Assembly: GCA_946566685.1 (NCBI GenBank) | Contig: CAMNXA010000001.1 | Span: 62,001-126,000, forward strand | DNA from: an uncultured Lachnospiraceae bacterium | GTDB lineage: Bacteria; Bacillota; Clostridia; Lachnospirales; Lachnospiraceae | Length of the DNA stretch: 64,000 nucleotides | Direction of reading: 5' to 3' | Part shown: positions 1 through 64,000 of the stretch, one piece after another | Numbering within the stretch: position 1 is the stretch's first letter | How the letters are laid out: each line of letters begins with the position of its first letter | The notes under the pieces: generated by a model | The model's input: only the letters and a program-made list of their open reading frames with translations | Database searches by the model: none | What the model was told of the DNA's origin: nothing | Program-made: the position numbers and the translations under genes

Positions 1-535
1 CGCGGGAGACAATCTTGGGCAGGATATTCTGATACTCCGTCATACCATTGGCTAGGACCACACAGATATCTCCGGATTCCAGATTGTGCCTTTCCTCATT
101 CACATACTCCATATTACCGCTCTCGGTATTGATAAAGACAGACGGTATATTAGCAGACTTCATGAACGTTACCTGATATTCATGCAGGGTTCCTTCTTCA
201 TCCATGGTCTGCAAATCATACGTGCGGTCTTCCTCCCAGGTAAAAATATCACCTTCCTCATACAATCGTCCGTCTATCTCCAGACCGTCCCCACAGACAC
301 CCATTTTGACTCTTTGATCTCTGACACAGGAAGGCAGGAAGAAATAAGACCTGCCGTCCTCCTCATCCTGCCACAGACTCACCTGATTGGTACTCTGCTG
401 CATATTGACATCCACATAGAGCATTTCCCCGTCTACCTGCAATACCACACTATTTAATTTCATATAATGCAGACAAACCAGCACCGCCGCGATAATCAGC
501 ACAAGCACCAGTCCCATGCAATATCTCTTCCGCAT
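1..535 (-). CDS. CotH-like protein, N-terminal part (partial; runs off the window)
   Basis: This open frame starts with ATG at 535 and is still open at base 1, giving about 178 residues. Translation shows a short basic N-terminus and one hydrophobic helix (about residues 8-25) acting as signal anchor, then a beta-rich extracellular region. The stretch reading SANIPSVFINTESGNMEYV, followed by KIVSR at the window edge, resembles the segment that precedes the RGNSTW motif of CotH kinase-family proteins. Those proteins include atypical protein kinases and surface or coat-associated proteins. The ATG overlaps the TAA of the upstream WecG/GT4 gene (TAATG), so translation is probably coupled. No kinase motif is visible because the catalytic part lies outside the window. 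The CotH assignment rests on recognition of this N-terminal pattern only. Confidence 0.65.
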   Translation of the reverse strand, partial: MRKRYCMGLVLVLIIAAVLVCLHYMKLNSVVLQVDGEMLYVDVNMQQSTNQVSLWQDEEDGRSYFFLPSCVRDQRVKMGVCGDGLEIDGRLYEEGDIFTWEEDRTYDLQTMDEEGTLHEYQVTFMKSANIPSVFINTESGNMEYVNEERHNLESGDICVVLANGMTEYQNILPKIVSR

Positions 536-2496
536 TATTTCTTCTCCCTCTGACGGCCGGATATGCCTTTGTCCGTCACTTTCCTGTAAAGAGCCACCGT
601 CTGGTCCACCACATCGTCCCAATTATATTTCCCACAGATAAAATCAGCGCTTCGGCTGCCATATTCCTGTACAGCTTCCGGATGATCCAGCATATACTGA
701 AGCTGTCTCCTCAAATCCCCTACATCCCCCTTGTGGAATGTAAGCGCCTTATCCTCAGTCACCTCTGTATTTTCACAGATATCACTGACCAGACAGCAGT
801 TGCCAAAACTCATGGCTTCCAGCAGGGTGAGCGCCATCCCTTCCACATCGCTTGGCAGCACAAAGGCATAGGCATTAGAATACAGTTCTTCCAGCATCTG
901 TCCCTGTACAAAGTCCGTCATGATGATCCGCTCATCCTGCGCCGCCATTGCGTGAATTTGTTCCATATACTCCATCGCCTGGCTGCTGCCGCCGGCAATG
1001 ACCAGCTTCTTGTCCGTCTCAATCTGTCCAAAAGCCTCGATCAGATAATGCAGCCCCTTCTCCGGCACGATCCGGGCAAGGAACAGGAAATACCCGTCTT
1101 GCACAAGCCCGTATTTCTCCGTGATAAGATCTGCTCCCCGCAGCACCGGTCTGCCAATCCCATTGGGAATGTAGGTAACCTGTCTGTGATAAGTATCTGC
1201 AAAATACTGCCTCACATTCTCGGACAGCACGATCACTTCATCCGCATACTTTGCCGCCATCTTTTCCCCAAACTTGATCACAAAGGAAGCAAAGTTACCC
1301 CACTTGGCTCTCTGCCAGTCCAGACCGTGGATAGTGACAACAATCTTACGTCTAAAAAGTTTTGGAATCCAGAGCATGGCGCAGGGTCCCTCCGCATGAT
1401 AGTGAAATACATCATAGGAATGAAAGAGCGCCATGATTGTTGCAAAAAAGGCATACACAATCGCATTTAAACTGCTGCGCCTGAAAGTGGGCACAATATA
1501 TACCCGCACGCCCTGATAGAACTTACGCCCCTTCCAGCCATACTCCTGGTCATATTTCTTGCCGGATACATGATGCCCGAACCGATTGTAAGCATCCACC
1601 TTATGTCCCAACGCCGCCAAACGCACGGAAAGTTCCTCCACCACGACCTCCACGCCGCCCTCCCTGGAGGGAATCCTCTTGTGCCCGATCATGGCGATAT
1701 GCATACCTTCCTTCTTTGCTTTCTTAAGCGCCCGGTTTTCTTGATGCACATAATACAAAAAGGCAAAGTTTGTGTTTAAGTAACGGGGCAGCATCCGTCT
1801 GGGATCACGCAAAATCCGGAACATCCACTCCAGACACAGCTTTTGCATCCACATGGGCGCCCGCTTTGCCGTGCCTGCGGTAAAGTCAAATGCCGCACCC
1901 ACACCCAGCATCAGTCCCTTCACCCTGTGACGGTGTTCATACATCCACCTCTCCTGCTTAGGCGCCCCCAGAGCTACCCAGACAAAGTCCGCCCCGCTGT
2001 CATTAATCTTGCGGACAATCTCTTCATCCTCCTGCCTGTCCAATTCCCGAAACGGAGGGGAGTACATACCGGCGATCTGCAATTTCGGATATCTCTTTAC
2101 CAGAACCTTTCTGAGCTCTGCCAGTGTGTGTTCCGAACTGCCATAGAAATAATGCCTGTAGCCCTTTTCCTGGGATAATTCCAGGATTTTCGGCATCAGA
2201 TCCGGCCCCGGTACGCGTCTGGCTTCCGAAAAGCCTCTCTTTCTACTCACAATGGAGAGCGGCTGTCCGTCCGGCAGCGCCATGGCGGCGCTGTTCTGTA
2301 TCCTGCGGTATTCTTTATCCCGAAACGCCATCACCGTAGTGTGCACATTGGAGACACAGATATAGTCCCCTCTCAGTGCATCCAGATTCTTGGTAATATA
2401 GGCAATCGTATGCTCCATGTCCGTGACATTGATATTGGTCTTTAATATCTTGCAGTATGACAGCTGACTATCGCGTTTTGCATCCGAATATTTCAC
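535..2496 (-). CDS. WecG/TagA/CpsF-family glycosyltransferase fused to a GT4 glycosyltransferase
   Basis: Two complete transferase domains lie in one chain of about 653 residues. Residues about 18-255 are a WecG/TagA (GT26) domain with the LPDG segment (putative catalytic Asp near 77) and GAPKQERW near 178-185. The family adds ManNAc-type or other sugars to lipid-linked GlcNAc. Residues about 266-640 are a GT-B fold GT4 domain with SREGGVE near the start and the EGMALTLLE (E-x7-E type) motif. The WecG domain alone is normally about 240 residues. A GTG start at 2496, 8 bases after AGGGG, is preferred; a TTG at 2499 is also possible. The start overlaps the stop of the upstream Wzy-like gene. 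A GGAAGG just before the Met that opens the GT4 domain could be a relic of a separate gene. The fusion suggests two consecutive transfer steps on one lipid-linked intermediate. Confidence 0.88.
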   Translation of the reverse strand: MKYSDAKRDSQLSYCKILKTNINVTDMEHTIAYITKNLDALRGDYICVSNVHTTVMAFRDKEYRRIQNSAAMALPDGQPLSIVSRKRGFSEARRVPGPDLMPKILELSQEKGYRHYFYGSSEHTLAELRKVLVKRYPKLQIAGMYSPPFRELDRQEDEEIVRKINDSGADFVWVALGAPKQERWMYEHRHRVKGLMLGVGAAFDFTAGTAKRAPMWMQKLCLEWMFRILRDPRRMLPRYLNTNFAFLYYVHQENRALKKAKKEGMHIAMIGHKRIPSREGGVEVVVEELSVRLAALGHKVDAYNRFGHHVSGKKYDQEYGWKGRKFYQGVRVYIVPTFRRSSLNAIVYAFFATIMALFHSYDVFHYHAEGPCAMLWIPKLFRRKIVVTIHGLDWQRAKWGNFASFVIKFGEKMAAKYADEVIVLSENVRQYFADTYHRQVTYIPNGIGRPVLRGADLITEKYGLVQDGYFLFLARIVPEKGLHYLIEAFGQIETDKKLVIAGGSSQAMEYMEQIHAMAAQDERIIMTDFVQGQMLEELYSNAYAFVLPSDVEGMALTLLEAMSFGNCCLVSDICENTEVTEDKALTFHKGDVGDLRRQLQYMLDHPEAVQEYGSRSADFICGKYNWDDVVDQTVALYRKVTDKGISGRQREKK

Positions 2497-4070
2497 CAAT
2501 CAATCCCCTTTCTTCTCTCTTTACAGCCCATCCCTGCCATCGCCAGAAAAGCGCCGGCCATCCCGCCGATCCACACACTTCCCAGATAATACCGCAGGGT
2601 CTCGAGTCCCACAGCCTTCCCTGTGATCACCTGCATAGGCGTCTCCGCGTCTTTATAATTCATGATGCGGTATCCCTCATAAGCCGGGTCATCCTCTCCC
2701 GTAAGATAAACAGACGTCTCCTCCAGTCCGTCCGTATAAAAACGCTGTACCACATATCCGGCCGGCTGTTCGTAAAGCAGGGCGCACAAGATGCCGCCTG
2801 CCACGCAGCCCGCCAGCGTCACCGCCAAAATACTCCTTCTATGCGCCTTCCAGATCTTCCCGGCAAGAGACGCCAGATAGTCCGGCAGCATGGCCAGTGG
2901 GATTGTGATCTCCTTCTGCGCCCAGGGCAGCAGACAATATTCCTTTTCGCCATCCTTTTGCAAAAACAGCATCGCCCCCAGGAAAATCAGGGTTATATTC
3001 TTAAAGGATGTATTAAATAACAGCTGTTCTGTCCAGCCGGCAGCCAGGAAACAGACCAGAATGACCAGTTCCCTCGTCTTCTGTGCGCGGGTCAGATAGG
3101 ACAGCAGCATAAAATAACCGACCATGATGATGACAAAAGGAATCAATCCATAATTGATATAGCCCATGACATAGGAATTATCCATATTCATATAAGATGT
3201 CACAATCGGCGCAATATCTATCCCGAACAGACTTTTGTATTCCGGCTTTAAGAACTGCTCTGCCAGCCAGATCCTGGTGTTAAGTATCCGGTTCAGCCCC
3301 TGCACAATAAACCATAGGGGATTATTGTTCAAAAACCTGGGCAGCACGAAAGTCAAGATCAGACAGACCGGCAGCACCAGATTCGCCAGCAGTTTTTCGA
3401 AGAAACAAAATCGGGGGCGAAACTGTACATAGAGACACCCCGTCAGAAGCAGCACCACAATCCCGAATCCCGTATAGCTGACCGAATATAAAAATACCAG
3501 CAGATTACCAAACATCAACAGAAGATAATGCCGGAACTTATATCTTTCTTTCAACTGATAGATAATCAGGGCACAGAGTGTCAGATAGGTGATATGCAGA
3601 ATGTTGGGGTGGGTAAATCCCAGACTCCAGCGAAAAATATGTCCCAGCCCCAGTTTCCTGTGCACCCGATAAACCGTGTGTTCCAGACGAAAGAAGGAAA
3701 AGGCGCTCAAGAAAACGGCACAGACCGACCATACCCACAATCCCACATGAAAGACTTTCTCCACACGGATTCCCTTCATGCCAAGCACCAGAAAAGCCAC
3801 AAACAAAATACCCAGCGCGTGGGAACGACAATAGACTAACGATGTCAGGGAAAAGAGCACTGCCAGCATCCCCAGCTGCCGTGCCGTATATGGCGTTGCC
3901 AGTATCTTTAACAGACCGCACAAGAGCCCTGGAACCACCAGAAGCACAAAAAGTTTCTGTCCCTCATAAAACCCAAGGCCCTTAGCCAGAGAGAGCAGAA
4001 GGAAAAATCCCCAGAAAAAGGCTTCCTGCATTGTTATCTTCATCGCAAACTGTTTCGTCAGGTTCTTCAT
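2493..4070 (-). CDS. Wzy-like O-antigen polymerase/ligase family membrane protein
   Basis: This is a 525-residue polytopic membrane protein with about 11-12 hydrophobic segments. The segment GFTHPNILHI in the middle of the chain is typical of the loop in Wzy/O-antigen-ligase family proteins (compare GMGHPNALS in the gene at 18119). An extracytoplasmic stretch of about 70 residues lies between the last two helices. The ATG overlaps the stop of the upstream hydrolase (ATGA), with GGAGG upstream. In the Wzx/Wzy route such proteins join lipid-linked repeat units at the outer face of the membrane. The neighbouring Wzx (5228) supports this. Polymerase and ligase members cannot be told apart by sequence alone. 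Confidence 0.72.
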   Translation of the reverse strand: MKNLTKQFAMKITMQEAFFWGFFLLLSLAKGLGFYEGQKLFVLLVVPGLLCGLLKILATPYTARQLGMLAVLFSLTSLVYCRSHALGILFVAFLVLGMKGIRVEKVFHVGLWVWSVCAVFLSAFSFFRLEHTVYRVHRKLGLGHIFRWSLGFTHPNILHITYLTLCALIIYQLKERYKFRHYLLLMFGNLLVFLYSVSYTGFGIVVLLLTGCLYVQFRPRFCFFEKLLANLVLPVCLILTFVLPRFLNNNPLWFIVQGLNRILNTRIWLAEQFLKPEYKSLFGIDIAPIVTSYMNMDNSYVMGYINYGLIPFVIIMVGYFMLLSYLTRAQKTRELVILVCFLAAGWTEQLLFNTSFKNITLIFLGAMLFLQKDGEKEYCLLPWAQKEITIPLAMLPDYLASLAGKIWKAHRRSILAVTLAGCVAGGILCALLYEQPAGYVVQRFYTDGLEETSVYLTGEDDPAYEGYRIMNYKDAETPMQVITGKAVGLETLRYYLGSVWIGGMAGAFLAMAGMGCKERRKGIDW

Positions 4071-5209
4071 ACGCCCTCCACTACATCATCACAGACAATC
4101 AGCGCCGGCCCCAGTGACCAGGGATATGTGTCATATCTTTGCGGATACAGGCCAAAACCTTGACACTCTCCGGAGCAGCCATAGACCCTGCCATCCCGGA
4201 CAGATTTCTCCAGAGATTCCCTGCCGCGCAGGAAGGCCTGTCTGTACTTTTCTCCCACAAGAATCTTCAGTTCGATTCCCTCTTTGAGCGCCGCACAGAC
4301 CATACCCGTGACGGAAGTGTCGGCAGGCCCTTCCAATGCCTGTAACTGCCAGGAAAATGCTCCATCAACTCTCTGATAATGAAGCACCGTATCCACAAAC
4401 CCAACAAAAGGCTCCCGCAGCCGCTCCCTGCCATAATCCGACAGGAAACATTTGGACATGCCGCGCAACATCCAGCCCACGGCCCGTCCCCAGCCGATAA
4501 TACCATATTTACAGTCATCCGTCATATCATAACCATGGTAGGGAAGACCGCTTTCTCCGTCCATCCCATAAGCCAGGAAATTGGCGATCTGCTTCACCGC
4601 CAGTTCCATACATTCTTTGCGGTTAAATGTCATGCCATAGCGGTACAGGAACGGGCACACAAGACCCAGCATATCGGCAAACACATACCCATTTCCCTGC
4701 CCAGCCCGGTAAAGCAGGCTTCCCGCATCGTCTTTGGCGTATTCCATGGCGTAATCCGCCATTTTATCTACCGCCTCACGATACTGCCTGGTGCGGGAAT
4801 CTCCTCCCTTCAATTCCATATCCGTCTTGGCCGCCCGGTTTAAATACTGTTCCAGAAAAGTCTCTCCCGCAACCAGATCATCCAGAAAATAAAGGGGCAT
4901 ACCTTTCCCTCTCCATCTGTCAAAATATGCCTCCAGCACCTCTTCTATTTGCAGGATCATCTCATGCATCTGTTCCTCATCAAAGGCTTTCTTCTGCCAT
5001 TCTTTCCCATACTGTCCGGCAAGTTCTGCCCGGCAGTACCATAACCCTCCTGCCAGAAGTCCGGTAGGCCAGAAAATCACATCCACCGGCATGGTCTTCC
5101 TGCCAAGCATGTATTTTCTGACAAAGCGTTTACACCGCGCCTTCATATCCGGAACCCCGTAGTGCATAAGTTCTTTACAGGCATTTTCTATCAATAATTT
5201 CTTATCCAT
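4067..5209 (-). CDS. Glycoside hydrolase family 88/105-like unsaturated uronyl hydrolase
   Basis: The 380-residue protein has no signal peptide, so it is probably cytoplasmic. It has the alpha/alpha-barrel pattern of GH88/GH105 enzymes such as YteR and YesR. Visible landmarks are FADMLGLVCPFLYRYG (Asp179, the position of the general acid in the family), SGLPYHGYD (His225) and GWGRAVGWMLRGM (240-251). Family members hydrate 4,5-unsaturated uronyl residues produced by polysaccharide lyases. No lyase is present in this window, so the role here is unclear. It could trim faulty glycan, act in remodelling or act on another substrate. It sits between Wzx and a Wzy-like gene in the same run. RBS GTGAGG precedes the ATG. 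Confidence 0.75.
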   Translation of the reverse strand: MDKKLLIENACKELMHYGVPDMKARCKRFVRKYMLGRKTMPVDVIFWPTGLLAGGLWYCRAELAGQYGKEWQKKAFDEEQMHEMILQIEEVLEAYFDRWRGKGMPLYFLDDLVAGETFLEQYLNRAAKTDMELKGGDSRTRQYREAVDKMADYAMEYAKDDAGSLLYRAGQGNGYVFADMLGLVCPFLYRYGMTFNRKECMELAVKQIANFLAYGMDGESGLPYHGYDMTDDCKYGIIGWGRAVGWMLRGMSKCFLSDYGRERLREPFVGFVDTVLHYQRVDGAFSWQLQALEGPADTSVTGMVCAALKEGIELKILVGEKYRQAFLRGRESLEKSVRDGRVYGCSGECQGFGLYPQRYDTYPWSLGPALIVCDDVVEGV

Positions 5210-5227
5210 GATAACCTCACTCCCTAC

Positions 5228-6784
5228 CTATCTTTTCAGACCAGGAATCTTACTGACCACTACATTCCACAGATAGGCAAACTCATCTGTTCTGTGAAAT
5301 ATCAACAGGAATACCGTATTATACAATACCGTTATGATCAGCACCATGGCCGCAAACGTGAAAATCGTCACCTGCCCCATGACCGCATGCCGGACAGGAA
5401 TCATCCCCAGCGCCACCGCTAAAATGACTGCCATATACTTACAGGAATCCACAAAATACGGCCATGACTTTCTGTCAAAACATACCCGATAGATGATCAT
5501 GGGCCGAATCAGGTTTGCCAGGATCCCTGAAACCAATGTGCCCACATAAACCCCTGCCACTCCTATTTTCTGCACCAGAATGATGGACACCACCAGATTA
5601 ACGCCCCCCTGTATCAGAGGCAGATATCGATCCTGCTCAAATAGTCCCGATGCGATCTTAAAATTCAGCAGCACGGTACGGCCGCCCTTTAAATAAAAGT
5701 CCACCACCAAAAGAGTCACCGTCAGTTCACTGACCAGCCAGCTCTCATCCAGCCATAAACCGCCAATCAACGGTGACAGCAGATGCCAGAACCCCACCGC
5801 CCCAAAGCCAAAAAGCCAGCAGGCAAAAAAGCGATATACTTTAAAAAGCTGGTACTGTCTCTCTTTCGACTCCGTAGCAACCAGATTGCCAAAACCTGAA
5901 ATTACGGAATCGAAGATGATATTTACAAAGTTTCCCACATACGTGATGATATAAACATAATTGTCCACAACCGCAGAAGTGTCCACATTGACGAAAGAAG
6001 AAATAATAATCTTATCCGTCTGCAGCCTCGCCACATCGCCGACCTTGTGGCAGATGAGCGCCTTGGTCTTGGTGGCCACCACCTGGGTGTCCTCCCTGCT
6101 CAGTTTCACCACATCTTTATCCTTCAGATATGGATACATCCTGCCCAGATATACGCTCACAAAAATCTTTTGCAGAAGTTCCACCAGCGACTGGGACAGC
6201 AGATAAAACAGAAAATTCTTCGTAAGCACCAGCACCACAATCTGCACCAGCGTCACCACGATCTTAGTGACTGTGGTGATGTTGGTCTGGATATAGTTTT
6301 TCTGCTCCGCATTGACAAGACTGTATTTATAAGTCACAAAATAACTGATGACCGTGTTGAACAGAAAGATATAATAATATAACGTCAGTTCCCGTATGGA
6401 GAGACTGCCCGGATTCTTGAGAATATATTTCAGGAAGGGGGAGATTGCGATTCCAAGCACCGTGATCACAGCGGCAATGGAAAGATATGCCCTCTTATAA
6501 AACTGCATGTAAGATTTGATCTTCTCGCGGTCGCCCTGGGCCACCGGCTTATAAAGACTGTAATTGAGCGCCGTGCCGATTCCCATCTCCGTCAGGGACA
6601 GTACACTCAGCACATCGGTATAGATGCCGTTAACGCCCAGAAGCGTCCTGCCCAGCATCCGGATAAAAATGTCCCTTAGCAGGAAATTCATCAGTATGAT
6701 CACAATATTACTGACAAACCCGAATATGATATTTTTCCTGGCCTGTTGTATTCTGCCCATATCACGATTCTCATTCATTTCCAT
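5228..6784 (-). CDS. wzx: Wzx-type polysaccharide flippase
   Basis: A membrane protein of about 518 residues with 12-14 predicted helices. The start IIFGFVSNIVIILMNFLLR followed by LGRTLLGVNGIYTDVLSVLSL is typical of Firmicutes polysaccharide transporters of the MOP superfamily. These flip undecaprenyl-linked repeat units to the outer face of the membrane. The ATG at 6784 is chosen over a longer frame beginning with TTG; ATG 6778 and ATG 6757 are further possibilities. It follows the pyruvyl transferase with a short spacer and precedes the hydrolase and the Wzy-like gene. Together with the WcaJ-type enzyme at 8016 it forms a conventional Wzx/Wzy module. Confidence 0.86.
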   Translation of the reverse strand: MEMNENRDMGRIQQARKNIIFGFVSNIVIILMNFLLRDIFIRMLGRTLLGVNGIYTDVLSVLSLTEMGIGTALNYSLYKPVAQGDREKIKSYMQFYKRAYLSIAAVITVLGIAISPFLKYILKNPGSLSIRELTLYYYIFLFNTVISYFVTYKYSLVNAEQKNYIQTNITTVTKIVVTLVQIVVLVLTKNFLFYLLSQSLVELLQKIFVSVYLGRMYPYLKDKDVVKLSREDTQVVATKTKALICHKVGDVARLQTDKIIISSFVNVDTSAVVDNYVYIITYVGNFVNIIFDSVISGFGNLVATESKERQYQLFKVYRFFACWLFGFGAVGFWHLLSPLIGGLWLDESWLVSELTVTLLVVDFYLKGGRTVLLNFKIASGLFEQDRYLPLIQGGVNLVVSIILVQKIGVAGVYVGTLVSGILANLIRPMIIYRVCFDRKSWPYFVDSCKYMAVILAVALGMIPVRHAVMGQVTIFTFAAMVLIITVLYNTVFLLIFHRTDEFAYLWNVVVSKIPGLKR

Positions 6785-6808
6785 GCCGTTCCCAACGGCA
6801 TAATACAA

Positions 6809-7996
6809 TTAATGTACGGATTCCCAAAGTTTACGGATCTCATCCCCTGCCTCTTTGGCTTTCCGGCAATACGCCGGCATGATCTCCCTAAGCCGCCTGC
6901 GGATTTCTTCCTCCCGCTCCATCATCCAGTCATAGGCACCGATCAGTTCCCCCGGCTCCGATAAAGACTGCACAGGCAGTACATAATGCTCCTCCGTGCC
7001 GAACAGATCCCTGGCTATGCCCCTGGCTTTGACGGAGTATCCTACCACCAGCGTGGGCACCATGGAAGAGTAGGCCGCAATGGTGGCGTGGGTTCTGGCT
7101 CCGATAAATGCCCGGCACTTTGAGATGACATATTTCAGCCGCTGACAGGACATATCCTCGAAAAGGAGCACCCTCTCATTGTCCCGATAGGCCTCATAAA
7201 GCTGGGCAAGGGTCTGCCTGTCATCCGTATGGTGCCAGATTACATGGGGAATCAGTGCAATTGAATAACTGCTGTTACTTAAAATATGATCCATCAGCTT
7301 CCGATAATTAGCGATGGTGATGCCCTCTACCATCTCATTTTCCACCACCATGGGACTGACATTGATGCCGATGGTCTCCTGTTCCCGAAACCCTGCCGGC
7401 AGCGCAAAAGCCTCCGGTTGCAGAGAAAAGGCCGGATCCGGGTACTGTTTCACATTTTCAGTAACACCGGCATCCTGTAAGGCCTGTGCCGTAATGGATT
7501 CCCGGGGCGTGATCAGCGCATAACGCTTCAAGTCCGCCACTACCTCCGGATTCTGCAAAAGTTCCGGCTCCAGGGAACACCCCCACAAAACTGTCCTGGC
7601 CCCTGCCCTGCAAAACGTGCCATTAGCCAGCATTGCCTCTTTTCTGGGCACTTCATAACAATACATGTCGCCCCCTATGGAGAGGTACAGAGGAGCCAGT
7701 TCTTTTCCCAGCACCTTATGGAATCGGTAACGCATAAAAGATTCCGGATCATGAAATATCTTACGCCAGCCATAATACCACACATGGGCCAGAAAATGCT
7801 CCGCAATCTTGCGTTCCTGCAAAATATCACACAGGGACGCCGGCAAATAGAGCCTGTCCTCCTGCTCACTGTTGGTCAAAAGCAGTTTGGGAATCTCTTC
7901 TATCATGTGGCAGGTGCTGTTGACAATCGCCTCACAGCCATGATTACCGCTGCCGCCATGCAAATACATGACAATCTTGTCATTTTTATATTCCAT
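6809..7996 (-). CDS. Polysaccharide pyruvyl transferase family protein
   Basis: The 395-residue protein matches the polysaccharide pyruvyl transferase family (CsaB/WcaK/EpsO-like). It opens with MYLHGGSGNHGCEAIV, the glycine-rich N-terminal motif of the family. The C-terminal half has CRAFIGARTHATIAAYSS, the usual GxRxH segment. Family members move pyruvate from phosphoenolpyruvate onto a hexose or hexosamine as a ketal, adding negative charge. It has no membrane segment and probably acts in the cytoplasm on lipid-linked intermediates. It lies between the initiating transferase and Wzx, a common position for a repeat-unit decorating enzyme. The acceptor sugar cannot be read from sequence. Confidence 0.85.
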   Translation of the reverse strand: MEYKNDKIVMYLHGGSGNHGCEAIVNSTCHMIEEIPKLLLTNSEQEDRLYLPASLCDILQERKIAEHFLAHVWYYGWRKIFHDPESFMRYRFHKVLGKELAPLYLSIGGDMYCYEVPRKEAMLANGTFCRAGARTVLWGCSLEPELLQNPEVVADLKRYALITPRESITAQALQDAGVTENVKQYPDPAFSLQPEAFALPAGFREQETIGINVSPMVVENEMVEGITIANYRKLMDHILSNSSYSIALIPHVIWHHTDDRQTLAQLYEAYRDNERVLLFEDMSCQRLKYVISKCRAFIGARTHATIAAYSSMVPTLVVGYSVKARGIARDLFGTEEHYVLPVQSLSEPGELIGAYDWMMEREEEIRRRLREIMPAYCRKAKEAGDEIRKLWESVH

Positions 7997-8015
7997 ATCT
8001 CATGTCACTTTCCTT

Positions 8016-9428
8016 TTACTTAGAGCCCCTGCCTTTCAGCACAGCCCCCACCGTTTTAAACAGAATCTTGATATCCAGTCCAATAGACCAGTTGTCAATA
8101 TACTCCAGATCCAGGCGCACCACCTCGTCAAAGTCAGAAATATCACTGCGCCCGCTGATCTGCCACAATCCGGTGAGACCAGGCGTCATACTGATCCGCC
8201 GCCTGTAGTGGGAATTATACTGCTCAAATTCGTCCTCCGTTGGAGGTCTTGTCCCCACCAGACTCATATCCCCCCGCAGGATATTAAAAAACTGCGGCAG
8301 TTCGTCAATACTGGTCTTGCGGATAAACCTGCCCACCCTGGTAATCCGGGGATCGTTCTCCATCTTGAACATCAGGCCCTGCATTTCATTGGCCTTCTCC
8401 AGTTCCTTCTTGCGCTCTTCCGCGTCAATATACATGGAACGGAACTTATATATCTTAAAGCGGCGCCCGTTCTTGCCAATCCTGGTCTGGGCAAAAAAGA
8501 CCGGGCCTGGAGAATCAATCCTGATCGCCAGCGCCACAAAGGGCGTCAGTACGGCAGTGATCAGGATGCCCACCAATCCGCCGGCTATATCCATCAGCCG
8601 CTTAAGTGTCATCCTCCGGTAGTCATAGTGCGTGATGGAATAAGTCATGACTGTATAACCGGCAAAACTGTCCACCGTGATCTCCCGCTGACCGGCATCA
8701 ATGATATCAATATTGTAATGACAGACCACACCCATGGATTCCAGGTCATAGATGATATGCTTGACATACCGTTTGTCCATGTCCGGCAAGTTAATAAAAG
8801 CCTCGTCCATCGCCATCTGCCTGGCCAAAGAAAGCACATCGGAACCGTCCGCCAGCACCTTGACACCATCTACGACCACGCCCTTCCTGTCTTCATCCAC
8901 ACAGGCCAGCGCCACAATCTGATAGTTAATATCCAGATTTTCCTTAAGCTGGGCCATCGTCTTGTCCATTACACTGTCCTTTGTGATGACCATGATCTTG
9001 ACAAGATTGGACTCAGAAGTCAGATACGCCCGGAGAAACCGCTTCATAAAAAGGCGCATCAGCCATACCACAAACACATCCAGCACTGCAAAATATCCCC
9101 ACACCATTCGGGAGAAAGCCGCCCCCCGCTGTAGCATAAACAGCACACTGGCCGCCGCCAGCACCATGAACAGGTTGAATTTCAATACCGCCACAAATTC
9201 CACGAAAACACCCCGTTCCAGAAAACTCCTGTTCCAGTCCAGAAGGAAACTGTATATCGTGCAAAACAGCAGAAAGAACACGCACACCAGCGCATGTATT
9301 TCCGGCTCCTGTACGCGGGCAAACTTCCCATAGCGCAGAAGGATAGCCGCCACATATGCAATTATGATACAGAGCAGATCTGAAAATAACAGACAATAAC
9401 TCTCAATGATCTTTTTCTTCCGATTCAT
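8016..9428 (-). CDS. Exopolysaccharide polyprenyl glycosylphosphotransferase (WcaJ/WbaP-type initiating enzyme)
   Basis: The 470-residue protein has four N-terminal membrane helices, a CoA-binding-like middle domain and a C-terminal bacterial sugar transferase domain (about 270-470) with a re-entrant helix. Typical motifs are FKIYKFRSM, the Asp-Glu pair in TSIDELPQFFNIL, GDMSLVGTRPP and MTPGLTGLWQISGR. Enzymes of this class transfer a hexose-1-phosphate, usually glucose or galactose, to undecaprenyl phosphate and so start the repeat unit. It is much longer than the 200-residue PglC-like enzyme at 58724, so the window carries two initiating enzymes of different architecture. RBS GAGGATT precedes the ATG. 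A candidate promoter lies upstream. Confidence 0.92.
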   Translation of the reverse strand: MNRKKKIIESYCLLFSDLLCIIIAYVAAILLRYGKFARVQEPEIHALVCVFFLLFCTIYSFLLDWNRSFLERGVFVEFVAVLKFNLFMVLAAASVLFMLQRGAAFSRMVWGYFAVLDVFVVWLMRLFMKRFLRAYLTSESNLVKIMVITKDSVMDKTMAQLKENLDINYQIVALACVDEDRKGVVVDGVKVLADGSDVLSLARQMAMDEAFINLPDMDKRYVKHIIYDLESMGVVCHYNIDIIDAGQREITVDSFAGYTVMTYSITHYDYRRMTLKRLMDIAGGLVGILITAVLTPFVALAIRIDSPGPVFFAQTRIGKNGRRFKIYKFRSMYIDAEERKKELEKANEMQGLMFKMENDPRITRVGRFIRKTSIDELPQFFNILRGDMSLVGTRPPTEDEFEQYNSHYRRRISMTPGLTGLWQISGRSDISDFDEVVRLDLEYIDNWSIGLDIKILFKTVGAVLKGRGSK

Positions 9429-9476
9429 AATCCTCGTACTCTTTCATCGTACACTTTCATAAGTGAAACTATATCT

Positions 9477-9485
9477 AATATAGCA
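9477..9485 (-). promoter_or_regulatory. Candidate extended -10 promoter before the WcaJ-type gene
   Basis: Read on the minus strand, the 87-base gap before the initiating transferase contains TGCTATATT, an extended -10 element. No good -35 is seen at 16-18 bases. The gap is AT-rich and is one of the larger ones in this part of the cluster. A small palindrome (CACTT-ATGA-AAGTG) follows the element. This could be an internal promoter that lets the downstream Wzx/Wzy module be transcribed separately. The support is modest. Confidence 0.3.
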
Positions 9486-9515
9486 TACCATTTTTAGGGG
9501 AAATTTACCACTTTT

Positions 9516-10952
9516 TTATTTGTTCACCCGCAGTGCCTCATCAAATCTCTGCACATCTACAACGGTACCATCCAGATTGTTGATCAAAACCACCTGGACG
9601 GTGGGAATCCGGTCGTCCTCACACCTTTCCACCACAAAGCTTTCCTCGGAATCTCCAAAATAAAGGCCTTTGCTGCCATCTTCTTTTTCTTTATATGTTA
9701 TTTGAGCGAAGGAAGTCTCTGTTGTTCCCCCTTCTGCGCCGCAATATTCCGTAACCGTTCTCCCTGGATTGTCTATGATCAGACAATAGTCCTCTCCCCG
9801 TCCTATCGCCTCCTCCAACATGGGAAATTCATATTCCGGGGCAAGATTGTGAACCTGATTGACATATTGTTCATACTCCCAGATGCGGGACTCCCCATCC
9901 ACATAAAGACACAGGCTGAAACTCTCATCTGCCATCATGACCAGATAATTCTGTAAGGATTCCTGGCTCTGTATCTTGTTTATCTTATACCGCTGGTAAT
10001 CCACATAGTCTTCGTCCCATTCTGTCAGGCCATCCTGCCTGTGATCTGCCACTCCGTAGTTGTCTCTCAAATATCCACCCATAAAGGAAGTAATCTTCTG
10101 GCCGCCCGCCACATTCAGATGGGAATAGGAATCAAAGCAGTCCGTCTCATAATCCACCACATTCATCTGAAGGAAATTGAGATAGTCTACCCCGTACTCC
10201 CTGGCAATTTCGCCGGCATAGGCTGCCACTTTCTGCTGATCCTCCTGCGCCGGAAAAGGCAGAAAGGTCAGAACCACCTCAATATTCCTGTCCTGACACT
10301 CCTCAATAATCTTACGCAGATAAGTCACCCCAACACTGTTGATCGGCTCCGCCTTTACATCCTTTATCATAAATTCATCCGGCTCTGACAGACCAACTTC
10401 AAAAATAGCGCCCCTGGTTTGTCCATACTCTACTTCAAAATCATCCCGTTTCAACTCATCCCAGCGGTCATGATAGAGAGAAAAACTCCACAGGTATTCC
10501 GCCCGGCTGTCAAAATCATCGAAGATATCAAAGACTGCCCTCACCTTAGTCGCGCTAAACGGGATACTGTCCAGAGAAAAATGCATGAATTTCTGATCGT
10601 TTATCACCATTGCATCCGATTCCATGACATAACAGTCCACCACTACCACCTTGGGATCCGCATAATCCAGGGTATTCATCATCATCCAGTAACTGAGTGC
10701 CATCGGATGTCCATAACCAGATATATTGTAGGAAGTGATTCCATACTCCCTCCACAGTTCCATGGGATAAATCTCCGTGGTCACATGGCTGGTTCCCAGA
10801 AATAATACATCACACGCATCGGCCACCCGAAGCAGGTCTCCGTTTTTATGATAAGCCGTTTTGCCTCCCAGATAAAAAGCGGCTGTCTTGTAGGCGGCTG
10901 CCATCAGCAAAAACATCACTATAATCCAAAGTATTGCTTTTATCCTTTTCAT
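9516..10952 (-). CDS. SGNH-hydrolase-like (DltD/AlgJ-type) acyltransfer partner, paralogue 1
   Basis: The 478-residue protein has one N-terminal membrane helix and an extracytoplasmic SGNH-like domain. The nucleophile block is FLGTSHV (Ser55), and the distal pair is in DCFDSYSHLN (Asp and His). Such single-pass proteins work with MBOAT O-acyltransferases: the MBOAT moves an acyl group across the membrane and the SGNH protein passes it to the glycan. It is clearly paralogous to the next gene upstream, sharing GVTYLR, IEECQDR and LPFPA segments. After the core both have an extra C-terminal domain of about 140 residues ending in VVDVQRFD. The ATG overlaps the upstream stop (AAATGA). The enzymatic role is inferred from family and neighbours. 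Confidence 0.72.
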   Translation of the reverse strand: MKRIKAILWIIVMFLLMAAAYKTAAFYLGGKTAYHKNGDLLRVADACDVLFLGTSHVTTEIYPMELWREYGITSYNISGYGHPMALSYWMMMNTLDYADPKVVVVDCYVMESDAMVINDQKFMHFSLDSIPFSATKVRAVFDIFDDFDSRAEYLWSFSLYHDRWDELKRDDFEVEYGQTRGAIFEVGLSEPDEFMIKDVKAEPINSVGVTYLRKIIEECQDRNIEVVLTFLPFPAQEDQQKVAAYAGEIAREYGVDYLNFLQMNVVDYETDCFDSYSHLNVAGGQKITSFMGGYLRDNYGVADHRQDGLTEWDEDYVDYQRYKINKIQSQESLQNYLVMMADESFSLCLYVDGESRIWEYEQYVNQVHNLAPEYEFPMLEEAIGRGEDYCLIIDNPGRTVTEYCGAEGGTTETSFAQITYKEKEDGSKGLYFGDSEESFVVERCEDDRIPTVQVVLINNLDGTVVDVQRFDEALRVNK

Positions 10953-12418
10953 TTATTTCTCCCCGCACTGTCAATCTCACCATCAAATACTGTCAGCCTG
11001 CTGTCAAACCGTTTCACATTCACAATACTGTTATCTACAGGATTCATCACAATCACCAAAACTGCCGCTCTGTTCCCCCGCGAGGATTTCTGTAGATAAT
11101 TTTCCTCCATCCCTTTGAAAAACAAGGCTTTATCTCCCTCTGCATCGGTCTCATAGCGTACTTCCCCAAAAGAACACGTTACAGCCATATTCTCCTCACC
11201 CACAGCTTCCAGGCACACACCGTCCTGATGATCCACCACCAGGAAATAATCACTCCCGGAACCTGCTGCTTCTGCAAGCTTTTCGGCTCTTCCCCCTGCA
11301 ACATTTGCAAGCAACGGCAGATACATCCCATTTTGCTGCCAGATGTCTGCTTTTCCATCCACGTAAATGCAATAATCAAATGCCGAATCCGCGCACATCA
11401 TCCAATACTTATCCAGGGATTCCAATTGTCTCATAACTTCAAGCTTATACTCCGTATATCGCCTGTAATCTTCCTCCCAGTCCGCATATTCCTCCTCACC
11501 CCTGTGATCGGGGATATCATAATGTTCCTCTATATACTGTCCAATATAATCCGTCACTTTCCTACCACCGGAGCCATTTAAATGGGAGTTCTTGTCGGAA
11601 CAGTCAACTGTAAAATCCACCACGGATAAGTCCAAAAAATTAATACAGGATATCCCGTATTCATCAGCGATCTGTTCTGCGCACAAAGCCTCCTGCCAAT
11701 CCTCTTCCGATGCCGGAAAAGGCAGGTACGTCAACAGAACATCTATATCCCTGTCCTGACATTCTTCTATCATGCGGCGCAGATATGTCACACCCACCGT
11801 TTCCATATCAGCAGCATCTGCCACCGGTCTTAGTGCCATCTCATCAGGCGTAACAACATCAATCGCGATCTCCGCACCCTTTTGTATGTTGATATCCTTC
11901 TCAAAATCCGCCCTGTCAAGATCCCACCATCTGTCATGATAAGCCGCAAAATTCCAGATAAATTCCACCCGGTCTTTGGGATCTTCCATCAGATCGCAAA
12001 TCATCCATATTTTATTGGCATTCAGGGGCATCGCATCCATCTCACCGTGCAGCATCCCCGCCGAGCCTGTCTTTTCTGTAAAACTGAGTTTATTGCAATC
12101 TATCACCACCAGTTCAGGACTGGCATCCTCCAGTGCATTTTTCATGATCCAATAAGAAGTGGGAATCGGCAGCCCAAACGCCGCCAGATTATAAGAAACA
12201 ATCCCCTGGTCATGCCACAGTTCCATGGGATGCACCGCATTTGCCATATGGGAATTGCCAAAAAACAGCACCTCATATCTGTGGCTGTCTTCCATAAACT
12301 CTTTCTTTTTACTGTATGCATATCCCGGATCCGTCAGATTCGTCAAGAAGCAAATCCCAGCCGCGAAAAAAACAACGCCCATGCATCCCCAGAACAATTT
12401 CTTCGCGTTTCTCTTCAT
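10949..12418 (-). CDS. SGNH-hydrolase-like (DltD/AlgJ-type) acyltransfer partner, paralogue 2
   Basis: The 489-residue protein has the architecture of its downstream paralogue: a signal-anchor helix (about 8-27), an SGNH-like domain with FFGNSHM (Ser56) and a distal DCSDKNSHLN Asp/His pair, then a C-terminal domain ending in IVNVKRFD. It directly follows the MBOAT gene at 12434, which is the standard partner arrangement for AlgI/AlgJ- or DltB/DltD-type systems. Having two tandem copies next to one MBOAT suggests they act on different acceptors or positions, or form a heteromer. RBS AAAGGCAGG lies close before the ATG. Confidence 0.72.
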   Translation of the reverse strand: MKRNAKKLFWGCMGVVFFAAGICFLTNLTDPGYAYSKKKEFMEDSHRYEVLFFGNSHMANAVHPMELWHDQGIVSYNLAAFGLPIPTSYWIMKNALEDASPELVVIDCNKLSFTEKTGSAGMLHGEMDAMPLNANKIWMICDLMEDPKDRVEFIWNFAAYHDRWWDLDRADFEKDINIQKGAEIAIDVVTPDEMALRPVADAADMETVGVTYLRRMIEECQDRDIDVLLTYLPFPASEEDWQEALCAEQIADEYGISCINFLDLSVVDFTVDCSDKNSHLNGSGGRKVTDYIGQYIEEHYDIPDHRGEEEYADWEEDYRRYTEYKLEVMRQLESLDKYWMMCADSAFDYCIYVDGKADIWQQNGMYLPLLANVAGGRAEKLAEAAGSGSDYFLVVDHQDGVCLEAVGEENMAVTCSFGEVRYETDAEGDKALFFKGMEENYLQKSSRGNRAAVLVIVMNPVDNSIVNVKRFDSRLTVFDGEIDSAGRNK

Positions 12419-12433
12419 TCCTGCCTTTCCTTT

Positions 12434-13918
12434 CTAGAACTGGAAATAGATAAAGTTGGCTACGTCATACCCCGCACCCCACATACCAAACAGAAGGATA
12501 CCAAGTATTGCCACGATCACACAAAGGCACTGCGCCCAATAGTCCTGTCTGGCAATCACCTCCCGCAGTTTCATTCCCTTATATTTACAGATATCCACTA
12601 CAAAAAGCAATAAAATCCCCCACACCATCAATCTGAAATTCTTTTCATTTAAGCCGCACTCATACAAAGAACCGTCAAACCACACCCAATGATTCCTGGC
12701 CGTCAGCATTCTCTTAATAATGCGAAGCGCTTCAAACACGGTATTCGCCCGGAAAAATACCCAGGCAAGATCCACCAATAGGAAAGTTGTCACCACCCGT
12801 AAACATCTGTGACTCAGACTGTCCTCCTTTATATCCAATATTCCAACCATTTTTTTCTTTATAGGCGTTAATATGTCGCCAATAATCTGATATGCCCCGT
12901 TCAACAGACCCCAGATCACATAAGTCCAGTTAGCGCCATGCCAGAGACCGCTCACTCCGAAGGTAATTATCAGATTCACATATTTCCTGATTTTTCCTTT
13001 GCGGTTACCGCCCAGCGGAATATACAGATAATCCCGGAACCAGGTGGACAAGGATATATGCCATCTGCGCCAAAATTCCGCCACTGAAGCCGCAAGATAC
13101 GGTGAATTGAAATTCTCCATCAAAGAAATACCCAGAATCTTTGCCGCTCCCATAGCGATAACAGAATATCCAGCAAAATCACAATAAATCTGTACTGCGA
13201 ACAATAAAGTCGCCACGATCAGATAGACACCCGTATAGGTCTCAATATCTCCATAAGCTGTATCTACAAAGACCGCAATACGATCCGCCAGCACCACCTT
13301 CAAAAAATATCCCCAGAGCATCAGCAAAAAACCGTCCCGGAACCGGTCAAATGTCGGGGCCGCCGGTTTGTCCAGCTGGCGCAGAAGATTTTTGGATCTT
13401 TCAATCGGCCCTGCCACCAACTGCGGAAAGAACGATACAAAGAGGGCATACCGGAAGAAGTTTTTCTCAGCGTAAATCTCCCCCCTGTAGACATCCACCG
13501 TATACCCCAGCGCCTGGAAAGTATAGAAGGAAATCCCCACCGGCAAAAGCAAATCAAATGCCGGCGCGTTGAGTTCGATATGCAAATGGCTCAAAATCTG
13601 ATTCAGACTTGCTATCCCAAAATCCAGATACTTAAAGACAAACAGAATGGAAAGATTGAGGATAAAGCTGGCCGCGACACACAATTTCCTGTAGCGCTTT
13701 CCCTTATCCTCCTGCGGACATTTTTCCAGCATAATACCTGACACATATGTCACAATTGTGGAAAACAAAAGCAACAGCACATACTTTGCATTCCAACACA
13801 TATAAAAATAATAGCTGGCCGCCAAGAGCCAGTAGGTTCTGATCTTACGCGGAATCAGATAATAGACTGCTATCACAATTGGAAAAAAGATTAAAAAGTG
13901 CAACGAATTAAAAAGCAT
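12434..13918 (-). CDS. MBOAT-family O-acyltransferase (AlgI/DltB-like)
   Basis: The membrane protein has about 494 residues and roughly 11 helices. Family signatures are SFYTFQALGYTVDVYRG, FWRRWHISLSTWFRDYL (His287) and SGLWHGANW (His327, the canonical MBOAT catalytic His). The PLGGNRKG segment is typical of the AlgI branch that acetylates secreted polysaccharides. The protein transfers an acyl group, often acetyl, across the membrane to the SGNH partners encoded downstream. The ATG at 13918 is chosen because GTGAGGG precedes it; the longer frame (from 13969) has no ribosome site and its extra residues look non-membrane. This is one of two MBOAT genes in the window. Confidence 0.9.
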   Translation of the reverse strand: MLFNSLHFLIFFPIVIAVYYLIPRKIRTYWLLAASYYFYMCWNAKYVLLLLFSTIVTYVSGIMLEKCPQEDKGKRYRKLCVAASFILNLSILFVFKYLDFGIASLNQILSHLHIELNAPAFDLLLPVGISFYTFQALGYTVDVYRGEIYAEKNFFRYALFVSFFPQLVAGPIERSKNLLRQLDKPAAPTFDRFRDGFLLMLWGYFLKVVLADRIAVFVDTAYGDIETYTGVYLIVATLLFAVQIYCDFAGYSVIAMGAAKILGISLMENFNSPYLAASVAEFWRRWHISLSTWFRDYLYIPLGGNRKGKIRKYVNLIITFGVSGLWHGANWTYVIWGLLNGAYQIIGDILTPIKKKMVGILDIKEDSLSHRCLRVVTTFLLVDLAWVFFRANTVFEALRIIKRMLTARNHWVWFDGSLYECGLNEKNFRLMVWGILLLFVVDICKYKGMKLREVIARQDYWAQCLCVIVAILGILLFGMWGAGYDVANFIYFQF

Positions 13919-13957
13919 AATGCCCTCACTTTCCCTTACCGTACAACAAACAATATA

Positions 13958-13966
13958 ACTATAGCA
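13958..13966 (-). promoter_or_regulatory. Candidate extended -10 promoter before the MBOAT/SGNH genes
   Basis: The 65-base gap between the GT11 gene and the MBOAT start contains TGCTATAGT on the minus strand. This is an extended -10 element about 40 bases before the start codon. The -35 region is poor. It could give the O-acylation genes their own promoter. No terminator hairpin is seen, so read-through from upstream is also expected. Confidence 0.3.
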
Positions 13967-13983
13967 CACTTATACTGGATTTT

Positions 13984-14892
13984 CTACAATTCCCCAGCCG
14001 GCGTAATCAATGTCCACCCCGCCCACAGCTTCTGCATCTGTTCGGGCACATAGACCTGGGTATTCTTATGGATGGAGGGCCGTATCATAATCTTGCCGGC
14101 ATGAGCATTGAGTCTCGCCCCCCAGAAACTGAATGTGCTGTTAGCGCAGATATTATGTCTGCAATGACTCATCAGCATCATATCATAAAAGCTGTCATCC
14201 CCCTTATTCCAGTCAACAATCCGGTACTCTTTTCCCTGATACTTTGTGCGCACATAATCGCTGTCATCAGAAAAGATATAGAATACCGGATTGGGAATTT
14301 TCTCTTTCAGATAGCTGACCGCCCTTTCATAATACCTTTCCGTACAGATATTGCCAAACATCTCCCTATTGGCCGCATCCAGGTAATCACCCCGGCGGAT
14401 GTGGATGCTCACCGACTGGGTCTGTTCCATCTCCTGCGCCATCGCTGCATTTTGTGGATTTTGGCTGTCTGGAAAACGGATTTCTGACCGCAGCGTATCC
14501 AGAATATCCGCATAATAGGCCTCACAGGCCCAGTATCCCACCAGATATTTGTTATCCCAACCCAAAACTTCCGGATGGTACATCTCCGTTTCTTCAAAAA
14601 CAGGCACTAAGGCCGGATTTATCTTTCTTTTTACCTTCTCGCAAAGACCTGCCGACTCCTCGTAGCGTCTTCCCAAAAGGGTGCGCACCTCCTCTGCAGA
14701 GGCAGTTTTAATGGACAGTCCCTCAAACCGGTTCAGTTCAAGCGGCCTCGGAGCCTGCATTTTCTCCTGCACTTTATCTGCAAACCAGGCCATATCCAGC
14801 CTGGCTTCTTTCCCCAACATCTCAAATTTTCGATACAGGGCATACTGCTGTAATTGATTACCCAGCCCACCCATCAATCTTACAATGATCAT
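13984..14892 (-). CDS. GT11-family alpha-1,2-fucosyltransferase-like protein
   Basis: The 302-residue protein begins with the family N-terminal motif MGGLGNQLQQYALY. It has VSIHIRRGDYL at 162-171, the donor-binding HxRRGDY motif of GT11, and SHCRHNICANSTFSFWGA near the C-terminus, another conserved block. GT11 enzymes transfer L-fucose from GDP-fucose in alpha-1,2 linkage. Some bacterial members may use other deoxysugars. No GDP-fucose synthesis genes lie in this window. The protein is related to the product of 25728-26678. It probably acts in the cytoplasm on a lipid-linked repeat unit. Confidence 0.85.
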   Translation of the reverse strand: MIIVRLMGGLGNQLQQYALYRKFEMLGKEARLDMAWFADKVQEKMQAPRPLELNRFEGLSIKTASAEEVRTLLGRRYEESAGLCEKVKRKINPALVPVFEETEMYHPEVLGWDNKYLVGYWACEAYYADILDTLRSEIRFPDSQNPQNAAMAQEMEQTQSVSIHIRRGDYLDAANREMFGNICTERYYERAVSYLKEKIPNPVFYIFSDDSDYVRTKYQGKEYRIVDWNKGDDSFYDMMLMSHCRHNICANSTFSFWGARLNAHAGKIMIRPSIHKNTQVYVPEQMQKLWAGWTLITPAGEL

Positions 14893-14958
14893 TGCTCACC
14901 GCTTCTTTCTGTTATATATCTTCTTTTTCATAACTCAGCCTATTTTATGACGCAAATG

Positions 14959-15984
14959 TCACTTTCTCTTATCATATAAACGAAAAGCCATGCGCAGAAG
15001 AACCGGCAGAATCCCACCCGGGTGTTTTGCTGCCAGATACAACAAAGTGTCCGCCTTCCCGCTGACAGGCAGGGCCGTATTTTGAAACCGCTCCCGATTT
15101 TCCCCGGCGCCAAAAATCTCCTGTATCCTTTTCCTGTATCCGGGATCCGGATTGCGGAGTTCGTTCTTCATCACATACAAAAGCATGTAACAGCATTCCC
15201 GGTTTACCGCCTGCTCCCCGTCCGGCACCTGCTTGTCCTGTGCCGCCCGCATCATACATGCTATCACTCTCTGTAAGCTGTCATAGATGCCTTTATCGTA
15301 GCGGTGTATCATGGAACTCTCCACATAGCGGTAATGGTAATAGAGGGCATCCTTCATGACCACGATCCGGGTACTGTTCAGCATAGCCGGATACGTCATA
15401 TTGGAATCTTCTCCAAACCTTACCCTGTAATCATAATATTTTTCATTGCCTGCAAAGACGGATTTCTCATACAATTTCATACAGCGGGACATGGGCAGGA
15501 TTCTCTGCTGTCTGCCCACCAGTCTCTGTTTCACTTCCCTGTCCAGTCTCTCCCCCTCGTAAACACCGGGCGCGATTGCGCTGTACACCGGTTCTGTCTT
15601 TTTCTGTTTCTCCCGCAGATGGTTACAGCAGACAATCTCCCCCTGCTGTCCTGTCAGATGCGCCGCCATCCCGGTAAGGGTCTCCGGTTCTATATAATCA
15701 TCGCTGTCCACGAACATATAATAATCCCCGGAAGCCGCATTCATACCCGCCACGCAGGCCGAACCCGGCCCCCCGTTCTCCTTATGAACGACATGGACTC
15801 TTGCATCCTGTCCGCCATATTCATCGCAGATCCGGCCGCTGGCATCCGTGGACGCATCGTCCACAAGGATTACTTCCAGGTTCTGATAGGTTTGCGTTAA
15901 GAGGCTGTCCACACACTCTTGCAGATAGGTTTCTGTATTATAGACAGGGACGATGATGCTGATCTTGTAGGGTTCTTTGGGCAT
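14959..15984 (-). CDS. GT2-family glycosyltransferase
   Basis: About 341 residues with a GT-A fold. The N-terminal SIIVPVYNTETYLQECVDSLL block, ILVDDASTD, and YMFVDSDDYI (the DxD metal and nucleotide-sugar site) define a GT2 transferase. The C-terminal region carries GEDSNMTYPAML, the usual acceptor-side ED motif. The ATG at 15984 is preferred because GGAGG lies 5 bases upstream; the longer frame begins with TTG at 15996. The sugar transferred cannot be deduced. It lies immediately downstream of another GT2 gene with the same overall architecture, in the glycan assembly run. Confidence 0.88.
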   Translation of the reverse strand: MPKEPYKISIIVPVYNTETYLQECVDSLLTQTYQNLEVILVDDASTDASGRICDEYGGQDARVHVVHKENGGPGSACVAGMNAASGDYYMFVDSDDYIEPETLTGMAAHLTGQQGEIVCCNHLREKQKKTEPVYSAIAPGVYEGERLDREVKQRLVGRQQRILPMSRCMKLYEKSVFAGNEKYYDYRVRFGEDSNMTYPAMLNSTRIVVMKDALYYHYRYVESSMIHRYDKGIYDSLQRVIACMMRAAQDKQVPDGEQAVNRECCYMLLYVMKNELRNPDPGYRKRIQEIFGAGENRERFQNTALPVSGKADTLLYLAAKHPGGILPVLLRMAFRLYDKRK

Positions 15985-16008
15985 TTGGTCCTCCAATTTG
16001 TGGTGATG

Positions 16009-17079
16009 TTATTTTCTATTTCTCTTAATTGCCTGCAACACACGATAAAGCCATATATACAACCTTGGCAGACGGCAGAAGAGTGACGCCTTCAATCGAT
16101 ATCCTCCCGGCAGATAGGCAGCGTTTCCCGGCACTCTCATCTGTTCTTGCAGTTTTTTCCGGCACTGTGCCAGATATTCCCCGGCTTTTCGCCGTTCCTG
16201 CACCGTACACAGGGCTATTTTGCCCACCGTTAGCATAACAGCCGTTATGTTTTTGGCCGCCGTCTGCGGACTGAGCGTCTCGTCCATCTTCAATATCATC
16301 TCCTGGGCAATCTCCCAACACCGGATCTGATCCATATAGGAAGGCGTAAAGGGCCGCTGCATCACCCCGCCGGGATTCTGATAGTATCCATATCCCGGAT
16401 AGGTTGTCTCCACGGCTTTGTGCAGCCAGGGCAGGGTATCCACCAGAAAAAGCATGTCCTCCCCCACGGTAAGCCCCTCCCGAAAGCGCACTTTATCAAT
16501 CAGCTGTCTGCGGTATAGTTTGCTCCAGCACCGACAGTTGTCCCGCAGGATGCTTTCTTGCAGATACTGCCGGCTGTCATACAGGCGCTCCGAAATCGCG
16601 GATTCACTCCTGTCCGCATCCGGCCTCCCTGCGCCTCTGCCTTCCGCAGGCAAAGCACTGTCTTCCTGCTTCATACTTTCCCGGATAATCTTCCACTCTT
16701 CTTCCGTACTCCATGTGCGGAACCGGCAGCCCGCCAGATCGCTGTCCGTGGCCGTAATCCTCTCGTACAGATGCCGCAGCATACCGGGGCAGAGTCTGTC
16801 ATCCGCATCCACAAATGTCACATACGCACCTTTTGCCCGCTCGATCGCATAATTGCGGGCCGCGGACACGCCCAGGTCCGGCAGTGTAAACACCGTAATA
16901 TTTTCATACTTTTCCTGCAATCCGGCACAAATCTCCCCTGTCCGGTCCGTGGAACCGTCATTGACGATCAGGATCTCCAGCGTATCATAGGCCTGTCCCA
17001 CAATGCTGTCTATACAGTTTTCCAGATAGGCCTGTCCGTTGTGGACGGGCACGATCACGCTGATCAATTCGCTCTTCAT
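16009..17079 (-). CDS. GT2-family glycosyltransferase
   Basis: A 356-residue GT-A transferase with SVIVPVHNGQAYLENCIDSI, ILIVNDGSTD and VTFVDADDRLCPG (DxD). The segment GLTVGEDMLFLVDTLPWL is the usual acceptor-side motif. About 25 residues in the middle, near 150-175, are rich in Gly, Arg, Ala and Asp and look like an insertion compared with its neighbour. The ATG overlaps the TGA of the upstream GT4 (ATGA), so translation is coupled. It is cytoplasmic and peripheral to the membrane, and substrate is not predictable. Confidence 0.88.
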   Translation of the reverse strand: MKSELISVIVPVHNGQAYLENCIDSIVGQAYDTLEILIVNDGSTDRTGEICAGLQEKYENITVFTLPDLGVSAARNYAIERAKGAYVTFVDADDRLCPGMLRHLYERITATDSDLAGCRFRTWSTEEEWKIIRESMKQEDSALPAEGRGAGRPDADRSESAISERLYDSRQYLQESILRDNCRCWSKLYRRQLIDKVRFREGLTVGEDMLFLVDTLPWLHKAVETTYPGYGYYQNPGGVMQRPFTPSYMDQIRCWEIAQEMILKMDETLSPQTAAKNITAVMLTVGKIALCTVQERRKAGEYLAQCRKKLQEQMRVPGNAAYLPGGYRLKASLFCRLPRLYIWLYRVLQAIKRNRK

Positions 17080-18122
17080 GGATTAAGCACCTTTTCATAG
17101 ATTGCAAGCAGGGTTTCCATATTCTGCTCTATCCCAAACTCGGCCGCTGCTTTTGCGCGCGCCGCATTCCCCAGCTTTCTGCACAGATCCTCATCTTCCA
17201 GCAGACGTTCCAATCCCGCCTGCAGCGCCGGCGCATCCTTTACGGGTACCAGAAGCCCTGTCTCTTCCGGCAGTATCATCTGGGGAATCCCCCCGGTATC
17301 CGTGGCCACAATGCCGCAGTAATGGGTCATTGCCTCCAGAAGCGAAATCGACTGTCCTTCAAAATATGACGGAAGTGTCAGAATTTTGCAATGCCGCAGC
17401 CACTTGCTCTTCTCTTCGCCGCTCACCCAGCCAAGCCAGGCAACATGCTCCCTGTCCTGTTCTGCCTCTCTCTTCAGCTGCTCCTCCTCCCAGACACCGC
17501 CCAGATAGAGATGAAAATCCGGAAATTTCCGCACCAGTGCCGGTACACAGGCCAGCAGCTCCCCAATGCCTTTCTCCCGGCACAGCCGTCCTAAAAACAA
17601 CACATCATGGTTAGCATAATTCTTTTCGAACGCCTCGGGAATGGCGATGGCATCAGGCAGTACGGTAATTCGCTCCCGGCCTATCAATTCCCCGAAAAAG
17701 TCTTTCCAGGCCGGTGCCAGCACCAGAAAGGCATCCCCCATGGAAAGCACCCGTCTGATCTGCTTCCTGCCCGCTTCGTCCTGCTCTTTCCGATAAAACG
17801 TCTCAAAATCTCCGCCGTGCTGATGGATAACAATCTTTTTATGAAACCGTTTTGCCGTTCTGATAAAGAAACTCTTGCGCCGGTAGCTGTTATCCGAAGC
17901 CACGTTCACATGCACGATATCATAGCGGGGAAGCGCCAGCAGAAAGCGCAGATAAGCCGCCGCCGCCTGAAGCAGCTTACGGAACTTACTGCCCTCCACC
18001 ATGGTTCCGATATAATGCAGGGCAATCTTGCGATCCAATCCCGCCTCATAATAATTGTTCACCACGCCGGAAATACCGCCATGGACACAGCGGGCAGGAC
18101 CAATCATCAGCACGCGCATCAT
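17076..18122 (-). CDS. GT4-family glycosyltransferase
   Basis: About 348 residues with a GT-B fold. It opens with RVLMIGPARCVHGGISGVV, the acceptor-side glycine block, and has VLFLGRLCREKGIGEL and PSYFEGQSISLLEAM, the E-x7-E donor motif. The start is placed at the ATG pair 18122/18119, which overlaps the stop of the Wzy-like gene and follows a GGGGGCGG purine run. The much longer frame (from 18377) only overlaps the upstream gene in another frame and is rejected. The donor sugar is unknown. Confidence 0.88.
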   Translation of the reverse strand: MMRVLMIGPARCVHGGISGVVNNYYEAGLDRKIALHYIGTMVEGSKFRKLLQAAAAYLRFLLALPRYDIVHVNVASDNSYRRKSFFIRTAKRFHKKIVIHQHGGDFETFYRKEQDEAGRKQIRRVLSMGDAFLVLAPAWKDFFGELIGRERITVLPDAIAIPEAFEKNYANHDVLFLGRLCREKGIGELLACVPALVRKFPDFHLYLGGVWEEEQLKREAEQDREHVAWLGWVSGEEKSKWLRHCKILTLPSYFEGQSISLLEAMTHYCGIVATDTGGIPQMILPEETGLLVPVKDAPALQAGLERLLEDEDLCRKLGNAARAKAAAEFGIEQNMETLLAIYEKVLNP

Positions 18123-19375
18123 GTCCGCCCCCGTTCCGGGATCTCTTTGCCCCAATTTTCCAGCCAAAGGACGGAACCCATCATCATAAGCAGATAATTT
18201 CTCCCGATATAAACGGAAATCAAATGCGCCTCCACCACTGTATACACCGCAAAGGCCACAAACAGCACCAGCCCGCAGGCATCCTTTCTTCTGGCAAACT
18301 GCCACAGAAGCGCCAGACAGGCGGCCACATACAAGATGCCCGGAATCACGCCATACCGATAAAAAAGTTTGATCCACCCCATATCAAAATAATAACTCAT
18401 GTTATTTTCTTTAGAAAACAGGGACCAGGTTTGAATCATGCCGTTTTTTTCCCACGAATCCGTGAGGCTGACAATCCGGCCGCTGATATGGCGGTCTATC
18501 TTCCCCAGCAGAACAATATGGGAATTATCCCTGGGATTTTCATAGAAAAATTCATTCCACTGGGCCTCCCGCACCCTCTGGGCACAGACTGCCGCATCCA
18601 CCGAAAAGCCGATGCACAGGGCAAATACCAGGAAACCGCAGACATAAGCTGCTTTCTTTTCCCGCAGGGGTTTACACAAAGACATCACCAGGGCGCCGCC
18701 GATAAAAGCCATCGTGATGAGCATACTGGTCTTGGAGCCCGTCAGCTGATAAACGCCCACATTCAACAGCATCAATAACAGGTAAATATACCATTTTAAG
18801 CTGGCAAACCAGACATAAACGCCCAGCGCCGTCACCATAAGAAGCATACAGGAAAGCGCGTTCGGATGCCCCATACCCAGGGTATAGCGGGTTTCTACAG
18901 CCGCTTCCTCTCCTATATAGCGGGTCTCCTCCGCCGACTCCCGGCCATAAGCCTGTGTCAGGCTGATGTCACCGTAAATTCCCGTTACAGACAGCAGTAC
19001 GATGAGCAGACAGCCCGCCAGGGTCACACAGAAGGTATACCGCAGCATCTGCCGCAGGGGAATATCCTTGCAGGCCGCCACAAAAGTCACGATTCGAATG
19101 ATATCATTGGCTCCCGTGACCCGATAGGAGATAAATCCCAGCGCCTCAAAGGCAAAAAGAAGTGCCCACTCCTTCCAATCATACTTCGTGAGCAGGACTT
19201 TGGCCGCGAAAAGAAGGAAGGTTATCCGAAACAGATAGCCTTCTATGGGATTGGTATAGTTACTCTTGTCGATAATGACCACCAGAAGTTCGATGGTTAG
19301 CCCGGCATAAAAAAGAAGCCAGGGAATACGACTTTCCTCTCTCAAACGCCTGTACAATGTCCACACTTTATTCAC
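18119..19375 (-). CDS. Wzy-like O-antigen polymerase
   Basis: A polytopic membrane protein of about 418 residues. Between helices it has TLGMGHPNALSCML, a hallmark loop of Wzy/O-antigen-polymerase proteins in Firmicutes, and a long extracytoplasmic loop (about residues 255-325) after the middle helices. A GTG start at 19375 is chosen because GGGAGGGC lies directly upstream and the codon overlaps the GT17 stop (GTGA). It probably joins repeat units made by the surrounding transferases (GT17, GT4, GT2, GT2, GT11). It is one of at least two Wzy-like proteins with the GHPN or THPN loop in the window. Confidence 0.8.
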   Translation of the reverse strand: MNKVWTLYRRLREESRIPWLLFYAGLTIELLVVIIDKSNYTNPIEGYLFRITFLLFAAKVLLTKYDWKEWALLFAFEALGFISYRVTGANDIIRIVTFVAACKDIPLRQMLRYTFCVTLAGCLLIVLLSVTGIYGDISLTQAYGRESAEETRYIGEEAAVETRYTLGMGHPNALSCMLLMVTALGVYVWFASLKWYIYLLLMLLNVGVYQLTGSKTSMLITMAFIGGALVMSLCKPLREKKAAYVCGFLVFALCIGFSVDAAVCAQRVREAQWNEFFYENPRDNSHIVLLGKIDRHISGRIVSLTDSWEKNGMIQTWSLFSKENNMSYYFDMGWIKLFYRYGVIPGILYVAACLALLWQFARRKDACGLVLFVAFAVYTVVEAHLISVYIGRNYLLMMMGSVLWLENWGKEIPERGRT

Positions 19376-20319
19376 GCCCTCCCATGCAGCGCCCTGGCCG
19401 CCATGCCATGCAGGCTTCTTAATACCTGCATGCAGGCGAGCTTTGTCTTCTTCCATAAAATGCCCATTTTTCCTACTCTGGGAGCCATCAGGAACGCATA
19501 CTCCTCCTGGTGTTCCCGTAAGTACAACGGGTAAGTCTCATCTATTTCTACCCGTTTAAACTGTGCATTGCGCCCGAAAATATCCTCTCCGCATAGCAGC
19601 CTGTCTACCGCCTCATTTAAATATCGATTGTTATTATATTCCTGATGCGCCGCCGCCTGTACTTTGACTCCGATCCTTTTGGCCACATCCCGCTCTCCAT
19701 CGCCGCCCATATAGCCAAAATGCCAGCCTCCGTCCGCGATCCGCACACTCCTTACATCTGTGGGGGATACCTCCCGCAGATACACGATCCCTTCCGGGGG
19801 CAGACTGCCAAAGTTGCAGACCTTCGTACCCAGCCACTGCTTCTTCTCTACCCCGGGAAACTCCCCTGTGATGGACAGCAGATTCCCGGAAATCTCCTCC
19901 ATATTCAGAAAACAATAGAACATTCTCTGGGCCAGGTGATATATCTTGCCCGCATCAAAATGCTCTATCACCTGCAAAAGGGTATCCGGATTCGGAATCT
20001 CGTCCACATCGCTGAAAATAATGATATCCTCCGGCTTGCAGTCCGAAAGTGCCCGGATCAACTGATTTTTCTGATATTTATCCCGTTCGTGGGTGGTTAC
20101 GCCGCTCCTGGGGGAGTCCGTCACTGCCACATAGCGGATCTTGTCTTTGAATTTATCAAAAAGCTGCCGGTTTTTAGCAAATATCATCTCTTTGCCTTCC
20201 CCGGAAAAAGTAACGGAGGATTCTTCCAGAACAAAATAATCCACGTAAGGATCCAGAATCTCCATCCGCAGTTTTAGAATATCCAATTCATTAAAAAATG
20301 GAATACAGTCAAATATCAT
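19372..20319 (-). CDS. GT17-family glycosyltransferase
   Basis: The 315-residue protein opens with MIFDCIPFFNELDILKLRME and continues through VLEESSVTFSG, DIIIFSDVDEIPNPDTL (DVDE at 104-107, probable metal site) and GWHFGYMGG. This pattern is the GT17 family, whose best known members are eukaryotic beta-1,4-N-acetylglucosaminyltransferases (MGAT3). Bacterial members occur in capsule and polysaccharide loci. The family suggests, without proving, a beta-1,4-GlcNAc-type transfer. RBS GGCGGAG precedes the ATG. The 68-base gap after the upstream DUF5672 gene shows no clear promoter. Confidence 0.85.
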   Translation of the reverse strand: MIFDCIPFFNELDILKLRMEILDPYVDYFVLEESSVTFSGEGKEMIFAKNRQLFDKFKDKIRYVAVTDSPRSGVTTHERDKYQKNQLIRALSDCKPEDIIIFSDVDEIPNPDTLLQVIEHFDAGKIYHLAQRMFYCFLNMEEISGNLLSITGEFPGVEKKQWLGTKVCNFGSLPPEGIVYLREVSPTDVRSVRIADGGWHFGYMGGDGERDVAKRIGVKVQAAAHQEYNNNRYLNEAVDRLLCGEDIFGRNAQFKRVEIDETYPLYLREHQEEYAFLMAPRVGKMGILWKKTKLACMQVLRSLHGMAARALHGRA

Positions 20320-20387
20320 AGTCTACTCCGCCTATTTTCTTACCTTAAAACGCACAAAATCTATCCTTTCAACATACCTGTCATCTT

Positions 20388-21164
20388 CTAGCGCCGCCAT
20401 CTTCTCCAGAACAAAAACGGCCGAATAATATCCTTACACTTCTGCCACCTAACCTTCCAGGGATTCTCAAAATGAGGGTACTGCTCATTCCTGCCCCGCC
20501 ATTTATGGAAGAGGAACGGCGCTTCCACATCCATGATCTCCGGAATCATATGCTCGTGTCCGAAATACTTTGCCACCTCAATCGGCGCAAACCGCATACC
20601 GGCCTCCTCAATCAGATTTTTATATTTGCAGCATAAAAAGATATCCTCGTTATAGTTGTCATCCTCCGTCTTTTCCCATTTTAAATGGGCCTTTTCGGGA
20701 AAATCCAAAAGTTTCTTACTGCGGATCGACACGCTGTTACCCACCCGGCAGAGTTCCCCTTTCGCATCCCGGTAGCTATAATCGTTCTGAGGAAGCGGCC
20801 AGGGAGATCCGATGAAATCGTAATCCAGGAATTCCTCCCGCCAGCTCTCCGGATGAACCACAAAACCGTCCGCATGGACAATGAGTGCATAGTCCGTGTG
20901 GATGTGTCTGCCCAGTTCATACACCATTTTGTAGTTAAACTTATCTATATTATCCAGTTTCGTTGTGTGGGAATAGCGAATCGCTCGGGGCAGTGTCAGA
21001 GGCTTTCTGTGGGTGATCAACACCACATCCCCGAAATCAATCCCCCGCATGCTGTATTCCAGCGCATGAATCGTCTCATAAATATCCACACTGGTCATCG
21101 CCGCCAGCGTCACATTTGGCAAATTCAGTTTTGACTGCTTTGTCTGTGCTTCCTCTCTCATCAT
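20388..21164 (-). CDS. DUF5672-family protein, probable glycosyltransferase
   Basis: About 258 residues. The core reads VHADGFVVHPESWREEFLDY then DFIGSPWPLP, GNSVSIRSKKLLDFP and EDIFLC. These are the conserved blocks I associate with DUF5672, a GT-A-like family often found in capsule loci. The HADG segment occupies the DxD-like position. The chain ends in a strongly basic tail rich in Trp and Arg that may contact the membrane. The ATG at 21164 follows GAGGGTC; the frame extends to a TTG at 21173 that overlaps the upstream stop. No specific sugar can be proposed. Confidence 0.72.
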   Translation of the reverse strand: MMREEAQTKQSKLNLPNVTLAAMTSVDIYETIHALEYSMRGIDFGDVVLITHRKPLTLPRAIRYSHTTKLDNIDKFNYKMVYELGRHIHTDYALIVHADGFVVHPESWREEFLDYDFIGSPWPLPQNDYSYRDAKGELCRVGNSVSIRSKKLLDFPEKAHLKWEKTEDDNYNEDIFLCCKYKNLIEEAGMRFAPIEVAKYFGHEHMIPEIMDVEAPFLFHKWRGRNEQYPHFENPWKVRWQKCKDIIRPFLFWRRWRR

Positions 21165-21169
21165 GACCC

Positions 21170-22711
21170 TCAATCCAAATCTTTCACTTTCACATAGTCC
21201 TTATGATAATACCTCGTTACAGCCAGATTCAGCCAGTTGCCCGGATCTGTGGACAGATCCTCGAAGTCAAACAGGGCCGGTTTGGCGCTGTAAGGAGCAA
21301 GTTCTACCTCGGTAACCCCTTCATCCATATAAATCTCATGCCGTTCCATGGCCTCCGCATAAAAAGTCTGCGCATCCCCGTTGAACAGGGAACGCGTAGC
21401 CGAAATGGCTGTGTACGTATTTTTATCAGCGGTAAACACCCAGACGATCAATACCAGAAGCACACAGACTGCCGTCATCCGTTTCCCTGCCCGCTCCAGG
21501 AAACTGCCGAATGCATCCGCCGCCTTCTCTTCTCTCTGCCGGTGACTGAAATATCCAAGCCAATAGGCTGTGGTCATAAATAACCCCAGATAATATACCA
21601 TCTGAATGATATTATCTACTCTGGAGAGCCCCACCATACCTACCGCATAAAGGGTCGGGGTAAACATGGCGGAGAGTACGCAATAGACGCCCGCCGTCAC
21701 CCACACGGGATGGGCAAATGTCCTGTCGGAAGCTTTCATGATCTTCCACAAAACGGGCAGAACTGCCAGCCAGACCAGTATCACAAAAGCCGGCGTCCAG
21801 CGGATGATAAAGACCATGGTATGATAAAAGGACAAAAGTACCGACAAAACGGGGGAATACCCTACGGAAGGATCCAGCGTACTTCTCTCCAGATTTCCCG
21901 GTGCTATGACATTGCACAAAAACCCGGCGCTCCCTGTCACCAGAGGCAGACAGACCGTCCATATCTTCCGGCGGTTTCTGACAATGGCATACAGCAGGAG
22001 AAACACCAGCAGAATTTCCGCCTGCAAGCCTGTGATCAGATTGCCGCCGCCCACGATCACTGCCAGCACAGCGGCCGTGACACTGCAAAGTATCTCACCT
22101 TTTCTGCTTTCCGCCCACAGAGCCCCCGATACCGCTGTCAGCATAAAGAACCAAAGCGATTGCATCAAAATATAATGTGTGGAGCCATTGTACCAGTAAA
22201 TTCCCTCAAAGGGAGCCTCCAACACCTGATAAAACATAAACAGCAACAGCAGGACCACAAACGAAGCCTCCGCCCTTTCCGCCCCCAGCCATTTTGTGAG
22301 GATATGCCGTCCCAGTATGAAGGTGGACGTGGCAAACATACCGATCATAAGAATCGGCACCACCCAGGCAATCTCATACTGAAAATTCATAGGGCATAAC
22401 GCCATCAGGAAACAGGAAATATAGGTGCCCTGCCAGTTCTGATAAAATTCCATGTTCTGCCGCCAGGCTGTCTGCACGGATTCCAGATAGGAGCCCGTAG
22501 CCACCCACGTGTCGTGCACCTGTCGGCCGTAATCATAGTCATCGATACACATGACATTATATTTGCCCAACAAAAGCAGCGGAATCAGGGAAACAATAAG
22601 CAAAAGGGCGGCACACACCACCATCTGCCGGGGTGTCACACGTTCCAGAAAAGCTGCGGCTTTCTCAGAAACCATCTTATTTACTTTTCCATGCATCTTT
22701 TCATTATTCAT
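21170..22711 (-). CDS. DUF6056-like polytopic membrane protein, paralogue A
   Basis: A 513-residue membrane protein with about 11-12 helices. After the first helix it has CIDDYDYGRQVHDTW and, further on, YQNWQGTYISCFLMAL, a pattern of acidic residues facing the outside that recalls GT-C transferases. The C-terminal soluble tail ends in GNWLNLAVTRYYHKDYV. The same blocks (DDYTHG, DWQGTY, GWVNVAVAEYYHKNSV) occur in the protein at 37674, so the two are paralogues. The assignment to DUF6056 is by recognition. A lipid-linked-sugar-dependent transferase role is possible but not shown. RBS AAAGGAAAAGG precedes the ATG. Confidence 0.65.
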   Translation of the reverse strand: MNNEKMHGKVNKMVSEKAAAFLERVTPRQMVVCAALLLIVSLIPLLLLGKYNVMCIDDYDYGRQVHDTWVATGSYLESVQTAWRQNMEFYQNWQGTYISCFLMALCPMNFQYEIAWVVPILMIGMFATSTFILGRHILTKWLGAERAEASFVVLLLLFMFYQVLEAPFEGIYWYNGSTHYILMQSLWFFMLTAVSGALWAESRKGEILCSVTAAVLAVIVGGGNLITGLQAEILLVFLLLYAIVRNRRKIWTVCLPLVTGSAGFLCNVIAPGNLERSTLDPSVGYSPVLSVLLSFYHTMVFIIRWTPAFVILVWLAVLPVLWKIMKASDRTFAHPVWVTAGVYCVLSAMFTPTLYAVGMVGLSRVDNIIQMVYYLGLFMTTAYWLGYFSHRQREEKAADAFGSFLERAGKRMTAVCVLLVLIVWVFTADKNTYTAISATRSLFNGDAQTFYAEAMERHEIYMDEGVTEVELAPYSAKPALFDFEDLSTDPGNWLNLAVTRYYHKDYVKVKDLD

Positions 22712-22789
22712 ATAAAACCTTTTCCTTTATCCTGATTCCCCGCCCCACTGCTATCCTTCCATTTGCTGTACTGCATACTTCCTCAACGG

Positions 22790-22863
22790 CTTTCAGTGAA
22801 CCAGTCTCTTTATTCTTCTCTCCACAACTTTCAGGGTATCAGTCTCTTTATTCTTCTCTCCAC
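22790..22863 (-). repeat. Two-copy 38-base tandem repeat at the 3' end of the GT11-like gene
   Basis: A 24-base core (22802-22825 and 22840-22863) is identical in both copies. A second identical block of 7 bases (CTTTCAG on the plus strand at 22790-22796 and 22828-22834) gives a 38-base period with a few mismatches in between. The second copy encodes the last residues and stop codon of the GT11-like protein. The first copy lies in the following 119-base gap. This looks like a small tandem duplication of the gene end, and no function is evident. Confidence 0.8.
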
Positions 22864-23865
22864 CCCTCTGGCAATCTTGCACACATAGGCTTTTTTATAG
22901 ACATACCAGGCATGAGCCTGCATCATCTTAAGCTGTGCCCCTTCCGGACGGACATTCAGCTTCCGGTATCTGGCCGAAGTCTGCTTGTAACGCTGCAATT
23001 CCTCCCGGCATTCTTCGGCGGTAAACAGCCTGCCCTTCCTGTCCATATAATGGAAGAGGCTGTAAATATTCTGTTCCGAAGCCCAATAGCCGTCAGACAC
23101 ATTGTGTCTTGCCCAGTATTTCGGGGCAATGGCAAATTTTAAGGTCTCGCTGGTATGCGCGGGCAGACAGGCAAAAGAAGAATTGGAGAGCAATAAATAA
23201 TGGGCGTTCTTTAATGTCACATAATCCTTGCCAATGTCAAAATGATGCGCCTCGATGCCCGGCAGCATCTTCTGTGCCGTCTCTACATCGTCCGTGATGA
23301 TCACAAACTCCATATCGGGACGGATCTTCTTCATCTCCTCCATCCCGTGAAGCCAGTATCTGCGGTTGATCAAAAGTTCCGGGCTTCCCGTGTACTCCCC
23401 GCCCCGCATATTGATAACACAGAGATTCTCCCGGCTGTATTCATAGGATTCATATTCCGGCTTCACCTTAAGCCACTGCCTTACCTGGGGAAGATATTTA
23501 ACAAAATAGGACTCATCCTGCATATTTCCATAAATCAGTGTATTGTCTTCCACCTGGTGTATCCCAGGATCCGCTCCCGCCACATAACAGCCATGCATCA
23601 GGTCATGTTTGGAATTGCCAACAAAAATCCTGTCTTCCACATCATGATACACTTGGAAATTTTTCTTTTCTTCCTCCGTAATCACGTGTCCCAGGTCCAC
23701 ATCCATGAAGTACATGCCCCGATCACTGTGAATGTTGACCGCAAACCGCTCCTGTCCCGCGGTGCCGAACTCATAACCATTTTCCAACGCCATGGCTCTC
23801 GCCGTCACATAACAGAACAACTGATTGCCCAGCCCCTGTCCGTTGATAAACTCTGTTCCTACCAT
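22831..23865 (-). CDS. GT11-related glycosyltransferase-like protein with altered donor motif
   Basis: The 344-residue protein starts with the GT11-like block INGQGLGNQLFCYVTARAMA. It also has LLLSNSSFACLPAHTS near the C-terminus, where GT11 proteins have a SNSSFSWW-like block. The usual HxRRGDY donor motif is replaced by VINMRGGEYTG, so the donor or the activity may differ. It lies between the PglK-like transporter and the DUF6056-like gene. RBS AGGACAG precedes the ATG. The stop codon lies inside a short tandem repeat. Confidence 0.7.
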   Translation of the reverse strand: MVGTEFINGQGLGNQLFCYVTARAMALENGYEFGTAGQERFAVNIHSDRGMYFMDVDLGHVITEEEKKNFQVYHDVEDRIFVGNSKHDLMHGCYVAGADPGIHQVEDNTLIYGNMQDESYFVKYLPQVRQWLKVKPEYESYEYSRENLCVINMRGGEYTGSPELLINRRYWLHGMEEMKKIRPDMEFVIITDDVETAQKMLPGIEAHHFDIGKDYVTLKNAHYLLLSNSSFACLPAHTSETLKFAIAPKYWARHNVSDGYWASEQNIYSLFHYMDRKGRLFTAEECREELQRYKQTSARYRKLNVRPEGAQLKMMQAHAWYVYKKAYVCKIARGVERRIKRLIP

Positions 23866-23934
23866 CTGTCCTGGGTATTTCCTTTCCTGAAAGTAAATTT
23901 GCTTCGCGGCCTCGAATAAGCAAAGACTTGTTGC

Positions 23935-25731
23935 TCACAGTGCCGTCTCCGTAATCTTGCCATTCTCTACTTTATAGATCACATCACACTTGGCAATGGT
24001 GTTGAGCCTGTGGGCAATAATGACCATGGTCTTCTTCCCGTGGAAGCTGTTGACCGCCTCCATCACAGCCTGCTCCGTATCCCCATCCAGGGCCGATGTG
24101 GCCTCATCAAAGACCAGAATCTCCGGATTATGATAGAGCGCCCTAGCAATTCCCAAACGCTGTCTCTGTCCGCCGGAAATTCTGACACCTCTGTCACCTA
24201 TGGTAGTCTCAAGCCCTTCCGGCAATTCCTCCACGAAACTTTTGAGCTGCGCTTCCTCCAGCACTTCCCAGATCCTATTATCGTCAATTTTGTCCGCATC
24301 GATGCCGAAAGCGATATTGTCCCTGATAGACTCGTCAATCAAGTAAATGGACTGCGGAATATAGCCGATCCTGCTGAGCCAGGAAGCATAATTGTCAAAA
24401 ATATTCCGACCGTCACAGGTAATACTGCCCTCCTGCACATGCAAAAGTCCCAGCAGAATATCCACAATCGTAGACTTACCCGCACCGGAAGGCCCCATGA
24501 TTCCCACCGACTGCCCCTTCTTCACTTCCATATGGGCGTCTGTGAAAATCGGCTTATCTGTATTCGGATACGTAAAGCTGATGTGATCCAGCACAATCTT
24601 ATCCGTCAGTTCCAGCGGCTGCTTCCTCTCCTCTTCGCCGCCGACTAATCCCGTCACGCTGCCATTCACGTCCAGTTTCATGTTCTCTGTCAGATTATCA
24701 TACAGATAATCCAGACAGGGCTGGGAATAGGCAATCTCTGAAAGATAGGTATTGATGCGGTTGGTAGCCGGCATCACCCGTACCGCCGCCACCGCAAATG
24801 CCATCAACTGCTGGAACAGCGCAGAGATATCGCCGCCCTTCGTCATATAAATCATAATAAACGATAGCACCGCCACGATAAAGACTGTCTCTATCAACAG
24901 CCTCGGCGTGTTGTTCATGACCGCATAATTTCTCGCCACATTTGCACCAATCGCGCCACTCTCATAGTAGTTGCGCACAAAAAACTCTTCCCGGTGCAGT
25001 ACCTTCACGTCCTTCAGACCGTAGATGGACTGAATCCTCCATTTGGCGATTCTGGACTGAATAGCCTGGTTCTTGCGCCCGATCGCATTTAACCGGGGCT
25101 TTAATATCTTGGTAATGATCAGTGTCATCCCCAAAAAGACCACACCGCAAAATACTGTCATGGCAGGACTCGCCACCAACAGCACAATACAGATGGAGAC
25201 CGCCACCACAATCTCCGTGATCATCTGAATCGTTACCAGAATCAACTGGAAGGCGTTAGGGATATCGCTGTCTGTCAGTCGAAACACCGTAGGAATATCG
25301 GCTCCCAGATATTCCTCGTAGGGCCTGTTCAGAAATTCCCGCATCACGCGGCTGATCATCCGATTTCGGTTCCGGGTTACAAAAGTGTTCTGCACATAGG
25401 TCTGCAACAGGAGATAGAGATTCTTCACAATGAACAGTGCGATCATCGTTCCCAGCATCAACATGATCAGTTCTCTGCCGGACGCTATCTTTATAGGAAG
25501 AAACTCCAAAATCATGGACACATACCGGTTCTGTATAAAAAACTTCGGTTCCATAATAGCCTGCATTACCGGTACCATGATAGATACGCTCAATGTTTCC
25601 AGCACGCCGCCGATCAGGATCATCACCGCAAGCCCGGCAAGCTGCAAGCGTTGTCTCTTGTCAAAAAGATATGCTATTTTCTTTATTAAGCTTACCTGCT
25701 CCTGCTTTTCTTCTTTGATCGCATCACTCAT
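23935..25731 (-). CDS. ABC transporter, fused permease/ATPase (PglK/MsbA-like lipid-linked glycan flippase)
   Basis: The 598-residue half-transporter has six N-terminal helices (about 30-330) and a C-terminal nucleotide-binding domain. Visible ATPase motifs are GPSGAGKST (Walker A), YIPQSIYLID (Q-loop), SGGQRQRLG (signature), EILVFDEATSALD (Walker B) and IIAHRL (H-loop). The opening LAGLAVMILIGGVLETLSVS is typical of PglK-like proteins, which flip lipid-linked oligosaccharides. It is coupled by ATGA overlap to the upstream GT11 gene. Because a Wzx gene lies at 5228, the window has two flippase types. It probably serves the product started by the PglC-like enzyme, but that link is inference. 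Confidence 0.85.
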   Translation of the reverse strand: MSDAIKEEKQEQVSLIKKIAYLFDKRQRLQLAGLAVMILIGGVLETLSVSIMVPVMQAIMEPKFFIQNRYVSMILEFLPIKIASGRELIMLMLGTMIALFIVKNLYLLLQTYVQNTFVTRNRNRMISRVMREFLNRPYEEYLGADIPTVFRLTDSDIPNAFQLILVTIQMITEIVVAVSICIVLLVASPAMTVFCGVVFLGMTLIITKILKPRLNAIGRKNQAIQSRIAKWRIQSIYGLKDVKVLHREEFFVRNYYESGAIGANVARNYAVMNNTPRLLIETVFIVAVLSFIMIYMTKGGDISALFQQLMAFAVAAVRVMPATNRINTYLSEIAYSQPCLDYLYDNLTENMKLDVNGSVTGLVGGEEERKQPLELTDKIVLDHISFTYPNTDKPIFTDAHMEVKKGQSVGIMGPSGAGKSTIVDILLGLLHVQEGSITCDGRNIFDNYASWLSRIGYIPQSIYLIDESIRDNIAFGIDADKIDDNRIWEVLEEAQLKSFVEELPEGLETTIGDRGVRISGGQRQRLGIARALYHNPEILVFDEATSALDGDTEQAVMEAVNSFHGKKTMVIIAHRLNTIAKCDVIYKVENGKITETAL

Positions 25732-26678
25732 ATCGTTAGTTTCCTTCCGTATCCGTCATCCTGCCCGGCCACCGTGACTTTCTGCATGTCTTCCCTGTAA
25801 ACATCCTGGCAATCCCAACCATTCAGCCACTTGGACGGCGCCAGGATCGTTTTATGCGGATTTTTATTCAGATAAGATGCCCACCAGCTGTAACTGCTGT
25901 TGGCAAGAATATTGTGCTTACATTTACTCATCAGGGCAAACTCCTGATGATCACAGCCCTCCGGCAGATCCACCACCGTCACATCCGTGGACGGGTAATC
26001 TGCAAACCGCATCTTCGCCCATTCTTTATCATTGGTAAAAAGGAAAAACCGGCATCCCGGATACTGCTCCCGCATCCGCCGCATCGCTTCCTTATAATAT
26101 GCTTCCGTACAGATACCGCCAAAAAGCGCCTGATTCTCCGGTGTCAGATAATCTCCCCTGCGGATATGCAGGCTGACAGACTGTGTATCCGTTATCTCCC
26201 GCAAATATGCCTGCACCCTGACCTGTCGTTCTGAGCATCCTTCCATCAGCGCGGCCTCTTCTCCCTGGGGCGCGAGCAGCTTATCCACATCAAAGGCAGC
26301 CCTCACCTGATCTTCCACTGCTGCAAAATACTTCTCTGTCTGCCAATAGCCCTCCAGATAGATATCATCCCAGGTAAAGATTTCCGGCCGAAACCGCTTG
26401 TCCTCCTCAAAATACGACTTCCGCTTCCTGCCAAACAGCTTTCTTTTGACCCTGTGCCAGAAGAGAAGGGAGGCATCCAGCATTTTCTCTATCACCTTGG
26501 GATCCGCCTTTTCATAAGTAATCCCAAAAGCCGAAAGCGCCGGATCACGTTTGGCATCCTCCACAAACCCTGCTACATCATCAATCTTTACATCCTTATT
26601 CAAATTCTGAAATTGCAGATACAGGGCATACTGAAACATCTGATTGCCCAGCCCGCCTATCAACTGTATGATTACCAT
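25728..26678 (-). CDS. GT11-family alpha-1,2-fucosyltransferase-like protein
   Basis: The 316-residue protein has MVIIQLIGGLGNQMFQYALY at its start, SVSLHIRRGDYL (171-178) and KCKHNILANSSYSWWASYL, all GT11 hallmarks. The family transfers L-fucose from GDP-fucose in alpha-1,2 linkage. The start is set at 26678, where GGAGAATTT precedes the ATG. The longer frame (from 26771) runs back into the upstream GT2 gene and is rejected. The product resembles that of 13984-14892 in overall plan. Confidence 0.87.
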   Translation of the reverse strand: MVIIQLIGGLGNQMFQYALYLQFQNLNKDVKIDDVAGFVEDAKRDPALSAFGITYEKADPKVIEKMLDASLLFWHRVKRKLFGRKRKSYFEEDKRFRPEIFTWDDIYLEGYWQTEKYFAAVEDQVRAAFDVDKLLAPQGEEAALMEGCSERQVRVQAYLREITDTQSVSLHIRRGDYLTPENQALFGGICTEAYYKEAMRRMREQYPGCRFFLFTNDKEWAKMRFADYPSTDVTVVDLPEGCDHQEFALMSKCKHNILANSSYSWWASYLNKNPHKTILAPSKWLNGWDCQDVYREDMQKVTVAGQDDGYGRKLTI

Positions 26679-26689
26679 AAATTCTCCGA

Positions 26690-27772
26690 CTATCTGCCAA
26701 TGCTTCCGGGTATCGTCCTCAAAATCGCCTTCACCCCCGCCTTGAACGGGATCACCATCCGTTCCTCCCACCGTATCCTGCGACAGTAACGTACCGGCGA
26801 TTTATAAAAGAGCGACAGCTTCCTCCGGTCCCGGGGATCCACGATCGGCTCCTGAAAAGCCTTCCTGGCTTTTACCTCATCCCTGCGCAGGATATTTTCC
26901 AATTCCGTCAGATAAGGCGGATGGGATAGCTGCGCATAGAAGAGCAATAATCTTTTATAAAAAAAATAATCATGAACCCGGGCCAGATCCTCTCTGCCCA
27001 ATTCCTGTAAGAATTTTGTCTTCTCATAATAGGCAGGAATCAGATCCGTAAAGGTACGCAAATTAATCTGCGCATTCATGATGCTTCCCTCTCTGTCTAT
27101 TATATAGTTATAATAGGCAGTGTCAAGGTAAATACAGCGTTTGGCACGGGCAAGGGCGGAGGTTGTAAACAGGATGTCCTCATACCACTTTCCCCCCGGG
27201 AAAGACAGCCCGTCCAGGATTTCCCTTCTATATAATTTGTTCCAGGCAGCGTTCTGGATGGCATATTCCTCCCGCTCCTCCACATAACACTGTAATGCTT
27301 CCTGTCCCTCAAAAAGCACTGCCCTGTCCACAGAGCCATCCTCCGTATGATCTCTATATACCTGACGATACCGACAGACTGCGGCATCCGCCTGCTGCTC
27401 TAATAGTGCGCCCAACATTCTCTCATACATATCGGGATCGATCCAGTCATCCCCGTCCACAAAACCGATATAAGCGCCTGTAGACTGTGCCATTCCCACA
27501 TTCCTGGCATCCGCCAGGCCGCCGTTGGGCTTATGAATAACACGTATTCTTTTATCCTCTGCCGCCATCTTGTCGCAGATATGCCCCGTCTCATCCACAG
27601 AACCGTCATCCACCACGATGATCTCCAGATTCCGGTAAGTCTGCGCGCAAATAGACCTGATCCCCCGCTCAACATAAGCTTCTATATTATAGGCGGCCAC
27701 TATGACAGAAATCAGATGTGCCTGCTCTTTCTCATATGACATTGAAGGATGATACTGTTCTAATATTTTCAC
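26690..27772 (-). CDS. GT2-family glycosyltransferase
   Basis: A 360-residue GT-A transferase with LISVIVAAYNIEAYVERGI, IIVVDDGSVDETG and YIGFVDGDDWIDPDMYERM (DxD). It begins with a GTG at 27772, placed after GGAGGCCGAAT. A short basic N-terminal stretch precedes the domain. GT2 members of this type extend lipid-linked repeat units in the cytoplasm. The donor is unknown. It lies between the second AsnB-like gene and a GT11 gene. Confidence 0.87.
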   Translation of the reverse strand: MKILEQYHPSMSYEKEQAHLISVIVAAYNIEAYVERGIRSICAQTYRNLEIIVVDDGSVDETGHICDKMAAEDKRIRVIHKPNGGLADARNVGMAQSTGAYIGFVDGDDWIDPDMYERMLGALLEQQADAAVCRYRQVYRDHTEDGSVDRAVLFEGQEALQCYVEEREEYAIQNAAWNKLYRREILDGLSFPGGKWYEDILFTTSALARAKRCIYLDTAYYNYIIDREGSIMNAQINLRTFTDLIPAYYEKTKFLQELGREDLARVHDYFFYKRLLLFYAQLSHPPYLTELENILRRDEVKARKAFQEPIVDPRDRRKLSLFYKSPVRYCRRIRWEERMVIPFKAGVKAILRTIPGSIGR

Positions 27773-27791
27773 ATTCGGCCTCCGTGATTTT

Positions 27792-29747
27792 CTATCTTGG
27801 TGCGTGACGCACCATCCACTCCTGGAACATCAGTACATACCAGATCTGCACCCGCCAGATATCGTGCTGTATATAATCGTCCCAGAGCCTTTTTACAGCC
27901 GCAGGATTCAATAACGCATGCCTTTTTATTAATGTCGGATCCAACAGGTTCTCTGCCCACTCCCGCAGTCCCGGTTCTTTCAGCCACTTGTGGAGCGGAA
28001 TACTGAATCCCTTCTTAGGCCGCTCCATCAACTCCTGCGGCACATAGTGGTAAAGAATATCCCGCAGCACCTTCTTGCTGACACCATCTTTGCTTCTATA
28101 AGAAAGGGGTAGCCTCCACGCAAACTCTACCACATCCTTATCCAACATCGGCACCCTGGTCTCCAGGGATACCGCCATCGCCGTCCGGTCTACCTTATTT
28201 AAAATATCATCCGGATGATACATCAGCAGATCCATCAGCATCAGATTATGCTGAGGCTGTTCCAAAAGGCCGCCGGGATATTCCTCCATCAGTGTCCGCC
28301 CTTCTCTCCAGGGCAGAATCTCCTGCCAGACATCCGGTATCCATGACGCTTTGGTCTGCTCATGCTTTCCCACAAGCGAAAGACCCTCTCCGATCTCCGA
28401 GCGCAGATACATATCCTCTATATTTTTAGCGCCCAATAACCTGGCTCTTGTGGCAAATCCTCCCTGGCTGATCTTTCCTGCCGCTCCAAGCATAACGCTT
28501 GCCATTCTTCTGACAGGATAGGGAACCTTCTTCGTCTTGTTCCAAATCCGGTCAATAGAATAGTAGGTGTTATATCCGCAGAACAATTCATCGCCGCCAT
28601 CCCCGCTCAGGGACACCGTCACATGCTCCCTGGTAATCTTACTGACCAGATAGGTAGGAATCTGGGACGAATCCGCAAAGGGCTCCCCAAACATATCTGC
28701 CAGGTTCGGAATCACCTGCCTGGCATCCTCTTCCGTAATATAGACTTCCGTATGCTCGGTTCCCAGATGCGCAGCAATCTCTTTTGCCACTGGCGCCTCG
28801 TTGAATTTCTCCTCCCACATACCAATCGTAAAAGTCCTGACCTTACGATCGCTCATGGACTGCATCAGGGATACCACCGTGCTGCTGTCAATCCCCGCCG
28901 AGAGAAAAGCCCCCACCGGCACGTCTGCCACCATCTGTCCGGCAATGGAATCCCGCAATAGTCTCTCCAATTCTTCCGCCGCTTCCGTTTCGCTTCCCCG
29001 AAACAGATTTTGCTGCCCCCTAACCGCCGTCTCCTGCATGGACCAATATGCCTTTATGGCCGGTTTATTAAATGGTGATTTAATACTTAATATCTTTCCC
29101 GGTTGCAGTTTCCATATCCCTTCATAGATAGAATATGGGGCTGCAATATATCCGTAACGCATGTAATCGCCCAATACTCGCGGGTTAACCGGGTTGCAGA
29201 ACCCATCCAGCCCGGAGATGGAATTGAGGTCGGATGCGAAGACAAATCTTTTTTGATCTTCACCGTTATTTATATCTTCTTTTAATATTCCATAAAATAA
29301 CGGCTTCTCTCCGACCCGATCGCGGGCCAGAAATAACGTTTGTTCTTGTTGGTCATATAACGCAATTGCAAACATGCCTTTTACCATATTGAGAGTATTC
29401 TCTAACCCATATGCGGAAACTGCTTCCAGGAGAATCTCCGTATCGGAGCTCCCCCTGAAAGCAGTCACCCTGCCCTCGTCAAGCAGTATTTGTTTAATCT
29501 TGATATAATTATATACCTCTCCGTTATAGGCCATGACATATCGCCCGTTATGAGATACCATGGGCTGCGCCCCGGCAGGGGACAGATCCAGGATGGATAA
29601 TCTCCTGTGTCCCAGCACAACTTGATGGTCATCGGATGACCAGACGCCGGAAGCATCCGGCCCTCTGTGATACATCTTCTCATTCATCTGTTCAATATTC
29701 TTCTGCCAATCTTTTTTCCAGTTGCAAAAACCAGCGATTCCACACAT
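27792..29747 (-). CDS. asnB: Asparagine synthase (glutamine-hydrolysing) family amidotransferase, copy 2
   Basis: The 651-residue protein has an N-terminal class II glutamine amidotransferase domain (Cys2 nucleophile in MCGIAGF, then RGPDASG and YNGEVYN) and a C-terminal synthetase domain with the PP-loop LSAGIDSSTV. The usual loop is SGGxDSS, so Ala replaces the second Gly. AsnB-type proteins in polysaccharide loci are thought to amidate uronic acid carboxyl groups, as WbpS does in Pseudomonas O-antigen synthesis. UDP-GalNAcA genes in this window fit that role. Housekeeping asparagine synthesis cannot be excluded. The strong RBS GAGGAGGAA lies within the end of the upstream SGNH gene. Confidence 0.88.
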   Translation of the reverse strand: MCGIAGFCNWKKDWQKNIEQMNEKMYHRGPDASGVWSSDDHQVVLGHRRLSILDLSPAGAQPMVSHNGRYVMAYNGEVYNYIKIKQILLDEGRVTAFRGSSDTEILLEAVSAYGLENTLNMVKGMFAIALYDQQEQTLFLARDRVGEKPLFYGILKEDINNGEDQKRFVFASDLNSISGLDGFCNPVNPRVLGDYMRYGYIAAPYSIYEGIWKLQPGKILSIKSPFNKPAIKAYWSMQETAVRGQQNLFRGSETEAAEELERLLRDSIAGQMVADVPVGAFLSAGIDSSTVVSLMQSMSDRKVRTFTIGMWEEKFNEAPVAKEIAAHLGTEHTEVYITEEDARQVIPNLADMFGEPFADSSQIPTYLVSKITREHVTVSLSGDGGDELFCGYNTYYSIDRIWNKTKKVPYPVRRMASVMLGAAGKISQGGFATRARLLGAKNIEDMYLRSEIGEGLSLVGKHEQTKASWIPDVWQEILPWREGRTLMEEYPGGLLEQPQHNLMLMDLLMYHPDDILNKVDRTAMAVSLETRVPMLDKDVVEFAWRLPLSYRSKDGVSKKVLRDILYHYVPQELMERPKKGFSIPLHKWLKEPGLREWAENLLDPTLIKRHALLNPAAVKRLWDDYIQHDIWRVQIWYVLMFQEWMVRHAPR

Positions 29748-29750
29748 GTG

Positions 29751-30836
29751 TTATTCCTCCTCAATGACCGCATAATCCTCATTGACTATGCGCTCTCTGA
29801 TGGTTTCCCGCGCTGTCTCCATATTCTCCTGCCAACTCACATAGGCTTTATCCCAGGATGCATATCTGTCATCTCCCCGCTTGTCCTGGAACTCATAATG
29901 TTCTATCAGATACTGCTTCAGAAATTCCGTACATTTCTCCGCACCCACAGCGTTGGTATGACTCCCGTAATCTGCAAAGTCTTCCTCAAAAATAATACCG
30001 ATCTCTTCATAATAATTGTTCATATTTAAGAAAGGATAACCATAGGAAGTCACAATCTCTTCCATATAATTGAACATCTGCTGTTCTTCCAGAGATTCCC
30101 CATAAGGGGAAACCAGAAACAAGGCATCCTTATTCCCTTTTTCCAGAAACAACAACAGTTCCTTCAGATATTCTTCCTGCTCCGGCGAAATTGCCCTTGT
30201 CCCCTCTGCACCGCCGCAATCCGGCATAGGCTGCGGCCCCACTTCGTCTTTGAATGTATATCCCTTGCTGGGGCTTGCGTGGTGATAAAACATATTCGCC
30301 CACTCCGAAGGCAGCGCCAGCATCTTCCAATTGGTGTGATATTTCATGATGTCCAGATAATAACTGAGCCGCCCCTCTTCATCCTCTTCGGGTACCATCG
30401 CCTGTATGGTCTTGATCCGGTGAACCGAATACTTCATATTATCCGTCACTCCCCTGGTATAGGCCATATTGTCCCTGAGTCCCTGATCGTCTATGGTGTA
30501 CATACGCATCTCGAAAATGTAGAGTTCCGGCGACTGTGTCTTCTCCGCTTCCTCCACCAGATAACGCATGGCTAACGGCCTTTGCACATTGGACGAGAGG
30601 GGATACATGGCAATTCCGGTCTCTCCCCACAGCTTGGGCGCTGCATAATAAGGAAATACCGGGCTGGAACCAATCATCACAATATCCAGTGTATCCCTTT
30701 TCTCCGCATAAAACCCGGCAAACCGATCCTTCACATCACCGTTGGTTCTTACCATATAAGATACCGGCAAAAGCAATGCCAGAAAGATGGCAATAAACAA
30801 AGCTGCCTGCACCGCAATCTTTAATCTATCCTTCAT
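29751..30836 (-). CDS. SGNH-hydrolase-like (DltD/AlgJ-type) protein, core form
   Basis: The 361-residue protein has an N-terminal signal-anchor helix (about 8-28) and an SGNH-like domain with IVMIGSSPV (Ser58) and DYGSHTNAVG (Asp/His pair). The end of the core, DKRGDDRYASWDKAYVSW, matches DHRGEEEYADWEEDY in the protein at 10949, so all three belong to one family. This one lacks their extra C-terminal domain. No MBOAT gene is adjacent, so it may work with one of the two MBOAT proteins elsewhere in the locus. It lies between a GT4 gene and an AsnB-like gene with spacings of a few bases. Confidence 0.68.
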   Translation of the reverse strand: MKDRLKIAVQAALFIAIFLALLLPVSYMVRTNGDVKDRFAGFYAEKRDTLDIVMIGSSPVFPYYAAPKLWGETGIAMYPLSSNVQRPLAMRYLVEEAEKTQSPELYIFEMRMYTIDDQGLRDNMAYTRGVTDNMKYSVHRIKTIQAMVPEEDEEGRLSYYLDIMKYHTNWKMLALPSEWANMFYHHASPSKGYTFKDEVGPQPMPDCGGAEGTRAISPEQEEYLKELLLFLEKGNKDALFLVSPYGESLEEQQMFNYMEEIVTSYGYPFLNMNNYYEEIGIIFEEDFADYGSHTNAVGAEKCTEFLKQYLIEHYEFQDKRGDDRYASWDKAYVSWQENMETARETIRERIVNEDYAVIEEE

Positions 30837-30841
30837 ATATC

Positions 30842-31951
30842 TTACCTTTCTATAATAGACTCAAAATATTCCTTCCACAGGCGGTTCACCCGCTCCGGGG
30901 CAAGTCTCTCCTGTATCCTGGCCGCCTCTCTTCCAAGTTCCTGCGCATAGACAGGATCGGCAAGCAGCCTGTCCATGGCCGCCTCCAGCGCCTTCTGGTC
31001 TCCCGCAGGAATGATCAGCCCATTGACACCGTCTGTCATCAGTTCCACTGTGCCGCCGCTGGGCACATCCGTAGCGATTACCGGAAGTCCTGTGGCCAGG
31101 GCTTCTATCAGGGCATTGGACACGCCCTCCGAATAGGAAGTAAGCAAAAACATCGATGCTTTCTCGATCCGCTGCGCCACATTGGGAATCACCCCCGGCA
31201 ATTCCACCCGCTCACCGACACCCAGTTTCTCTGCCAGTTCCTTCAAATAAGAGTGTAATTCCCCATCGCCGTATATCGTTAACACATATTCCGGGTACCT
31301 GTCACCCAATGCGGCAAAGGCCCGTATCATCATCTCATGGTTCTTATTGGCATCCATACGCCCCACAGATACGATCCGCCGCTCCCTCTCTCCCTCGTAA
31401 CGAGGCTTCATAAAATCCGGATTCAGGGAATTGGGAAGAATCACTGCCCGCTCTCCCACCCTTCTGGAAAAGAAATCTCTGGATCTCTCCGTCTGTAAGA
31501 TAACACCTGATGCAAATGGAAAGAGTAAATTGGCCAGCACGCGCATCAATCTGCTCGGGTATTCCTCTCTGGCCTCCCCCACCACCGACACCACCGGCCT
31601 GGTTCCTGTCCCCATTGTGGTAACTACTGTCATGAAATTATTTTTCCCAATGCAGGATAACACCAGTTCTGGTTGATATTGTCTCCATATCGCATGTAAT
31701 TTTTTAACCCTCCGGTAAAAATTTCTGACCCTGCTTCCCGTAATCTCCTTTTCATCGATTTCAGAGATAACACGCGCAATTTGCTCTGGAAGGGGATATT
31801 CGTCTTCTTTCCGGTATTGGGTCACCATCGTGACCCGGTAGCCCTCCTGTGCGAAGTACTCCGCCAGATTCACGAACACCCTTTCTGCTCCTCCCTTATG
31901 TAGGGAGCCTATATAGAATGCTATGTGTTTTCTTCTCACTGTTTCTTTCAT
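30842..31951 (-). CDS. GT4-family glycosyltransferase
   Basis: A 369-residue GT-B transferase with AFYIGSLHKGGAERVFVNLA at the N-terminus and IVSVGRMDANKNHEMMIRAF followed by TSYSEGVSNALIEALATGLP, the E-x7-E donor motif. The N-terminal GGAERV block and the overall plan resemble the proteins encoded at 39155 and 47738, suggesting related enzymes. The donor is unknown. It is the first gene after a 224-base AT-rich gap and may have its own promoter. Confidence 0.88.
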   Translation of the reverse strand: MKETVRRKHIAFYIGSLHKGGAERVFVNLAEYFAQEGYRVTMVTQYRKEDEYPLPEQIARVISEIDEKEITGSRVRNFYRRVKKLHAIWRQYQPELVLSCIGKNNFMTVVTTMGTGTRPVVSVVGEAREEYPSRLMRVLANLLFPFASGVILQTERSRDFFSRRVGERAVILPNSLNPDFMKPRYEGERERRIVSVGRMDANKNHEMMIRAFAALGDRYPEYVLTIYGDGELHSYLKELAEKLGVGERVELPGVIPNVAQRIEKASMFLLTSYSEGVSNALIEALATGLPVIATDVPSGGTVELMTDGVNGLIIPAGDQKALEAAMDRLLADPVYAQELGREAARIQERLAPERVNRLWKEYFESIIER

Positions 31952-32175
31952 ATCACTTGCATAAGTTCCTTCATTTTTCTACAAAAAACCCTCTTTTTTG
32001 CAATTTCATCCTCTATCTTCTTGCAAAACGGCCTTAAAACGACTTCTTAATTAAATTTCCTTTTATTTTTGCATGTCTGAATTCACTGACAATTTCTTCT
32101 CTTTTCTGATAATTTTCTTCTTAAAATTTCATGATACCGTACACGTTTTTTTCATTTTTAACATCCCGTTCGTTA
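31952..32175 (-). promoter_or_regulatory. AT-rich 224-base intergenic region with a weak promoter candidate
   Basis: This is the longest non-coding gap in the window and is clearly richer in A and T than the genes. A possible promoter is TTGTCA (32087-32092) and AAAAAT (32065-32070) with a 16-base spacer and an upstream TGC. The -10 match is only 4 of 6. A short AT-only hairpin (TTTTTT facing AAAAAA around GAGGG) lies near 31985-32000 but lacks the GC stem of a terminator. The gap may separate two transcription units. Confidence 0.3.
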
Positions 32176-34074
32176 TCATTTCCGATGATATGCCTCATAC
32201 CATTGCTGAAATACAAAGAATGACCATGCCAGTTTTGAGTAGTTAGCACCGGTCGCAGGACCCCCATCGCCGGTCTCAATATAGCTTTTAATCATCCCGG
32301 ACACGTAGTCGGCATCAAAAATCGACTGTTCTTTTAAGAATTCATAACTACTGTAATCCAGCAATTTTTCCCGCAGAGGACCCCTCAGCCACTTATCGAG
32401 CGGAACCCCAAATCCGACCTTCGGACGATCCAATAAATCCCTCGGAATATAATCACAGGCGATATCTTTTAGGATATGTTTTTTGTCTCCATCGGCATAT
32501 TTATACCTGTGAGGGATCCTATAAGAGTACTCCATCACGTCCTTATCCAGGATTGGGCACCTGGATTCCAGGGAATATTTCATGGAAGCCCTGTCTACTT
32601 TACAGAGAATATCTCCCGGCAGATAGGTGTCCATATCCACCAGCATCCTTCTCACCTGCCAGTTATTTTCCTGATAACCGCTCTCGATCAGATAATGTAC
32701 CGGCAGCGCTTTTATTCCCGCCGGAAGTTCTCCCACCATGGCTCTTGCCATCACAGGATAATTGCTTGCCCCAAACTGGGTCTTGCTTTCCTGCTCCCTG
32801 TTGCCGGCAATCACCCTCACCCGGAAGGGCAGCCTGTCCTCCAGATGCATCTGCTTCGCACCGGGCAGATTGCACAGGCCGTGCACCATACCGCCGAGCA
32901 AATCCAGTTTCTGTGCCATCGCCACGTTCTCATAGATATTATACCCACAGAAAAACTCATCGCCGCCATCTCCCGACAGAGCCACTGTCACATGCTCCCT
33001 GGCCAGCTGGGAGACCATCATGGTCGCAATCTGGGAACTGTCTGCAAAGGGCTCGTCATAGTACTTCGCAATACTCTCCACCAGACCGAACATATCCGCC
33101 TCGTCAATATAGAGTTCCGTATGTTCCGTTCCCAGATACGCCGCTACGGCTTTGGCATATTTGGCCTCGTTATATCTTTCCTCATGAAAACCAATGGAAA
33201 AAGTCTTTACCGGCCGCTCAGAATGCTCCTGGGCGATAGCCGTCACCAGGGAAGAATCATATCCGCCGCTCAAGAATGCCCCCAGGGGAACATCCGCGAT
33301 CATCCGCAGCGCCACAGCCTTTTTCAGAAGTTCCTTCAACTGGGCCTTCGCCTCTTCATAGCTGCTCACCGGCTCTTTGACAGCCTTGTGATAGACCTCC
33401 TTCACATCCCAGTATTTCCAGGCTGTTATCTGTCCCCCATGGAACTTCAGAACCATCCCTGGCTCCAGTTTGTACACATTCTCATAAATACTCTCTGGCG
33501 CATTGATATACTGGTGAAAAAGATAACGGGACAGCACCCTCCTGTCTATCCGCCCTGCAAAGCCAGGACACTGCATGATAGGCTTCAACTCTGAGGCAAA
33601 CACCAGATCATTATCTTCATACCAATAATAGAGCGGCTTCTTACCAATGCGGTCCCTGACCAGATAGACGTCCTGTGTCTGCCTGTCATACAACGCAATG
33701 GCAAACATCCCGTTAAACCGCTCCAGACACGCAATTCCCCATTTTAAATAGGCGGCTATGATAACCTCCGTGTCACAATCTGACCGGAAGGGATAGTCCG
33801 CCAATTCTTCTCTCAGTTCCCTGAAATTATATATCTCACCATTATAGACCACAGATACCCGCTTATCCTGCGAGTGCATGGGCTGGTGCCCCAAGGCCGA
33901 CAGATCCAGGATAGACAGCCGCCTCTGGGCAAATCCGACCGCATAGCCCTCCGCCATCGGATAAATCTCCACCCCGCTGTCATCAGGCCCCCTGTGATAC
34001 ATGGTGTCGTTCATCTCCTGAAGCTGCTGTATGGTAATGTTCTTCTTACTGATGTATCCGCATATTCCGCACAT
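32176..34074 (-). CDS. asnB: Asparagine synthase (glutamine-hydrolysing) family amidotransferase, copy 1
   Basis: About 632 residues. The glutaminase domain starts MCGICGY (Cys2 nucleophile) and has RGPDDSG, AQRRLSILDLS and YNGEIYNF. The synthetase domain has the PP-loop FLSGGYDSSLV. It is a distinct paralogue of the protein at 27792. The start at 34074 follows GGAGGTTGGT and leaves Cys at position 2, as needed for activity; the longer frame would mask it. It probably makes an amide from glutamine nitrogen, most plausibly on a uronic acid of the glycan or its nucleotide precursor. It lies directly downstream of a deacetylase-like gene. Confidence 0.88.
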   Translation of the reverse strand: MCGICGYISKKNITIQQLQEMNDTMYHRGPDDSGVEIYPMAEGYAVGFAQRRLSILDLSALGHQPMHSQDKRVSVVYNGEIYNFRELREELADYPFRSDCDTEVIIAAYLKWGIACLERFNGMFAIALYDRQTQDVYLVRDRIGKKPLYYWYEDNDLVFASELKPIMQCPGFAGRIDRRVLSRYLFHQYINAPESIYENVYKLEPGMVLKFHGGQITAWKYWDVKEVYHKAVKEPVSSYEEAKAQLKELLKKAVALRMIADVPLGAFLSGGYDSSLVTAIAQEHSERPVKTFSIGFHEERYNEAKYAKAVAAYLGTEHTELYIDEADMFGLVESIAKYYDEPFADSSQIATMMVSQLAREHVTVALSGDGGDEFFCGYNIYENVAMAQKLDLLGGMVHGLCNLPGAKQMHLEDRLPFRVRVIAGNREQESKTQFGASNYPVMARAMVGELPAGIKALPVHYLIESGYQENNWQVRRMLVDMDTYLPGDILCKVDRASMKYSLESRCPILDKDVMEYSYRIPHRYKYADGDKKHILKDIACDYIPRDLLDRPKVGFGVPLDKWLRGPLREKLLDYSSYEFLKEQSIFDADYVSGMIKSYIETGDGGPATGANYSKLAWSFFVFQQWYEAYHRK

Positions 34075-34149
34075 ACCAACCTCCATGATTCTGCTTTATG
34101 GTATCCCAAAGTTTCTAAGAGTCGTCAGACTCCCGGCGCTTCTACGCCC

Positions 34150-34908
34150 CTAGCGCACCTCTTTCTCCATAAAATAATCCCGATATTCACCAAAATCCTT
34201 ACATTCATGATCCACCGATTCTATCAGCTCTATATACTTTTCCTGAATCAATGCCCTGTAGTTCTCAAAGTTACTATACCCCTTCTTACACCAGGCAAAG
34301 GGATGTGTCAGAATCTGCACCTTATCATAACCAGTGATATTTTTTTCATCCGGATATCCATAACGCCAGATATGATTCGCGTCCGACATATATTTCACCT
34401 GCAAAGGCGTCCCCTCTGTCACATTATCTGCAAAGGTAAAGAAGTCGTCCTGATAAGCATTCAGGATACCCTCCAATTTGATATTTTCCCTGAGGACGTC
34501 ACGGGAAGGACGATGTACCGAAAACTCCGTGATCTCAAAGCCAAACATCTCGCTCAAGATTTCTATCTCCATCTTGATCCTTTTCCGGATCTGCTGCATA
34601 TCCGTCATACCATTCAGGGCAAAATGCAGGCCGATGTGCTGGCCTCTCTCATGCATATCCTTGATGATATCCATGTTCTTCTTGGAAAGAATGTTATAGG
34701 AATTATTCGTCCACTGGAAAAAATAGGTGGAAATAAAATCCATGCTCTGCTCCACCTTGGCAAGCTGGTACGCCCTGTCCACGCTGTATTCCACATCGTG
34801 GCGCATGATGATAAACCGATCCCGCGTCAGCGCCTGCGCATAGCTGCACTGCCTGCCTGTGGACTGTATAATCCTGATAATCTCCCTGTAATCGTCAAAT
34901 GAAAACAT
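34150..34908 (-). CDS. Polysaccharide-deacetylase-like (NodB-type fold) protein
   Basis: The 252-residue protein shows a NodB-like order of motifs: FIIMRHDVEYSVD (His-Asp, motif 1), GQHIGLHFALNG (His-x3-His, motif 2) and, near the end, ILTHPFAWC. These would bind a metal and catalyse N- or O-deacetylation of a sugar. It has no signal peptide and no membrane segment, so it acts in the cytoplasm, for example on a lipid-linked intermediate or nucleotide sugar. It follows a membrane protein gene and precedes AsnB copy 1. The substrate is unknown. Confidence 0.68.
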   Translation of the reverse strand: MFSFDDYREIIRIIQSTGRQCSYAQALTRDRFIIMRHDVEYSVDRAYQLAKVEQSMDFISTYFFQWTNNSYNILSKKNMDIIKDMHERGQHIGLHFALNGMTDMQQIRKRIKMEIEILSEMFGFEITEFSVHRPSRDVLRENIKLEGILNAYQDDFFTFADNVTEGTPLQVKYMSDANHIWRYGYPDEKNITGYDKVQILTHPFAWCKKGYSNFENYRALIQEKYIELIESVDHECKDFGEYRDYFMEKEVR

Positions 34909-34940
34909 ATCTCTCTCCCTCTCTATCCGTACATTCTCTA

Positions 34941-36620
34941 TTAATTTGTAAGTAAAGCCATCCCTTTCATCAAAGACCAGATATCATTTTGCGTGCAGCG
35001 GCCGTACAAAATAAGAGTCTTGTCCAAAAGCTGTCCGACTAAAATAATAAAAATGGAACCGGCGCTGAGCAAACGATATAACTTCCTTTTCCCAATCCAG
35101 GCCTGTCCTAATATCACTGCCATAAACAACATTCCCAAGAAATAAAACGGCATAGCAAAACGGGACAACGCCCATTTGTATGAATTCAGGGAAATGAAAA
35201 AATCTACCACATAGCCCACAGCCAGCGTTCCAAACCCCGCCATCGCCCAAAATCCGGTTTCCTTATCTCCTCGTCTATGGTATGCAAACAATCCGATTCC
35301 CAAAACACCAAGAAAAGGCCAGAACATAATGCGGACACTGTCCCACCACAATCCCGCCAGAGCATAGAAAAGCAAGTACCATTCCCCATGATGCAGGGCA
35401 TCCACCGCACAATCCATCATTGTTTCCATATAGGGTAAGCCCACACCAAGGCCTCCCAGCACACCGGGCGCGTTTGAAAACTGGTAGTTCATCACCGGAA
35501 CGATTATGATACCCCCGCCCGCCTGCTCTTCATCAGGGCCGGCCACAGTCATGACACCTTCTATGGAAACCTCATCCACAAGACCGGAAGGCGTCAGCAT
35601 CCCTCCTTCCAGGATTCCCAGAAGGCAGGAGACCAGAATAACACCGCCGAGCACAGCGCCCCTTCCCGCGCTTACATACTCCTTCCCACAGAGCAGATAA
35701 ACCAGCAAAAATCCGCCTACCCCCAACAAAACGCATATGTTGTGAGGCGCACTCATAGCCCAGTACAATACACAGCATACTGTCACAAGATAATGGGAAA
35801 AGACCAGCTTACTCTTATTTTTCAAAATTTGTATGATCATTTCCAGATAGATAAAAAGTGTCGCCACACCGACCACAGAATCCGTATATCCGCTTGAGAT
35901 CAATGGATAATCACTGTCAACAACACGGATTGGCGCCAATGTCAGGGAAACACTTCCCATATAAACCACGCAGACGAGCAAAATACTCAGACCAGGTGAA
36001 AAATATCTGCGAAAAATACCATAGAGAAGCAGACACAGAAAAGCGCCGCTGACCGCCAGCCAAAGCGTCAGGGCAAAGCAGAGGTTATTAAAGCCTAACA
36101 ATCTGCTGAAGCTTGCCAGAACCGACTGCCCATACGATTGATTCAATACCGGGATGTGATTCTGCTCCACAAAATAAGCAGCAATACCAGCATATCTTAA
36201 AGAACCGATGGTTCCAATGCCATCATATGGCGACAGCCCCGCCATATCGACATCAATGATACGATACAGCAATGCATGAAAGGTATGGGCAATCCAGAGG
36301 CCGACCAGAGCCGCCAGCAGTCCCGCATTTTTACACAGCCACGGGATAAAACGCTGAGAAATGGTAATGACCGCAAATACAGCGGCCAGAAGTAAGAGTG
36401 ACCAAAAAACGATTTTATAGGAACCTGTCACCAGCGCTAAGGTTCTCAGGACAGCCAGATAAACCGCCATGCCGATAAAATAAGAACTAGCTAGTATATA
36501 ACACTTGTTATTGTTTTCAATTCCCATTTTACACAGCGCCACCCTGCCGATCACGCAAAACAGCCCTGCAAACAATATCACAATCAAACCACTGCCAATC
36601 ACAGATAGCGCAGCGTTCAT
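34941..36620 (-). CDS. Polytopic membrane protein of unknown function (GT-C-like topology)
   Basis: The 559-residue protein has about 13-14 hydrophobic segments. A first-loop region holds several acidic residues (IDVDMAGLSPYDGIGTIG), a feature seen in GT-C transferases that use lipid-linked sugars, and a large loop near 325-395 should lie outside. I do not recognise the family. It is the first gene after the Fic gene and has a strong promoter candidate and AAGGAGG ribosome site upstream. It could transfer a side-chain sugar at the outer face of the membrane, which is inference only. Confidence 0.6.
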   Translation of the reverse strand: MNAALSVIGSGLIVILFAGLFCVIGRVALCKMGIENNNKCYILASSYFIGMAVYLAVLRTLALVTGSYKIVFWSLLLLAAVFAVITISQRFIPWLCKNAGLLAALVGLWIAHTFHALLYRIIDVDMAGLSPYDGIGTIGSLRYAGIAAYFVEQNHIPVLNQSYGQSVLASFSRLLGFNNLCFALTLWLAVSGAFLCLLLYGIFRRYFSPGLSILLVCVVYMGSVSLTLAPIRVVDSDYPLISSGYTDSVVGVATLFIYLEMIIQILKNKSKLVFSHYLVTVCCVLYWAMSAPHNICVLLGVGGFLLVYLLCGKEYVSAGRGAVLGGVILVSCLLGILEGGMLTPSGLVDEVSIEGVMTVAGPDEEQAGGGIIIVPVMNYQFSNAPGVLGGLGVGLPYMETMMDCAVDALHHGEWYLLFYALAGLWWDSVRIMFWPFLGVLGIGLFAYHRRGDKETGFWAMAGFGTLAVGYVVDFFISLNSYKWALSRFAMPFYFLGMLFMAVILGQAWIGKRKLYRLLSAGSIFIILVGQLLDKTLILYGRCTQNDIWSLMKGMALLTN

Positions 36621-36664
36621 ATAAGATTTCCTCCTTGATGCCGCTTGTTTTTCTTTTTGCGGTT

Positions 36665-36693
36665 ATTATATCACAGCGTCAATATGATGTCTA
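36665..36693 (-). promoter_or_regulatory. Strong SigA-type promoter candidate downstream of the Fic gene
   Basis: Read on the minus strand, TAGACA (36688-36693, 5 of 6 match to TTGACA) and TATAAT (36665-36670, perfect) are separated by 17 bases. TGA before the -10 makes it an extended -10. It lies 45 bases upstream of the start of the 34941-36620 gene, inside a 120-base gap. It is the best promoter match I find in the window and would drive the lower half of the cluster on its own. Confidence 0.75.
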
Positions 36694-36740
36694 TAAACGA
36701 AAGCCCTGGCATGGCCTTGCCGGCTGCACGCGTATGACTT

Positions 36741-37664
36741 TTACTCTATCACTTTCCAGTAACCATTTTTATTGGCACCATGTCGTACAACTCTTCTTTC
36801 GTCCTTTAATTTTGCCAGAATACGTTGTACCTGACGATGTGTGATTCCCACAGATTTCGCCAACATATTCGCCGACATACTGCCATCCTGCTTTAAAAGA
36901 GCCACAATTTTCTCTTCATTTGTTACGACATTTATTGCGACATTTATTGTGACATCTTTTTCACTGTCCGTCTCACTTATCTCCTTGAGCGCATCTCGAA
37001 TCATTCTCAGCATAAACGCAACAAATTCCGTAGAATCTCCTGCATGGTCTGCCCGCTGTAATACCTTATAGTACTCATTCTGATGTTCATAAACGAGAGT
37101 TTCCACCGGAATCCATGCAAAAATATCTTTCCATTTTTGTAAAATCAATGACTGCCATAATCTTCCTGTACGACCATTGCCATCGGCAAAAGGATGGATA
37201 AACTCAAACTCATAATGAAAAATACACGACTTCACAAGGGGATGATATTTTGATTGTTTCAGCCACATAAATAACTGTTTCATTAAATCCGGCACATACT
37301 TTGCAGGTGTTCCCGCATGAATCAACTCCGCCCCAGCATAAACACCCACATTTCCGCTCCGAAAACTCCCTGCTTCTTTCACAAGACCTTCCATCATAAT
37401 CTTATGAGCCAGCAAAAGGTTCTTCAAGCTATAGGGATCGAGCACAGATACTCTCTCATAAGCCTCATACGCATTCTTTACCTCACGAATATCCTGGGGA
37501 GGTCCTAATATCCGCTTTCCGCTTATCACATCTGTAACCTGTTCCAAAGTAAGTGTATTCTGCTCTATCGCCAAAGAAGAATGTATCGTCCTGATTTGAT
37601 TTTCCCTGCGCAGGATTGGATTCGAGCGCATGATTCCATAATAACCAAATTCTGCCCACACCAT
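36741..37664 (-). CDS. Fic-family protein with C-terminal winged-helix domain
   Basis: The 307-residue protein has the Fic core motif HPFADGNGRTGR (157-168), with catalytic His157, and an N-terminal segment SSLAIEQNTLTL (29-40) matching the inhibitory helix. There the usual Gly after Glu34 is Gln. A winged-helix domain follows (about 245-305; SANMLAKSVGITHRQVQRIL). Fic proteins AMPylate or otherwise modify proteins using ATP. The class with a fused DNA-binding domain often regulates itself. It is out of character with its glycan-synthesis neighbours, starts 9 bases after the upstream stop and is followed by a promoter. It may be cargo inserted into the locus or a regulator of it. ATG 37631 is an alternative start. 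Confidence 0.88.
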   Translation of the reverse strand: MVWAEFGYYGIMRSNPILRRENQIRTIHSSLAIEQNTLTLEQVTDVISGKRILGPPQDIREVKNAYEAYERVSVLDPYSLKNLLLAHKIMMEGLVKEAGSFRSGNVGVYAGAELIHAGTPAKYVPDLMKQLFMWLKQSKYHPLVKSCIFHYEFEFIHPFADGNGRTGRLWQSLILQKWKDIFAWIPVETLVYEHQNEYYKVLQRADHAGDSTEFVAFMLRMIRDALKEISETDSEKDVTINVAINVVTNEEKIVALLKQDGSMSANMLAKSVGITHRQVQRILAKLKDERRVVRHGANKNGYWKVIE

Positions 37665-37673
37665 ACACCACAG

Positions 37674-39158
37674 CTATTCCGCTGCCCGCCTCACAGAATT
37701 CTTATGATAGTATTCCGCCACTGCCACATTCACCCATCCGTCTGCATCCTCGTCCAGATAAAAACATTCAAAATTCTCTATAAATGCCGGGACGGACACC
37801 ACCACATCCTCTTCCGGACACTGTTCCAGATAGTCATACACGGCCTTACATTCCTCGTAATACTGCTTATAAAAACCACTGTGCTTAGACTCAGCCACCA
37901 TAATCAGCGCCGAATCCGACAGAGCCTCGGGAGCCAAAAGAAAGGAAGCCAAGAGCACAATACAGAGTACCGCGCAGACACTCCTGTTCCCACACAGCCC
38001 AGCCCATCTATCCAGGCATACCCCCATAAATACCGCAAAATTAAGTAAGGATAAGACCAATACCACATCCAGAACAAAATAACATCTGTTAGGAAATTCC
38101 GGCCCGCCATATCCGAGTACTACCGGAAACGCAGTCACACAGCCTGTCCCAAGCGCCAATATACTAATTATGCCATACTCACGCAATACAACACCCAGTT
38201 TTTTGGACAGATGGATTCCAAGCAAAAGCATCGCGATGACCATAACCCCAAACATGGTTTCCTTTGTCAGTCTTTCCATCTCACCCAAGGCTGTCCGAAC
38301 TGCCCATTTTACTGATTCTATCACCCGCCATATATGGCTGTCTTCCCCAATATTATACGTATGCCTCAGAAAATTCCCCGGTGCCGCCACATTGATCAGC
38401 GCACCTGTAATTCCGATTGCTGTGACCACCATATTACTGACAGAAACTTTGTGCTTCACCAGATAAAAGCCAATCGTAAGCAACACAAGTGCATAACATC
38501 CGGTTCCGCTGACCGTCAGAGAACCGCCGGATGCCAGAAACATCAAAACTGCGGCAAGTGCGGCAAACACCCTTCTTCTGCGATTCGTATATTGCTCTCG
38601 GTTTGATAACAAAAAACAGGTAACTGCAAGAAGGGCAAAAGAAAACGGTATACTATACGAAACCGCACCGGAATACCAGAAGAAAATTTCCTGAAATACA
38701 TCCGCATCCAATATCGCAAACAAAATAACCGAGAACGCTGTCAGACGAATATGCAGCACCTTACAATCCTGCAATACAAAACTGCCTGTCACCCACACAA
38801 CACTGAACAGTGCTGCAAAAAACAGAAGCGAGTTTAGCATCATAACGATTCGGAGTTGTTCAAGCCCAAAATTATTGATGGGCGAAAGCAACGCCTGCAA
38901 AAACATAGCAAAATATGTCCCCTGCCAGTCCAGATAAATCTCCTTTGCGTAACGGACAGATGCCGCAATATACGAAAAGAGAGATACATGAAATTCTCCC
39001 ACCCGCATTCCATGGGTATAGTCATCTCCCAGAAGTACCGTATATTCCGCGCTGCCTGTGATGACATACACCACGAAGAATATGAATACAACATTAAGAA
39101 TGATCACTGTTCCTGACAGATTTATCTTTTTGATCACTTTTTCCATTTCTCTTATCAT
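37674..39158 (-). CDS. DUF6056-like polytopic membrane protein, paralogue B
   Basis: A 494-residue protein with about 11-12 helices. Landmarks are LLGDDYTHGMRVGEF after helix 1, YLDWQGTYFAMFLQAL, and a C-terminal soluble tail ending in DGWVNVAVAEYYHKNSV. These match the paralogue at 21170 in order and spacing. The acidic pair in the first external loop recalls GT-C glycosyltransferases. The tail may bind acceptor. The first residues overlap the end of the upstream GT4 gene. No experimentally known relative comes to mind. Confidence 0.63.
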   Translation of the reverse strand: MIREMEKVIKKINLSGTVIILNVVFIFFVVYVITGSAEYTVLLGDDYTHGMRVGEFHVSLFSYIAASVRYAKEIYLDWQGTYFAMFLQALLSPINNFGLEQLRIVMMLNSLLFFAALFSVVWVTGSFVLQDCKVLHIRLTAFSVILFAILDADVFQEIFFWYSGAVSYSIPFSFALLAVTCFLLSNREQYTNRRRRVFAALAAVLMFLASGGSLTVSGTGCYALVLLTIGFYLVKHKVSVSNMVVTAIGITGALINVAAPGNFLRHTYNIGEDSHIWRVIESVKWAVRTALGEMERLTKETMFGVMVIAMLLLGIHLSKKLGVVLREYGIISILALGTGCVTAFPVVLGYGGPEFPNRCYFVLDVVLVLSLLNFAVFMGVCLDRWAGLCGNRSVCAVLCIVLLASFLLAPEALSDSALIMVAESKHSGFYKQYYEECKAVYDYLEQCPEEDVVVSVPAFIENFECFYLDEDADGWVNVAVAEYYHKNSVRRAAE

Positions 39159-40291
39159 CTCTTATCCTGTCCCTGCTTATTCGCTCCGCTATACCCGGAA
39201 CAGATTTCCTCCATATAATCCCGCCACTGCGCAAAGATTGTCTCCGCATTGGCCCTCTCTGCAATCTTCCTTGCCTCCATTCCCAGTCTCTGCGCAAGTT
39301 CCGGCTCCTCGATCAGACGATTGATGCCTGCCACCAGTGCCTCCTCATCTTTAATGGGAATCAGCAGTCCGTCCACCTCGTTTGTCATGATCGTCCTCGG
39401 CCCGCCGCAGGGACAGTCCGTAGCTACAATCGGAAGTCCCAAAGCCATGGCTTCCATCAATGCATTGGGCAGTCCTTCCCAGTCCGATGTAAAAGCAAAA
39501 AGCGCCGCACCCACCAAATCCTTTTCCAGACTGTCACTGGCTCCCATCAGATGGATATAGTCCTGCGCCTCCAATTCTTCTATCAATCTGTCCAGAATTT
39601 CCTTCGTGCCGTCAAAAGAATCGCCGCCGTAAATCTTTAAATCATACTCGGGATGTTTGGCATGCACTTTCGCAAAAGCCCGAAGCAGCATGGGCTGGTT
39701 CTTAAAGTCCACCAGCCGACCCGACTGCACCACCGTCCTGTTCCGCTTTGCGGGCACCGGCACACCGATATATTTGGGATTTAACGGATTTAAGATAATC
39801 CGGGAATTTTGCTGTAATCTGGGCGCAAAGAACTCCCGCGCCCCCTGGGTCTGAAACACACAGCCGTCCACCCTTGGAAACAAAAGCGGTATCTGTATCT
39901 TGTCCGACCACTCCTCATAGTGTCCCACCGGATCTGTCCGAATGGAAATGAGCACCGGAACTTTGACAAAAAATGCCGCCATCAGCCCCCTGTATATCGC
40001 TCTTCTGGCAAAAGGAACCAGAATATCCGGGCGCTCCTTTTTTAGAAGCTGCCGCAGATATTTTACCCGGAGCAGGAACTGCACGATCCGGTTCTTATGT
40101 TCATCCTCTTTGGTAAGCCCCACATGTACCCGGCGCACTCGCTCATCCGTCTGAAATTCATTCTCACCATACCACTCTGTGGCAATAATGACCTCATATC
40201 CATTGGCCACGAACTGGTTGGCAAGATTGGTGACCACCCGCTCCGCGCCGCCCTGTTCCAGACAATTTAAATGAAATATAATCTTATGCAT
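39155..40291 (-). CDS. GT4-family glycosyltransferase
   Basis: A protein of about 378 residues with a GT-B fold. It opens IIFHLNCLEQGGAERVVTNLA and has VVQSGRLVDFKNQPMLLRAF and TSDWEGLPNALMEAMALGLP (E-x7-E). The start at 40291 follows GAGGATAC. The 12-residue longer frame has no ribosome site. A 78-base gap after the lipoprotein gene shows no clear promoter. The overall plan is that of the proteins at 30842 and 47738. The donor is unknown. Confidence 0.88.
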   Translation of the reverse strand: MHKIIFHLNCLEQGGAERVVTNLANQFVANGYEVIIATEWYGENEFQTDERVRRVHVGLTKEDEHKNRIVQFLLRVKYLRQLLKKERPDILVPFARRAIYRGLMAAFFVKVPVLISIRTDPVGHYEEWSDKIQIPLLFPRVDGCVFQTQGAREFFAPRLQQNSRIILNPLNPKYIGVPVPAKRNRTVVQSGRLVDFKNQPMLLRAFAKVHAKHPEYDLKIYGGDSFDGTKEILDRLIEELEAQDYIHLMGASDSLEKDLVGAALFAFTSDWEGLPNALMEAMALGLPIVATDCPCGGPRTIMTNEVDGLLIPIKDEEALVAGINRLIEEPELAQRLGMEARKIAERANAETIFAQWRDYMEEICSGYSGANKQGQDKR

Positions 40292-40369
40292 CGTATCCTC
40301 ATCCAAATTTAATTTGTTGCCGTTCAACCATCAATTGTTGTTTGCCATGAAACCATACAGCGATCTTAA

Positions 40370-40711
40370 TCATTCCTCTGCTTTTTCAATGATCTTAATA
40401 TCACATACATCCTCCAACTTTGCCGGATAAGTTTCCTGGATTCCTCCTTCGTATGTGATCTCTACAATATCCCCGACCTGCGCCTCATGGGAAATGTCAT
40501 AAGCCACAGTAGCGGGCAGGTCATTGTGCAGATCAATTTCTATCCGATCCGCACTGTTAAGTTCCTGACTTCCTTCGACCGGCTCCACCATACAACTCTC
40601 ATCCTCTGCACTGACTCCAAGGACCACCGCCTGAAATGTATTTTTGCTGCCGCAGGCTGTCATCAAGAGAACACCGATAAGCAGTAATAAAAGTAAACGA
40701 TATTTTTTCAT
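40370..40711 (-). CDS. Small lipoprotein with a DUF3221/YobA-like OB-fold domain
   Basis: About 113 residues. It begins with a lipoprotein signal peptide: MKKYRLLLLL, then VLLMTACG, a lipobox with Cys20. The mature part is a small beta-barrel-like domain ending in VGDIVEITYEGGIQETYP, a pattern I associate with DUF3221 (YobA-like) proteins. The ATG at 40711 follows GGAGGATCT. It directly follows the dlt-like MBOAT gene with 13 bases between them, so it may be an accessory factor of that cassette at the outer membrane face. Function is unknown. Confidence 0.7.
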   Translation of the reverse strand: MKKYRLLLLLLIGVLLMTACGSKNTFQAVVLGVSAEDESCMVEPVEGSQELNSADRIEIDLHNDLPATVAYDISHEAQVGDIVEITYEGGIQETYPAKLEDVCDIKIIEKAEE

Positions 40712-40724
40712 ATAGATCCTCCAT

Positions 40725-42296
40725 TCAAAAACTCTGGTACATAAATGCTGCCGTATCATAACCGCCGCCGTAAATACCCGTAATCAGCACCACCAGCAAA
40801 ATCCCATAATAGCAGCACCACCTCGCCGGCATCGGCCAGCCTGCCAGACAGGCCCGCACATCTTTGCCCCGTTCTTCCCACACAGATACCGCAAGCCACA
40901 CAAGCAGCGCCGCAAACAGGAGCAGGAAGCCATACTTGCTGATACCATAGGAAGTAATCGTCTGAGAAAACAGCGCCCGTACATCCAACCTGGTCAGAAA
41001 GGCCCGGTAGATCATGCCCGCCTGTGCCAGGCTTTCACTGCGGATCAGCACATCTGCCACGAACACAATCAGCCAGGTACGCGCCATGCAAAACAGCCCC
41101 CAGAGTTTCCCCTCCCGGATATGGAGTTTTTCCTTCCAGACAGCGTATCTTGCTTCCAGTACCAGGGAAACGCTCATGATCAGGCCGTAATAAACGCCCC
41201 AGAGTATATAACTAACCGTCCTGCCGTGCCACATGCCGGTAAAGAGCCAGACCAGCATGGTCCCCAGGATTGGCACCACATGTCTGCCCATGACAGCCCA
41301 TCTCTTCTTGGCCGCCTTCGTAATCTTGCGTCCTGTCCCCGACATGACAAAGGAAAACATCACATAATCCTTAAACCAGGTGCCCAGGGTAATATGCCAT
41401 CTGCGCCAGAATTCCGCCACAGACTTGGAGAAATACGGTCTCTTAAAGTTCTCCGGCAGGAAGATATCGAAGGTCTCGCTGACACCCAGCGCCATATCCA
41501 TATAGCCGGAAAAATCCGCATACAGCTGTAACATATAAAGCACCACCGCCACCGCGAAGATGCTTCCCGGCACTTCGGCAGCCTGGCTCGCAAACACATT
41601 GTCCACAAACAGCCCAATCCGGTCCGCGATCACCAGCTTCTTAAAAGCGCCCCAGACGAACCGCTGAATCCCCCGCAGCATTCTGTCATAGTCAAAGATA
41701 TGTTCCCTCTCAAACTCCTCTTTTAATTTGGCAAAGCGATTGAAAGGCCCCTGGGTGACCGCCGGAAAATAGGACAGAAACAACAGCACTTTTAAAGGAT
41801 TCTGCTCTGCTTCGCACTGCTCCCTGCCCACATCCACCACATAACCGATGGCCGTCAGCGTATAGAAGGAAATGCCAAGCGGCATGACCACTTTTTCAAA
41901 AAATCCTGTGGGAACACCCCAGTCCTTCAAGAAAGGCAGGGCCACGACCGTGTATTTATAGAAGACTAACAGTCCCAGATGCAACGCAAAATAAAGGATT
42001 TGAATCCGTTTTCTCTGTTTCTCAAATCCATGTTTTACTGTTTTCTTACTTTCCTTATCCGTGCAATCTGCAAGAGCCTTACGCTGTGAAGCAAGACTAT
42101 TTTGCAGATAAATGCCGCAGGCATAGGTGGTAACACCGGTAATGAGCAGGCTAAATGGAACCCCTTGCAGCCCGATCACATAAAACACAAGTCCTGCTGC
42201 CAGAAGGATCTGCCATTTCCGCCTCTGCGGCACCAGATAATAGAGGGCGAAGGTAATCACCCACAACAACACAAAAGTGTAGGATAATAACTGCAT
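40725..42296 (-). CDS. DltB-like MBOAT acyltransferase
   Basis: The 523-residue protein has about 11 helices. MBOAT signatures are SFYTLTAIGYVVDVGREQ, FWRRWHITLGTWFKDYV (His301) and FTGMWHGRTVSYILWG (His357, canonical). The FSFVMSGTG stretch after KDYV is like DltB rather than AlgI. In Dlt systems DltB takes the aminoacyl group from the carrier protein DltC and moves it across the membrane. The ATG directly abuts the TAA of the carrier-protein gene (TAAATG), so the two are co-translated. With the ligase, carrier and SGNH genes it forms a complete dlt-like set. Confidence 0.88.
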   Translation of the reverse strand: MQLLSYTFVLLWVITFALYYLVPQRRKWQILLAAGLVFYVIGLQGVPFSLLITGVTTYACGIYLQNSLASQRKALADCTDKESKKTVKHGFEKQRKRIQILYFALHLGLLVFYKYTVVALPFLKDWGVPTGFFEKVVMPLGISFYTLTAIGYVVDVGREQCEAEQNPLKVLLFLSYFPAVTQGPFNRFAKLKEEFEREHIFDYDRMLRGIQRFVWGAFKKLVIADRIGLFVDNVFASQAAEVPGSIFAVAVVLYMLQLYADFSGYMDMALGVSETFDIFLPENFKRPYFSKSVAEFWRRWHITLGTWFKDYVMFSFVMSGTGRKITKAAKKRWAVMGRHVVPILGTMLVWLFTGMWHGRTVSYILWGVYYGLIMSVSLVLEARYAVWKEKLHIREGKLWGLFCMARTWLIVFVADVLIRSESLAQAGMIYRAFLTRLDVRALFSQTITSYGISKYGFLLLFAALLVWLAVSVWEERGKDVRACLAGWPMPARWCCYYGILLVVLITGIYGGGYDTAAFMYQSF

Positions 42297-42527
42297 TTAT
42301 TCCTCCAGCAGACGCTCGACAAGTTCAATGATCGCCTCTTTATTCTTAAAGTTCTCCGCCACCACATACTTGGCATCAATCTCAATATCAAACTCCTCTT
42401 CCAGCTCACTCACGATATTGATGACCGTGAAGGAATCAATGATCCCATCCTCCATCATGCTGTCGCCATCATAGGTAAGCGCTTCCTCACAGTACTCTTC
42501 CAGAATTTCCAACACTTTTTCTTCCAT
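42297..42527 (-). CDS. DltC-like acyl/peptidyl carrier protein
   Basis: A 76-residue acidic helical protein with the phosphopantetheine site DGIIDSFTVIN (Ser32, preceded by Asp31). The length and the DS motif match DltC and related carrier proteins. The start at 42527 follows AAAGGAC; the longer frame adds 14 unlikely residues. A phosphopantetheinyl transferase from elsewhere in the genome would be needed. The gene lies between the formyltransferase and the DltB-like MBOAT, so the carrier probably holds the aminoacyl group made by the ligase at 43418. Confidence 0.9.
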   Translation of the reverse strand: MEEKVLEILEEYCEEALTYDGDSMMEDGIIDSFTVINIVSELEEEFDIEIDAKYVVAENFKNKEAIIELVERLLEE

Positions 42528-42552
42528 AGTAGTATGTCCTTTCTTTATGTAT

Positions 42553-43416
42553 TCACTCTCCGAGAACACGATATTTCATTTTAAGCAGATTCCCTTCCCC
42601 CAAGGGCAGATAAATCACATGCTCCGCATCCTTCTTTTTCTCCAGTACAATCTTGCGGTATCTTACAACTTCCACCCGCACGCCGTCCACCACAGTCTGC
42701 ATGGGCGGGAAGATATCATTCTTCCCATAATCCACACTGCGGAGCAGGCGGTATATGGCTTCCGGTTCTTCACTTAGTTCAAAAAATCCGTCCCCCGGCA
42801 CCTCCGCGGAACGGTACATCCGCCGGCCCAGGATACTTCCCTGAGAGGTGGTCTGCGCGCGTTCTTCCAAAACAGCCGCAAAACACTCTTCAAATCCCTC
42901 GCAGGCCAGATCCATCAGCCGCTCGGTCAGTTCATAGGCCTTGTCCTCCGGGGAGATAGCACACCTTTTCTGAAGGATGATATTTCCCTCATCAATTCCC
43001 GCTGTCACATAGTGCCAGGTAATGCCGGTCTCCCGCTCTCCCTGATAGATGACCCAGCTGGGGGCATTCCTGCCCGGATAATCCGGCAAAAGGGCGTTGT
43101 GGAAATTGATGATGGTGATGTTCTCCTTCTCCACACAGGCCGCCGGAAAGAGGAAATTGTTGCTGGCACTGACAATCAGCGTCTTCTCCGTGATACCGCA
43201 CAGATATGCAGAAAGTTCATGCTTATCCGGCATAGCCGCATAGGGAATGCCCATTTCCTCACAAATCTTCCTCGTAATACTGAAAGCGTGAAACTCATGT
43301 TCTATAAATTCCAGTCGATAACCGTATGCCGGTCTCTGTTTTTCTATGTATTTCAGTATATTTCCAGTCGTCTTACCATATCCGATCACTATCACACGGT
43401 CAAAACCTTCTCCCAT
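42553..43416 (-). CDS. Formyltransferase (Fmt/ArnA-type) embedded in the dlt-like cassette
   Basis: The 287-residue protein has the N10-formyltetrahydrofolate formyltransferase core. The catalytic triad is intact: Asn104 and His106 in INFHNALLPDYPGR, and Asp142 in AGIDEGNI. Family members formylate Met-tRNA, nucleotide-linked amino sugars, or an aminoacyl-carrier-protein (as the formylation domain of linear gramicidin synthetase LgrA does). The C-terminal part is a short Fmt-C-like domain. Its place between the adenylating ligase and the carrier-protein genes suggests that it formylates the carrier-bound amino acid; an amino sugar is the alternative. RBS AAGGAG lies upstream. Confidence 0.85.
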   Translation of the reverse strand: MGEGFDRVIVIGYGKTTGNILKYIEKQRPAYGYRLEFIEHEFHAFSITRKICEEMGIPYAAMPDKHELSAYLCGITEKTLIVSASNNFLFPAACVEKENITIINFHNALLPDYPGRNAPSWVIYQGERETGITWHYVTAGIDEGNIILQKRCAISPEDKAYELTERLMDLACEGFEECFAAVLEERAQTTSQGSILGRRMYRSAEVPGDGFFELSEEPEAIYRLLRSVDYGKNDIFPPMQTVVDGVRVEVVRYRKIVLEKKKDAEHVIYLPLGEGNLLKMKYRVLGE

Positions 43417-43417
43417 A

Positions 43418-44941
43418 TCAAAGAAACTCCTTCAATTTCACCCTGTCAATCTTCCCGTTGGCGTTGATGGGCATTTTCTCCAGTGTGATCAGCTTGTTGG
43501 GCAGCATGTACTCCGGCACCAGATGGGAAATCTTCTCATTAATATAAGCTTTTTCCAGTTCTCCCTCAATAAACAGCACAATCTTTTGCCTCTTCTCATC
43601 ATAGAGACAACAGCACAAGGATATCTCTTCCAGGGAAGAAACTGCCGTCTCAATCTCTCCCAGTTCAATCCTGTGGCCCATATGTTTGATCTGGAAATCC
43701 TTGCGGGAAAGATAGATCAGTTCGCCGCGTTCATTATATTTTACAATATCGCCTGTCCTGTAGATCAGTTCGGGCACATAAGGATTTAAGGGATTTTGCA
43801 CAAAGGCTTCCCTGGTCTTTTCCGGATTGTTGTAATACCCCATGGAGAGAGAGGTTCCCCGGACACAGAGTTCGCCGGATTCCTCCCCAGTTACCTTTTC
43901 ATTCTTATCATTTAACACCAGAATGTCCGTGTTGGGCATCGCATAGCCGATGGGAATCGGTTCTTCATCTGTAAATTCACGGTCTACCACATAATAGGTG
44001 CAGGCATCCGTAATCTCCGTGGGCCCGTAAAGATTGGCATACTGCACATCCGGCAGGAATTTCCGCCACACATTCAGCTGTTTGTTGGGCATCACCTCAC
44101 CGCAGAACAGTACCCGTTCCAAGGTGTCTGATAAATCCACATTCTTAAAGGCTTTAAGCTTCGCCACCACGATCAGTGCCGAAGGCACCCAAAAAATGGT
44201 ATTGATCTTCTTTTCTTTTAAATATTCCAGCAAAAGCACCGGCTGGGCAAACAGATTCTTGGGCACGATATAAGTCGTGGCGCCGGTCTTGATGGTGCTG
44301 TAGATATCCAGTATGGAATTGTCAAAGTAAAAAGGCGCCTGGTTGCCGAAGCTGTCTTTCTCCGTAATCTGAAAAGTCTCCGTCACCCAGTCCGTATAAT
44401 CTATCACGGAGCGGTGGTTGATGGTCACACCCTTGGGCACGCCCGTGGAACCGGAAGTAAACAGCACGTACAGAAGGTCTGTGTCGATTCCTCTCCTTCT
44501 TGCCGCCTCAATCTTTGCCTCCCTTAACCCATCTTCGTTCTGCCCGCAGGCCGCCAGCGCCTCTTCCAAAATCAGGAACTCGCCCTGATAGGCATACTGG
44601 GCAAAAACTTCCCGCAGCGCCGCCGTGGTAATGACAATGGCTGGATCCAGCACTTCAAGAATCTTATTCACCCGGCTGCCCGGCATGTCCACATCAATGG
44701 GGGAATAAAAGTTACAGCTGTAAGCCGCCCCCATAAAGGAGACCAGCACATCGACACCCTTTTCCAGAAAGACGACCACTGGCCTTTTAAAGAATCCCCG
44801 CTCTATCAGTTCATAAGCCACCGCCCTGGCCTGCCCACGCAGCTGCCCGAAGGTGACCTGCTTGTTTTCATCTGCAAAAGCTGTCTTATCAGGCAGCCTG
44901 GCCGCTGTCTCATCGAGCCAGTAAGTAACGTTTGCTTTCAT
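43418..44941 (-). CDS. DltA-like amino acid adenylating ligase
   Basis: The 507-residue adenylate-forming enzyme has FTSGSTGVPKG (161-171), YGPTE (305-309), YRTGD (394-398) and the catalytic Lys in NANGKIDR near the end. Resemblance to DltA is strong: GNQAPFYFDNSILD parallels DltA's SNQAPFSFDLSVMD, and VLFCGEVMP retains the Cys (280) that I associate with D-alanine preference. Asp207 should bind the alpha-amino group, so the substrate is an alpha-amino acid, with D-Ala or another small residue most likely. It loads the carrier encoded at 42297. The ATG at 44941 follows GGAGAGAAG; a GTG at 44956 overlapping the SGNH stop is less likely. Confidence 0.88.
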   Translation of the reverse strand: MKANVTYWLDETAARLPDKTAFADENKQVTFGQLRGQARAVAYELIERGFFKRPVVVFLEKGVDVLVSFMGAAYSCNFYSPIDVDMPGSRVNKILEVLDPAIVITTAALREVFAQYAYQGEFLILEEALAACGQNEDGLREAKIEAARRRGIDTDLLYVLFTSGSTGVPKGVTINHRSVIDYTDWVTETFQITEKDSFGNQAPFYFDNSILDIYSTIKTGATTYIVPKNLFAQPVLLLEYLKEKKINTIFWVPSALIVVAKLKAFKNVDLSDTLERVLFCGEVMPNKQLNVWRKFLPDVQYANLYGPTEITDACTYYVVDREFTDEEPIPIGYAMPNTDILVLNDKNEKVTGEESGELCVRGTSLSMGYYNNPEKTREAFVQNPLNPYVPELIYRTGDIVKYNERGELIYLSRKDFQIKHMGHRIELGEIETAVSSLEEISLCCCLYDEKRQKIVLFIEGELEKAYINEKISHLVPEYMLPNKLITLEKMPINANGKIDRVKLKEFL

Positions 44942-44952
44942 ATCTTCTCTCC

Positions 44953-46032
44953 TCACCGTGCCGGAATCACCGGATAGAAGGTATCCATCATTTTTTCCGT
45001 TTTCACGTGATAAATATCGTACAAATCCGTCATCTCAAGGCCGCATCCCGCCGGATCATAAGAACCGTAAAGGGCAATCTGCCGCTCACGCGCCAGTTCC
45101 TGTACTCTCTTTTCCACTTCCAGCGTAATCTGAAAAGCCTCCTCTGATTCTATGTAATTATACATCATGGGCGAATAGGGTGGCAAGTATAAAATGACCT
45201 CCACGCCCTGCTCCTGCAGCCAGATAATCAGCCGCTCAAACCGCTCCCAGTGGCCGTAATCAATCTCCTGATAATCCGTCATCCGATAGACCACATGCTC
45301 TTCCATGGACTGTCTGGTCAGTTCCTCTACCATCGCTGCATCACCTTCCCGCAGTTCCCGCTGGTAGGCAATGCTCCCGTCATAATGTTTCAGGTACCGC
45401 TCCGTCTCCCAGTCATCCGTATAGGACACCTGGAACCGCTTTCTCTCCGGAAGCAGGGTAACGTTATAGCGGAAATAATCCAGAGAAAGCCATTTGCCCA
45501 TATCTTTCCCGGTGTTCTTTTGCGGATGCAGGTTGCCCTCATCAAATTTCTCATTCAGGATCACGCTCATGTAATTGACATACGGTCGAAGGTCTTCCCA
45601 CCTGTCATTGTCATGACTGGTGTTGAATAAAAAGGCATCTACCCCGATCACCATGGTCTTCGGCAGTTTATCTTCCGCCGCCAGCACCCCCGACACTGCC
45701 AGCAGGTCATAGACTGTGGACTCTGACAGCCCCGCATTATAAAAAGAATCCGTACCGAACATGGTATGGTCAAAATTCATCACCCGGCTGGAGCCCGCCA
45801 CGATCACATCTCTCGGCCCCTCCTGCTGTTTCACACAGGCCAGAAACAGATTGCGGTCATTGAAATCCGATTCTTCCAGCCCTTCCACATTCCGGCCGTA
45901 CACTGCCATCTGCTCCCCAATCTGGTCATACGTGATACGCAGCATCGCATAAGAATCCACATACCAGTTTACCACCGCAACCAATAGGATGACCGGCAGA
46001 AGAAAAAGGATCGCTTTACACCATTTTTTCAT
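44953..46032 (-). CDS. DltD-like SGNH protein of the dlt-like cassette
   Basis: The 359-residue protein has an N-terminal signal-anchor helix (about 7-23), then an SGNH-like domain with IVAGSSRVM (Ser82 as probable nucleophile) and, at the end, DLYDIYHVK (Asp339, His342). The architecture matches DltD, which completes transfer of D-Ala to teichoic acid outside the membrane. The sequence otherwise differs from DltD and from the other three SGNH proteins here. Its ATG overlaps the upstream TGA (TGATG). It opens the cassette SGNH, ligase, formyltransferase, carrier, MBOAT. Confidence 0.72.
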   Translation of the reverse strand: MKKWCKAILFLLPVILLVAVVNWYVDSYAMLRITYDQIGEQMAVYGRNVEGLEESDFNDRNLFLACVKQQEGPRDVIVAGSSRVMNFDHTMFGTDSFYNAGLSESTVYDLLAVSGVLAAEDKLPKTMVIGVDAFLFNTSHDNDRWEDLRPYVNYMSVILNEKFDEGNLHPQKNTGKDMGKWLSLDYFRYNVTLLPERKRFQVSYTDDWETERYLKHYDGSIAYQRELREGDAAMVEELTRQSMEEHVVYRMTDYQEIDYGHWERFERLIIWLQEQGVEVILYLPPYSPMMYNYIESEEAFQITLEVEKRVQELARERQIALYGSYDPAGCGLEMTDLYDIYHVKTEKMMDTFYPVIPAR

Positions 46033-47723
46033 CAGGATAACGCCCCTCCTTTCTCCCCGGCCTCTTTGACCCTCTCCTCGTCAGACGGCCCAAATGTATA
46101 GCCAAACAACAGCGGAAATGCCGCAAACAACCCGTAGGCATAGCGAAACTCGTTGTACACCGGCGTGGCCAGAAGCAGGCTGAGAAGCAGCATGATGTAC
46201 GGCACATAACACATGGCATTTCTCCTCTGCCAGGCAAGACAGGCAAGGCCGAACAGCATCACCCAGGTATTGAGCCCCAGGCTCCACACCTTATTATAGA
46301 AGTCCTGGAATCCCATCAGGAATTTCCCCATGGCCAGACTGTTGTCATAGGTAAAAAGCTTCCTCTCATTGGTAATCCCAAAGGGATTGTCCACCATAAA
46401 ATATTCTCCGTAGAGAAACTGATCATGGGGTATCCTGTAAGCCCAGTACCCCGCTGTCTGCCGGACTTCTCCCTCCAGGTACAGCATGGGATTGCGCAGG
46501 CCAACCCGCAGCCACAGCTTAAAATAATCCCATTTATGCTCTGCGATCACTTCCTGATTGCCCTCTTCCCGAATCAGATTTTTGGTGACGTCAAACAGGT
46601 AGGGATTATAATATTCTTCCATCTTTTCCAGAGGCAACACCGCCCCGATCATGGCAATCTCTTCCTCCGTCAAACTGCCGCCTCTCATATAGGCACAGAG
46701 AAGGTGCTGGGTGGGCATGGTCAATCCCTCGATCGTATCCGCCTTCTCCACCTGCAAGCCTCTGAGGATCGGCCCCTGATAGAGCAGATAACAGATGAGG
46801 ACTGCGGCAGCACATAAAAGTGTCCTGGTCGGAACAAGTCTGCCTTTTCCGCCATCCCGCTTATGTGCAATATCTCCCTCGCCGCAACACCACCTATGTA
46901 AAATCAGCACAAACGCCGTACCCGCAAAAATCAAAATTCCGTTACTGCGCAAAAGGCAAACTGACAGTCCTGTCACAAAATAGAGAATCCATTGCCAGCC
47001 GCTCTTTTCTTTCTCCAGATCAAACGTATGGCTCATCCAGGCAAAGAACAGCAGCGCTGATACAAAAAAGGCATCCTTTCCCATGCAGATGCTCAGCATC
47101 CCATGTACGGGAAGGGCAATATAAAATGCAAATGCCAGAATAAGCCACACCAGACGCGTCCCCCGCTTATACAGCACATACAGACAAAAGGCAAAGGCAA
47201 ACGCCACAAGCGCCATCTGCCAGAAGGTATAAAAAGCCACCGCCCCCGTATAGGTACCCGACAGCCGATAACCGATATTGACAAAAAACTGCATGATCAT
47301 CGTATGGAAAAAGGGGTGATGATTAGACCGGGCTTTCCACCCCAGAATCTGTTCCATCTGCCATATGGCGTCATTGTTAAACCAGGTAGGATAATACATC
47401 AGATAATAGGGCAGATAACTGAGCAGGCATATCAGGAAAAATCCCGGCAAAACATACCATTTGCCCGAACGTTTATTCTGTGCCGACATCCACTGTCCTA
47501 AAACATTCTTGTGGGAAATCAGAAAACACAAAAGAAACAAAACTCCATAACTGACAAGCGCCCACAATAAAATCCGACCCATATTCTGCAAGTTGGAATA
47601 CTCCGCCGACTTCTGCCAGTTCCCCAGAACGATAAATGCCGCGTAGCACAGTGAAAAGGGAATCAGAACCAGAACCTGCCGCCTGGTGGGCAATGCTATT
47701 CTCTTTTTCTCCTGTATCTCCAT
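46032..47723 (-). CDS. DUF6020-family polytopic membrane protein
   Basis: About 563 residues with roughly 12 helices. The first long outside loop reads YYPTWFNNDAIWQMEQILG then SNHHPFFHTMIMQFF, a conserved acidic and histidine-rich block that I associate with DUF6020, which is GT-C-like in layout. A short loop with LTMPTQHLLCAYMRGG follows later. ATG 47723 is chosen because GGAGAAAAGG lies in front; ATG 47735 is possible. It is probably a transferase of glycan side chains at the outer membrane face, by topology only. It is coupled to the dlt-like cassette downstream. Confidence 0.7.
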   Translation of the reverse strand: MEIQEKKRIALPTRRQVLVLIPFSLCYAAFIVLGNWQKSAEYSNLQNMGRILLWALVSYGVLFLLCFLISHKNVLGQWMSAQNKRSGKWYVLPGFFLICLLSYLPYYLMYYPTWFNNDAIWQMEQILGWKARSNHHPFFHTMIMQFFVNIGYRLSGTYTGAVAFYTFWQMALVAFAFAFCLYVLYKRGTRLVWLILAFAFYIALPVHGMLSICMGKDAFFVSALLFFAWMSHTFDLEKEKSGWQWILYFVTGLSVCLLRSNGILIFAGTAFVLILHRWCCGEGDIAHKRDGGKGRLVPTRTLLCAAAVLICYLLYQGPILRGLQVEKADTIEGLTMPTQHLLCAYMRGGSLTEEEIAMIGAVLPLEKMEEYYNPYLFDVTKNLIREEGNQEVIAEHKWDYFKLWLRVGLRNPMLYLEGEVRQTAGYWAYRIPHDQFLYGEYFMVDNPFGITNERKLFTYDNSLAMGKFLMGFQDFYNKVWSLGLNTWVMLFGLACLAWQRRNAMCYVPYIMLLLSLLLATPVYNEFRYAYGLFAAFPLLFGYTFGPSDEERVKEAGEKGGALS

Positions 47724-47737
47724 CCTTTTCTCCATTC

Positions 47738-48856
47738 TTACACACCACTATATTTCCGTATCAGTTCCACATATTTCTCTGTCGTAAAATCTTTGGCACG
47801 TCTTTCGGACATCTCCCGATAATGCGCCATCTTCCCGGCATCCTCCAGCATACTGCTTATCTGCTCTGCCAGATCTCTTTCTTCGTTCGTTATGACACTG
47901 GCGTCATAATTTACTTCAGGACTCATATTATCAATCAATATTCCATATTGGTCTTCCAAAATCTCCGCCGGCCCCGTAGGACAATCTGTGGCGATTACCG
48001 GAAGCCCCAGTGCCATAGCCTCCACCAGCGCATTTGGAAATCCCTCCCGGTAAGAAGTCAGCACATACAATGCCGCCCTTTGCAGATAGGGAAAAGGATT
48101 CCGTTTCATCCCCGTAAAATACACATCCTCTCCCACGCCCAGTTCTACGGCCAGCTTCTTATATGCCGTAAACTCGCCATCGCCAATAATCATCAGTCTG
48201 GCATCGCCACGTTTCTGCTTCACCAGGGCAAACGCCTTGATCAGGTGCCAGAACCCCTTGACATCATCCTCCCGTCCCATGGAAGCAATGATGGGACCGC
48301 TCTCTTTCCAGGGCATCTGGGGATGTTCCGCCTGCGCCTTCGCCTGCAAATCCGCCTTATCCAGCGGATTATACAGCGTCACCGCCTTATCGCATCCATA
48401 CTTCTCCTGCAATTCCTCCGCAATCCGCTTAGAACAGCACAATATCTTATCCGCACGTTTGACTAAGAGACGGATTCTTTTCTCATCTTCCATATCCATA
48501 TAGCTGCGCAGACCCACCCATATCTTCGCACGTTTTCCGGAAAGGGCATTGACAATATTGGCCGTAGAGCCAAAACTATAGGCGATGTCTGTATGCATCT
48601 GCCGTTTCAGCTGCCGTACCTTCAAGCTGCGCTGTACGACACGAAATAACTTGCCTGCCAGACCTTCTTTCACGCCCAGCTTTATATCGATCACATGAAG
48701 CCCCTCAATATCGTAGGCAATGTCGCGGGAGTCAAACAGTACGATGCAGACTTCATAATATGGCGCAAGCAGCCTCGCTGTGGCCACACAGATTCGCTCA
48801 AAACCTCCCTGATGCAGCATTGGCACAAGGAACATCACTTTTTTCTTCTGATTCAT
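47738..48856 (-). CDS. GT4-family glycosyltransferase
   Basis: The 372-residue GT-B transferase opens VMFLVPMLHQGGFERICVATA and has IASMGREDDVKGFWHLIKAF and TSYREGFPNALVEAMALGLP (E-x7-E). Its ATG overlaps the TGA of the small DUF3791-type gene upstream (AAATGA), and the ribosome site CAGGAG lies within that gene. The protein resembles those at 30842 and 39155 in plan. The donor is unknown. Confidence 0.88.
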   Translation of the reverse strand: MNQKKKVMFLVPMLHQGGFERICVATARLLAPYYEVCIVLFDSRDIAYDIEGLHVIDIKLGVKEGLAGKLFRVVQRSLKVRQLKRQMHTDIAYSFGSTANIVNALSGKRAKIWVGLRSYMDMEDEKRIRLLVKRADKILCCSKRIAEELQEKYGCDKAVTLYNPLDKADLQAKAQAEHPQMPWKESGPIIASMGREDDVKGFWHLIKAFALVKQKRGDARLMIIGDGEFTAYKKLAVELGVGEDVYFTGMKRNPFPYLQRAALYVLTSYREGFPNALVEAMALGLPVIATDCPTGPAEILEDQYGILIDNMSPEVNYDASVITNEERDLAEQISSMLEDAGKMAHYREMSERRAKDFTTEKYVELIRKYSGV

Positions 48857-49068
48857 TTGCTGTACTCCTGATACTCTTCTTTCAAATCCTCTGCCAGATA
48901 ATCATCGCTCATACAATGCAGGTCTGCCACACCTTCTCTGAGAAGCTGATACTCCTTAGACCGATAAAAGAAATCCAATGCAGCATCCAGTGTCAAATTG
49001 CATTTCCCCGCAAATAATGCTATTACTCTGGCATATTTCTTTTGTAAAAGAATTGGATTTGCCCTCAT
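48853..49068 (-). CDS. Small DUF3791-type protein (71 residues)
   Basis: The helical protein opens NPILLQKKYARVIALFA and has LDAALDFFYRSKEYQLLREG and LHCMSDDYLAEDL. The pattern is one I have seen for DUF3791-type partners of DUF3990 proteins in Clostridia, where the set is thought to be toxin-antitoxin-like. No DUF3990 gene is here. RBS AGGGAG precedes the ATG. The stop overlaps the start of the GT4 gene. With its upstream neighbour it forms a two-gene block unlike the surrounding glycan genes. Confidence 0.55.
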   Translation of the reverse strand: MRANPILLQKKYARVIALFAGKCNLTLDAALDFFYRSKEYQLLREGVADLHCMSDDYLAEDLKEEYQEYSK

Positions 49069-49083
49069 AATTTATTGCTCCCT

Positions 49084-49329
49084 TCATATGCTTACCCCCT
49101 GCTCCTGCATCATACCCTCAATATCTTCAAGAATATACTCCTTATCCTGCGTGTGCAAAAATTCATATCCGGGAACGATATAATTGCTCAAAATATTGCT
49201 TTTATCTTTCACTGCAACATATACATCCCTGGCATTTTTTCCCTGCTTCAGCGCCATGTTTTCAATACAGAAAATTACAAATTCCAACTCATCTTCCGTT
49301 CTCACAGGTAATGCTTCCATTCTGCCCAT
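49084..49329 (-). CDS. Small DUF3791-family protein (81 residues)
   Basis: About 81 residues. Landmarks are ELEFVIFCIENMALKQG at the start and EFLHTQDKEYILEDIEGMM at the end, matching the FVVYCIE and LHTTGxEYIVEDI blocks of DUF3791. ATG 49329 follows GAGGTG; a GTG at 49335 is also in frame. DUF3791 proteins usually accompany a DUF3990 ADP-ribosyltransferase-like protein, which is missing here. It may be a remnant of a toxin-antitoxin-like locus, or may have another role. The gene lies 29 bases after the upstream GT4 stop. Confidence 0.6.
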   Translation of the reverse strand: MGRMEALPVRTEDELEFVIFCIENMALKQGKNARDVYVAVKDKSNILSNYIVPGYEFLHTQDKEYILEDIEGMMQEQGVSI

Positions 49330-49358
49330 ACACACCTCTCAAACCCATCCAATACAAA

Positions 49359-50507
49359 CTATTCCAACGTCCCCGTCAGATAAAACCTCTCCAGCCGTCT
49401 TGCCTGCTCCTGTACGTCAAAGCCGGCCTTCCTGACCGCTTCACATCCATCCTGCCTCTCATATACCAGACTGCGTTCCACTTCCCCGGCCCACTGATCC
49501 GCACCATCCTCCAGACTATGAAAACTCACCAGATCACTGATACCCACCTCTGTGGTAATCCGGTCGGAAATGATACACCGCAGTCCTGCCGCCTGGGCCT
49601 CCACCACGGTTCCCGGCAGTCCCTCAAACCGGGATGGGAAGAGAAACAGATCAAAAGCCTGATAATATGCCTCCACATCTTTATGATTTCCCAGAAACAA
49701 CACATCTTTCTCCACGCCAAGTGCCGCCGCCTGAGCCCTGGCCGCCGCCATTCCTTCGCCTTCCCCTAACAGCAAAAGTTTGCAGGATTTGCCCTTTTGC
49801 TCCAGATTCTGGTGCAGTCTGCCAAAGACTTCCAACAAAAATTCATGATTCTTAGCATAATGAAACCTGCCCACATGTCCGATCACAAAACTGTCGCCCA
49901 GCGAAAGTTCCGCTCGCATCTTCTCCCGCAGAGACTCATTATACTGAAATCTCCGGGCATTAATGGCATTGGGAACCAGACGGGCCTTCGGGGAGGCCGC
50001 CCACTTTGAACCAAACACAGCCTCCCCGGCCTCCCTGGAACAGGCCAGACAATAATCTGCCTTTTTCAGCAGTGGAAGCCTCAATATTTTTGTGATGATG
50101 CCTTTGATGCCTTTATCCACGCCCGCGCTTCTGGCATGGGCACACACCACGGGAACCCCTGCCCTCTTTGCCTGGGGCAGATAAATGGCCGCCGTGCTGG
50201 TCATATGTCCCTGCACCACCGCAAATTCATGATGGGCCTGAAAGAAATCCCTCACTGCCCGCCGGTACGCGGCATAATTATAGACCATAAATTTAGGAAG
50301 CGCATAAACCTTTCCGCCCAGCGCCTCCACTTCTTCCTCATAAAAATGTTTCTGACAAGCCGCAGAACCAATGTCCCTGCGATGTATCAGAAAATCAAAC
50401 TGTACTTTGTCCCTGTCCATACAGCGGTACAGATCCATCACTCTGCTCTCTGCGCCGCCAAGATTCAAGCCGCCCAGCACATGCAATACCCGCACCGGTT
50501 CTCCCAT
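49359..50507 (-). CDS. GT4-family glycosyltransferase (EpsF-like)
   Basis: The 382-residue GT-B transferase opens RVLHVLGGLNLGGAESRVMDLYR, a start typical of EpsF-like enzymes. It has VIGHVGRFHYAKNHEFLLEVF and FPSRFEGLPGTVVEAQAAGLR (E-x7-E). A perfect AGGAGG lies 6 bases before the ATG. It is cytoplasmic and extends a lipid-linked chain. The donor is unknown. It is followed by the two small DUF3791-type genes. Confidence 0.88.
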   Translation of the reverse strand: MGEPVRVLHVLGGLNLGGAESRVMDLYRCMDRDKVQFDFLIHRRDIGSAACQKHFYEEEVEALGGKVYALPKFMVYNYAAYRRAVRDFFQAHHEFAVVQGHMTSTAAIYLPQAKRAGVPVVCAHARSAGVDKGIKGIITKILRLPLLKKADYCLACSREAGEAVFGSKWAASPKARLVPNAINARRFQYNESLREKMRAELSLGDSFVIGHVGRFHYAKNHEFLLEVFGRLHQNLEQKGKSCKLLLLGEGEGMAAARAQAAALGVEKDVLFLGNHKDVEAYYQAFDLFLFPSRFEGLPGTVVEAQAAGLRCIISDRITTEVGISDLVSFHSLEDGADQWAGEVERSLVYERQDGCEAVRKAGFDVQEQARRLERFYLTGTLE

Positions 50508-50520
50508 AAGTGCCTCCTGT

Positions 50521-51249
50521 CTACAAAAGTTTCACCAATATATGCTTAAATACCGCCAGTACATACTCCCGCAAATGGCCTGCCGCCGTCCTTTTCACCG
50601 GCTTTTCCTCCAGATATTCCTGATACGAAATCACCTTCTGTTCCTCAAATATCTTCCGGTATCTCTCCATATCCCGGTCGCTTATCGTATTGGTGTGCAC
50701 CACCATTGTGGTGAAACCTTTGTCTTTCTTAAGGCTGCTTTCCAATCGAAAGGAAATGGGATAAAAAGTAAGCCCCTGCCACAGGTACGGCCTGCTTCCA
50801 AATCCATCCGTCAATCCTTCAAAGCCGGCCTGTTTTAAGGCCCGCAAAGTATTCCGGTCATAAGAATGGGCCGGTGCCATAAAAAGTTTAGTCACTATCC
50901 CATGCCCTGCCAGAATCTCTTTGCCATGTTCCAGCATGGCAAGCTGTTCCTCATAGGGCACACCCGCGAACTCCGAGAAATCATTTAAAGGAAAAACACC
51001 GCCCTTATGTTGTGTATACACATGATAACAACCGTGCTGGGCAGCCACCCAGCCTTCCTTTATACGTTTCCTGACATATTCCCAGAAATCTTCCCGAAAA
51101 GCATCCCGGTTCAGGTTCTCGTCCCGGTTATCCGGTACCACGCCGATCAACGGCTTAATATCAAATTCATCCAAAAGCGCCGCAAACGCCTGGAATTTCT
51201 CCCAATCCATACCGGGCGAGATATCGTCCAGCCGAACCGCAATCCTCAT
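50521..51249 (-). CDS. Polysaccharide-deacetylase-like protein (DUF2334-type)
   Basis: About 242 residues. NodB-like motifs are RIAVRLDDISPGM (Asp-Asp, motif 1), AQHGCYHVY (His-x3-His, motif 2) and FMAPAHSYD (motif 3), all metal-site features. The sequence resembles DUF2334-type deacetylases. It has no signal peptide, so it is probably cytoplasmic. The start at 51249 follows GGAAGGATT; the longer frame reaches back into the formyltransferase gene. It might free an amino group that the adjacent formyltransferase then modifies, which is inference from gene order. Confidence 0.72.
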   Translation of the reverse strand: MRIAVRLDDISPGMDWEKFQAFAALLDEFDIKPLIGVVPDNRDENLNRDAFREDFWEYVRKRIKEGWVAAQHGCYHVYTQHKGGVFPLNDFSEFAGVPYEEQLAMLEHGKEILAGHGIVTKLFMAPAHSYDRNTLRALKQAGFEGLTDGFGSRPYLWQGLTFYPISFRLESSLKKDKGFTTMVVHTNTISDRDMERYRKIFEEQKVISYQEYLEEKPVKRTAAGHLREYVLAVFKHILVKLL

Positions 51250-51301
51250 ATCTAATCCTTCCATCTTCCACACTGCCATTACGCGGAGAATGCCGCATTT
51301 C

Positions 51302-52222
51302 TTACACCAGCAGATCTCCCGCCCGCAGGCTTCGGACACACTCATACCGGTCTATCAAAAGCGATCCGTCCACTGTCCGCACCACCAATTTTCCATCAAA
51401 CACATCGATCACTTCACCGGGGGCATACGCCGAGAAGTCTATCATCTCGTCAAAGGGATGGGCTTCCCACACCCGTACCTCATCCTCCCCGCACATCGCA
51501 AAGGCTCCCGGAAAAGGCGCCGCCACCCCGCGGATCAGATTGTAAATCTCACGGGTCCTGGCATGAAAATCTATCTTACCGTCCGCCGCCGTGCGCTTCT
51601 CGTACCAGGAATCAAAGTCCTTAGAATCCGTGCGGATCACAATCGCGTCTTCCTCATAGGCTTTTAACAGCCTGCGGATCAGGTTCTTGGAACAGATCAT
51701 ATTCTTATACTGTGCCGTGCGAATGTCATCATGGGGCGTGATGGAAAACATCTCTGTTGCAAACACATTAGGGCTGTCCGCTTTCTCATCATAGCGGAAC
51801 AGGTTCAGATTAAACCGGGAATCCCCCAGAATGATAGACCAATTTAAGGGGGAACGGCCTCTGCCAAAGGGGAGATAACCACTGTTGCCATGAAATCCAT
51901 AGACGCCGTACTTAAAACAGTCCAGAACCGGTTTCGGCATCAGTCTCTGCCACCCCATGGAGATGCCAATGTCAAATTCGTTCTCCCGCATAAAATTCTG
52001 TGTCTTTTCGTCTGTCAGAAAATAACTGTCCGCCTCGTGCACCGGAATCCCATATTTTTCCGTGAGGATGGAGAGTCCCTTATATCCCGATACCTGATTT
52101 TTCTTTGTAACTTCCGGGCTGATGGTGATCACCAGATCCACCGGACAGATCTGCTCCTGGATAAATGTGACAATATTTTCGGACGTATCCTTCACGCCAA
52201 ACACGACTACCTTGTATTTCAT
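51302..52222 (-). CDS. Formyltransferase-like protein (sugar N-formyltransferase candidate)
   Basis: About 306 residues with an N-terminal formyltransferase domain and a C-terminal Fmt-C-like barrel (about 205-306; ending near RSLRAGDLLV). The catalytic block reads YGFHGNSGYLPFGRGRSPLNW: His111 is kept and Asp149 (EKADSP) aligns with the catalytic Asp, but the residue matching Asn102 of ArnA is Gly109. Such enzymes formylate 4-amino sugars on nucleotides, using N10-formyltetrahydrofolate. The neighbouring dehydratase and aminotransferase would supply a 4-amino sugar. ATG 52222 follows GAGGTG. Confidence 0.78.
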   Translation of the reverse strand: MKYKVVVFGVKDTSENIVTFIQEQICPVDLVITISPEVTKKNQVSGYKGLSILTEKYGIPVHEADSYFLTDEKTQNFMRENEFDIGISMGWQRLMPKPVLDCFKYGVYGFHGNSGYLPFGRGRSPLNWSIILGDSRFNLNLFRYDEKADSPNVFATEMFSITPHDDIRTAQYKNMICSKNLIRRLLKAYEEDAIVIRTDSKDFDSWYEKRTAADGKIDFHARTREIYNLIRGVAAPFPGAFAMCGEDEVRVWEAHPFDEMIDFSAYAPGEVIDVFDGKLVVRTVDGSLLIDRYECVRSLRAGDLLV

Positions 52223-52230
52223 AAAGCACC

Positions 52231-53208
52231 TCACTTCAAGTATTCCTTATACCAATCAATCGCCAGCGCAATCCCTCTCTCAAAATCATATTCCGGATCA
52301 TATCCCAAAAGTTCCCTGGCTTTTGTGATATCCGCATTGGAATCCCGCACGTCACCCTTTCTCGGAGGCCCGAAATTGGGCTCCACATCTTTGCCCAGGG
52401 CTTTGCAGAGATGATAGTAAATATCTATCAGGAAAAGTCTGCCGCCGGCACCGATATTAAAAGCCTGTCCCGCCGCGTCACTGGAAGCCTTGCAGGCCCG
52501 CAGGTTAGCTTCGATCACATTATCAATATAAGTGAAATCCCTGGACTGCTTCCCGTCCCCATTGATGGTGGGCACTTCCCCGTGGAGCAGCTGTTTGATA
52601 AACTTCGGGATAACCGCCGCATACATACCGTTAGGATCCTGTCTGCGTCCAAATACATTGAAATAACGGAGTCCATAAGTATCCAGTCCGTACAGTTCTT
52701 TATAGAGACGACCGTACTCCTCATCCACCCTCTTCGTCAACGCGTAAGGGGAGATCACTTTTCCCTCCTGCCCCTCTTTTTTCGGTAATGTCAGAGAGTC
52801 CCCGTAAACAGAAGAACTGGAAGCATAGACAAATTTCTTCACGCCGTTTATCCTGGACGCCTCCATCATATTTAACGTGCCGCGGATATTAATCTCCTCA
52901 TACAGAAGCGGCATCTCGATGCTTCTGGGCACACTGCCCCAGGCTGCCTGCTGTAACACATAATCCACGCCCTCCGTGGCTTCTTTACAGGTGTCCAGAC
53001 TGCGGATATCGCCTTTGATAAAGGTAAATCTCTCGTTGGATACTAACGGCTCAATATTCTCATATTTGCCAGTGGAAAGATCATCCAGGCACCGTACCGT
53101 GTATCCCATGTCAATCAATGCCTCACACAGATTGGAGCCGATAAAACCGGCGCCGCCGCCCACCAGAAAAACCGTATCTTTGTCAAACTGAATGTCTCGA
53201 TAACTCAT
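52231..53208 (-). CDS. UDP-GlcNAc(A) 4-epimerase, WbpP/TviC-like
   Basis: The 325-residue extended SDR enzyme has FLVGGGAGFIGSN (17-24, NAD-binding), VYASSSSVYGD (catalytic Ser), SPYALTKR (Tyr155, Lys159) and GLRYFNVFGRRQDP. These match WbpP/TviC, which epimerise UDP-GlcNAc or UDP-GlcNAcA at C4. With the TviB/WbpO-like dehydrogenase at 54587 it should give UDP-GalNAcA. The ATG at 53208 follows ATGAGGT; the longer frame reaches back into the upstream membrane-protein gene. RNIRG and NIGAG segments support substrate binding. Confidence 0.88.
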   Translation of the reverse strand: MSYRDIQFDKDTVFLVGGGAGFIGSNLCEALIDMGYTVRCLDDLSTGKYENIEPLVSNERFTFIKGDIRSLDTCKEATEGVDYVLQQAAWGSVPRSIEMPLLYEEINIRGTLNMMEASRINGVKKFVYASSSSVYGDSLTLPKKEGQEGKVISPYALTKRVDEEYGRLYKELYGLDTYGLRYFNVFGRRQDPNGMYAAVIPKFIKQLLHGEVPTINGDGKQSRDFTYIDNVIEANLRACKASSDAAGQAFNIGAGGRLFLIDIYYHLCKALGKDVEPNFGPPRKGDVRDSNADITKARELLGYDPEYDFERGIALAIDWYKEYLK

Positions 53209-53210
53209 TT

Positions 53211-54599
53211 TTACCTCATTTCTGCGCTGCTTTTGCCTCGACTTGCCAGGACAGCGCATGTATTTAATAATTCTCTCATCGACAAAAATAATGCCGTATA
53301 GAACAGCGAAAATCCATAGATCATATACCGGGAAAGACACATGATCGTCATGGATGTGGCACACACATTTGCAGCGATAAACAAAAGCGCCGCCCCCATC
53401 ACCCAGGCCGCATCATATCGGCCGGTACGCCATATATGCCATATCATCAGCCAGACTGCCAGCCCATAAAGAAGAAGCACCACCCAATTGATCAGCGGAT
53501 GCACCACGGCAATGCTGCGGATAAACCCGTTGGTGCACAACAGGATATAATCATACAGCCACTGGCCGAAGCACACCGGAAGCAGCTTCTTCAGCATGAT
53601 GCCTGCCATCTCATCAGACATACTGCTCTGCTGATAATAGTCAACCTTACCGAGGCTGAAATAGTAGGCGGACAGATCCGCTTCCAGCACCTGGAACTTC
53701 AGCACATCATGATGCTCCTCCAGATATTGTGCCCTCTGGGCAAAAGTCTCACCGCCGTATTGATGATTCAATCCCATGGCATCTGCCTCATCATAGAAGC
53801 GGTCAAAAAATTCCCGTTCCAGACTTCCGTCCTCAAAGACCTCTCCATCCTCCCGGTCACAGGCATAGATCACATTCGTCAGCGTGTTGACCTGCCCATA
53901 AGTGTTGCCCATAAAATAGCCGGTGACAGCATAATTATAGATATGAACCGTCAGACTTCGCACCCCAAACACCACAGCCACAGCAAGTATCGGGAACAGC
54001 AGCCGTTTATATTGTCTTCTCAGTAACATCTGCAAAAGCACAAGTACCATCCACATCAATATGGTGGTCATCATCTGCCCCCTGGTCAAGGACAACAGGA
54101 ATGCAAAGATTAAACTGCCCGCTATATCCCTCGTATGCCCCTTAAACAGCATCCGCAATAGGAAATACAGGAAAAAATAGAACAGTGGAATACACAATGC
54201 CTCGCTCATCACCGAATTTTCCAGAAAAATATGCAGCACCGAGACATAGCGTGTCACCAAATGCGGTGCAAGATGCAGCAGGACAACAAGCAGTTCCTCC
54301 CAGATATTCAATTTAAAATGCGTAGCAATGTACTCTGACAAAATCCATATACCCACCGCCGCCAGCAATCCCTGCGCCATCGCCGCAATCGTCAGATACC
54401 CCTCGCCGCATATTGTCCGAAACAGGGCAAGGAAGAGCGGGTACAACGGTTCCCGGTGGATATGCATTGTGATATACTGTTCGGAGTCATTATACACACC
54501 AACCCCGCCTGCGGCCAGCATCCCCCAGAAAAAGGCCAGCAGTCCAATCAGAATACACCATGATGTAATTGAAATCTTCTTTCTTTTTACAATCTCCAA
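53211..54599 (-). CDS. Polytopic membrane protein, GT39/GT-C-like
   Basis: The 462-residue protein has about 10-11 helices. The first outside loop reads YNDSEQYITMHIHREPLYPLFL, a pattern seen in GT39/PMT-like and related GT-C proteins, with acidic residues for lipid-phosphate sugar binding. A second large loop (about 235-320) is acidic and probably external. The first codons overlap the end of the dehydrogenase gene. It probably adds a side-chain sugar at the outer face. I cannot give a substrate, and the family name is uncertain. Confidence 0.62.
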   Translation of the reverse strand: MEIVKRKKISITSWCILIGLLAFFWGMLAAGGVGVYNDSEQYITMHIHREPLYPLFLALFRTICGEGYLTIAAMAQGLLAAVGIWILSEYIATHFKLNIWEELLVVLLHLAPHLVTRYVSVLHIFLENSVMSEALCIPLFYFFLYFLLRMLFKGHTRDIAGSLIFAFLLSLTRGQMMTTILMWMVLVLLQMLLRRQYKRLLFPILAVAVVFGVRSLTVHIYNYAVTGYFMGNTYGQVNTLTNVIYACDREDGEVFEDGSLEREFFDRFYDEADAMGLNHQYGGETFAQRAQYLEEHHDVLKFQVLEADLSAYYFSLGKVDYYQQSSMSDEMAGIMLKKLLPVCFGQWLYDYILLCTNGFIRSIAVVHPLINWVVLLLYGLAVWLMIWHIWRTGRYDAAWVMGAALLFIAANVCATSMTIMCLSRYMIYGFSLFYTALFLSMRELLNTCAVLASRGKSSAEMR

Positions 54600-55903
54600 T
54601 ACAGATAATCCTCTGTCATATATTCTTTTCTGTTCAGCACACCTTTAATATCCATCAAAACCTTCCTGCTGTGTGCCGGATGATAGAAAGCGCTGATCTG
54701 CTCTCTATCCAGTTTCTGAAATTCCTCATGCGCCACCGCAATGATCACGGCATCCATATCGGTGACATCCTGCATGGACTGGAAGGTGATGCCGTACAGA
54801 CGTTTCGCCTCCTCCGCATCGGCCGCAGGATCCACAACCACCGGCGCGATTCCATACTCACCCAGTTCCCTGTAAATATCGATCACCTTGGTATTTCTGG
54901 TATCCGGACAGTTCTCCTTAAAGGTGAAGCCCAGAATTGCCACGCGCGCATTTTTCACCGGAATATCCGCCCTGATCAGATCTTTTACAAGACTTTCGGC
55001 CACATATTTGCCCATATCGTCATTGATGCGCCGGCCGGAAAGAATAATCTGGGAATGATACCCCAATTCCTCCGCCTTATAAGTCAGATAATAGGGATCC
55101 ACCCCGATGCAGTGTCCGCCTACAAGCCCCGGCATAAATTTCAGGAAATTCCACTTCGTACCGGCAGCTTCCAACACCGCCCTGGTATCAATATTCATCT
55201 TGTGGAATATCATTGAAAGTTCATTCATGAACGCAATGTTGATATCCCTCTGGCTGTTCTCTATGACCTTGGCGGCCTCAGCAACCTTGATGGACTCCGC
55301 ACGATACACACCGGCTTCCACTACCAGCTCATACACTTTGGCAATCGTATCCAGTGTCTCTTCATCCATACCGGACACAATCTTAACAATGGTCTCCAGT
55401 CTGTGCACTTTGTCGCCGGGATTGATCCGCTCCGGAGAGTAACCAATCTTAAAGTCCACACCGCATTTTAACCCGGATTCCTTCTCCAGAATCGGCACAC
55501 AGATTTCCTCCGTGACGCCCGGATAAACCGTAGACTCAAACACCACCACAGAGCCTTTGGTCAGGTTCTGTCCCAGAATGCGGCTGGCGCCTTCCACCGG
55601 TGTCAGATCAGGCGTGTGATCGTCATTGACCGGCGTGGGAACCGCCACGATATGAAACTTGGCCTCCCGCAGCTTGGCCGGATCAGCCGTAAATTCCACC
55701 GCGGTGTTTCTGATCACCTCATTGCCTACCTCATTGGTGGGATCCACACCATTCTTATACAGTTCTATCTTCTTTTCATTCAGATCGAATCCTACCACCT
55801 TAATCTTTCTGGCGAAAGCAACCGCAATCGGCATACCCACATAGCCGAGTCCCACGAGAGATAGCTTTTCTTCTCCTTTTACAATCTTCTCATATAAATC
55901 CAT
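54587..55903 (-). CDS. UDP-N-acetylglucosamine 6-dehydrogenase, TviB/WbpO-like
   Basis: The 438-residue UDP-sugar dehydrogenase has VGLGYVGMP (17-24, NAD site), VFESTVYPGVTEE, GYSPERINPGD, KVIENSQRDINIAFMNE and GGHCIGVDPYYL with catalytic Cys265. The STVYPG and SPERINPGD blocks indicate the WecC/TviB/WbpO branch acting on UDP-HexNAc, giving UDP-HexNAcA after two NAD-dependent oxidations. Its neighbour at 52231 is the matching 4-epimerase. Together they make UDP-GalNAcA for the glycan. A GAGGTATAAA precedes the ATG. Confidence 0.9.
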   Translation of the reverse strand: MDLYEKIVKGEEKLSLVGLGYVGMPIAVAFARKIKVVGFDLNEKKIELYKNGVDPTNEVGNEVIRNTAVEFTADPAKLREAKFHIVAVPTPVNDDHTPDLTPVEGASRILGQNLTKGSVVVFESTVYPGVTEEICVPILEKESGLKCGVDFKIGYSPERINPGDKVHRLETIVKIVSGMDEETLDTIAKVYELVVEAGVYRAESIKVAEAAKVIENSQRDINIAFMNELSMIFHKMNIDTRAVLEAAGTKWNFLKFMPGLVGGHCIGVDPYYLTYKAEELGYHSQIILSGRRINDDMGKYVAESLVKDLIRADIPVKNARVAILGFTFKENCPDTRNTKVIDIYRELGEYGIAPVVVDPAADAEEAKRLYGITFQSMQDVTDMDAVIIAVAHEEFQKLDREQISAFYHPAHSRKVLMDIKGVLNRKEYMTEDYLYWRL

Positions 55904-55956
55904 TTTATACCTCTTTTCTGCACACTGCCGTATCGGTATGCGGACAGCCGCGCGTT

Positions 55957-57045
55957 TTATTTATGTTGTAAAATCAAGTGAACCTCTTCCATATATTCTC
56001 CGGTGACCAGCTTCCTGTCGAACTCCCGCTCCATCTTCTCCCTGCCACAGCGTCCCATCCTGGCGCGTTCTTCCCGGGAAAGAGCCAGGAACTTCTCCAT
56101 GGCTTGGATCAGTTCGTCTGCATGGCCGGGCGTAAATCCAAATCCTGTGACGCCATCCTCAAAGGCTTCCATACACCCACAGATATTGGAAGCGATCACC
56201 GGTCTGCCCGTGGCTGCCCCTTCGATCAGCGCATTGGACATCCCCTCATGGAACGATGCCACCACGATCGCACTCGCGGCCGCCAGATAAGGATGCACTT
56301 CTGTTTGGAAACCGATCTGCCTCACAATTCCCTCCCGTTCCAGTTCATCCAGCATCCCCTCATAGTCTTCATCACAAAATCCCATGATGTCGAAAAAGAT
56401 ACTGTCGCTATGTAGCGTCTTTGCCGCCTCCACAAACTCCAATATGCCCCGTTCCTTCATCACCCTGCCCACAAACAGGAAGTGGGTATCCGTGCCGGAA
56501 GGATATTCTTCATAATGATGCCTCTCCAGGCTCACACCGGATCCCATAACCAGGCGTTCCTTTTGTCCGCCAATCCCATAGCCCCGGCATATATCCCGGT
56601 TTTCCCTGTTTTGGAAAAAGACACATGCCGTGCGCTTTAGACCCATCCGGTACAGCGCAACAATCAGTTTGAGCAGCAGCCCCTTCTTGTCAAAGGCGCC
56701 CCCCAGCCCCGTGATCGTAGCGATATGCGGTATCTTAAGCCGGCCCGCACACATGCCGCCGTAGATATTCGGTTTGATCGTATAGGTGACCACCAGATCC
56801 GGCCGCAGTTCTTTCATCAGCTTCCGATAATTTCGATAAAGCCTGATATCTTCCAGCGGATTCATCCCCCGCCTGTGAATGGGAGTCTGTATGATTTTAG
56901 CCCCCTCAGCCCGCAGTTCTTTGGTCTTGACCTCGTCAGGCAGACTGATAAACACCTCATGCTCCTGCAAAAGCGCTTCCACAAACTCATTCCGAAAATC
57001 ATACAAGCCTCCGGAGGAGTTTGTTAAGATCAATACTCTGCTCAT
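55957..57045 (-). CDS. PglA-like GT4 glycosyltransferase
   Basis: The 362-residue GT-B transferase opens LILTNSSGGLYDFRNEFVEAL. It has VVTYTIKPNIYGG and TITGLGGAF (110-118), blocks characteristic of PglA-like enzymes that add GalNAc to undecaprenyl-diphospho-bacillosamine, and ASFHEGMSNALIEGAATG (E267-x7-E275). It follows the PglC-like enzyme and the ATP-grasp protein. It probably adds the second sugar to the product of the PglC-like enzyme, but the acceptor is inferred from family and order. Confidence 0.83.
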   Translation of the reverse strand: MSRVLILTNSSGGLYDFRNEFVEALLQEHEVFISLPDEVKTKELRAEGAKIIQTPIHRRGMNPLEDIRLYRNYRKLMKELRPDLVVTYTIKPNIYGGMCAGRLKIPHIATITGLGGAFDKKGLLLKLIVALYRMGLKRTACVFFQNRENRDICRGYGIGGQKERLVMGSGVSLERHHYEEYPSGTDTHFLFVGRVMKERGILEFVEAAKTLHSDSIFFDIMGFCDEDYEGMLDELEREGIVRQIGFQTEVHPYLAAASAIVVASFHEGMSNALIEGAATGRPVIASNICGCMEAFEDGVTGFGFTPGHADELIQAMEKFLALSREERARMGRCGREKMEREFDRKLVTGEYMEEVHLILQHK

Positions 57046-57068
57046 GCCCTGTTATTCCCTTCATTATA

Positions 57069-58700
57069 TCATATCCACCGGTATGCATCCGTTATCTTTT
57101 GGATTTTCATGTCATAAGCATTGTCCTGTACCTCTTTATGATAATACAATCCGTCCACATTTTCAAAATAGATACTCCGCATGCCAAGCTGCATGGGTGC
57201 CTGGAAATCTTTACCCGGATTGTCCCCGATATAGACCATCTCCTCATAGGGGACCCTCCATCTGCATTGCAGGATCCGAAAAGCGATGTCGCAGGGCTTG
57301 CGGAACTGTACCCCGCCCAGTTCATCCGTAATGATGATATCCTCCGTCAGCTGGTCAAGTCCCAGCGCCCTGATCTTATTCTTCTGCCCTTCCACCCGGC
57401 CGTCCGTGATGATCCCAATATGGATTCTCTGGGCACGCAGCCTTTGCAGCATGTGGGACACGCCCTCATATAAAGCAATCTCAGGCATATGCTCCCGGTA
57501 TACGCGCAGGCACTGCTCTTTCAGTTCCGGCCGCCCCATCTCCCGCAGCAGTTCATCAACAGCGCTCTTGCCCTCCAGGAAATACTGCCACAGCTTCTTA
57601 GCCGCCTGCTTATCCGCAAGCCATTCGCCCACGGCCGCAAATCCACTTTGCACATACTGTTTCTCCGGATAGAGGGTATCGTCCAGATCAAATATGACAC
57701 CCGTTATCTTTCCGGCCTGCTCCACCGTCCGCCTGCTCTCGCAGGCAATACAGATACTCTGGTCAAAGCGGCTGTAAACCGCGCCGTCCCGTATCCCCTG
57801 GTTCTGATATCCGACTCTCTCTCCCGACAACAGGCGGAGAATCCACTCTGCGGAATCAGCGCCCGCCTTCATGCTCAAAGGAGCGCCGCCGCCGTACCTG
57901 GGATTGATTTCTATATAATAATCATCTCCTGTATCTTTTTGCCTGATCAACTGTACCGTGATCGGCCCACAGGGCTGAAACTTTTCAATCAGGTTCCGGC
58001 ACTCTGCTATGATGGTATCGTCCAGTTCAATTCTCGTCTTTAACACTTCACCACTGCGGACAGCGATTCTCTCCCGCGGCACAATGCCAATGGGATTCCC
58101 TTCAAAATCACAGAAGATGTCCACCGTATATTCCCTGCCCTCAATAAAAGGCTGAATGATATAGTCCTGCACCTGTTCCGCATAAGATGCAAGCTGCCCC
58201 GCATGTTCCACCTTATAGGCATTGATACTGCTGCTGCCGTCCTTTGGCTTAATAAAGCAGGGATACGGCCCCGTATACTGCCGGTAATCATTGACCGGCG
58301 CCGGCGCTTTCAGACCGCAGGAGAGGAAAAAATCCGATGTATAGTTTTTGTCCCTGCACAGTCCCACCTTATCCGGACAGCTGATCATCACTCTGGTACC
58401 GGCCTCTTCAAACCGCTCCCGATTCTTCGATAACACCATCAGATCCGTATCGATTGTCGGAATGACCAGATCAATATGATCCTTCCGGCAGATCTCCAGC
58501 AGCTGCGAAATATAGTCCGGATCCTTCATGGGGCATATCTTCCTGCTGTAATCACAGAAGGTCAGTGCCGGAGCAGTCCCCGCCATATCCGCACCATATA
58601 GTTTCAGGGGGATGCCCAGTCGAAGCGCCGCCTGCCTGAATGCCTGCAACAGTTCCACGCGCCTGCCTGCACCGGTAAATAAAATACGCTGTTCTCTCAT
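57069..58700 (-). CDS. ATP-grasp ligase fused to a HAD-family phosphatase
   Basis: About 543 residues in two domains. The N-terminal ATP-grasp domain (about 1-325) begins RILFTGAGRRVELLQAF and has CFIKPKDGSSSINAY (ATP-binding loop) and YYIEINPRYGGG (metal site), as in carbamoyl-phosphate-synthase-like ligases. The C-terminal HAD domain (about 332-543) has VIFDLDDTLYP (motif I), a Lys near 468 (motif III) and YIGDNPGKDF (motif IV). Ligases of this type join a carboxylate to an amine. The HAD domain could remove a phosphate from substrate or product. ATG 58700 follows AAAGGA; a TTG at 58727 and ATG at 58721 also lie in frame. A sugar amine or amino acid substrate is inference. Confidence 0.82.
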   Translation of the reverse strand: MREQRILFTGAGRRVELLQAFRQAALRLGIPLKLYGADMAGTAPALTFCDYSRKICPMKDPDYISQLLEICRKDHIDLVIPTIDTDLMVLSKNRERFEEAGTRVMISCPDKVGLCRDKNYTSDFFLSCGLKAPAPVNDYRQYTGPYPCFIKPKDGSSSINAYKVEHAGQLASYAEQVQDYIIQPFIEGREYTVDIFCDFEGNPIGIVPRERIAVRSGEVLKTRIELDDTIIAECRNLIEKFQPCGPITVQLIRQKDTGDDYYIEINPRYGGGAPLSMKAGADSAEWILRLLSGERVGYQNQGIRDGAVYSRFDQSICIACESRRTVEQAGKITGVIFDLDDTLYPEKQYVQSGFAAVGEWLADKQAAKKLWQYFLEGKSAVDELLREMGRPELKEQCLRVYREHMPEIALYEGVSHMLQRLRAQRIHIGIITDGRVEGQKNKIRALGLDQLTEDIIITDELGGVQFRKPCDIAFRILQCRWRVPYEEMVYIGDNPGKDFQAPMQLGMRSIYFENVDGLYYHKEVQDNAYDMKIQKITDAYRWI

Positions 58701-58723
58701 ATGGCCGTATTCCTTTCCCATCG

Positions 58724-59326
58724 TCAATTGCCCATAAACTCTTCCATCGTGGCATTTGTCTCGCTGCTTATCCCCTCACGCTTTACTACAGCCCGGATTG
58801 TCCCGATAAAAATACGCACATCCATGGCAAACGTAAGATGCTTTACATACTCCACATCATAGGCAAATTTTTCCTCCCAGGTAATGGCATTCCTGCCGTT
58901 GATCTGCGCAAGTCCTGTCAGACCCGGCCTCACATTGTGCCTCTGTCTCTGGAACTCATTATACCGGGGAAGATACCTGACTAACAGCGGCCTGGGGCCG
59001 ATCACACTCATATCGCCCTTCAGGATATTAAAAAGTTCCGGCAGTTCATCCAGACTCGTAGAGCGAAGCATCTTTCCGAAACCGGTAAGCCGCCTGTCGT
59101 CCGGCAGAAGATTTCCCGCTTCATCCCGTTCGTCCGTCATGGTTCTGAATTTATAAAGGGTAAAGATTTTCTCATATCTCCCCGGCCTCTCCTGCCGGAA
59201 CAAGACCGGACTTCCCAGCTTGACCCGCACCAGCACTGCCACAATCAAAAGCACAGGACTAAGCACAAGTATCCCACATAAGGAGAGCAAAAAATCCAAC
59301 CAACGTTTTATACACCGCTTATACAT
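58724..59326 (-). CDS. PglC-like phosphoglycosyl transferase (small initiating enzyme)
   Basis: The 200-residue monotopic enzyme has one N-terminal re-entrant helix (LLSLCGILVLSPVLLI), then FTLYKFRTMTDERDE, STSLDELPELFNIL with the Asp93-Glu94 pair, GDMSVIGPRPLL and VRPGLTGLAQINGRNA. It is the size and type of PglC, which moves a phospho-bacillosamine-type sugar to undecaprenyl phosphate. With the dehydratase and aminotransferase upstream it would start a glycan with a 4-amino-4,6-dideoxy-GlcNAc derivative. It is the second initiating enzyme in the window; the other is WcaJ-type. Confidence 0.9.
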   Translation of the reverse strand: MYKRCIKRWLDFLLSLCGILVLSPVLLIVAVLVRVKLGSPVLFRQERPGRYEKIFTLYKFRTMTDERDEAGNLLPDDRRLTGFGKMLRSTSLDELPELFNILKGDMSVIGPRPLLVRYLPRYNEFQRQRHNVRPGLTGLAQINGRNAITWEEKFAYDVEYVKHLTFAMDVRIFIGTIRAVVKREGISSETNATMEEFMGN

Positions 59327-59379
59327 ACCAGTTTCCTCATACTAATCATCCATGTCAAAGTTCTGCTGTGACTCAAACT

Positions 59380-60516
59380 CTACGCCCGAAAGCAATCCCG
59401 CACCGTCTTAATGAGCAGTTCCATATCCTCCGGCGTGTTCTTGATATCACTGGGCAGACACAGGCCCCTGTCAAAAATCTCCTCATCCACACTGCTGCCA
59501 TCCCCATTGTGCGGGAAGAAATCATACGCCGCAAAGACCGGCTGCAAATGCATGGGCTTCCAGATTGGTCTGCTCTCCGCATTGATTTTCTGATCCAAGG
59601 CATCCATAACCATATCCGGCGTCACATCACAATCCCTGGCTATGGTCATGCAGGAAAGCCAGTTATTGGCATCCCCCTGCGGATTCATGGGATTCATGGT
59701 TATCTCCGGGATATCCGCAAAAGCCGCCTTATACTGCTCGTAGATAGCTTTTTTGGCAGCCTTATGCTCCTCTAAGTGGAGCAGCTGCCCCCTGCCGATA
59801 CCGGCCGTAACATTGCTCATACGATAATTATACCCAATCTGGGAGTGTTGATAATGCCTGGCGGGATCTCTGGCCTGGGTTGCCAGGAACGTGGCCTTTT
59901 TCACCGCCTCTTCCTCGGCAGAGACCAGCATGCCGCCCCCGGAAGTGGTAATGATCTTATTGCCATTAAAAGAATAGATTCCGTATTTGCCGTAAGTGCC
60001 TGTATGCCTGCCCTTATAAGTACTGCTGAGGGATTCTGCCGCATCTTCAATCAGCGGTGTGCCGTGGTTCTCACAGATTCTCATGATCTCATCCAGCTTT
60101 GCCGGCGTACCATAGAGATGCACCACAATGACCGCTTTCGGATTGGGATACTTCTCATAAGCCCGCTCCAGGGCCGCCGGGGACATATTCCAGGTATCAG
60201 GCTCCGCATCAATAAAGACCGGCGTGCCGTTCTCATACACGATCGGATTACAGGTTGCCGAGAAAGTCAGGTCTGACACAAATATCACATCGTCCTGTTT
60301 CACGTCCAAAAGCTTAAGAGCCAGATGGATTGCCGCCGTGCCGGCGCTCAACGCCGCCGCATAACCGCACCCTGTATATTCTGCCATCTCTTTCTCCAGG
60401 GCATTTACATTCGGGCCCAGGGGCGCCACCCAGTTGGTATCAAACGCCTCTTTCACAAATGCCTGCTCCTCCCCATGCATTGTGGGAGATGATAAATAAA
60501 TCCTTTTCTTCGCCAT
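59380..60516 (-). CDS. DegT/DnrJ/EryC1-family aminotransferase, PglE-like
   Basis: The 378-residue PLP enzyme has IYLSSPTMHGEEQAFVKEAF at its start, then TNWVAPLGPNVNALE, SAGTAAIHLALKLL, IEDAAESLS (Asp158 contacts the PLP ring) and FNGNKIITTSGGG (Lys187, Schiff base). The order fits PglE/WeeJ-like sugar aminotransferases that put an amine at C4 of UDP-4-keto-6-deoxy-GlcNAc. ATG 60516 follows AAGGAAGGAC; the longer frame is rejected because it overlaps the dehydratase gene. The product would be UDP-2-acetamido-4-amino-2,4,6-trideoxyhexose. Confidence 0.87.
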   Translation of the reverse strand: MAKKRIYLSSPTMHGEEQAFVKEAFDTNWVAPLGPNVNALEKEMAEYTGCGYAAALSAGTAAIHLALKLLDVKQDDVIFVSDLTFSATCNPIVYENGTPVFIDAEPDTWNMSPAALERAYEKYPNPKAVIVVHLYGTPAKLDEIMRICENHGTPLIEDAAESLSSTYKGRHTGTYGKYGIYSFNGNKIITTSGGGMLVSAEEEAVKKATFLATQARDPARHYQHSQIGYNYRMSNVTAGIGRGQLLHLEEHKAAKKAIYEQYKAAFADIPEITMNPMNPQGDANNWLSCMTIARDCDVTPDMVMDALDQKINAESRPIWKPMHLQPVFAAYDFFPHNGDGSSVDEEIFDRGLCLPSDIKNTPEDMELLIKTVRDCFRA

Positions 60517-60535
60517 ATTTTTGTCCTTCCTTGCG

Positions 60536-62407
60536 TTACGTCTGACTGTGATAAGTCGGCACAATCTTGCGGATCAACGGCCTGATATCGGAATTTTCCA
60601 GCTGACATTCATCCTTCAGCTCCTTCAGCTGGCAGAAGAACTCCTGCTCGTCCAGTTCAATGGGTTTCCCAATGTGAATCATCTTATTGGCCGTATCACG
60701 CATACCCTCCTCGTCCATCAGAAGTTCTTCATAAAGTTTTTCTCCCGGACGAAGCCCTGTAAATTCTATCTTAATATCTTCTCCCACACGATAGCCGGAG
60801 AGTTTGATCAGATTTTCCGCCAGCGTGAGGATCTTCACCGGTTCCCCCATATCCAGTACGAAAATCTCTCCGCCCTTCGCATAGGCGCCGGCCTGCAATA
60901 CCAAAGATACTGCCTCCGGAATCGTCATAAAGTAACGGATAATATCAGGATGGGTGACCGTGACCGGGCCCCCTGCCGCAATCTGCTTGCGAAACAGCGG
61001 AATCACACTGCCGTTACTGCCAAGCACATTACCGAAACGCACCGCCACAAACTCCGTATCATAATGCTTGTCAAATGTCTGGATGATCATCTCACAGATC
61101 CGCTTGCTGGCCCCCATAATATTGGTAGGATTCACAGCCTTATCCGTAGAAATCATGACAAACCGCTGGACACCGCTCATGGCCGCCGCCTGGGCAGTCT
61201 TAAAAGTACCGAACACATTATTCTTGATAGCCTCTGTGGGGCTGTCCTCCATCAATGGAACATGCTTGTGCGCCGCCGCATGATATACGATATTGGGTTT
61301 ATATTTAGAGAAAATATAGTTCATCCTGTTCGTGTTCCGCACAGAGGCAATCAGCACCACCAAATCCAGTTCCGGATACTTTTGCTTCAATTCCTGTTGT
61401 ACATCATAGACCGAATTTTCATAAATATCCACGATCACCAGCCGTCTGGGCTTATGTGTTGCAATCTGCCTGCAAAGTTCACTGCCGATGGAACCGCCGC
61501 CGCCAGTCACTAACACGACCTTGCCCTGGACATATCCCAGGATGGAATCCAGATCCACGCTGATCGGATCACGCCCCAGAAGATCTTCCACTTCCACATC
61601 GCGCAGTTTGCTGACATTGACTTCACCGTTCACCAGCTGATACATACCCGGCAGGGACCGGAGCTTACAGTTCGTATCCTTACAGATTTCCAGAATCTCC
61701 TTGATCTCAGACCGGCTGGCGGAAGGCAGCGCCACAATAATCTCATCCACCTCATAAATATCCGCACTCTCCACAATCTTATCCCGGCCGCCGACCACCT
61801 TGATGCCCTGGATATACCTGCCCCATTTTCCCTTGTCGTCATCGATGACACATTTGATGACCATGGTGGAAAAATTACTGTTCACGATCTCCTTGATGAT
61901 CACATTACCCGCCTCTCCGGCGCCGATCACCATCACGGAAATCCGGTTCTTTTTATTTTTCTGTTTATGTTTTAAACTCCTGAAAAAGCGATAGGAAAAT
62001 CTGCTGGCAAAGATACAGGTGACCAAAAAGAACAGGTAGAAAAGATAATAACTATTCGGTACAGCCTGATGTGATGCAGACTTAAAAAACTGCAAGCCAA
62101 TTCCTTCCACAAGCGCAGACAGAATACAGGATATCACGATATTCTGTAACTCTGTCTCCCCCGCAAACGCCCAGAGACTGCTGTATAACCGGAACATATA
62201 AAAAATAAACAATGTCAAGGCAATATTGATCGGCAAAAACATCTCTATCGGATGCAGAAAGTACTGCGGGATCGCATCCATATGGAACTCATACCGGGCC
62301 ACTATCGCCAGATAACTCGACAGGACGATGCTGATGATATCATAGATAATCAGACAGGTCCATCTATAAAACAGTTTTACATTAAAAGGTTTTCGTGTCT
62401 TTTTCAT
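60536..62407 (-). CDS. UDP-GlcNAc 4,6-dehydratase, membrane-type (PglF/WbpM/CapD-like)
   Basis: About 623 residues with four N-terminal helices (to about 140), a CoA-binding-like Rossmann domain (about 157-270) and a C-terminal extended SDR domain. The SDR has VTGGGGSIGSEL (300-311), YHAAAHKHVPLME and STDKAVNPTNIMGASKR, the altered catalytic triad of WbpM/PglF with Met and Lys in place of the usual Tyr-x3-Lys. It converts UDP-GlcNAc to UDP-4-keto-6-deoxy-GlcNAc. ATG 62407 is chosen; the longer frame begins with TTG inside the upstream gene. It supplies the PglE-like enzyme directly downstream. Confidence 0.9.
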   Translation of the reverse strand: MKKTRKPFNVKLFYRWTCLIIYDIISIVLSSYLAIVARYEFHMDAIPQYFLHPIEMFLPINIALTLFIFYMFRLYSSLWAFAGETELQNIVISCILSALVEGIGLQFFKSASHQAVPNSYYLFYLFFLVTCIFASRFSYRFFRSLKHKQKNKKNRISVMVIGAGEAGNVIIKEIVNSNFSTMVIKCVIDDDKGKWGRYIQGIKVVGGRDKIVESADIYEVDEIIVALPSASRSEIKEILEICKDTNCKLRSLPGMYQLVNGEVNVSKLRDVEVEDLLGRDPISVDLDSILGYVQGKVVLVTGGGGSIGSELCRQIATHKPRRLVIVDIYENSVYDVQQELKQKYPELDLVVLIASVRNTNRMNYIFSKYKPNIVYHAAAHKHVPLMEDSPTEAIKNNVFGTFKTAQAAAMSGVQRFVMISTDKAVNPTNIMGASKRICEMIIQTFDKHYDTEFVAVRFGNVLGSNGSVIPLFRKQIAAGGPVTVTHPDIIRYFMTIPEAVSLVLQAGAYAKGGEIFVLDMGEPVKILTLAENLIKLSGYRVGEDIKIEFTGLRPGEKLYEELLMDEEGMRDTANKMIHIGKPIELDEQEFFCQLKELKDECQLENSDIRPLIRKIVPTYHSQT

Positions 62408-62423
62408 ATCCGCGTCCAGTTTC

Positions 62424-64000
62424 CTAAATTTCTTCTTTCCGTATATCAAATAACAATGGTGCCAGTGTCAAAAGCAGGCAGTACGCAATCGGACAGCATG
62501 GATGGAAAATCCACTCCGCCAATCCGGCCACTGCAAACAGCACCAAAATCGCCAAAGGCAGCATGGCACACACCGTATCATCCTTTCTCCTTCGGTAGTA
62601 GATGAACGCCTGTATCAACGTGCCCACACCTAACAGGATAAATACAATCCCCACATAAATCCCATGGTCATATGCCACCTGTAAATAAATATTGTGCGCA
62701 TGTACCAGGAAATTACCATCAGCCTCCGTAATGCCCATTTCCTCATGTCCAAAAGCATTCAGATTATTGTAATACTGTCTGAATATATACAATCTGCCAT
62801 TTGTATAGGATTCTTCCTCTTCCTCCTGTGCAGCCGCCGCCATATCATCAGACGATGCCAGAAGAATGGGCGGTTTCTCTTTCAGATACAATTCCTTATA
62901 CACTGGCGCACTGTCAGCTGCGGAAAAGAACAGAAAAGCATTCAAACACTTTTCTTCCGGAATCCCCAGCACCTTCATCTGGAACACCTGTACAAAACGT
63001 TCTACCGTAATGTAGTAGTAGGAATCCATGTCCCTGCCGTGTATCAGTTCCGAAGGGATCTCCTCAATCTCAAGAGGTTCCGGCTCCGCTGTCACGGCAG
63101 GCAGCATACGCTGCGCCGTAAAAACGACCGGAAAACAAACAATCGCCGCCAGCGCCATCATCCCGATGCTCTGCACAAGCCGCTTCCACTTGTTTTCCAT
63201 GGTAAGACATGCCATCGGAATCATCACAACTGCGGTCACAAAAACTGCCAGATACCCGGTCCTGGAAAGTGAAAACACCAGATAAGCCACGGAAACCCCC
63301 AGCATGATCAGTTCCTTATAAGTGCCGGCAAACGAAGGATGCCTTCTATAGGCATCTAAGAATTTCACCAGCGCCGCACACACTACCAACGCCAGATATA
63401 CTGCCGAAATCGTCACCGTATGAAAGATAAACGGGTATCTGTAATAGCGGAAATACATATACGGCCTGTGCATCAGGCAGTAAATTACCATCACCCCGAA
63501 ATGAAGCAGGATACCATTACATATATTCTGCAACAATGCCGTTTTTTTATCCCAGGCCGCCATACGCAGATAATACAACCCAAAGGCACACACTAAATAA
63601 ATCGGCCATCCCCTGGTATTCCTGTAAATAATAATGAGCGCAAAGAAAAGCGCAACCAAACTCCCATACCATATGGATACTCTGCGAATTTTTCTGCCGA
63701 ACAGGATCCTGAGCGTGTTCAGAATCACAAAACCAGCAAGAACTCCCACCCAGGCCGTCAGCTGCACTGTCAGAATCTCCAGTTCTTCCGGCTCCTGCAA
63801 AACACTGACCGTACTCTGGTAATAATAATAACCGGCCACAGAAGCAACCGCAGCATAAATCAGGTTCACCAGATTGAAAAGTTCCTGGCGTGTATAAGTC
63901 ACGATCACCGCCAGCGCAAAGAATATGAGCATCTGCCTGTATGCCACCGTATGATGAATCTCATACAGACCATTCATGTAATTACAGCAGGCCCAGATAG
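62424..64000 (-). CDS. Wzy-like polymerase/ligase membrane protein (5' end outside the window)
   Basis: The visible part has about 525 residues and about 12 helices, with a long extracytoplasmic loop (roughly 295-420 from the first Met) before LVHAHNIYLQVAYDHGIY, the block seen in O-antigen ligase/polymerase proteins (PF04932-like). The frame stays open from the ATG at 63977 to the window edge with plausible coding sequence (CNYMNGLYEIHH), so the true start probably lies beyond 64000. It could be the polymerase or ligase for the glycan started by the PglC-like enzyme. Confidence 0.78.
   Translation of the reverse strand, partial: IWACCNYMNGLYEIHHTVAYRQMLIFFALAVIVTYTRQELFNLVNLIYAAVASVAGYYYYQSTVSVLQEPEELEILTVQLTAWVGVLAGFVILNTLRILFGRKIRRVSIWYGSLVALFFALIIIYRNTRGWPIYLVCAFGLYYLRMAAWDKKTALLQNICNGILLHFGVMVIYCLMHRPYMYFRYYRYPFIFHTVTISAVYLALVVCAALVKFLDAYRRHPSFAGTYKELIMLGVSVAYLVFSLSRTGYLAVFVTAVVMIPMACLTMENKWKRLVQSIGMMALAAIVCFPVVFTAQRMLPAVTAEPEPLEIEEIPSELIHGRDMDSYYYITVERFVQVFQMKVLGIPEEKCLNAFLFFSAADSAPVYKELYLKEKPPILLASSDDMAAAAQEEEEESYTNGRLYIFRQYYNNLNAFGHEEMGITEADGNFLVHAHNIYLQVAYDHGIYVGIVFILLGVGTLIQAFIYYRRRKDDTVCAMLPLAILVLFAVAGLAEWIFHPCCPIAYCLLLTLAPLLFDIRKEEI

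Follow-up and report, generated by a model that had tools for sequence, protein, structure and literature searches.

The window analysed here, a 64,000-nucleotide stretch of gut-type Lachnospiraceae DNA, contains on its minus strand a run of five genes in the order SGNH, DltA-like ligase, formyltransferase (FT), carrier and MBOAT, and this cassette is set inside a polysaccharide cluster that makes up its neighbourhood. Its features are as follows.

44953..46032, minus strand: candidate exported acyltransferase of the SGNH type, 359 aa, with GSSR (80-83) and DxxH (339-342) invariant
43418..44956, minus strand: DltA-like amino acid adenylating ligase, 512 aa, with the code DNLFLCLDAK and with Asp212, Cys285 and Lys502
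42553..43416, minus strand: formyltransferase FT, 287 aa, with the triad N104/H106/D142
42297..42527, minus strand: DltC-like acyl carrier protein, 76 aa from an internal ATG, with the likely phosphopantetheine Ser in a DSF motif
40725..42296, minus strand: DltB-like MBOAT, 523 aa, with the WHG histidine
40728..40745, minus strand: FMYQSF, a C-terminal FXYXXF acyl-shuttle motif (as defined in a passage of PMC12148441), fused to the MBOAT (Tyr520)

The genes are tightly packed, with a 4-base overlap between SGNH and ligase, a single base between ligase and FT, 25 bases between FT and carrier when the latter starts at the internal ATG at 42527, and no gap between carrier and MBOAT. The carrier open reading frame (42297-42569) extends up to a GTG at 42569, and the internal start was chosen by the length of the carriers of relatives, which are mostly 75-76 aa. 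ORF coordinates and domain matches bear out the initial annotation as to the five genes, their order and their positions on one strand, and the test that it had proposed, conservation of the order across genomes, was run and found the order kept in relatives. All five genes stand in order in 28 of 30 close loci (L007-L036), counting two that are partly cut or split (L013, L014) and with L012 and L031 starting inside the cassette at a contig end; these loci are related by descent, and many of them are MAGs. FT sits between the ligase and carrier genes in 29 of the 30 (the L012 contig begins at FT), with 1.6 kb between FT and carrier in L025; in L038-L043, which are not among the 30, it is outside the ligase-carrier interval.

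The association between FT and the ligase recurs in wider samples. An FT profile matched 13 of 397 genomes of the family (E<=1e-25), three of which (G000, G689, G126) are rows of the profile itself, and in 8 of the 13 a ligase lies no more than 400 bp upstream on the same strand, with nothing between the two genes in seven and a carrier between them in G511. In G126 a DltA-like ligase is 7 kb from FT, and in G397 (locus L135) FT is paired with a carrier and a SerRS-like protein that is unrelated to the DltA-like ligase and has amino acid:[ACP] ligases among its solved relatives (3mey, E 2.6e-21). The two weakest of the 13 matches are located in amino-sugar clusters. Among the ten FT genomes outside the profile, the ligase is within 400 bp in six, the SerRS-like ligase takes its place in one, an MBOAT alone accompanies FT in another, and the remaining two have FT in amino-sugar clusters. 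No ligase was found on the stretch examined around FT in G536; G533 has one in the genome table, at a place not among the matches listed, and none on the 14 kb examined. Among 398 genomes of the phylum, G982 gave the sole FT match besides the window, with the order ligase-FT-carrier. The chance value for the FT-ligase link, 2.8e-17, presupposes that placement is random and that cases are independent, and the genomes that gave rows to the profile are counted in it. As judged from gene order, the five-gene cassette is not a chance arrangement, because relatives keep the order and both genome samples again place FT with a ligase.

The ligase has an AMP-binding domain (Pfam, E 1.2e-64), scores above the cut-off for amino acid adenylation (TIGR01733, 333.2 versus 317.4 bits) and falls below that of the DltA equivalog (TIGR01734, 331.8 versus 559.85 bits), a cut-off that was exceeded in none of 116 genomes of the order, with B. 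subtilis and L. lactis positive as controls. It is the sole strong match in its genome, the next being 28% identical (E 2.8e-17). The amine-binding Asp and the DltA Cys, which had been placed at 207 and 280, are both kept, but their numbering from the GTG start is Asp212 and Cys285; Asp212 is the equivalent of Asp235 in GrsA numbering, and a ligase with this Asp is present in 29 of the 30 close loci, wherever the flank is readable (one residue is ambiguous in L011). The pocket also holds the polar residues Asn213 and Asp317. At 5 of 10 pocket positions the ligase departs from the one Enterococcus DltA compared, so that D-Ala, which DltABCD normally adds, is not necessarily the amino acid loaded. 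Of the 36 ligase rows from FT loci, 31 have the code DNLFLCLDAK, one of them with an ambiguous first residue; L026 and L079, both among the 36, come from the same genome, as do L038 and L045. The carrier scores below both DltC cut-offs (TIGR01688, 25.5 versus 52.35 bits; NF003464, 39.6 versus 68 bits).

The MBOAT protein (Pfam domain E 8.2e-15; below the DltB equivalog cut-off of TIGR04091, 162.8 versus 375 bits) has the features of the MBOAT-SGNH route, namely the WHG His and the C-terminal FMYQSF, and because it ends in an FXYXXF acyl-shuttle motif, no DltX would be needed. A scan of the whole window for ORFs ending in a loose form of FXYXXF found no DltX microprotein at the cassette; of the six ORFs that it gave, two are MBOATs (40725-42296 and 12434-13969), and the other four, 5-58 codons long, are distant from the cassette. 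The SGNH protein is weakly identified, its type resting on GSSR, Asn and DxxH residues that are invariant in 27 orthologues and on weak Foldseek matches to GDSL/SGNH esterases (best E 0.048) from a poor model. Of the proposed DltD-like SGNH protein, the SGNH type is indicated by residues, but not the likeness to DltD, as no match was obtained in Pfam even at E 0.05 or in NCBIfam at 0.001.

FT itself is a clear member of its superfamily (Formyl_trans_N, E 2.7e-21, 76.6 bits versus a cut-off of 26.1), its predicted structure has a pLDDT of 94, and its Asn-His-Asp triad is intact, as had been claimed. Its nearest solved relatives by sequence and fold are sugar formyltransferases (WbkC, ArnA; 22-24% identity) and not the LgrA domain, hydrolase domains of 10-formyl-THF dehydrogenase are among its Foldseek matches (ranks 15, 17 and 19), and the fold fails to separate sugar, Met-tRNA and formyl-THF dehydrogenase enzymes. 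In the tree the carrier-linked FTs form one clade (support 99/98), with the FTs of amino-sugar clusters (L136, L137) outside it; the outside rows (L136, L137, L044, Fmt, PurN, FT2) are few and long-branched, and L044 is a sugar FT by label only. The triad reads NHD in all 47 rows labelled carrier-linked, among them L134, which was so entered although only an MBOAT adjoins its FT. A second formyltransferase-like gene of the window, FT2 (51302-52234), was rejected as the cassette enzyme since its catalytic Asn is replaced by Gly (GHD).

These observations lead us to propose, with a probability of roughly 0.7, that the cassette is a variant of Dlt/MBOAT-SGNH acylation in which a carrier-bound amino acid would be N-formylated, exported and esterified to a glycan. 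The ligase would adenylate an amino acid and load it onto the phosphopantetheine arm of the carrier; FT would then formylate the amine of the amino acid on the carrier, with 10-formyl-THF as donor; the MBOAT would move the N-formyl-aminoacyl group from the carrier to Tyr520 of its own FXYXXF tail; and the SGNH protein would pass it from Tyr520 to a hydroxyl of the surface polysaccharide that the surrounding cluster makes, so that the product is a neutral N-formyl-aminoacyl ester. Loading, the MBOAT shuttle and SGNH transfer would follow from the mechanism of these families and from conserved residues, whereas we infer the formylation step from the genes that accompany FT, from the slot it occupies and from its unbroken triad; the amino acid cargo and the acceptor are likewise ones that we infer. 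The formyl-aminoacyl reading of the initial annotation thus gains from the conserved order, from an FT that tracks carrier-loading modules more than sugar aminotransferases and from a shuttle motif that makes transfer plausible, but the closest solved relatives of FT, its position in L038-L043, the two weakest profile matches and the weak identification of the SGNH protein are points against it. Of the two products once envisaged, the ester is retained, and an amide is less likely for an MBOAT/SGNH route, judging from the family.

Those solved relatives speak for another explanation, namely that FT acts on a nucleotide-activated 4-amino sugar while the polymer that receives this sugar is also given an unmodified amino acid by ligase, carrier, MBOAT and SGNH. 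The cell may have a suitable amino-sugar substrate, since the window has, about 13-16 kb upstream of the cassette, a PglF/WbpM-like dehydratase together with a LegC-like aminotransferase, and DegT- and PglF-like genes also lie near FT in L039 and L043. This explanation is nevertheless unlikely given the slot that FT occupies between ligase and carrier in nearly all close loci, the position of the L136 and L137 FTs outside the carrier-linked clade, and seven loci (L037, L092, L097, L138-L141) that have FT and the cassette with no DegT- or PglF-like gene in the 10-17 kb examined; phmmer queries with the DegT and PglF-like proteins of the window (E 1e-6) found none in 10-17 kb of these loci or of L134 and L135. 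DegT-family proteins occur somewhere in 10 of 10 genomes tested, so only local absence counts, and an argument from absence in whole genomes was dropped.

Enzymes of the PvdF or coelichelin type act ahead of loading, formylating either a free amino acid or an amine of the side chain, and FT might do the same, with the ligase then loading the formylated amino acid. Asn213 and Asp317 could hold a side-chain amine or hydroxyl, but Asp212, which would bind a free alpha-amine, is retained, several pocket codes occur with FT (DVKIMSLCNK, DVKVLSLCNK, DIQYMGVVNK, DIFFWALLDK and DNLFLALVDK besides that of the window), and all ten pocket residues stay the same in L080 and L081, where a GNAT replaces FT beside an unchanged DNLFLCLDAK ligase, all of which makes formylation before loading improbable. 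The hydrolase domain of 10-formyl-THF dehydrogenase puts formyl onto carrier phosphopantetheine, and FT might act likewise; the presence of such domains among the Foldseek matches would fit a cassette that O-formylates its glycan, but this is highly improbable, as with a formyl-S-carrier the ligase with its amine-binding Asp, present wherever the flank of the close loci is readable, would be superfluous.

The slot that FT occupies beside ligase and carrier may be exchangeable. At 40 other ligase loci, chosen by hand (20 from the top matches and 20 from further down) and so not a survey, it held FT in 3 (one being L079), GNAT in 3, a LysA-like gene in 12, AAC3 in 1 and other genes in 21. AAC(3)-like genes (L082, L083, L086) were dropped as amine-capping slot enzymes, as no MBOAT was matched on those stretches, and their product may be a transferase to an amino sugar. 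We tentatively suggest, at slightly less than even odds, that Lachnospiraceae and relatives have a modular, Dlt-derived surface acylation in which the slot enzyme (FT, GNAT N-acyltransferase or PLP decarboxylase) would determine which chemistry and charge the glycan-borne amino acid has, the FT version displaying N-formyl amino acid esters.

The cassette shares with DltABCDX a ligase, a carrier, an MBOAT, a candidate SGNH protein and the logic of the FXYXXF shuttle, but differs in its extra FT, in the fusion of the shuttle motif to the MBOAT with no DltX found, in NCBIfam DltA-, DltC- and DltB-like matches that are all below curated cut-offs, in half of the ligase pocket and in its place in a polysaccharide cluster. 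PatA/PatB, an MBOAT-SGNH pair, likewise has FXYXXF at the C-terminus of the MBOAT itself, according to a passage of PMC12148441, but PatA uses acetyl-CoA where the cassette encodes a carrier protein. In linear gramicidin synthesis, the F-A-PCP module of LgrA N-formylates the first valine (a passage of PMC5053139), so that formyltransferase, adenylating domain and carrier act together as proposed here, whereas the cassette proteins are separate, FT is nearer to sugar FTs and the product presumably goes to an MBOAT and not into a peptide. The O2 O-antigen of Vibrio anguillarum is reported to bear an N-formyl-L-alanyl group, a likeness in product for which the passage on it in PMC10059132 gives no route; the terms "formyltransferase" and "acyl carrier" are absent from that article. 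The cassette chemistry is therefore not wholly new, and the view that no system of this kind had been described holds for the Dlt-type route to N-formylation, of which no description was recognised among titles and abstract openings of the open-licence PMC literature, but not for the occurrence of N-formyl-alanyl on a bacterial glycan. Exosortase-A-associated ligase/PLP decarboxylase sets (TIGR03098, TIGR03099) and butirosin BtrK/BtrI likewise have a tailoring enzyme next to ligase and carrier, but those decarboxylate where the cassette would N-acylate; the window ligase has a weak TIGR03098 match and L100 a TIGR03099 match, both below cut-off.

D-alanylation is the textbook means of adding positive charge to Gram-positive surfaces, and a formyl-capped version, if real, would be opposite in its effect on charge, displaying a neutral and probably more stable ester. 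Host formyl-peptide receptors detect N-formyl amino groups, and any link between them and the cassette is speculation. L009 and L036 come from records titled as strains and not as MAGs, which may open a cultured strain to chemical analysis. If our reading is correct, commensals with poorly known envelopes would have diversified the Dlt logic in the manner of an assembly line.

The five-gene run of the initial annotation (SGNH protein, DltA-like ligase, formyltransferase FT, DltC-like carrier, DltB-like MBOAT) was confirmed on the minus strand at 46032-40725. The ligase, FT and MBOAT domain identities agree with Pfam, the carrier has DltC-like NCBIfam matches with scores below cut-off, and the SGNH assignment is based on GSSR and DxxH residues invariant across 27 aligned orthologues together with weak structural matches. 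A two-sequence FT alignment run against species genomes gave 38 loci, onto which the window genes were then mapped, and the search for a conserved order that had been proposed found SGNH-ligase-FT-carrier-MBOAT kept in 28 of 30 close loci (L007-L036; FT 57-89% identical to that of the window). This count includes two loci with cut or split cassette genes (L013, L014) and one in which 1.6 kb separates FT from the carrier (L025); L012 and L031 are partial because a contig ends inside the cassette. Locus L037 keeps ligase-FT-carrier-MBOAT, with a 718-aa open reading frame upstream that the SGNH model did not match, while L038-L043 hold ligase and carrier on the stretch examined in orders differing from the window's, with further genes like the KAS III-like protein of L120, as judged by first residues. 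At L044, a 5.8-kb Cytophagales contig, FT is present without the cassette. The cassette is real and conserved.

FT is rare, being found in 2/392 genomes of the order at E 1e-20, one of them the window's own, and among 398 phylum genomes the sole match besides the window was G982 (ligase split over two frames, second ligase, FT, carrier). DltA-like ligases (E<=1e-60) occur in 180/397 family genomes, and none of 116 order genomes had DltA above the curated cut-off. The FT profile matched 13/397 family genomes, including the three that supplied profile rows (G000, G689 and G126). By coordinates, a same-strand ligase lies <400 bp upstream of FT in 8 of the 13, at 8-38 bp in seven and at 356 bp, with the carrier in between, in G511. 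The ligase is 7 kb away in G126; in G536, FT adjoins an opposite-strand MBOAT and a ligase is absent from the stretch examined; the two weakest matches (G533, G622) are located with DegT genes. At the G397 locus (L135), four genes are consecutive at 3800-7548: an acyl ligase, a carrier, a SerRS-like protein whose relatives include solved amino acid:[ACP] ligases (NCBIfam NF005479 matched at 157 bits, under the cut-off) and FT. By gene content, this is a putative different loading route beside the same FT family.

Ligase pocket codes were read by motif position, in GrsA numbering. The window code, DNLFLCLDAK, recurs in 31 of the 36 FT-locus ligase rows, counting one in which a residue is ambiguous, and differs at 5/10 positions from the one DltA compared, that of Enterococcus (DLMILCTVAK). 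The same code occurs at L080 and L081, each having a GNAT that separates ligase from carrier, an MBOAT and an open reading frame SGNH-like by eye (that of L080 had no NCBIfam match), and at L083 and L084 with neither FT nor GNAT; near forms with Val occur at L082, L086 and L095, and the third GNAT locus, L088, has DAKDMLLGDK. Conversely, FT occurs with DVKIMSLCNK (L092, L097, L138-L140), DVKVLSLCNK (L141), DIQYMGVVNK (L040, L041, L043), DIFFWALLDK (L042, and G126 in L045) and DNLFLALVDK (L039). That the slot enzyme varies without pocket change, and the pocket varies while FT stays, fits FT action after loading.

The DVKIMSLCNK/DVKVLSLCNK type is that of 12 loci with a LysA-like PLP decarboxylase between ligase and carrier (L100, L104-L109, L111-L113, L115, L116; family match run on L100 alone), whose ligases carry Lys at the third code position. 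These enzymes are reminiscent of BtrK, reported to decarboxylate a glutamyl-carrier (PMC7857480). At seven loci also holding carrier and MBOAT (L087, L091, L093, L096, L099, L110, L114), the amine-binding Asp of the ligase is Ser (SMxYLALDIK), and these ligases perhaps load a non-amino acid.

A less likely alternative is that FT acts on a nucleotide amino sugar. The window consists of a long polysaccharide cluster that encodes glycosyltransferases, a TviB/TviC-like pair, a LegC-like aminotransferase, a bacterial sugar transferase and a PglF-like dehydratase, together with:

57069-58727, minus strand, ATP-grasp fused to a HAD hydrolase domain

The closest solved folds to the FT model (pLDDT 94, confident) are ArnA, WbkC and Fmt. 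Phmmer searches (E 1e-6) with the window DegT, PglF-like, sugar transferase, dehydrogenase, epimerase, asparagine synthase-like and glycosyltransferase proteins gave no match on L037, L038, L040, L041, L092, L097, L134, L135 or L138-L141; they found DegT and PglF-like genes at L039, L043 and L137, DegT at L136 and a sugar transferase at L042. This absence is local evidence only, because DegT-family proteins are encoded elsewhere in each of the 10 genomes examined for them. PP-loop proteins lie near FT cassettes at L139 8324-9361 (TIGR03573, N-acetyl sugar amidotransferase, 165 bits, cut-off 203), L140 5837-6850 and L134 10508-11521, the latter two assigned by likeness of first residues.

The Asn-His-Asp triad is present in 47/47 rows labelled carrier-linked, which form one group (support 99/98) against L136, L137, L044, Fmt, PurN and FT2, in a tree with few, long-branched outside rows and labels set partly via profile search. 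FT2 is a second formyltransferase-like protein:

51302-52234, minus strand, FT2, catalytic Asn replaced by Gly (GHD)

It may have a different chemistry from FT. Where seen in relatives, FT2 is 75-96% identical over matched parts.

The window genome (assembly 94.8% complete) has one strong match to the cassette ligase, the next being 28% identical (E 2.8e-17). The cassette MBOAT contains WHG, its C-terminal FMYQSF matches the FXYXXF acyl-shuttle motif described for DltX and PatA (PMC12148441), and a whole-window scan for open reading frames ending in the motif found no separate DltX. Judged from these motifs, it is a predicted carrier-fed MBOAT with the shuttle fused. Ligase and carrier matches elsewhere in the window, as partners for a second MBOAT, were not found:

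12434-13969, minus strand, second MBOAT, ending in FIYFQF (shuttle motif present)

The first valine of the LgrA product is reported to be formylated by LgrA (PMC5053139), a note in proof describes carriers loaded by SerRS-like enzymes (PMC2922099), and N-formyl-L-alanyl is said to be on the Vibrio anguillarum O2 antigen (PMC10059132). In titles and abstract starts of open-licence literature, we recognised no paper on this gene combination. The cassette is best read as a putative formylating variant of Dlt-type surface acylation, in which FT would likely formylate the carrier-bound amine.
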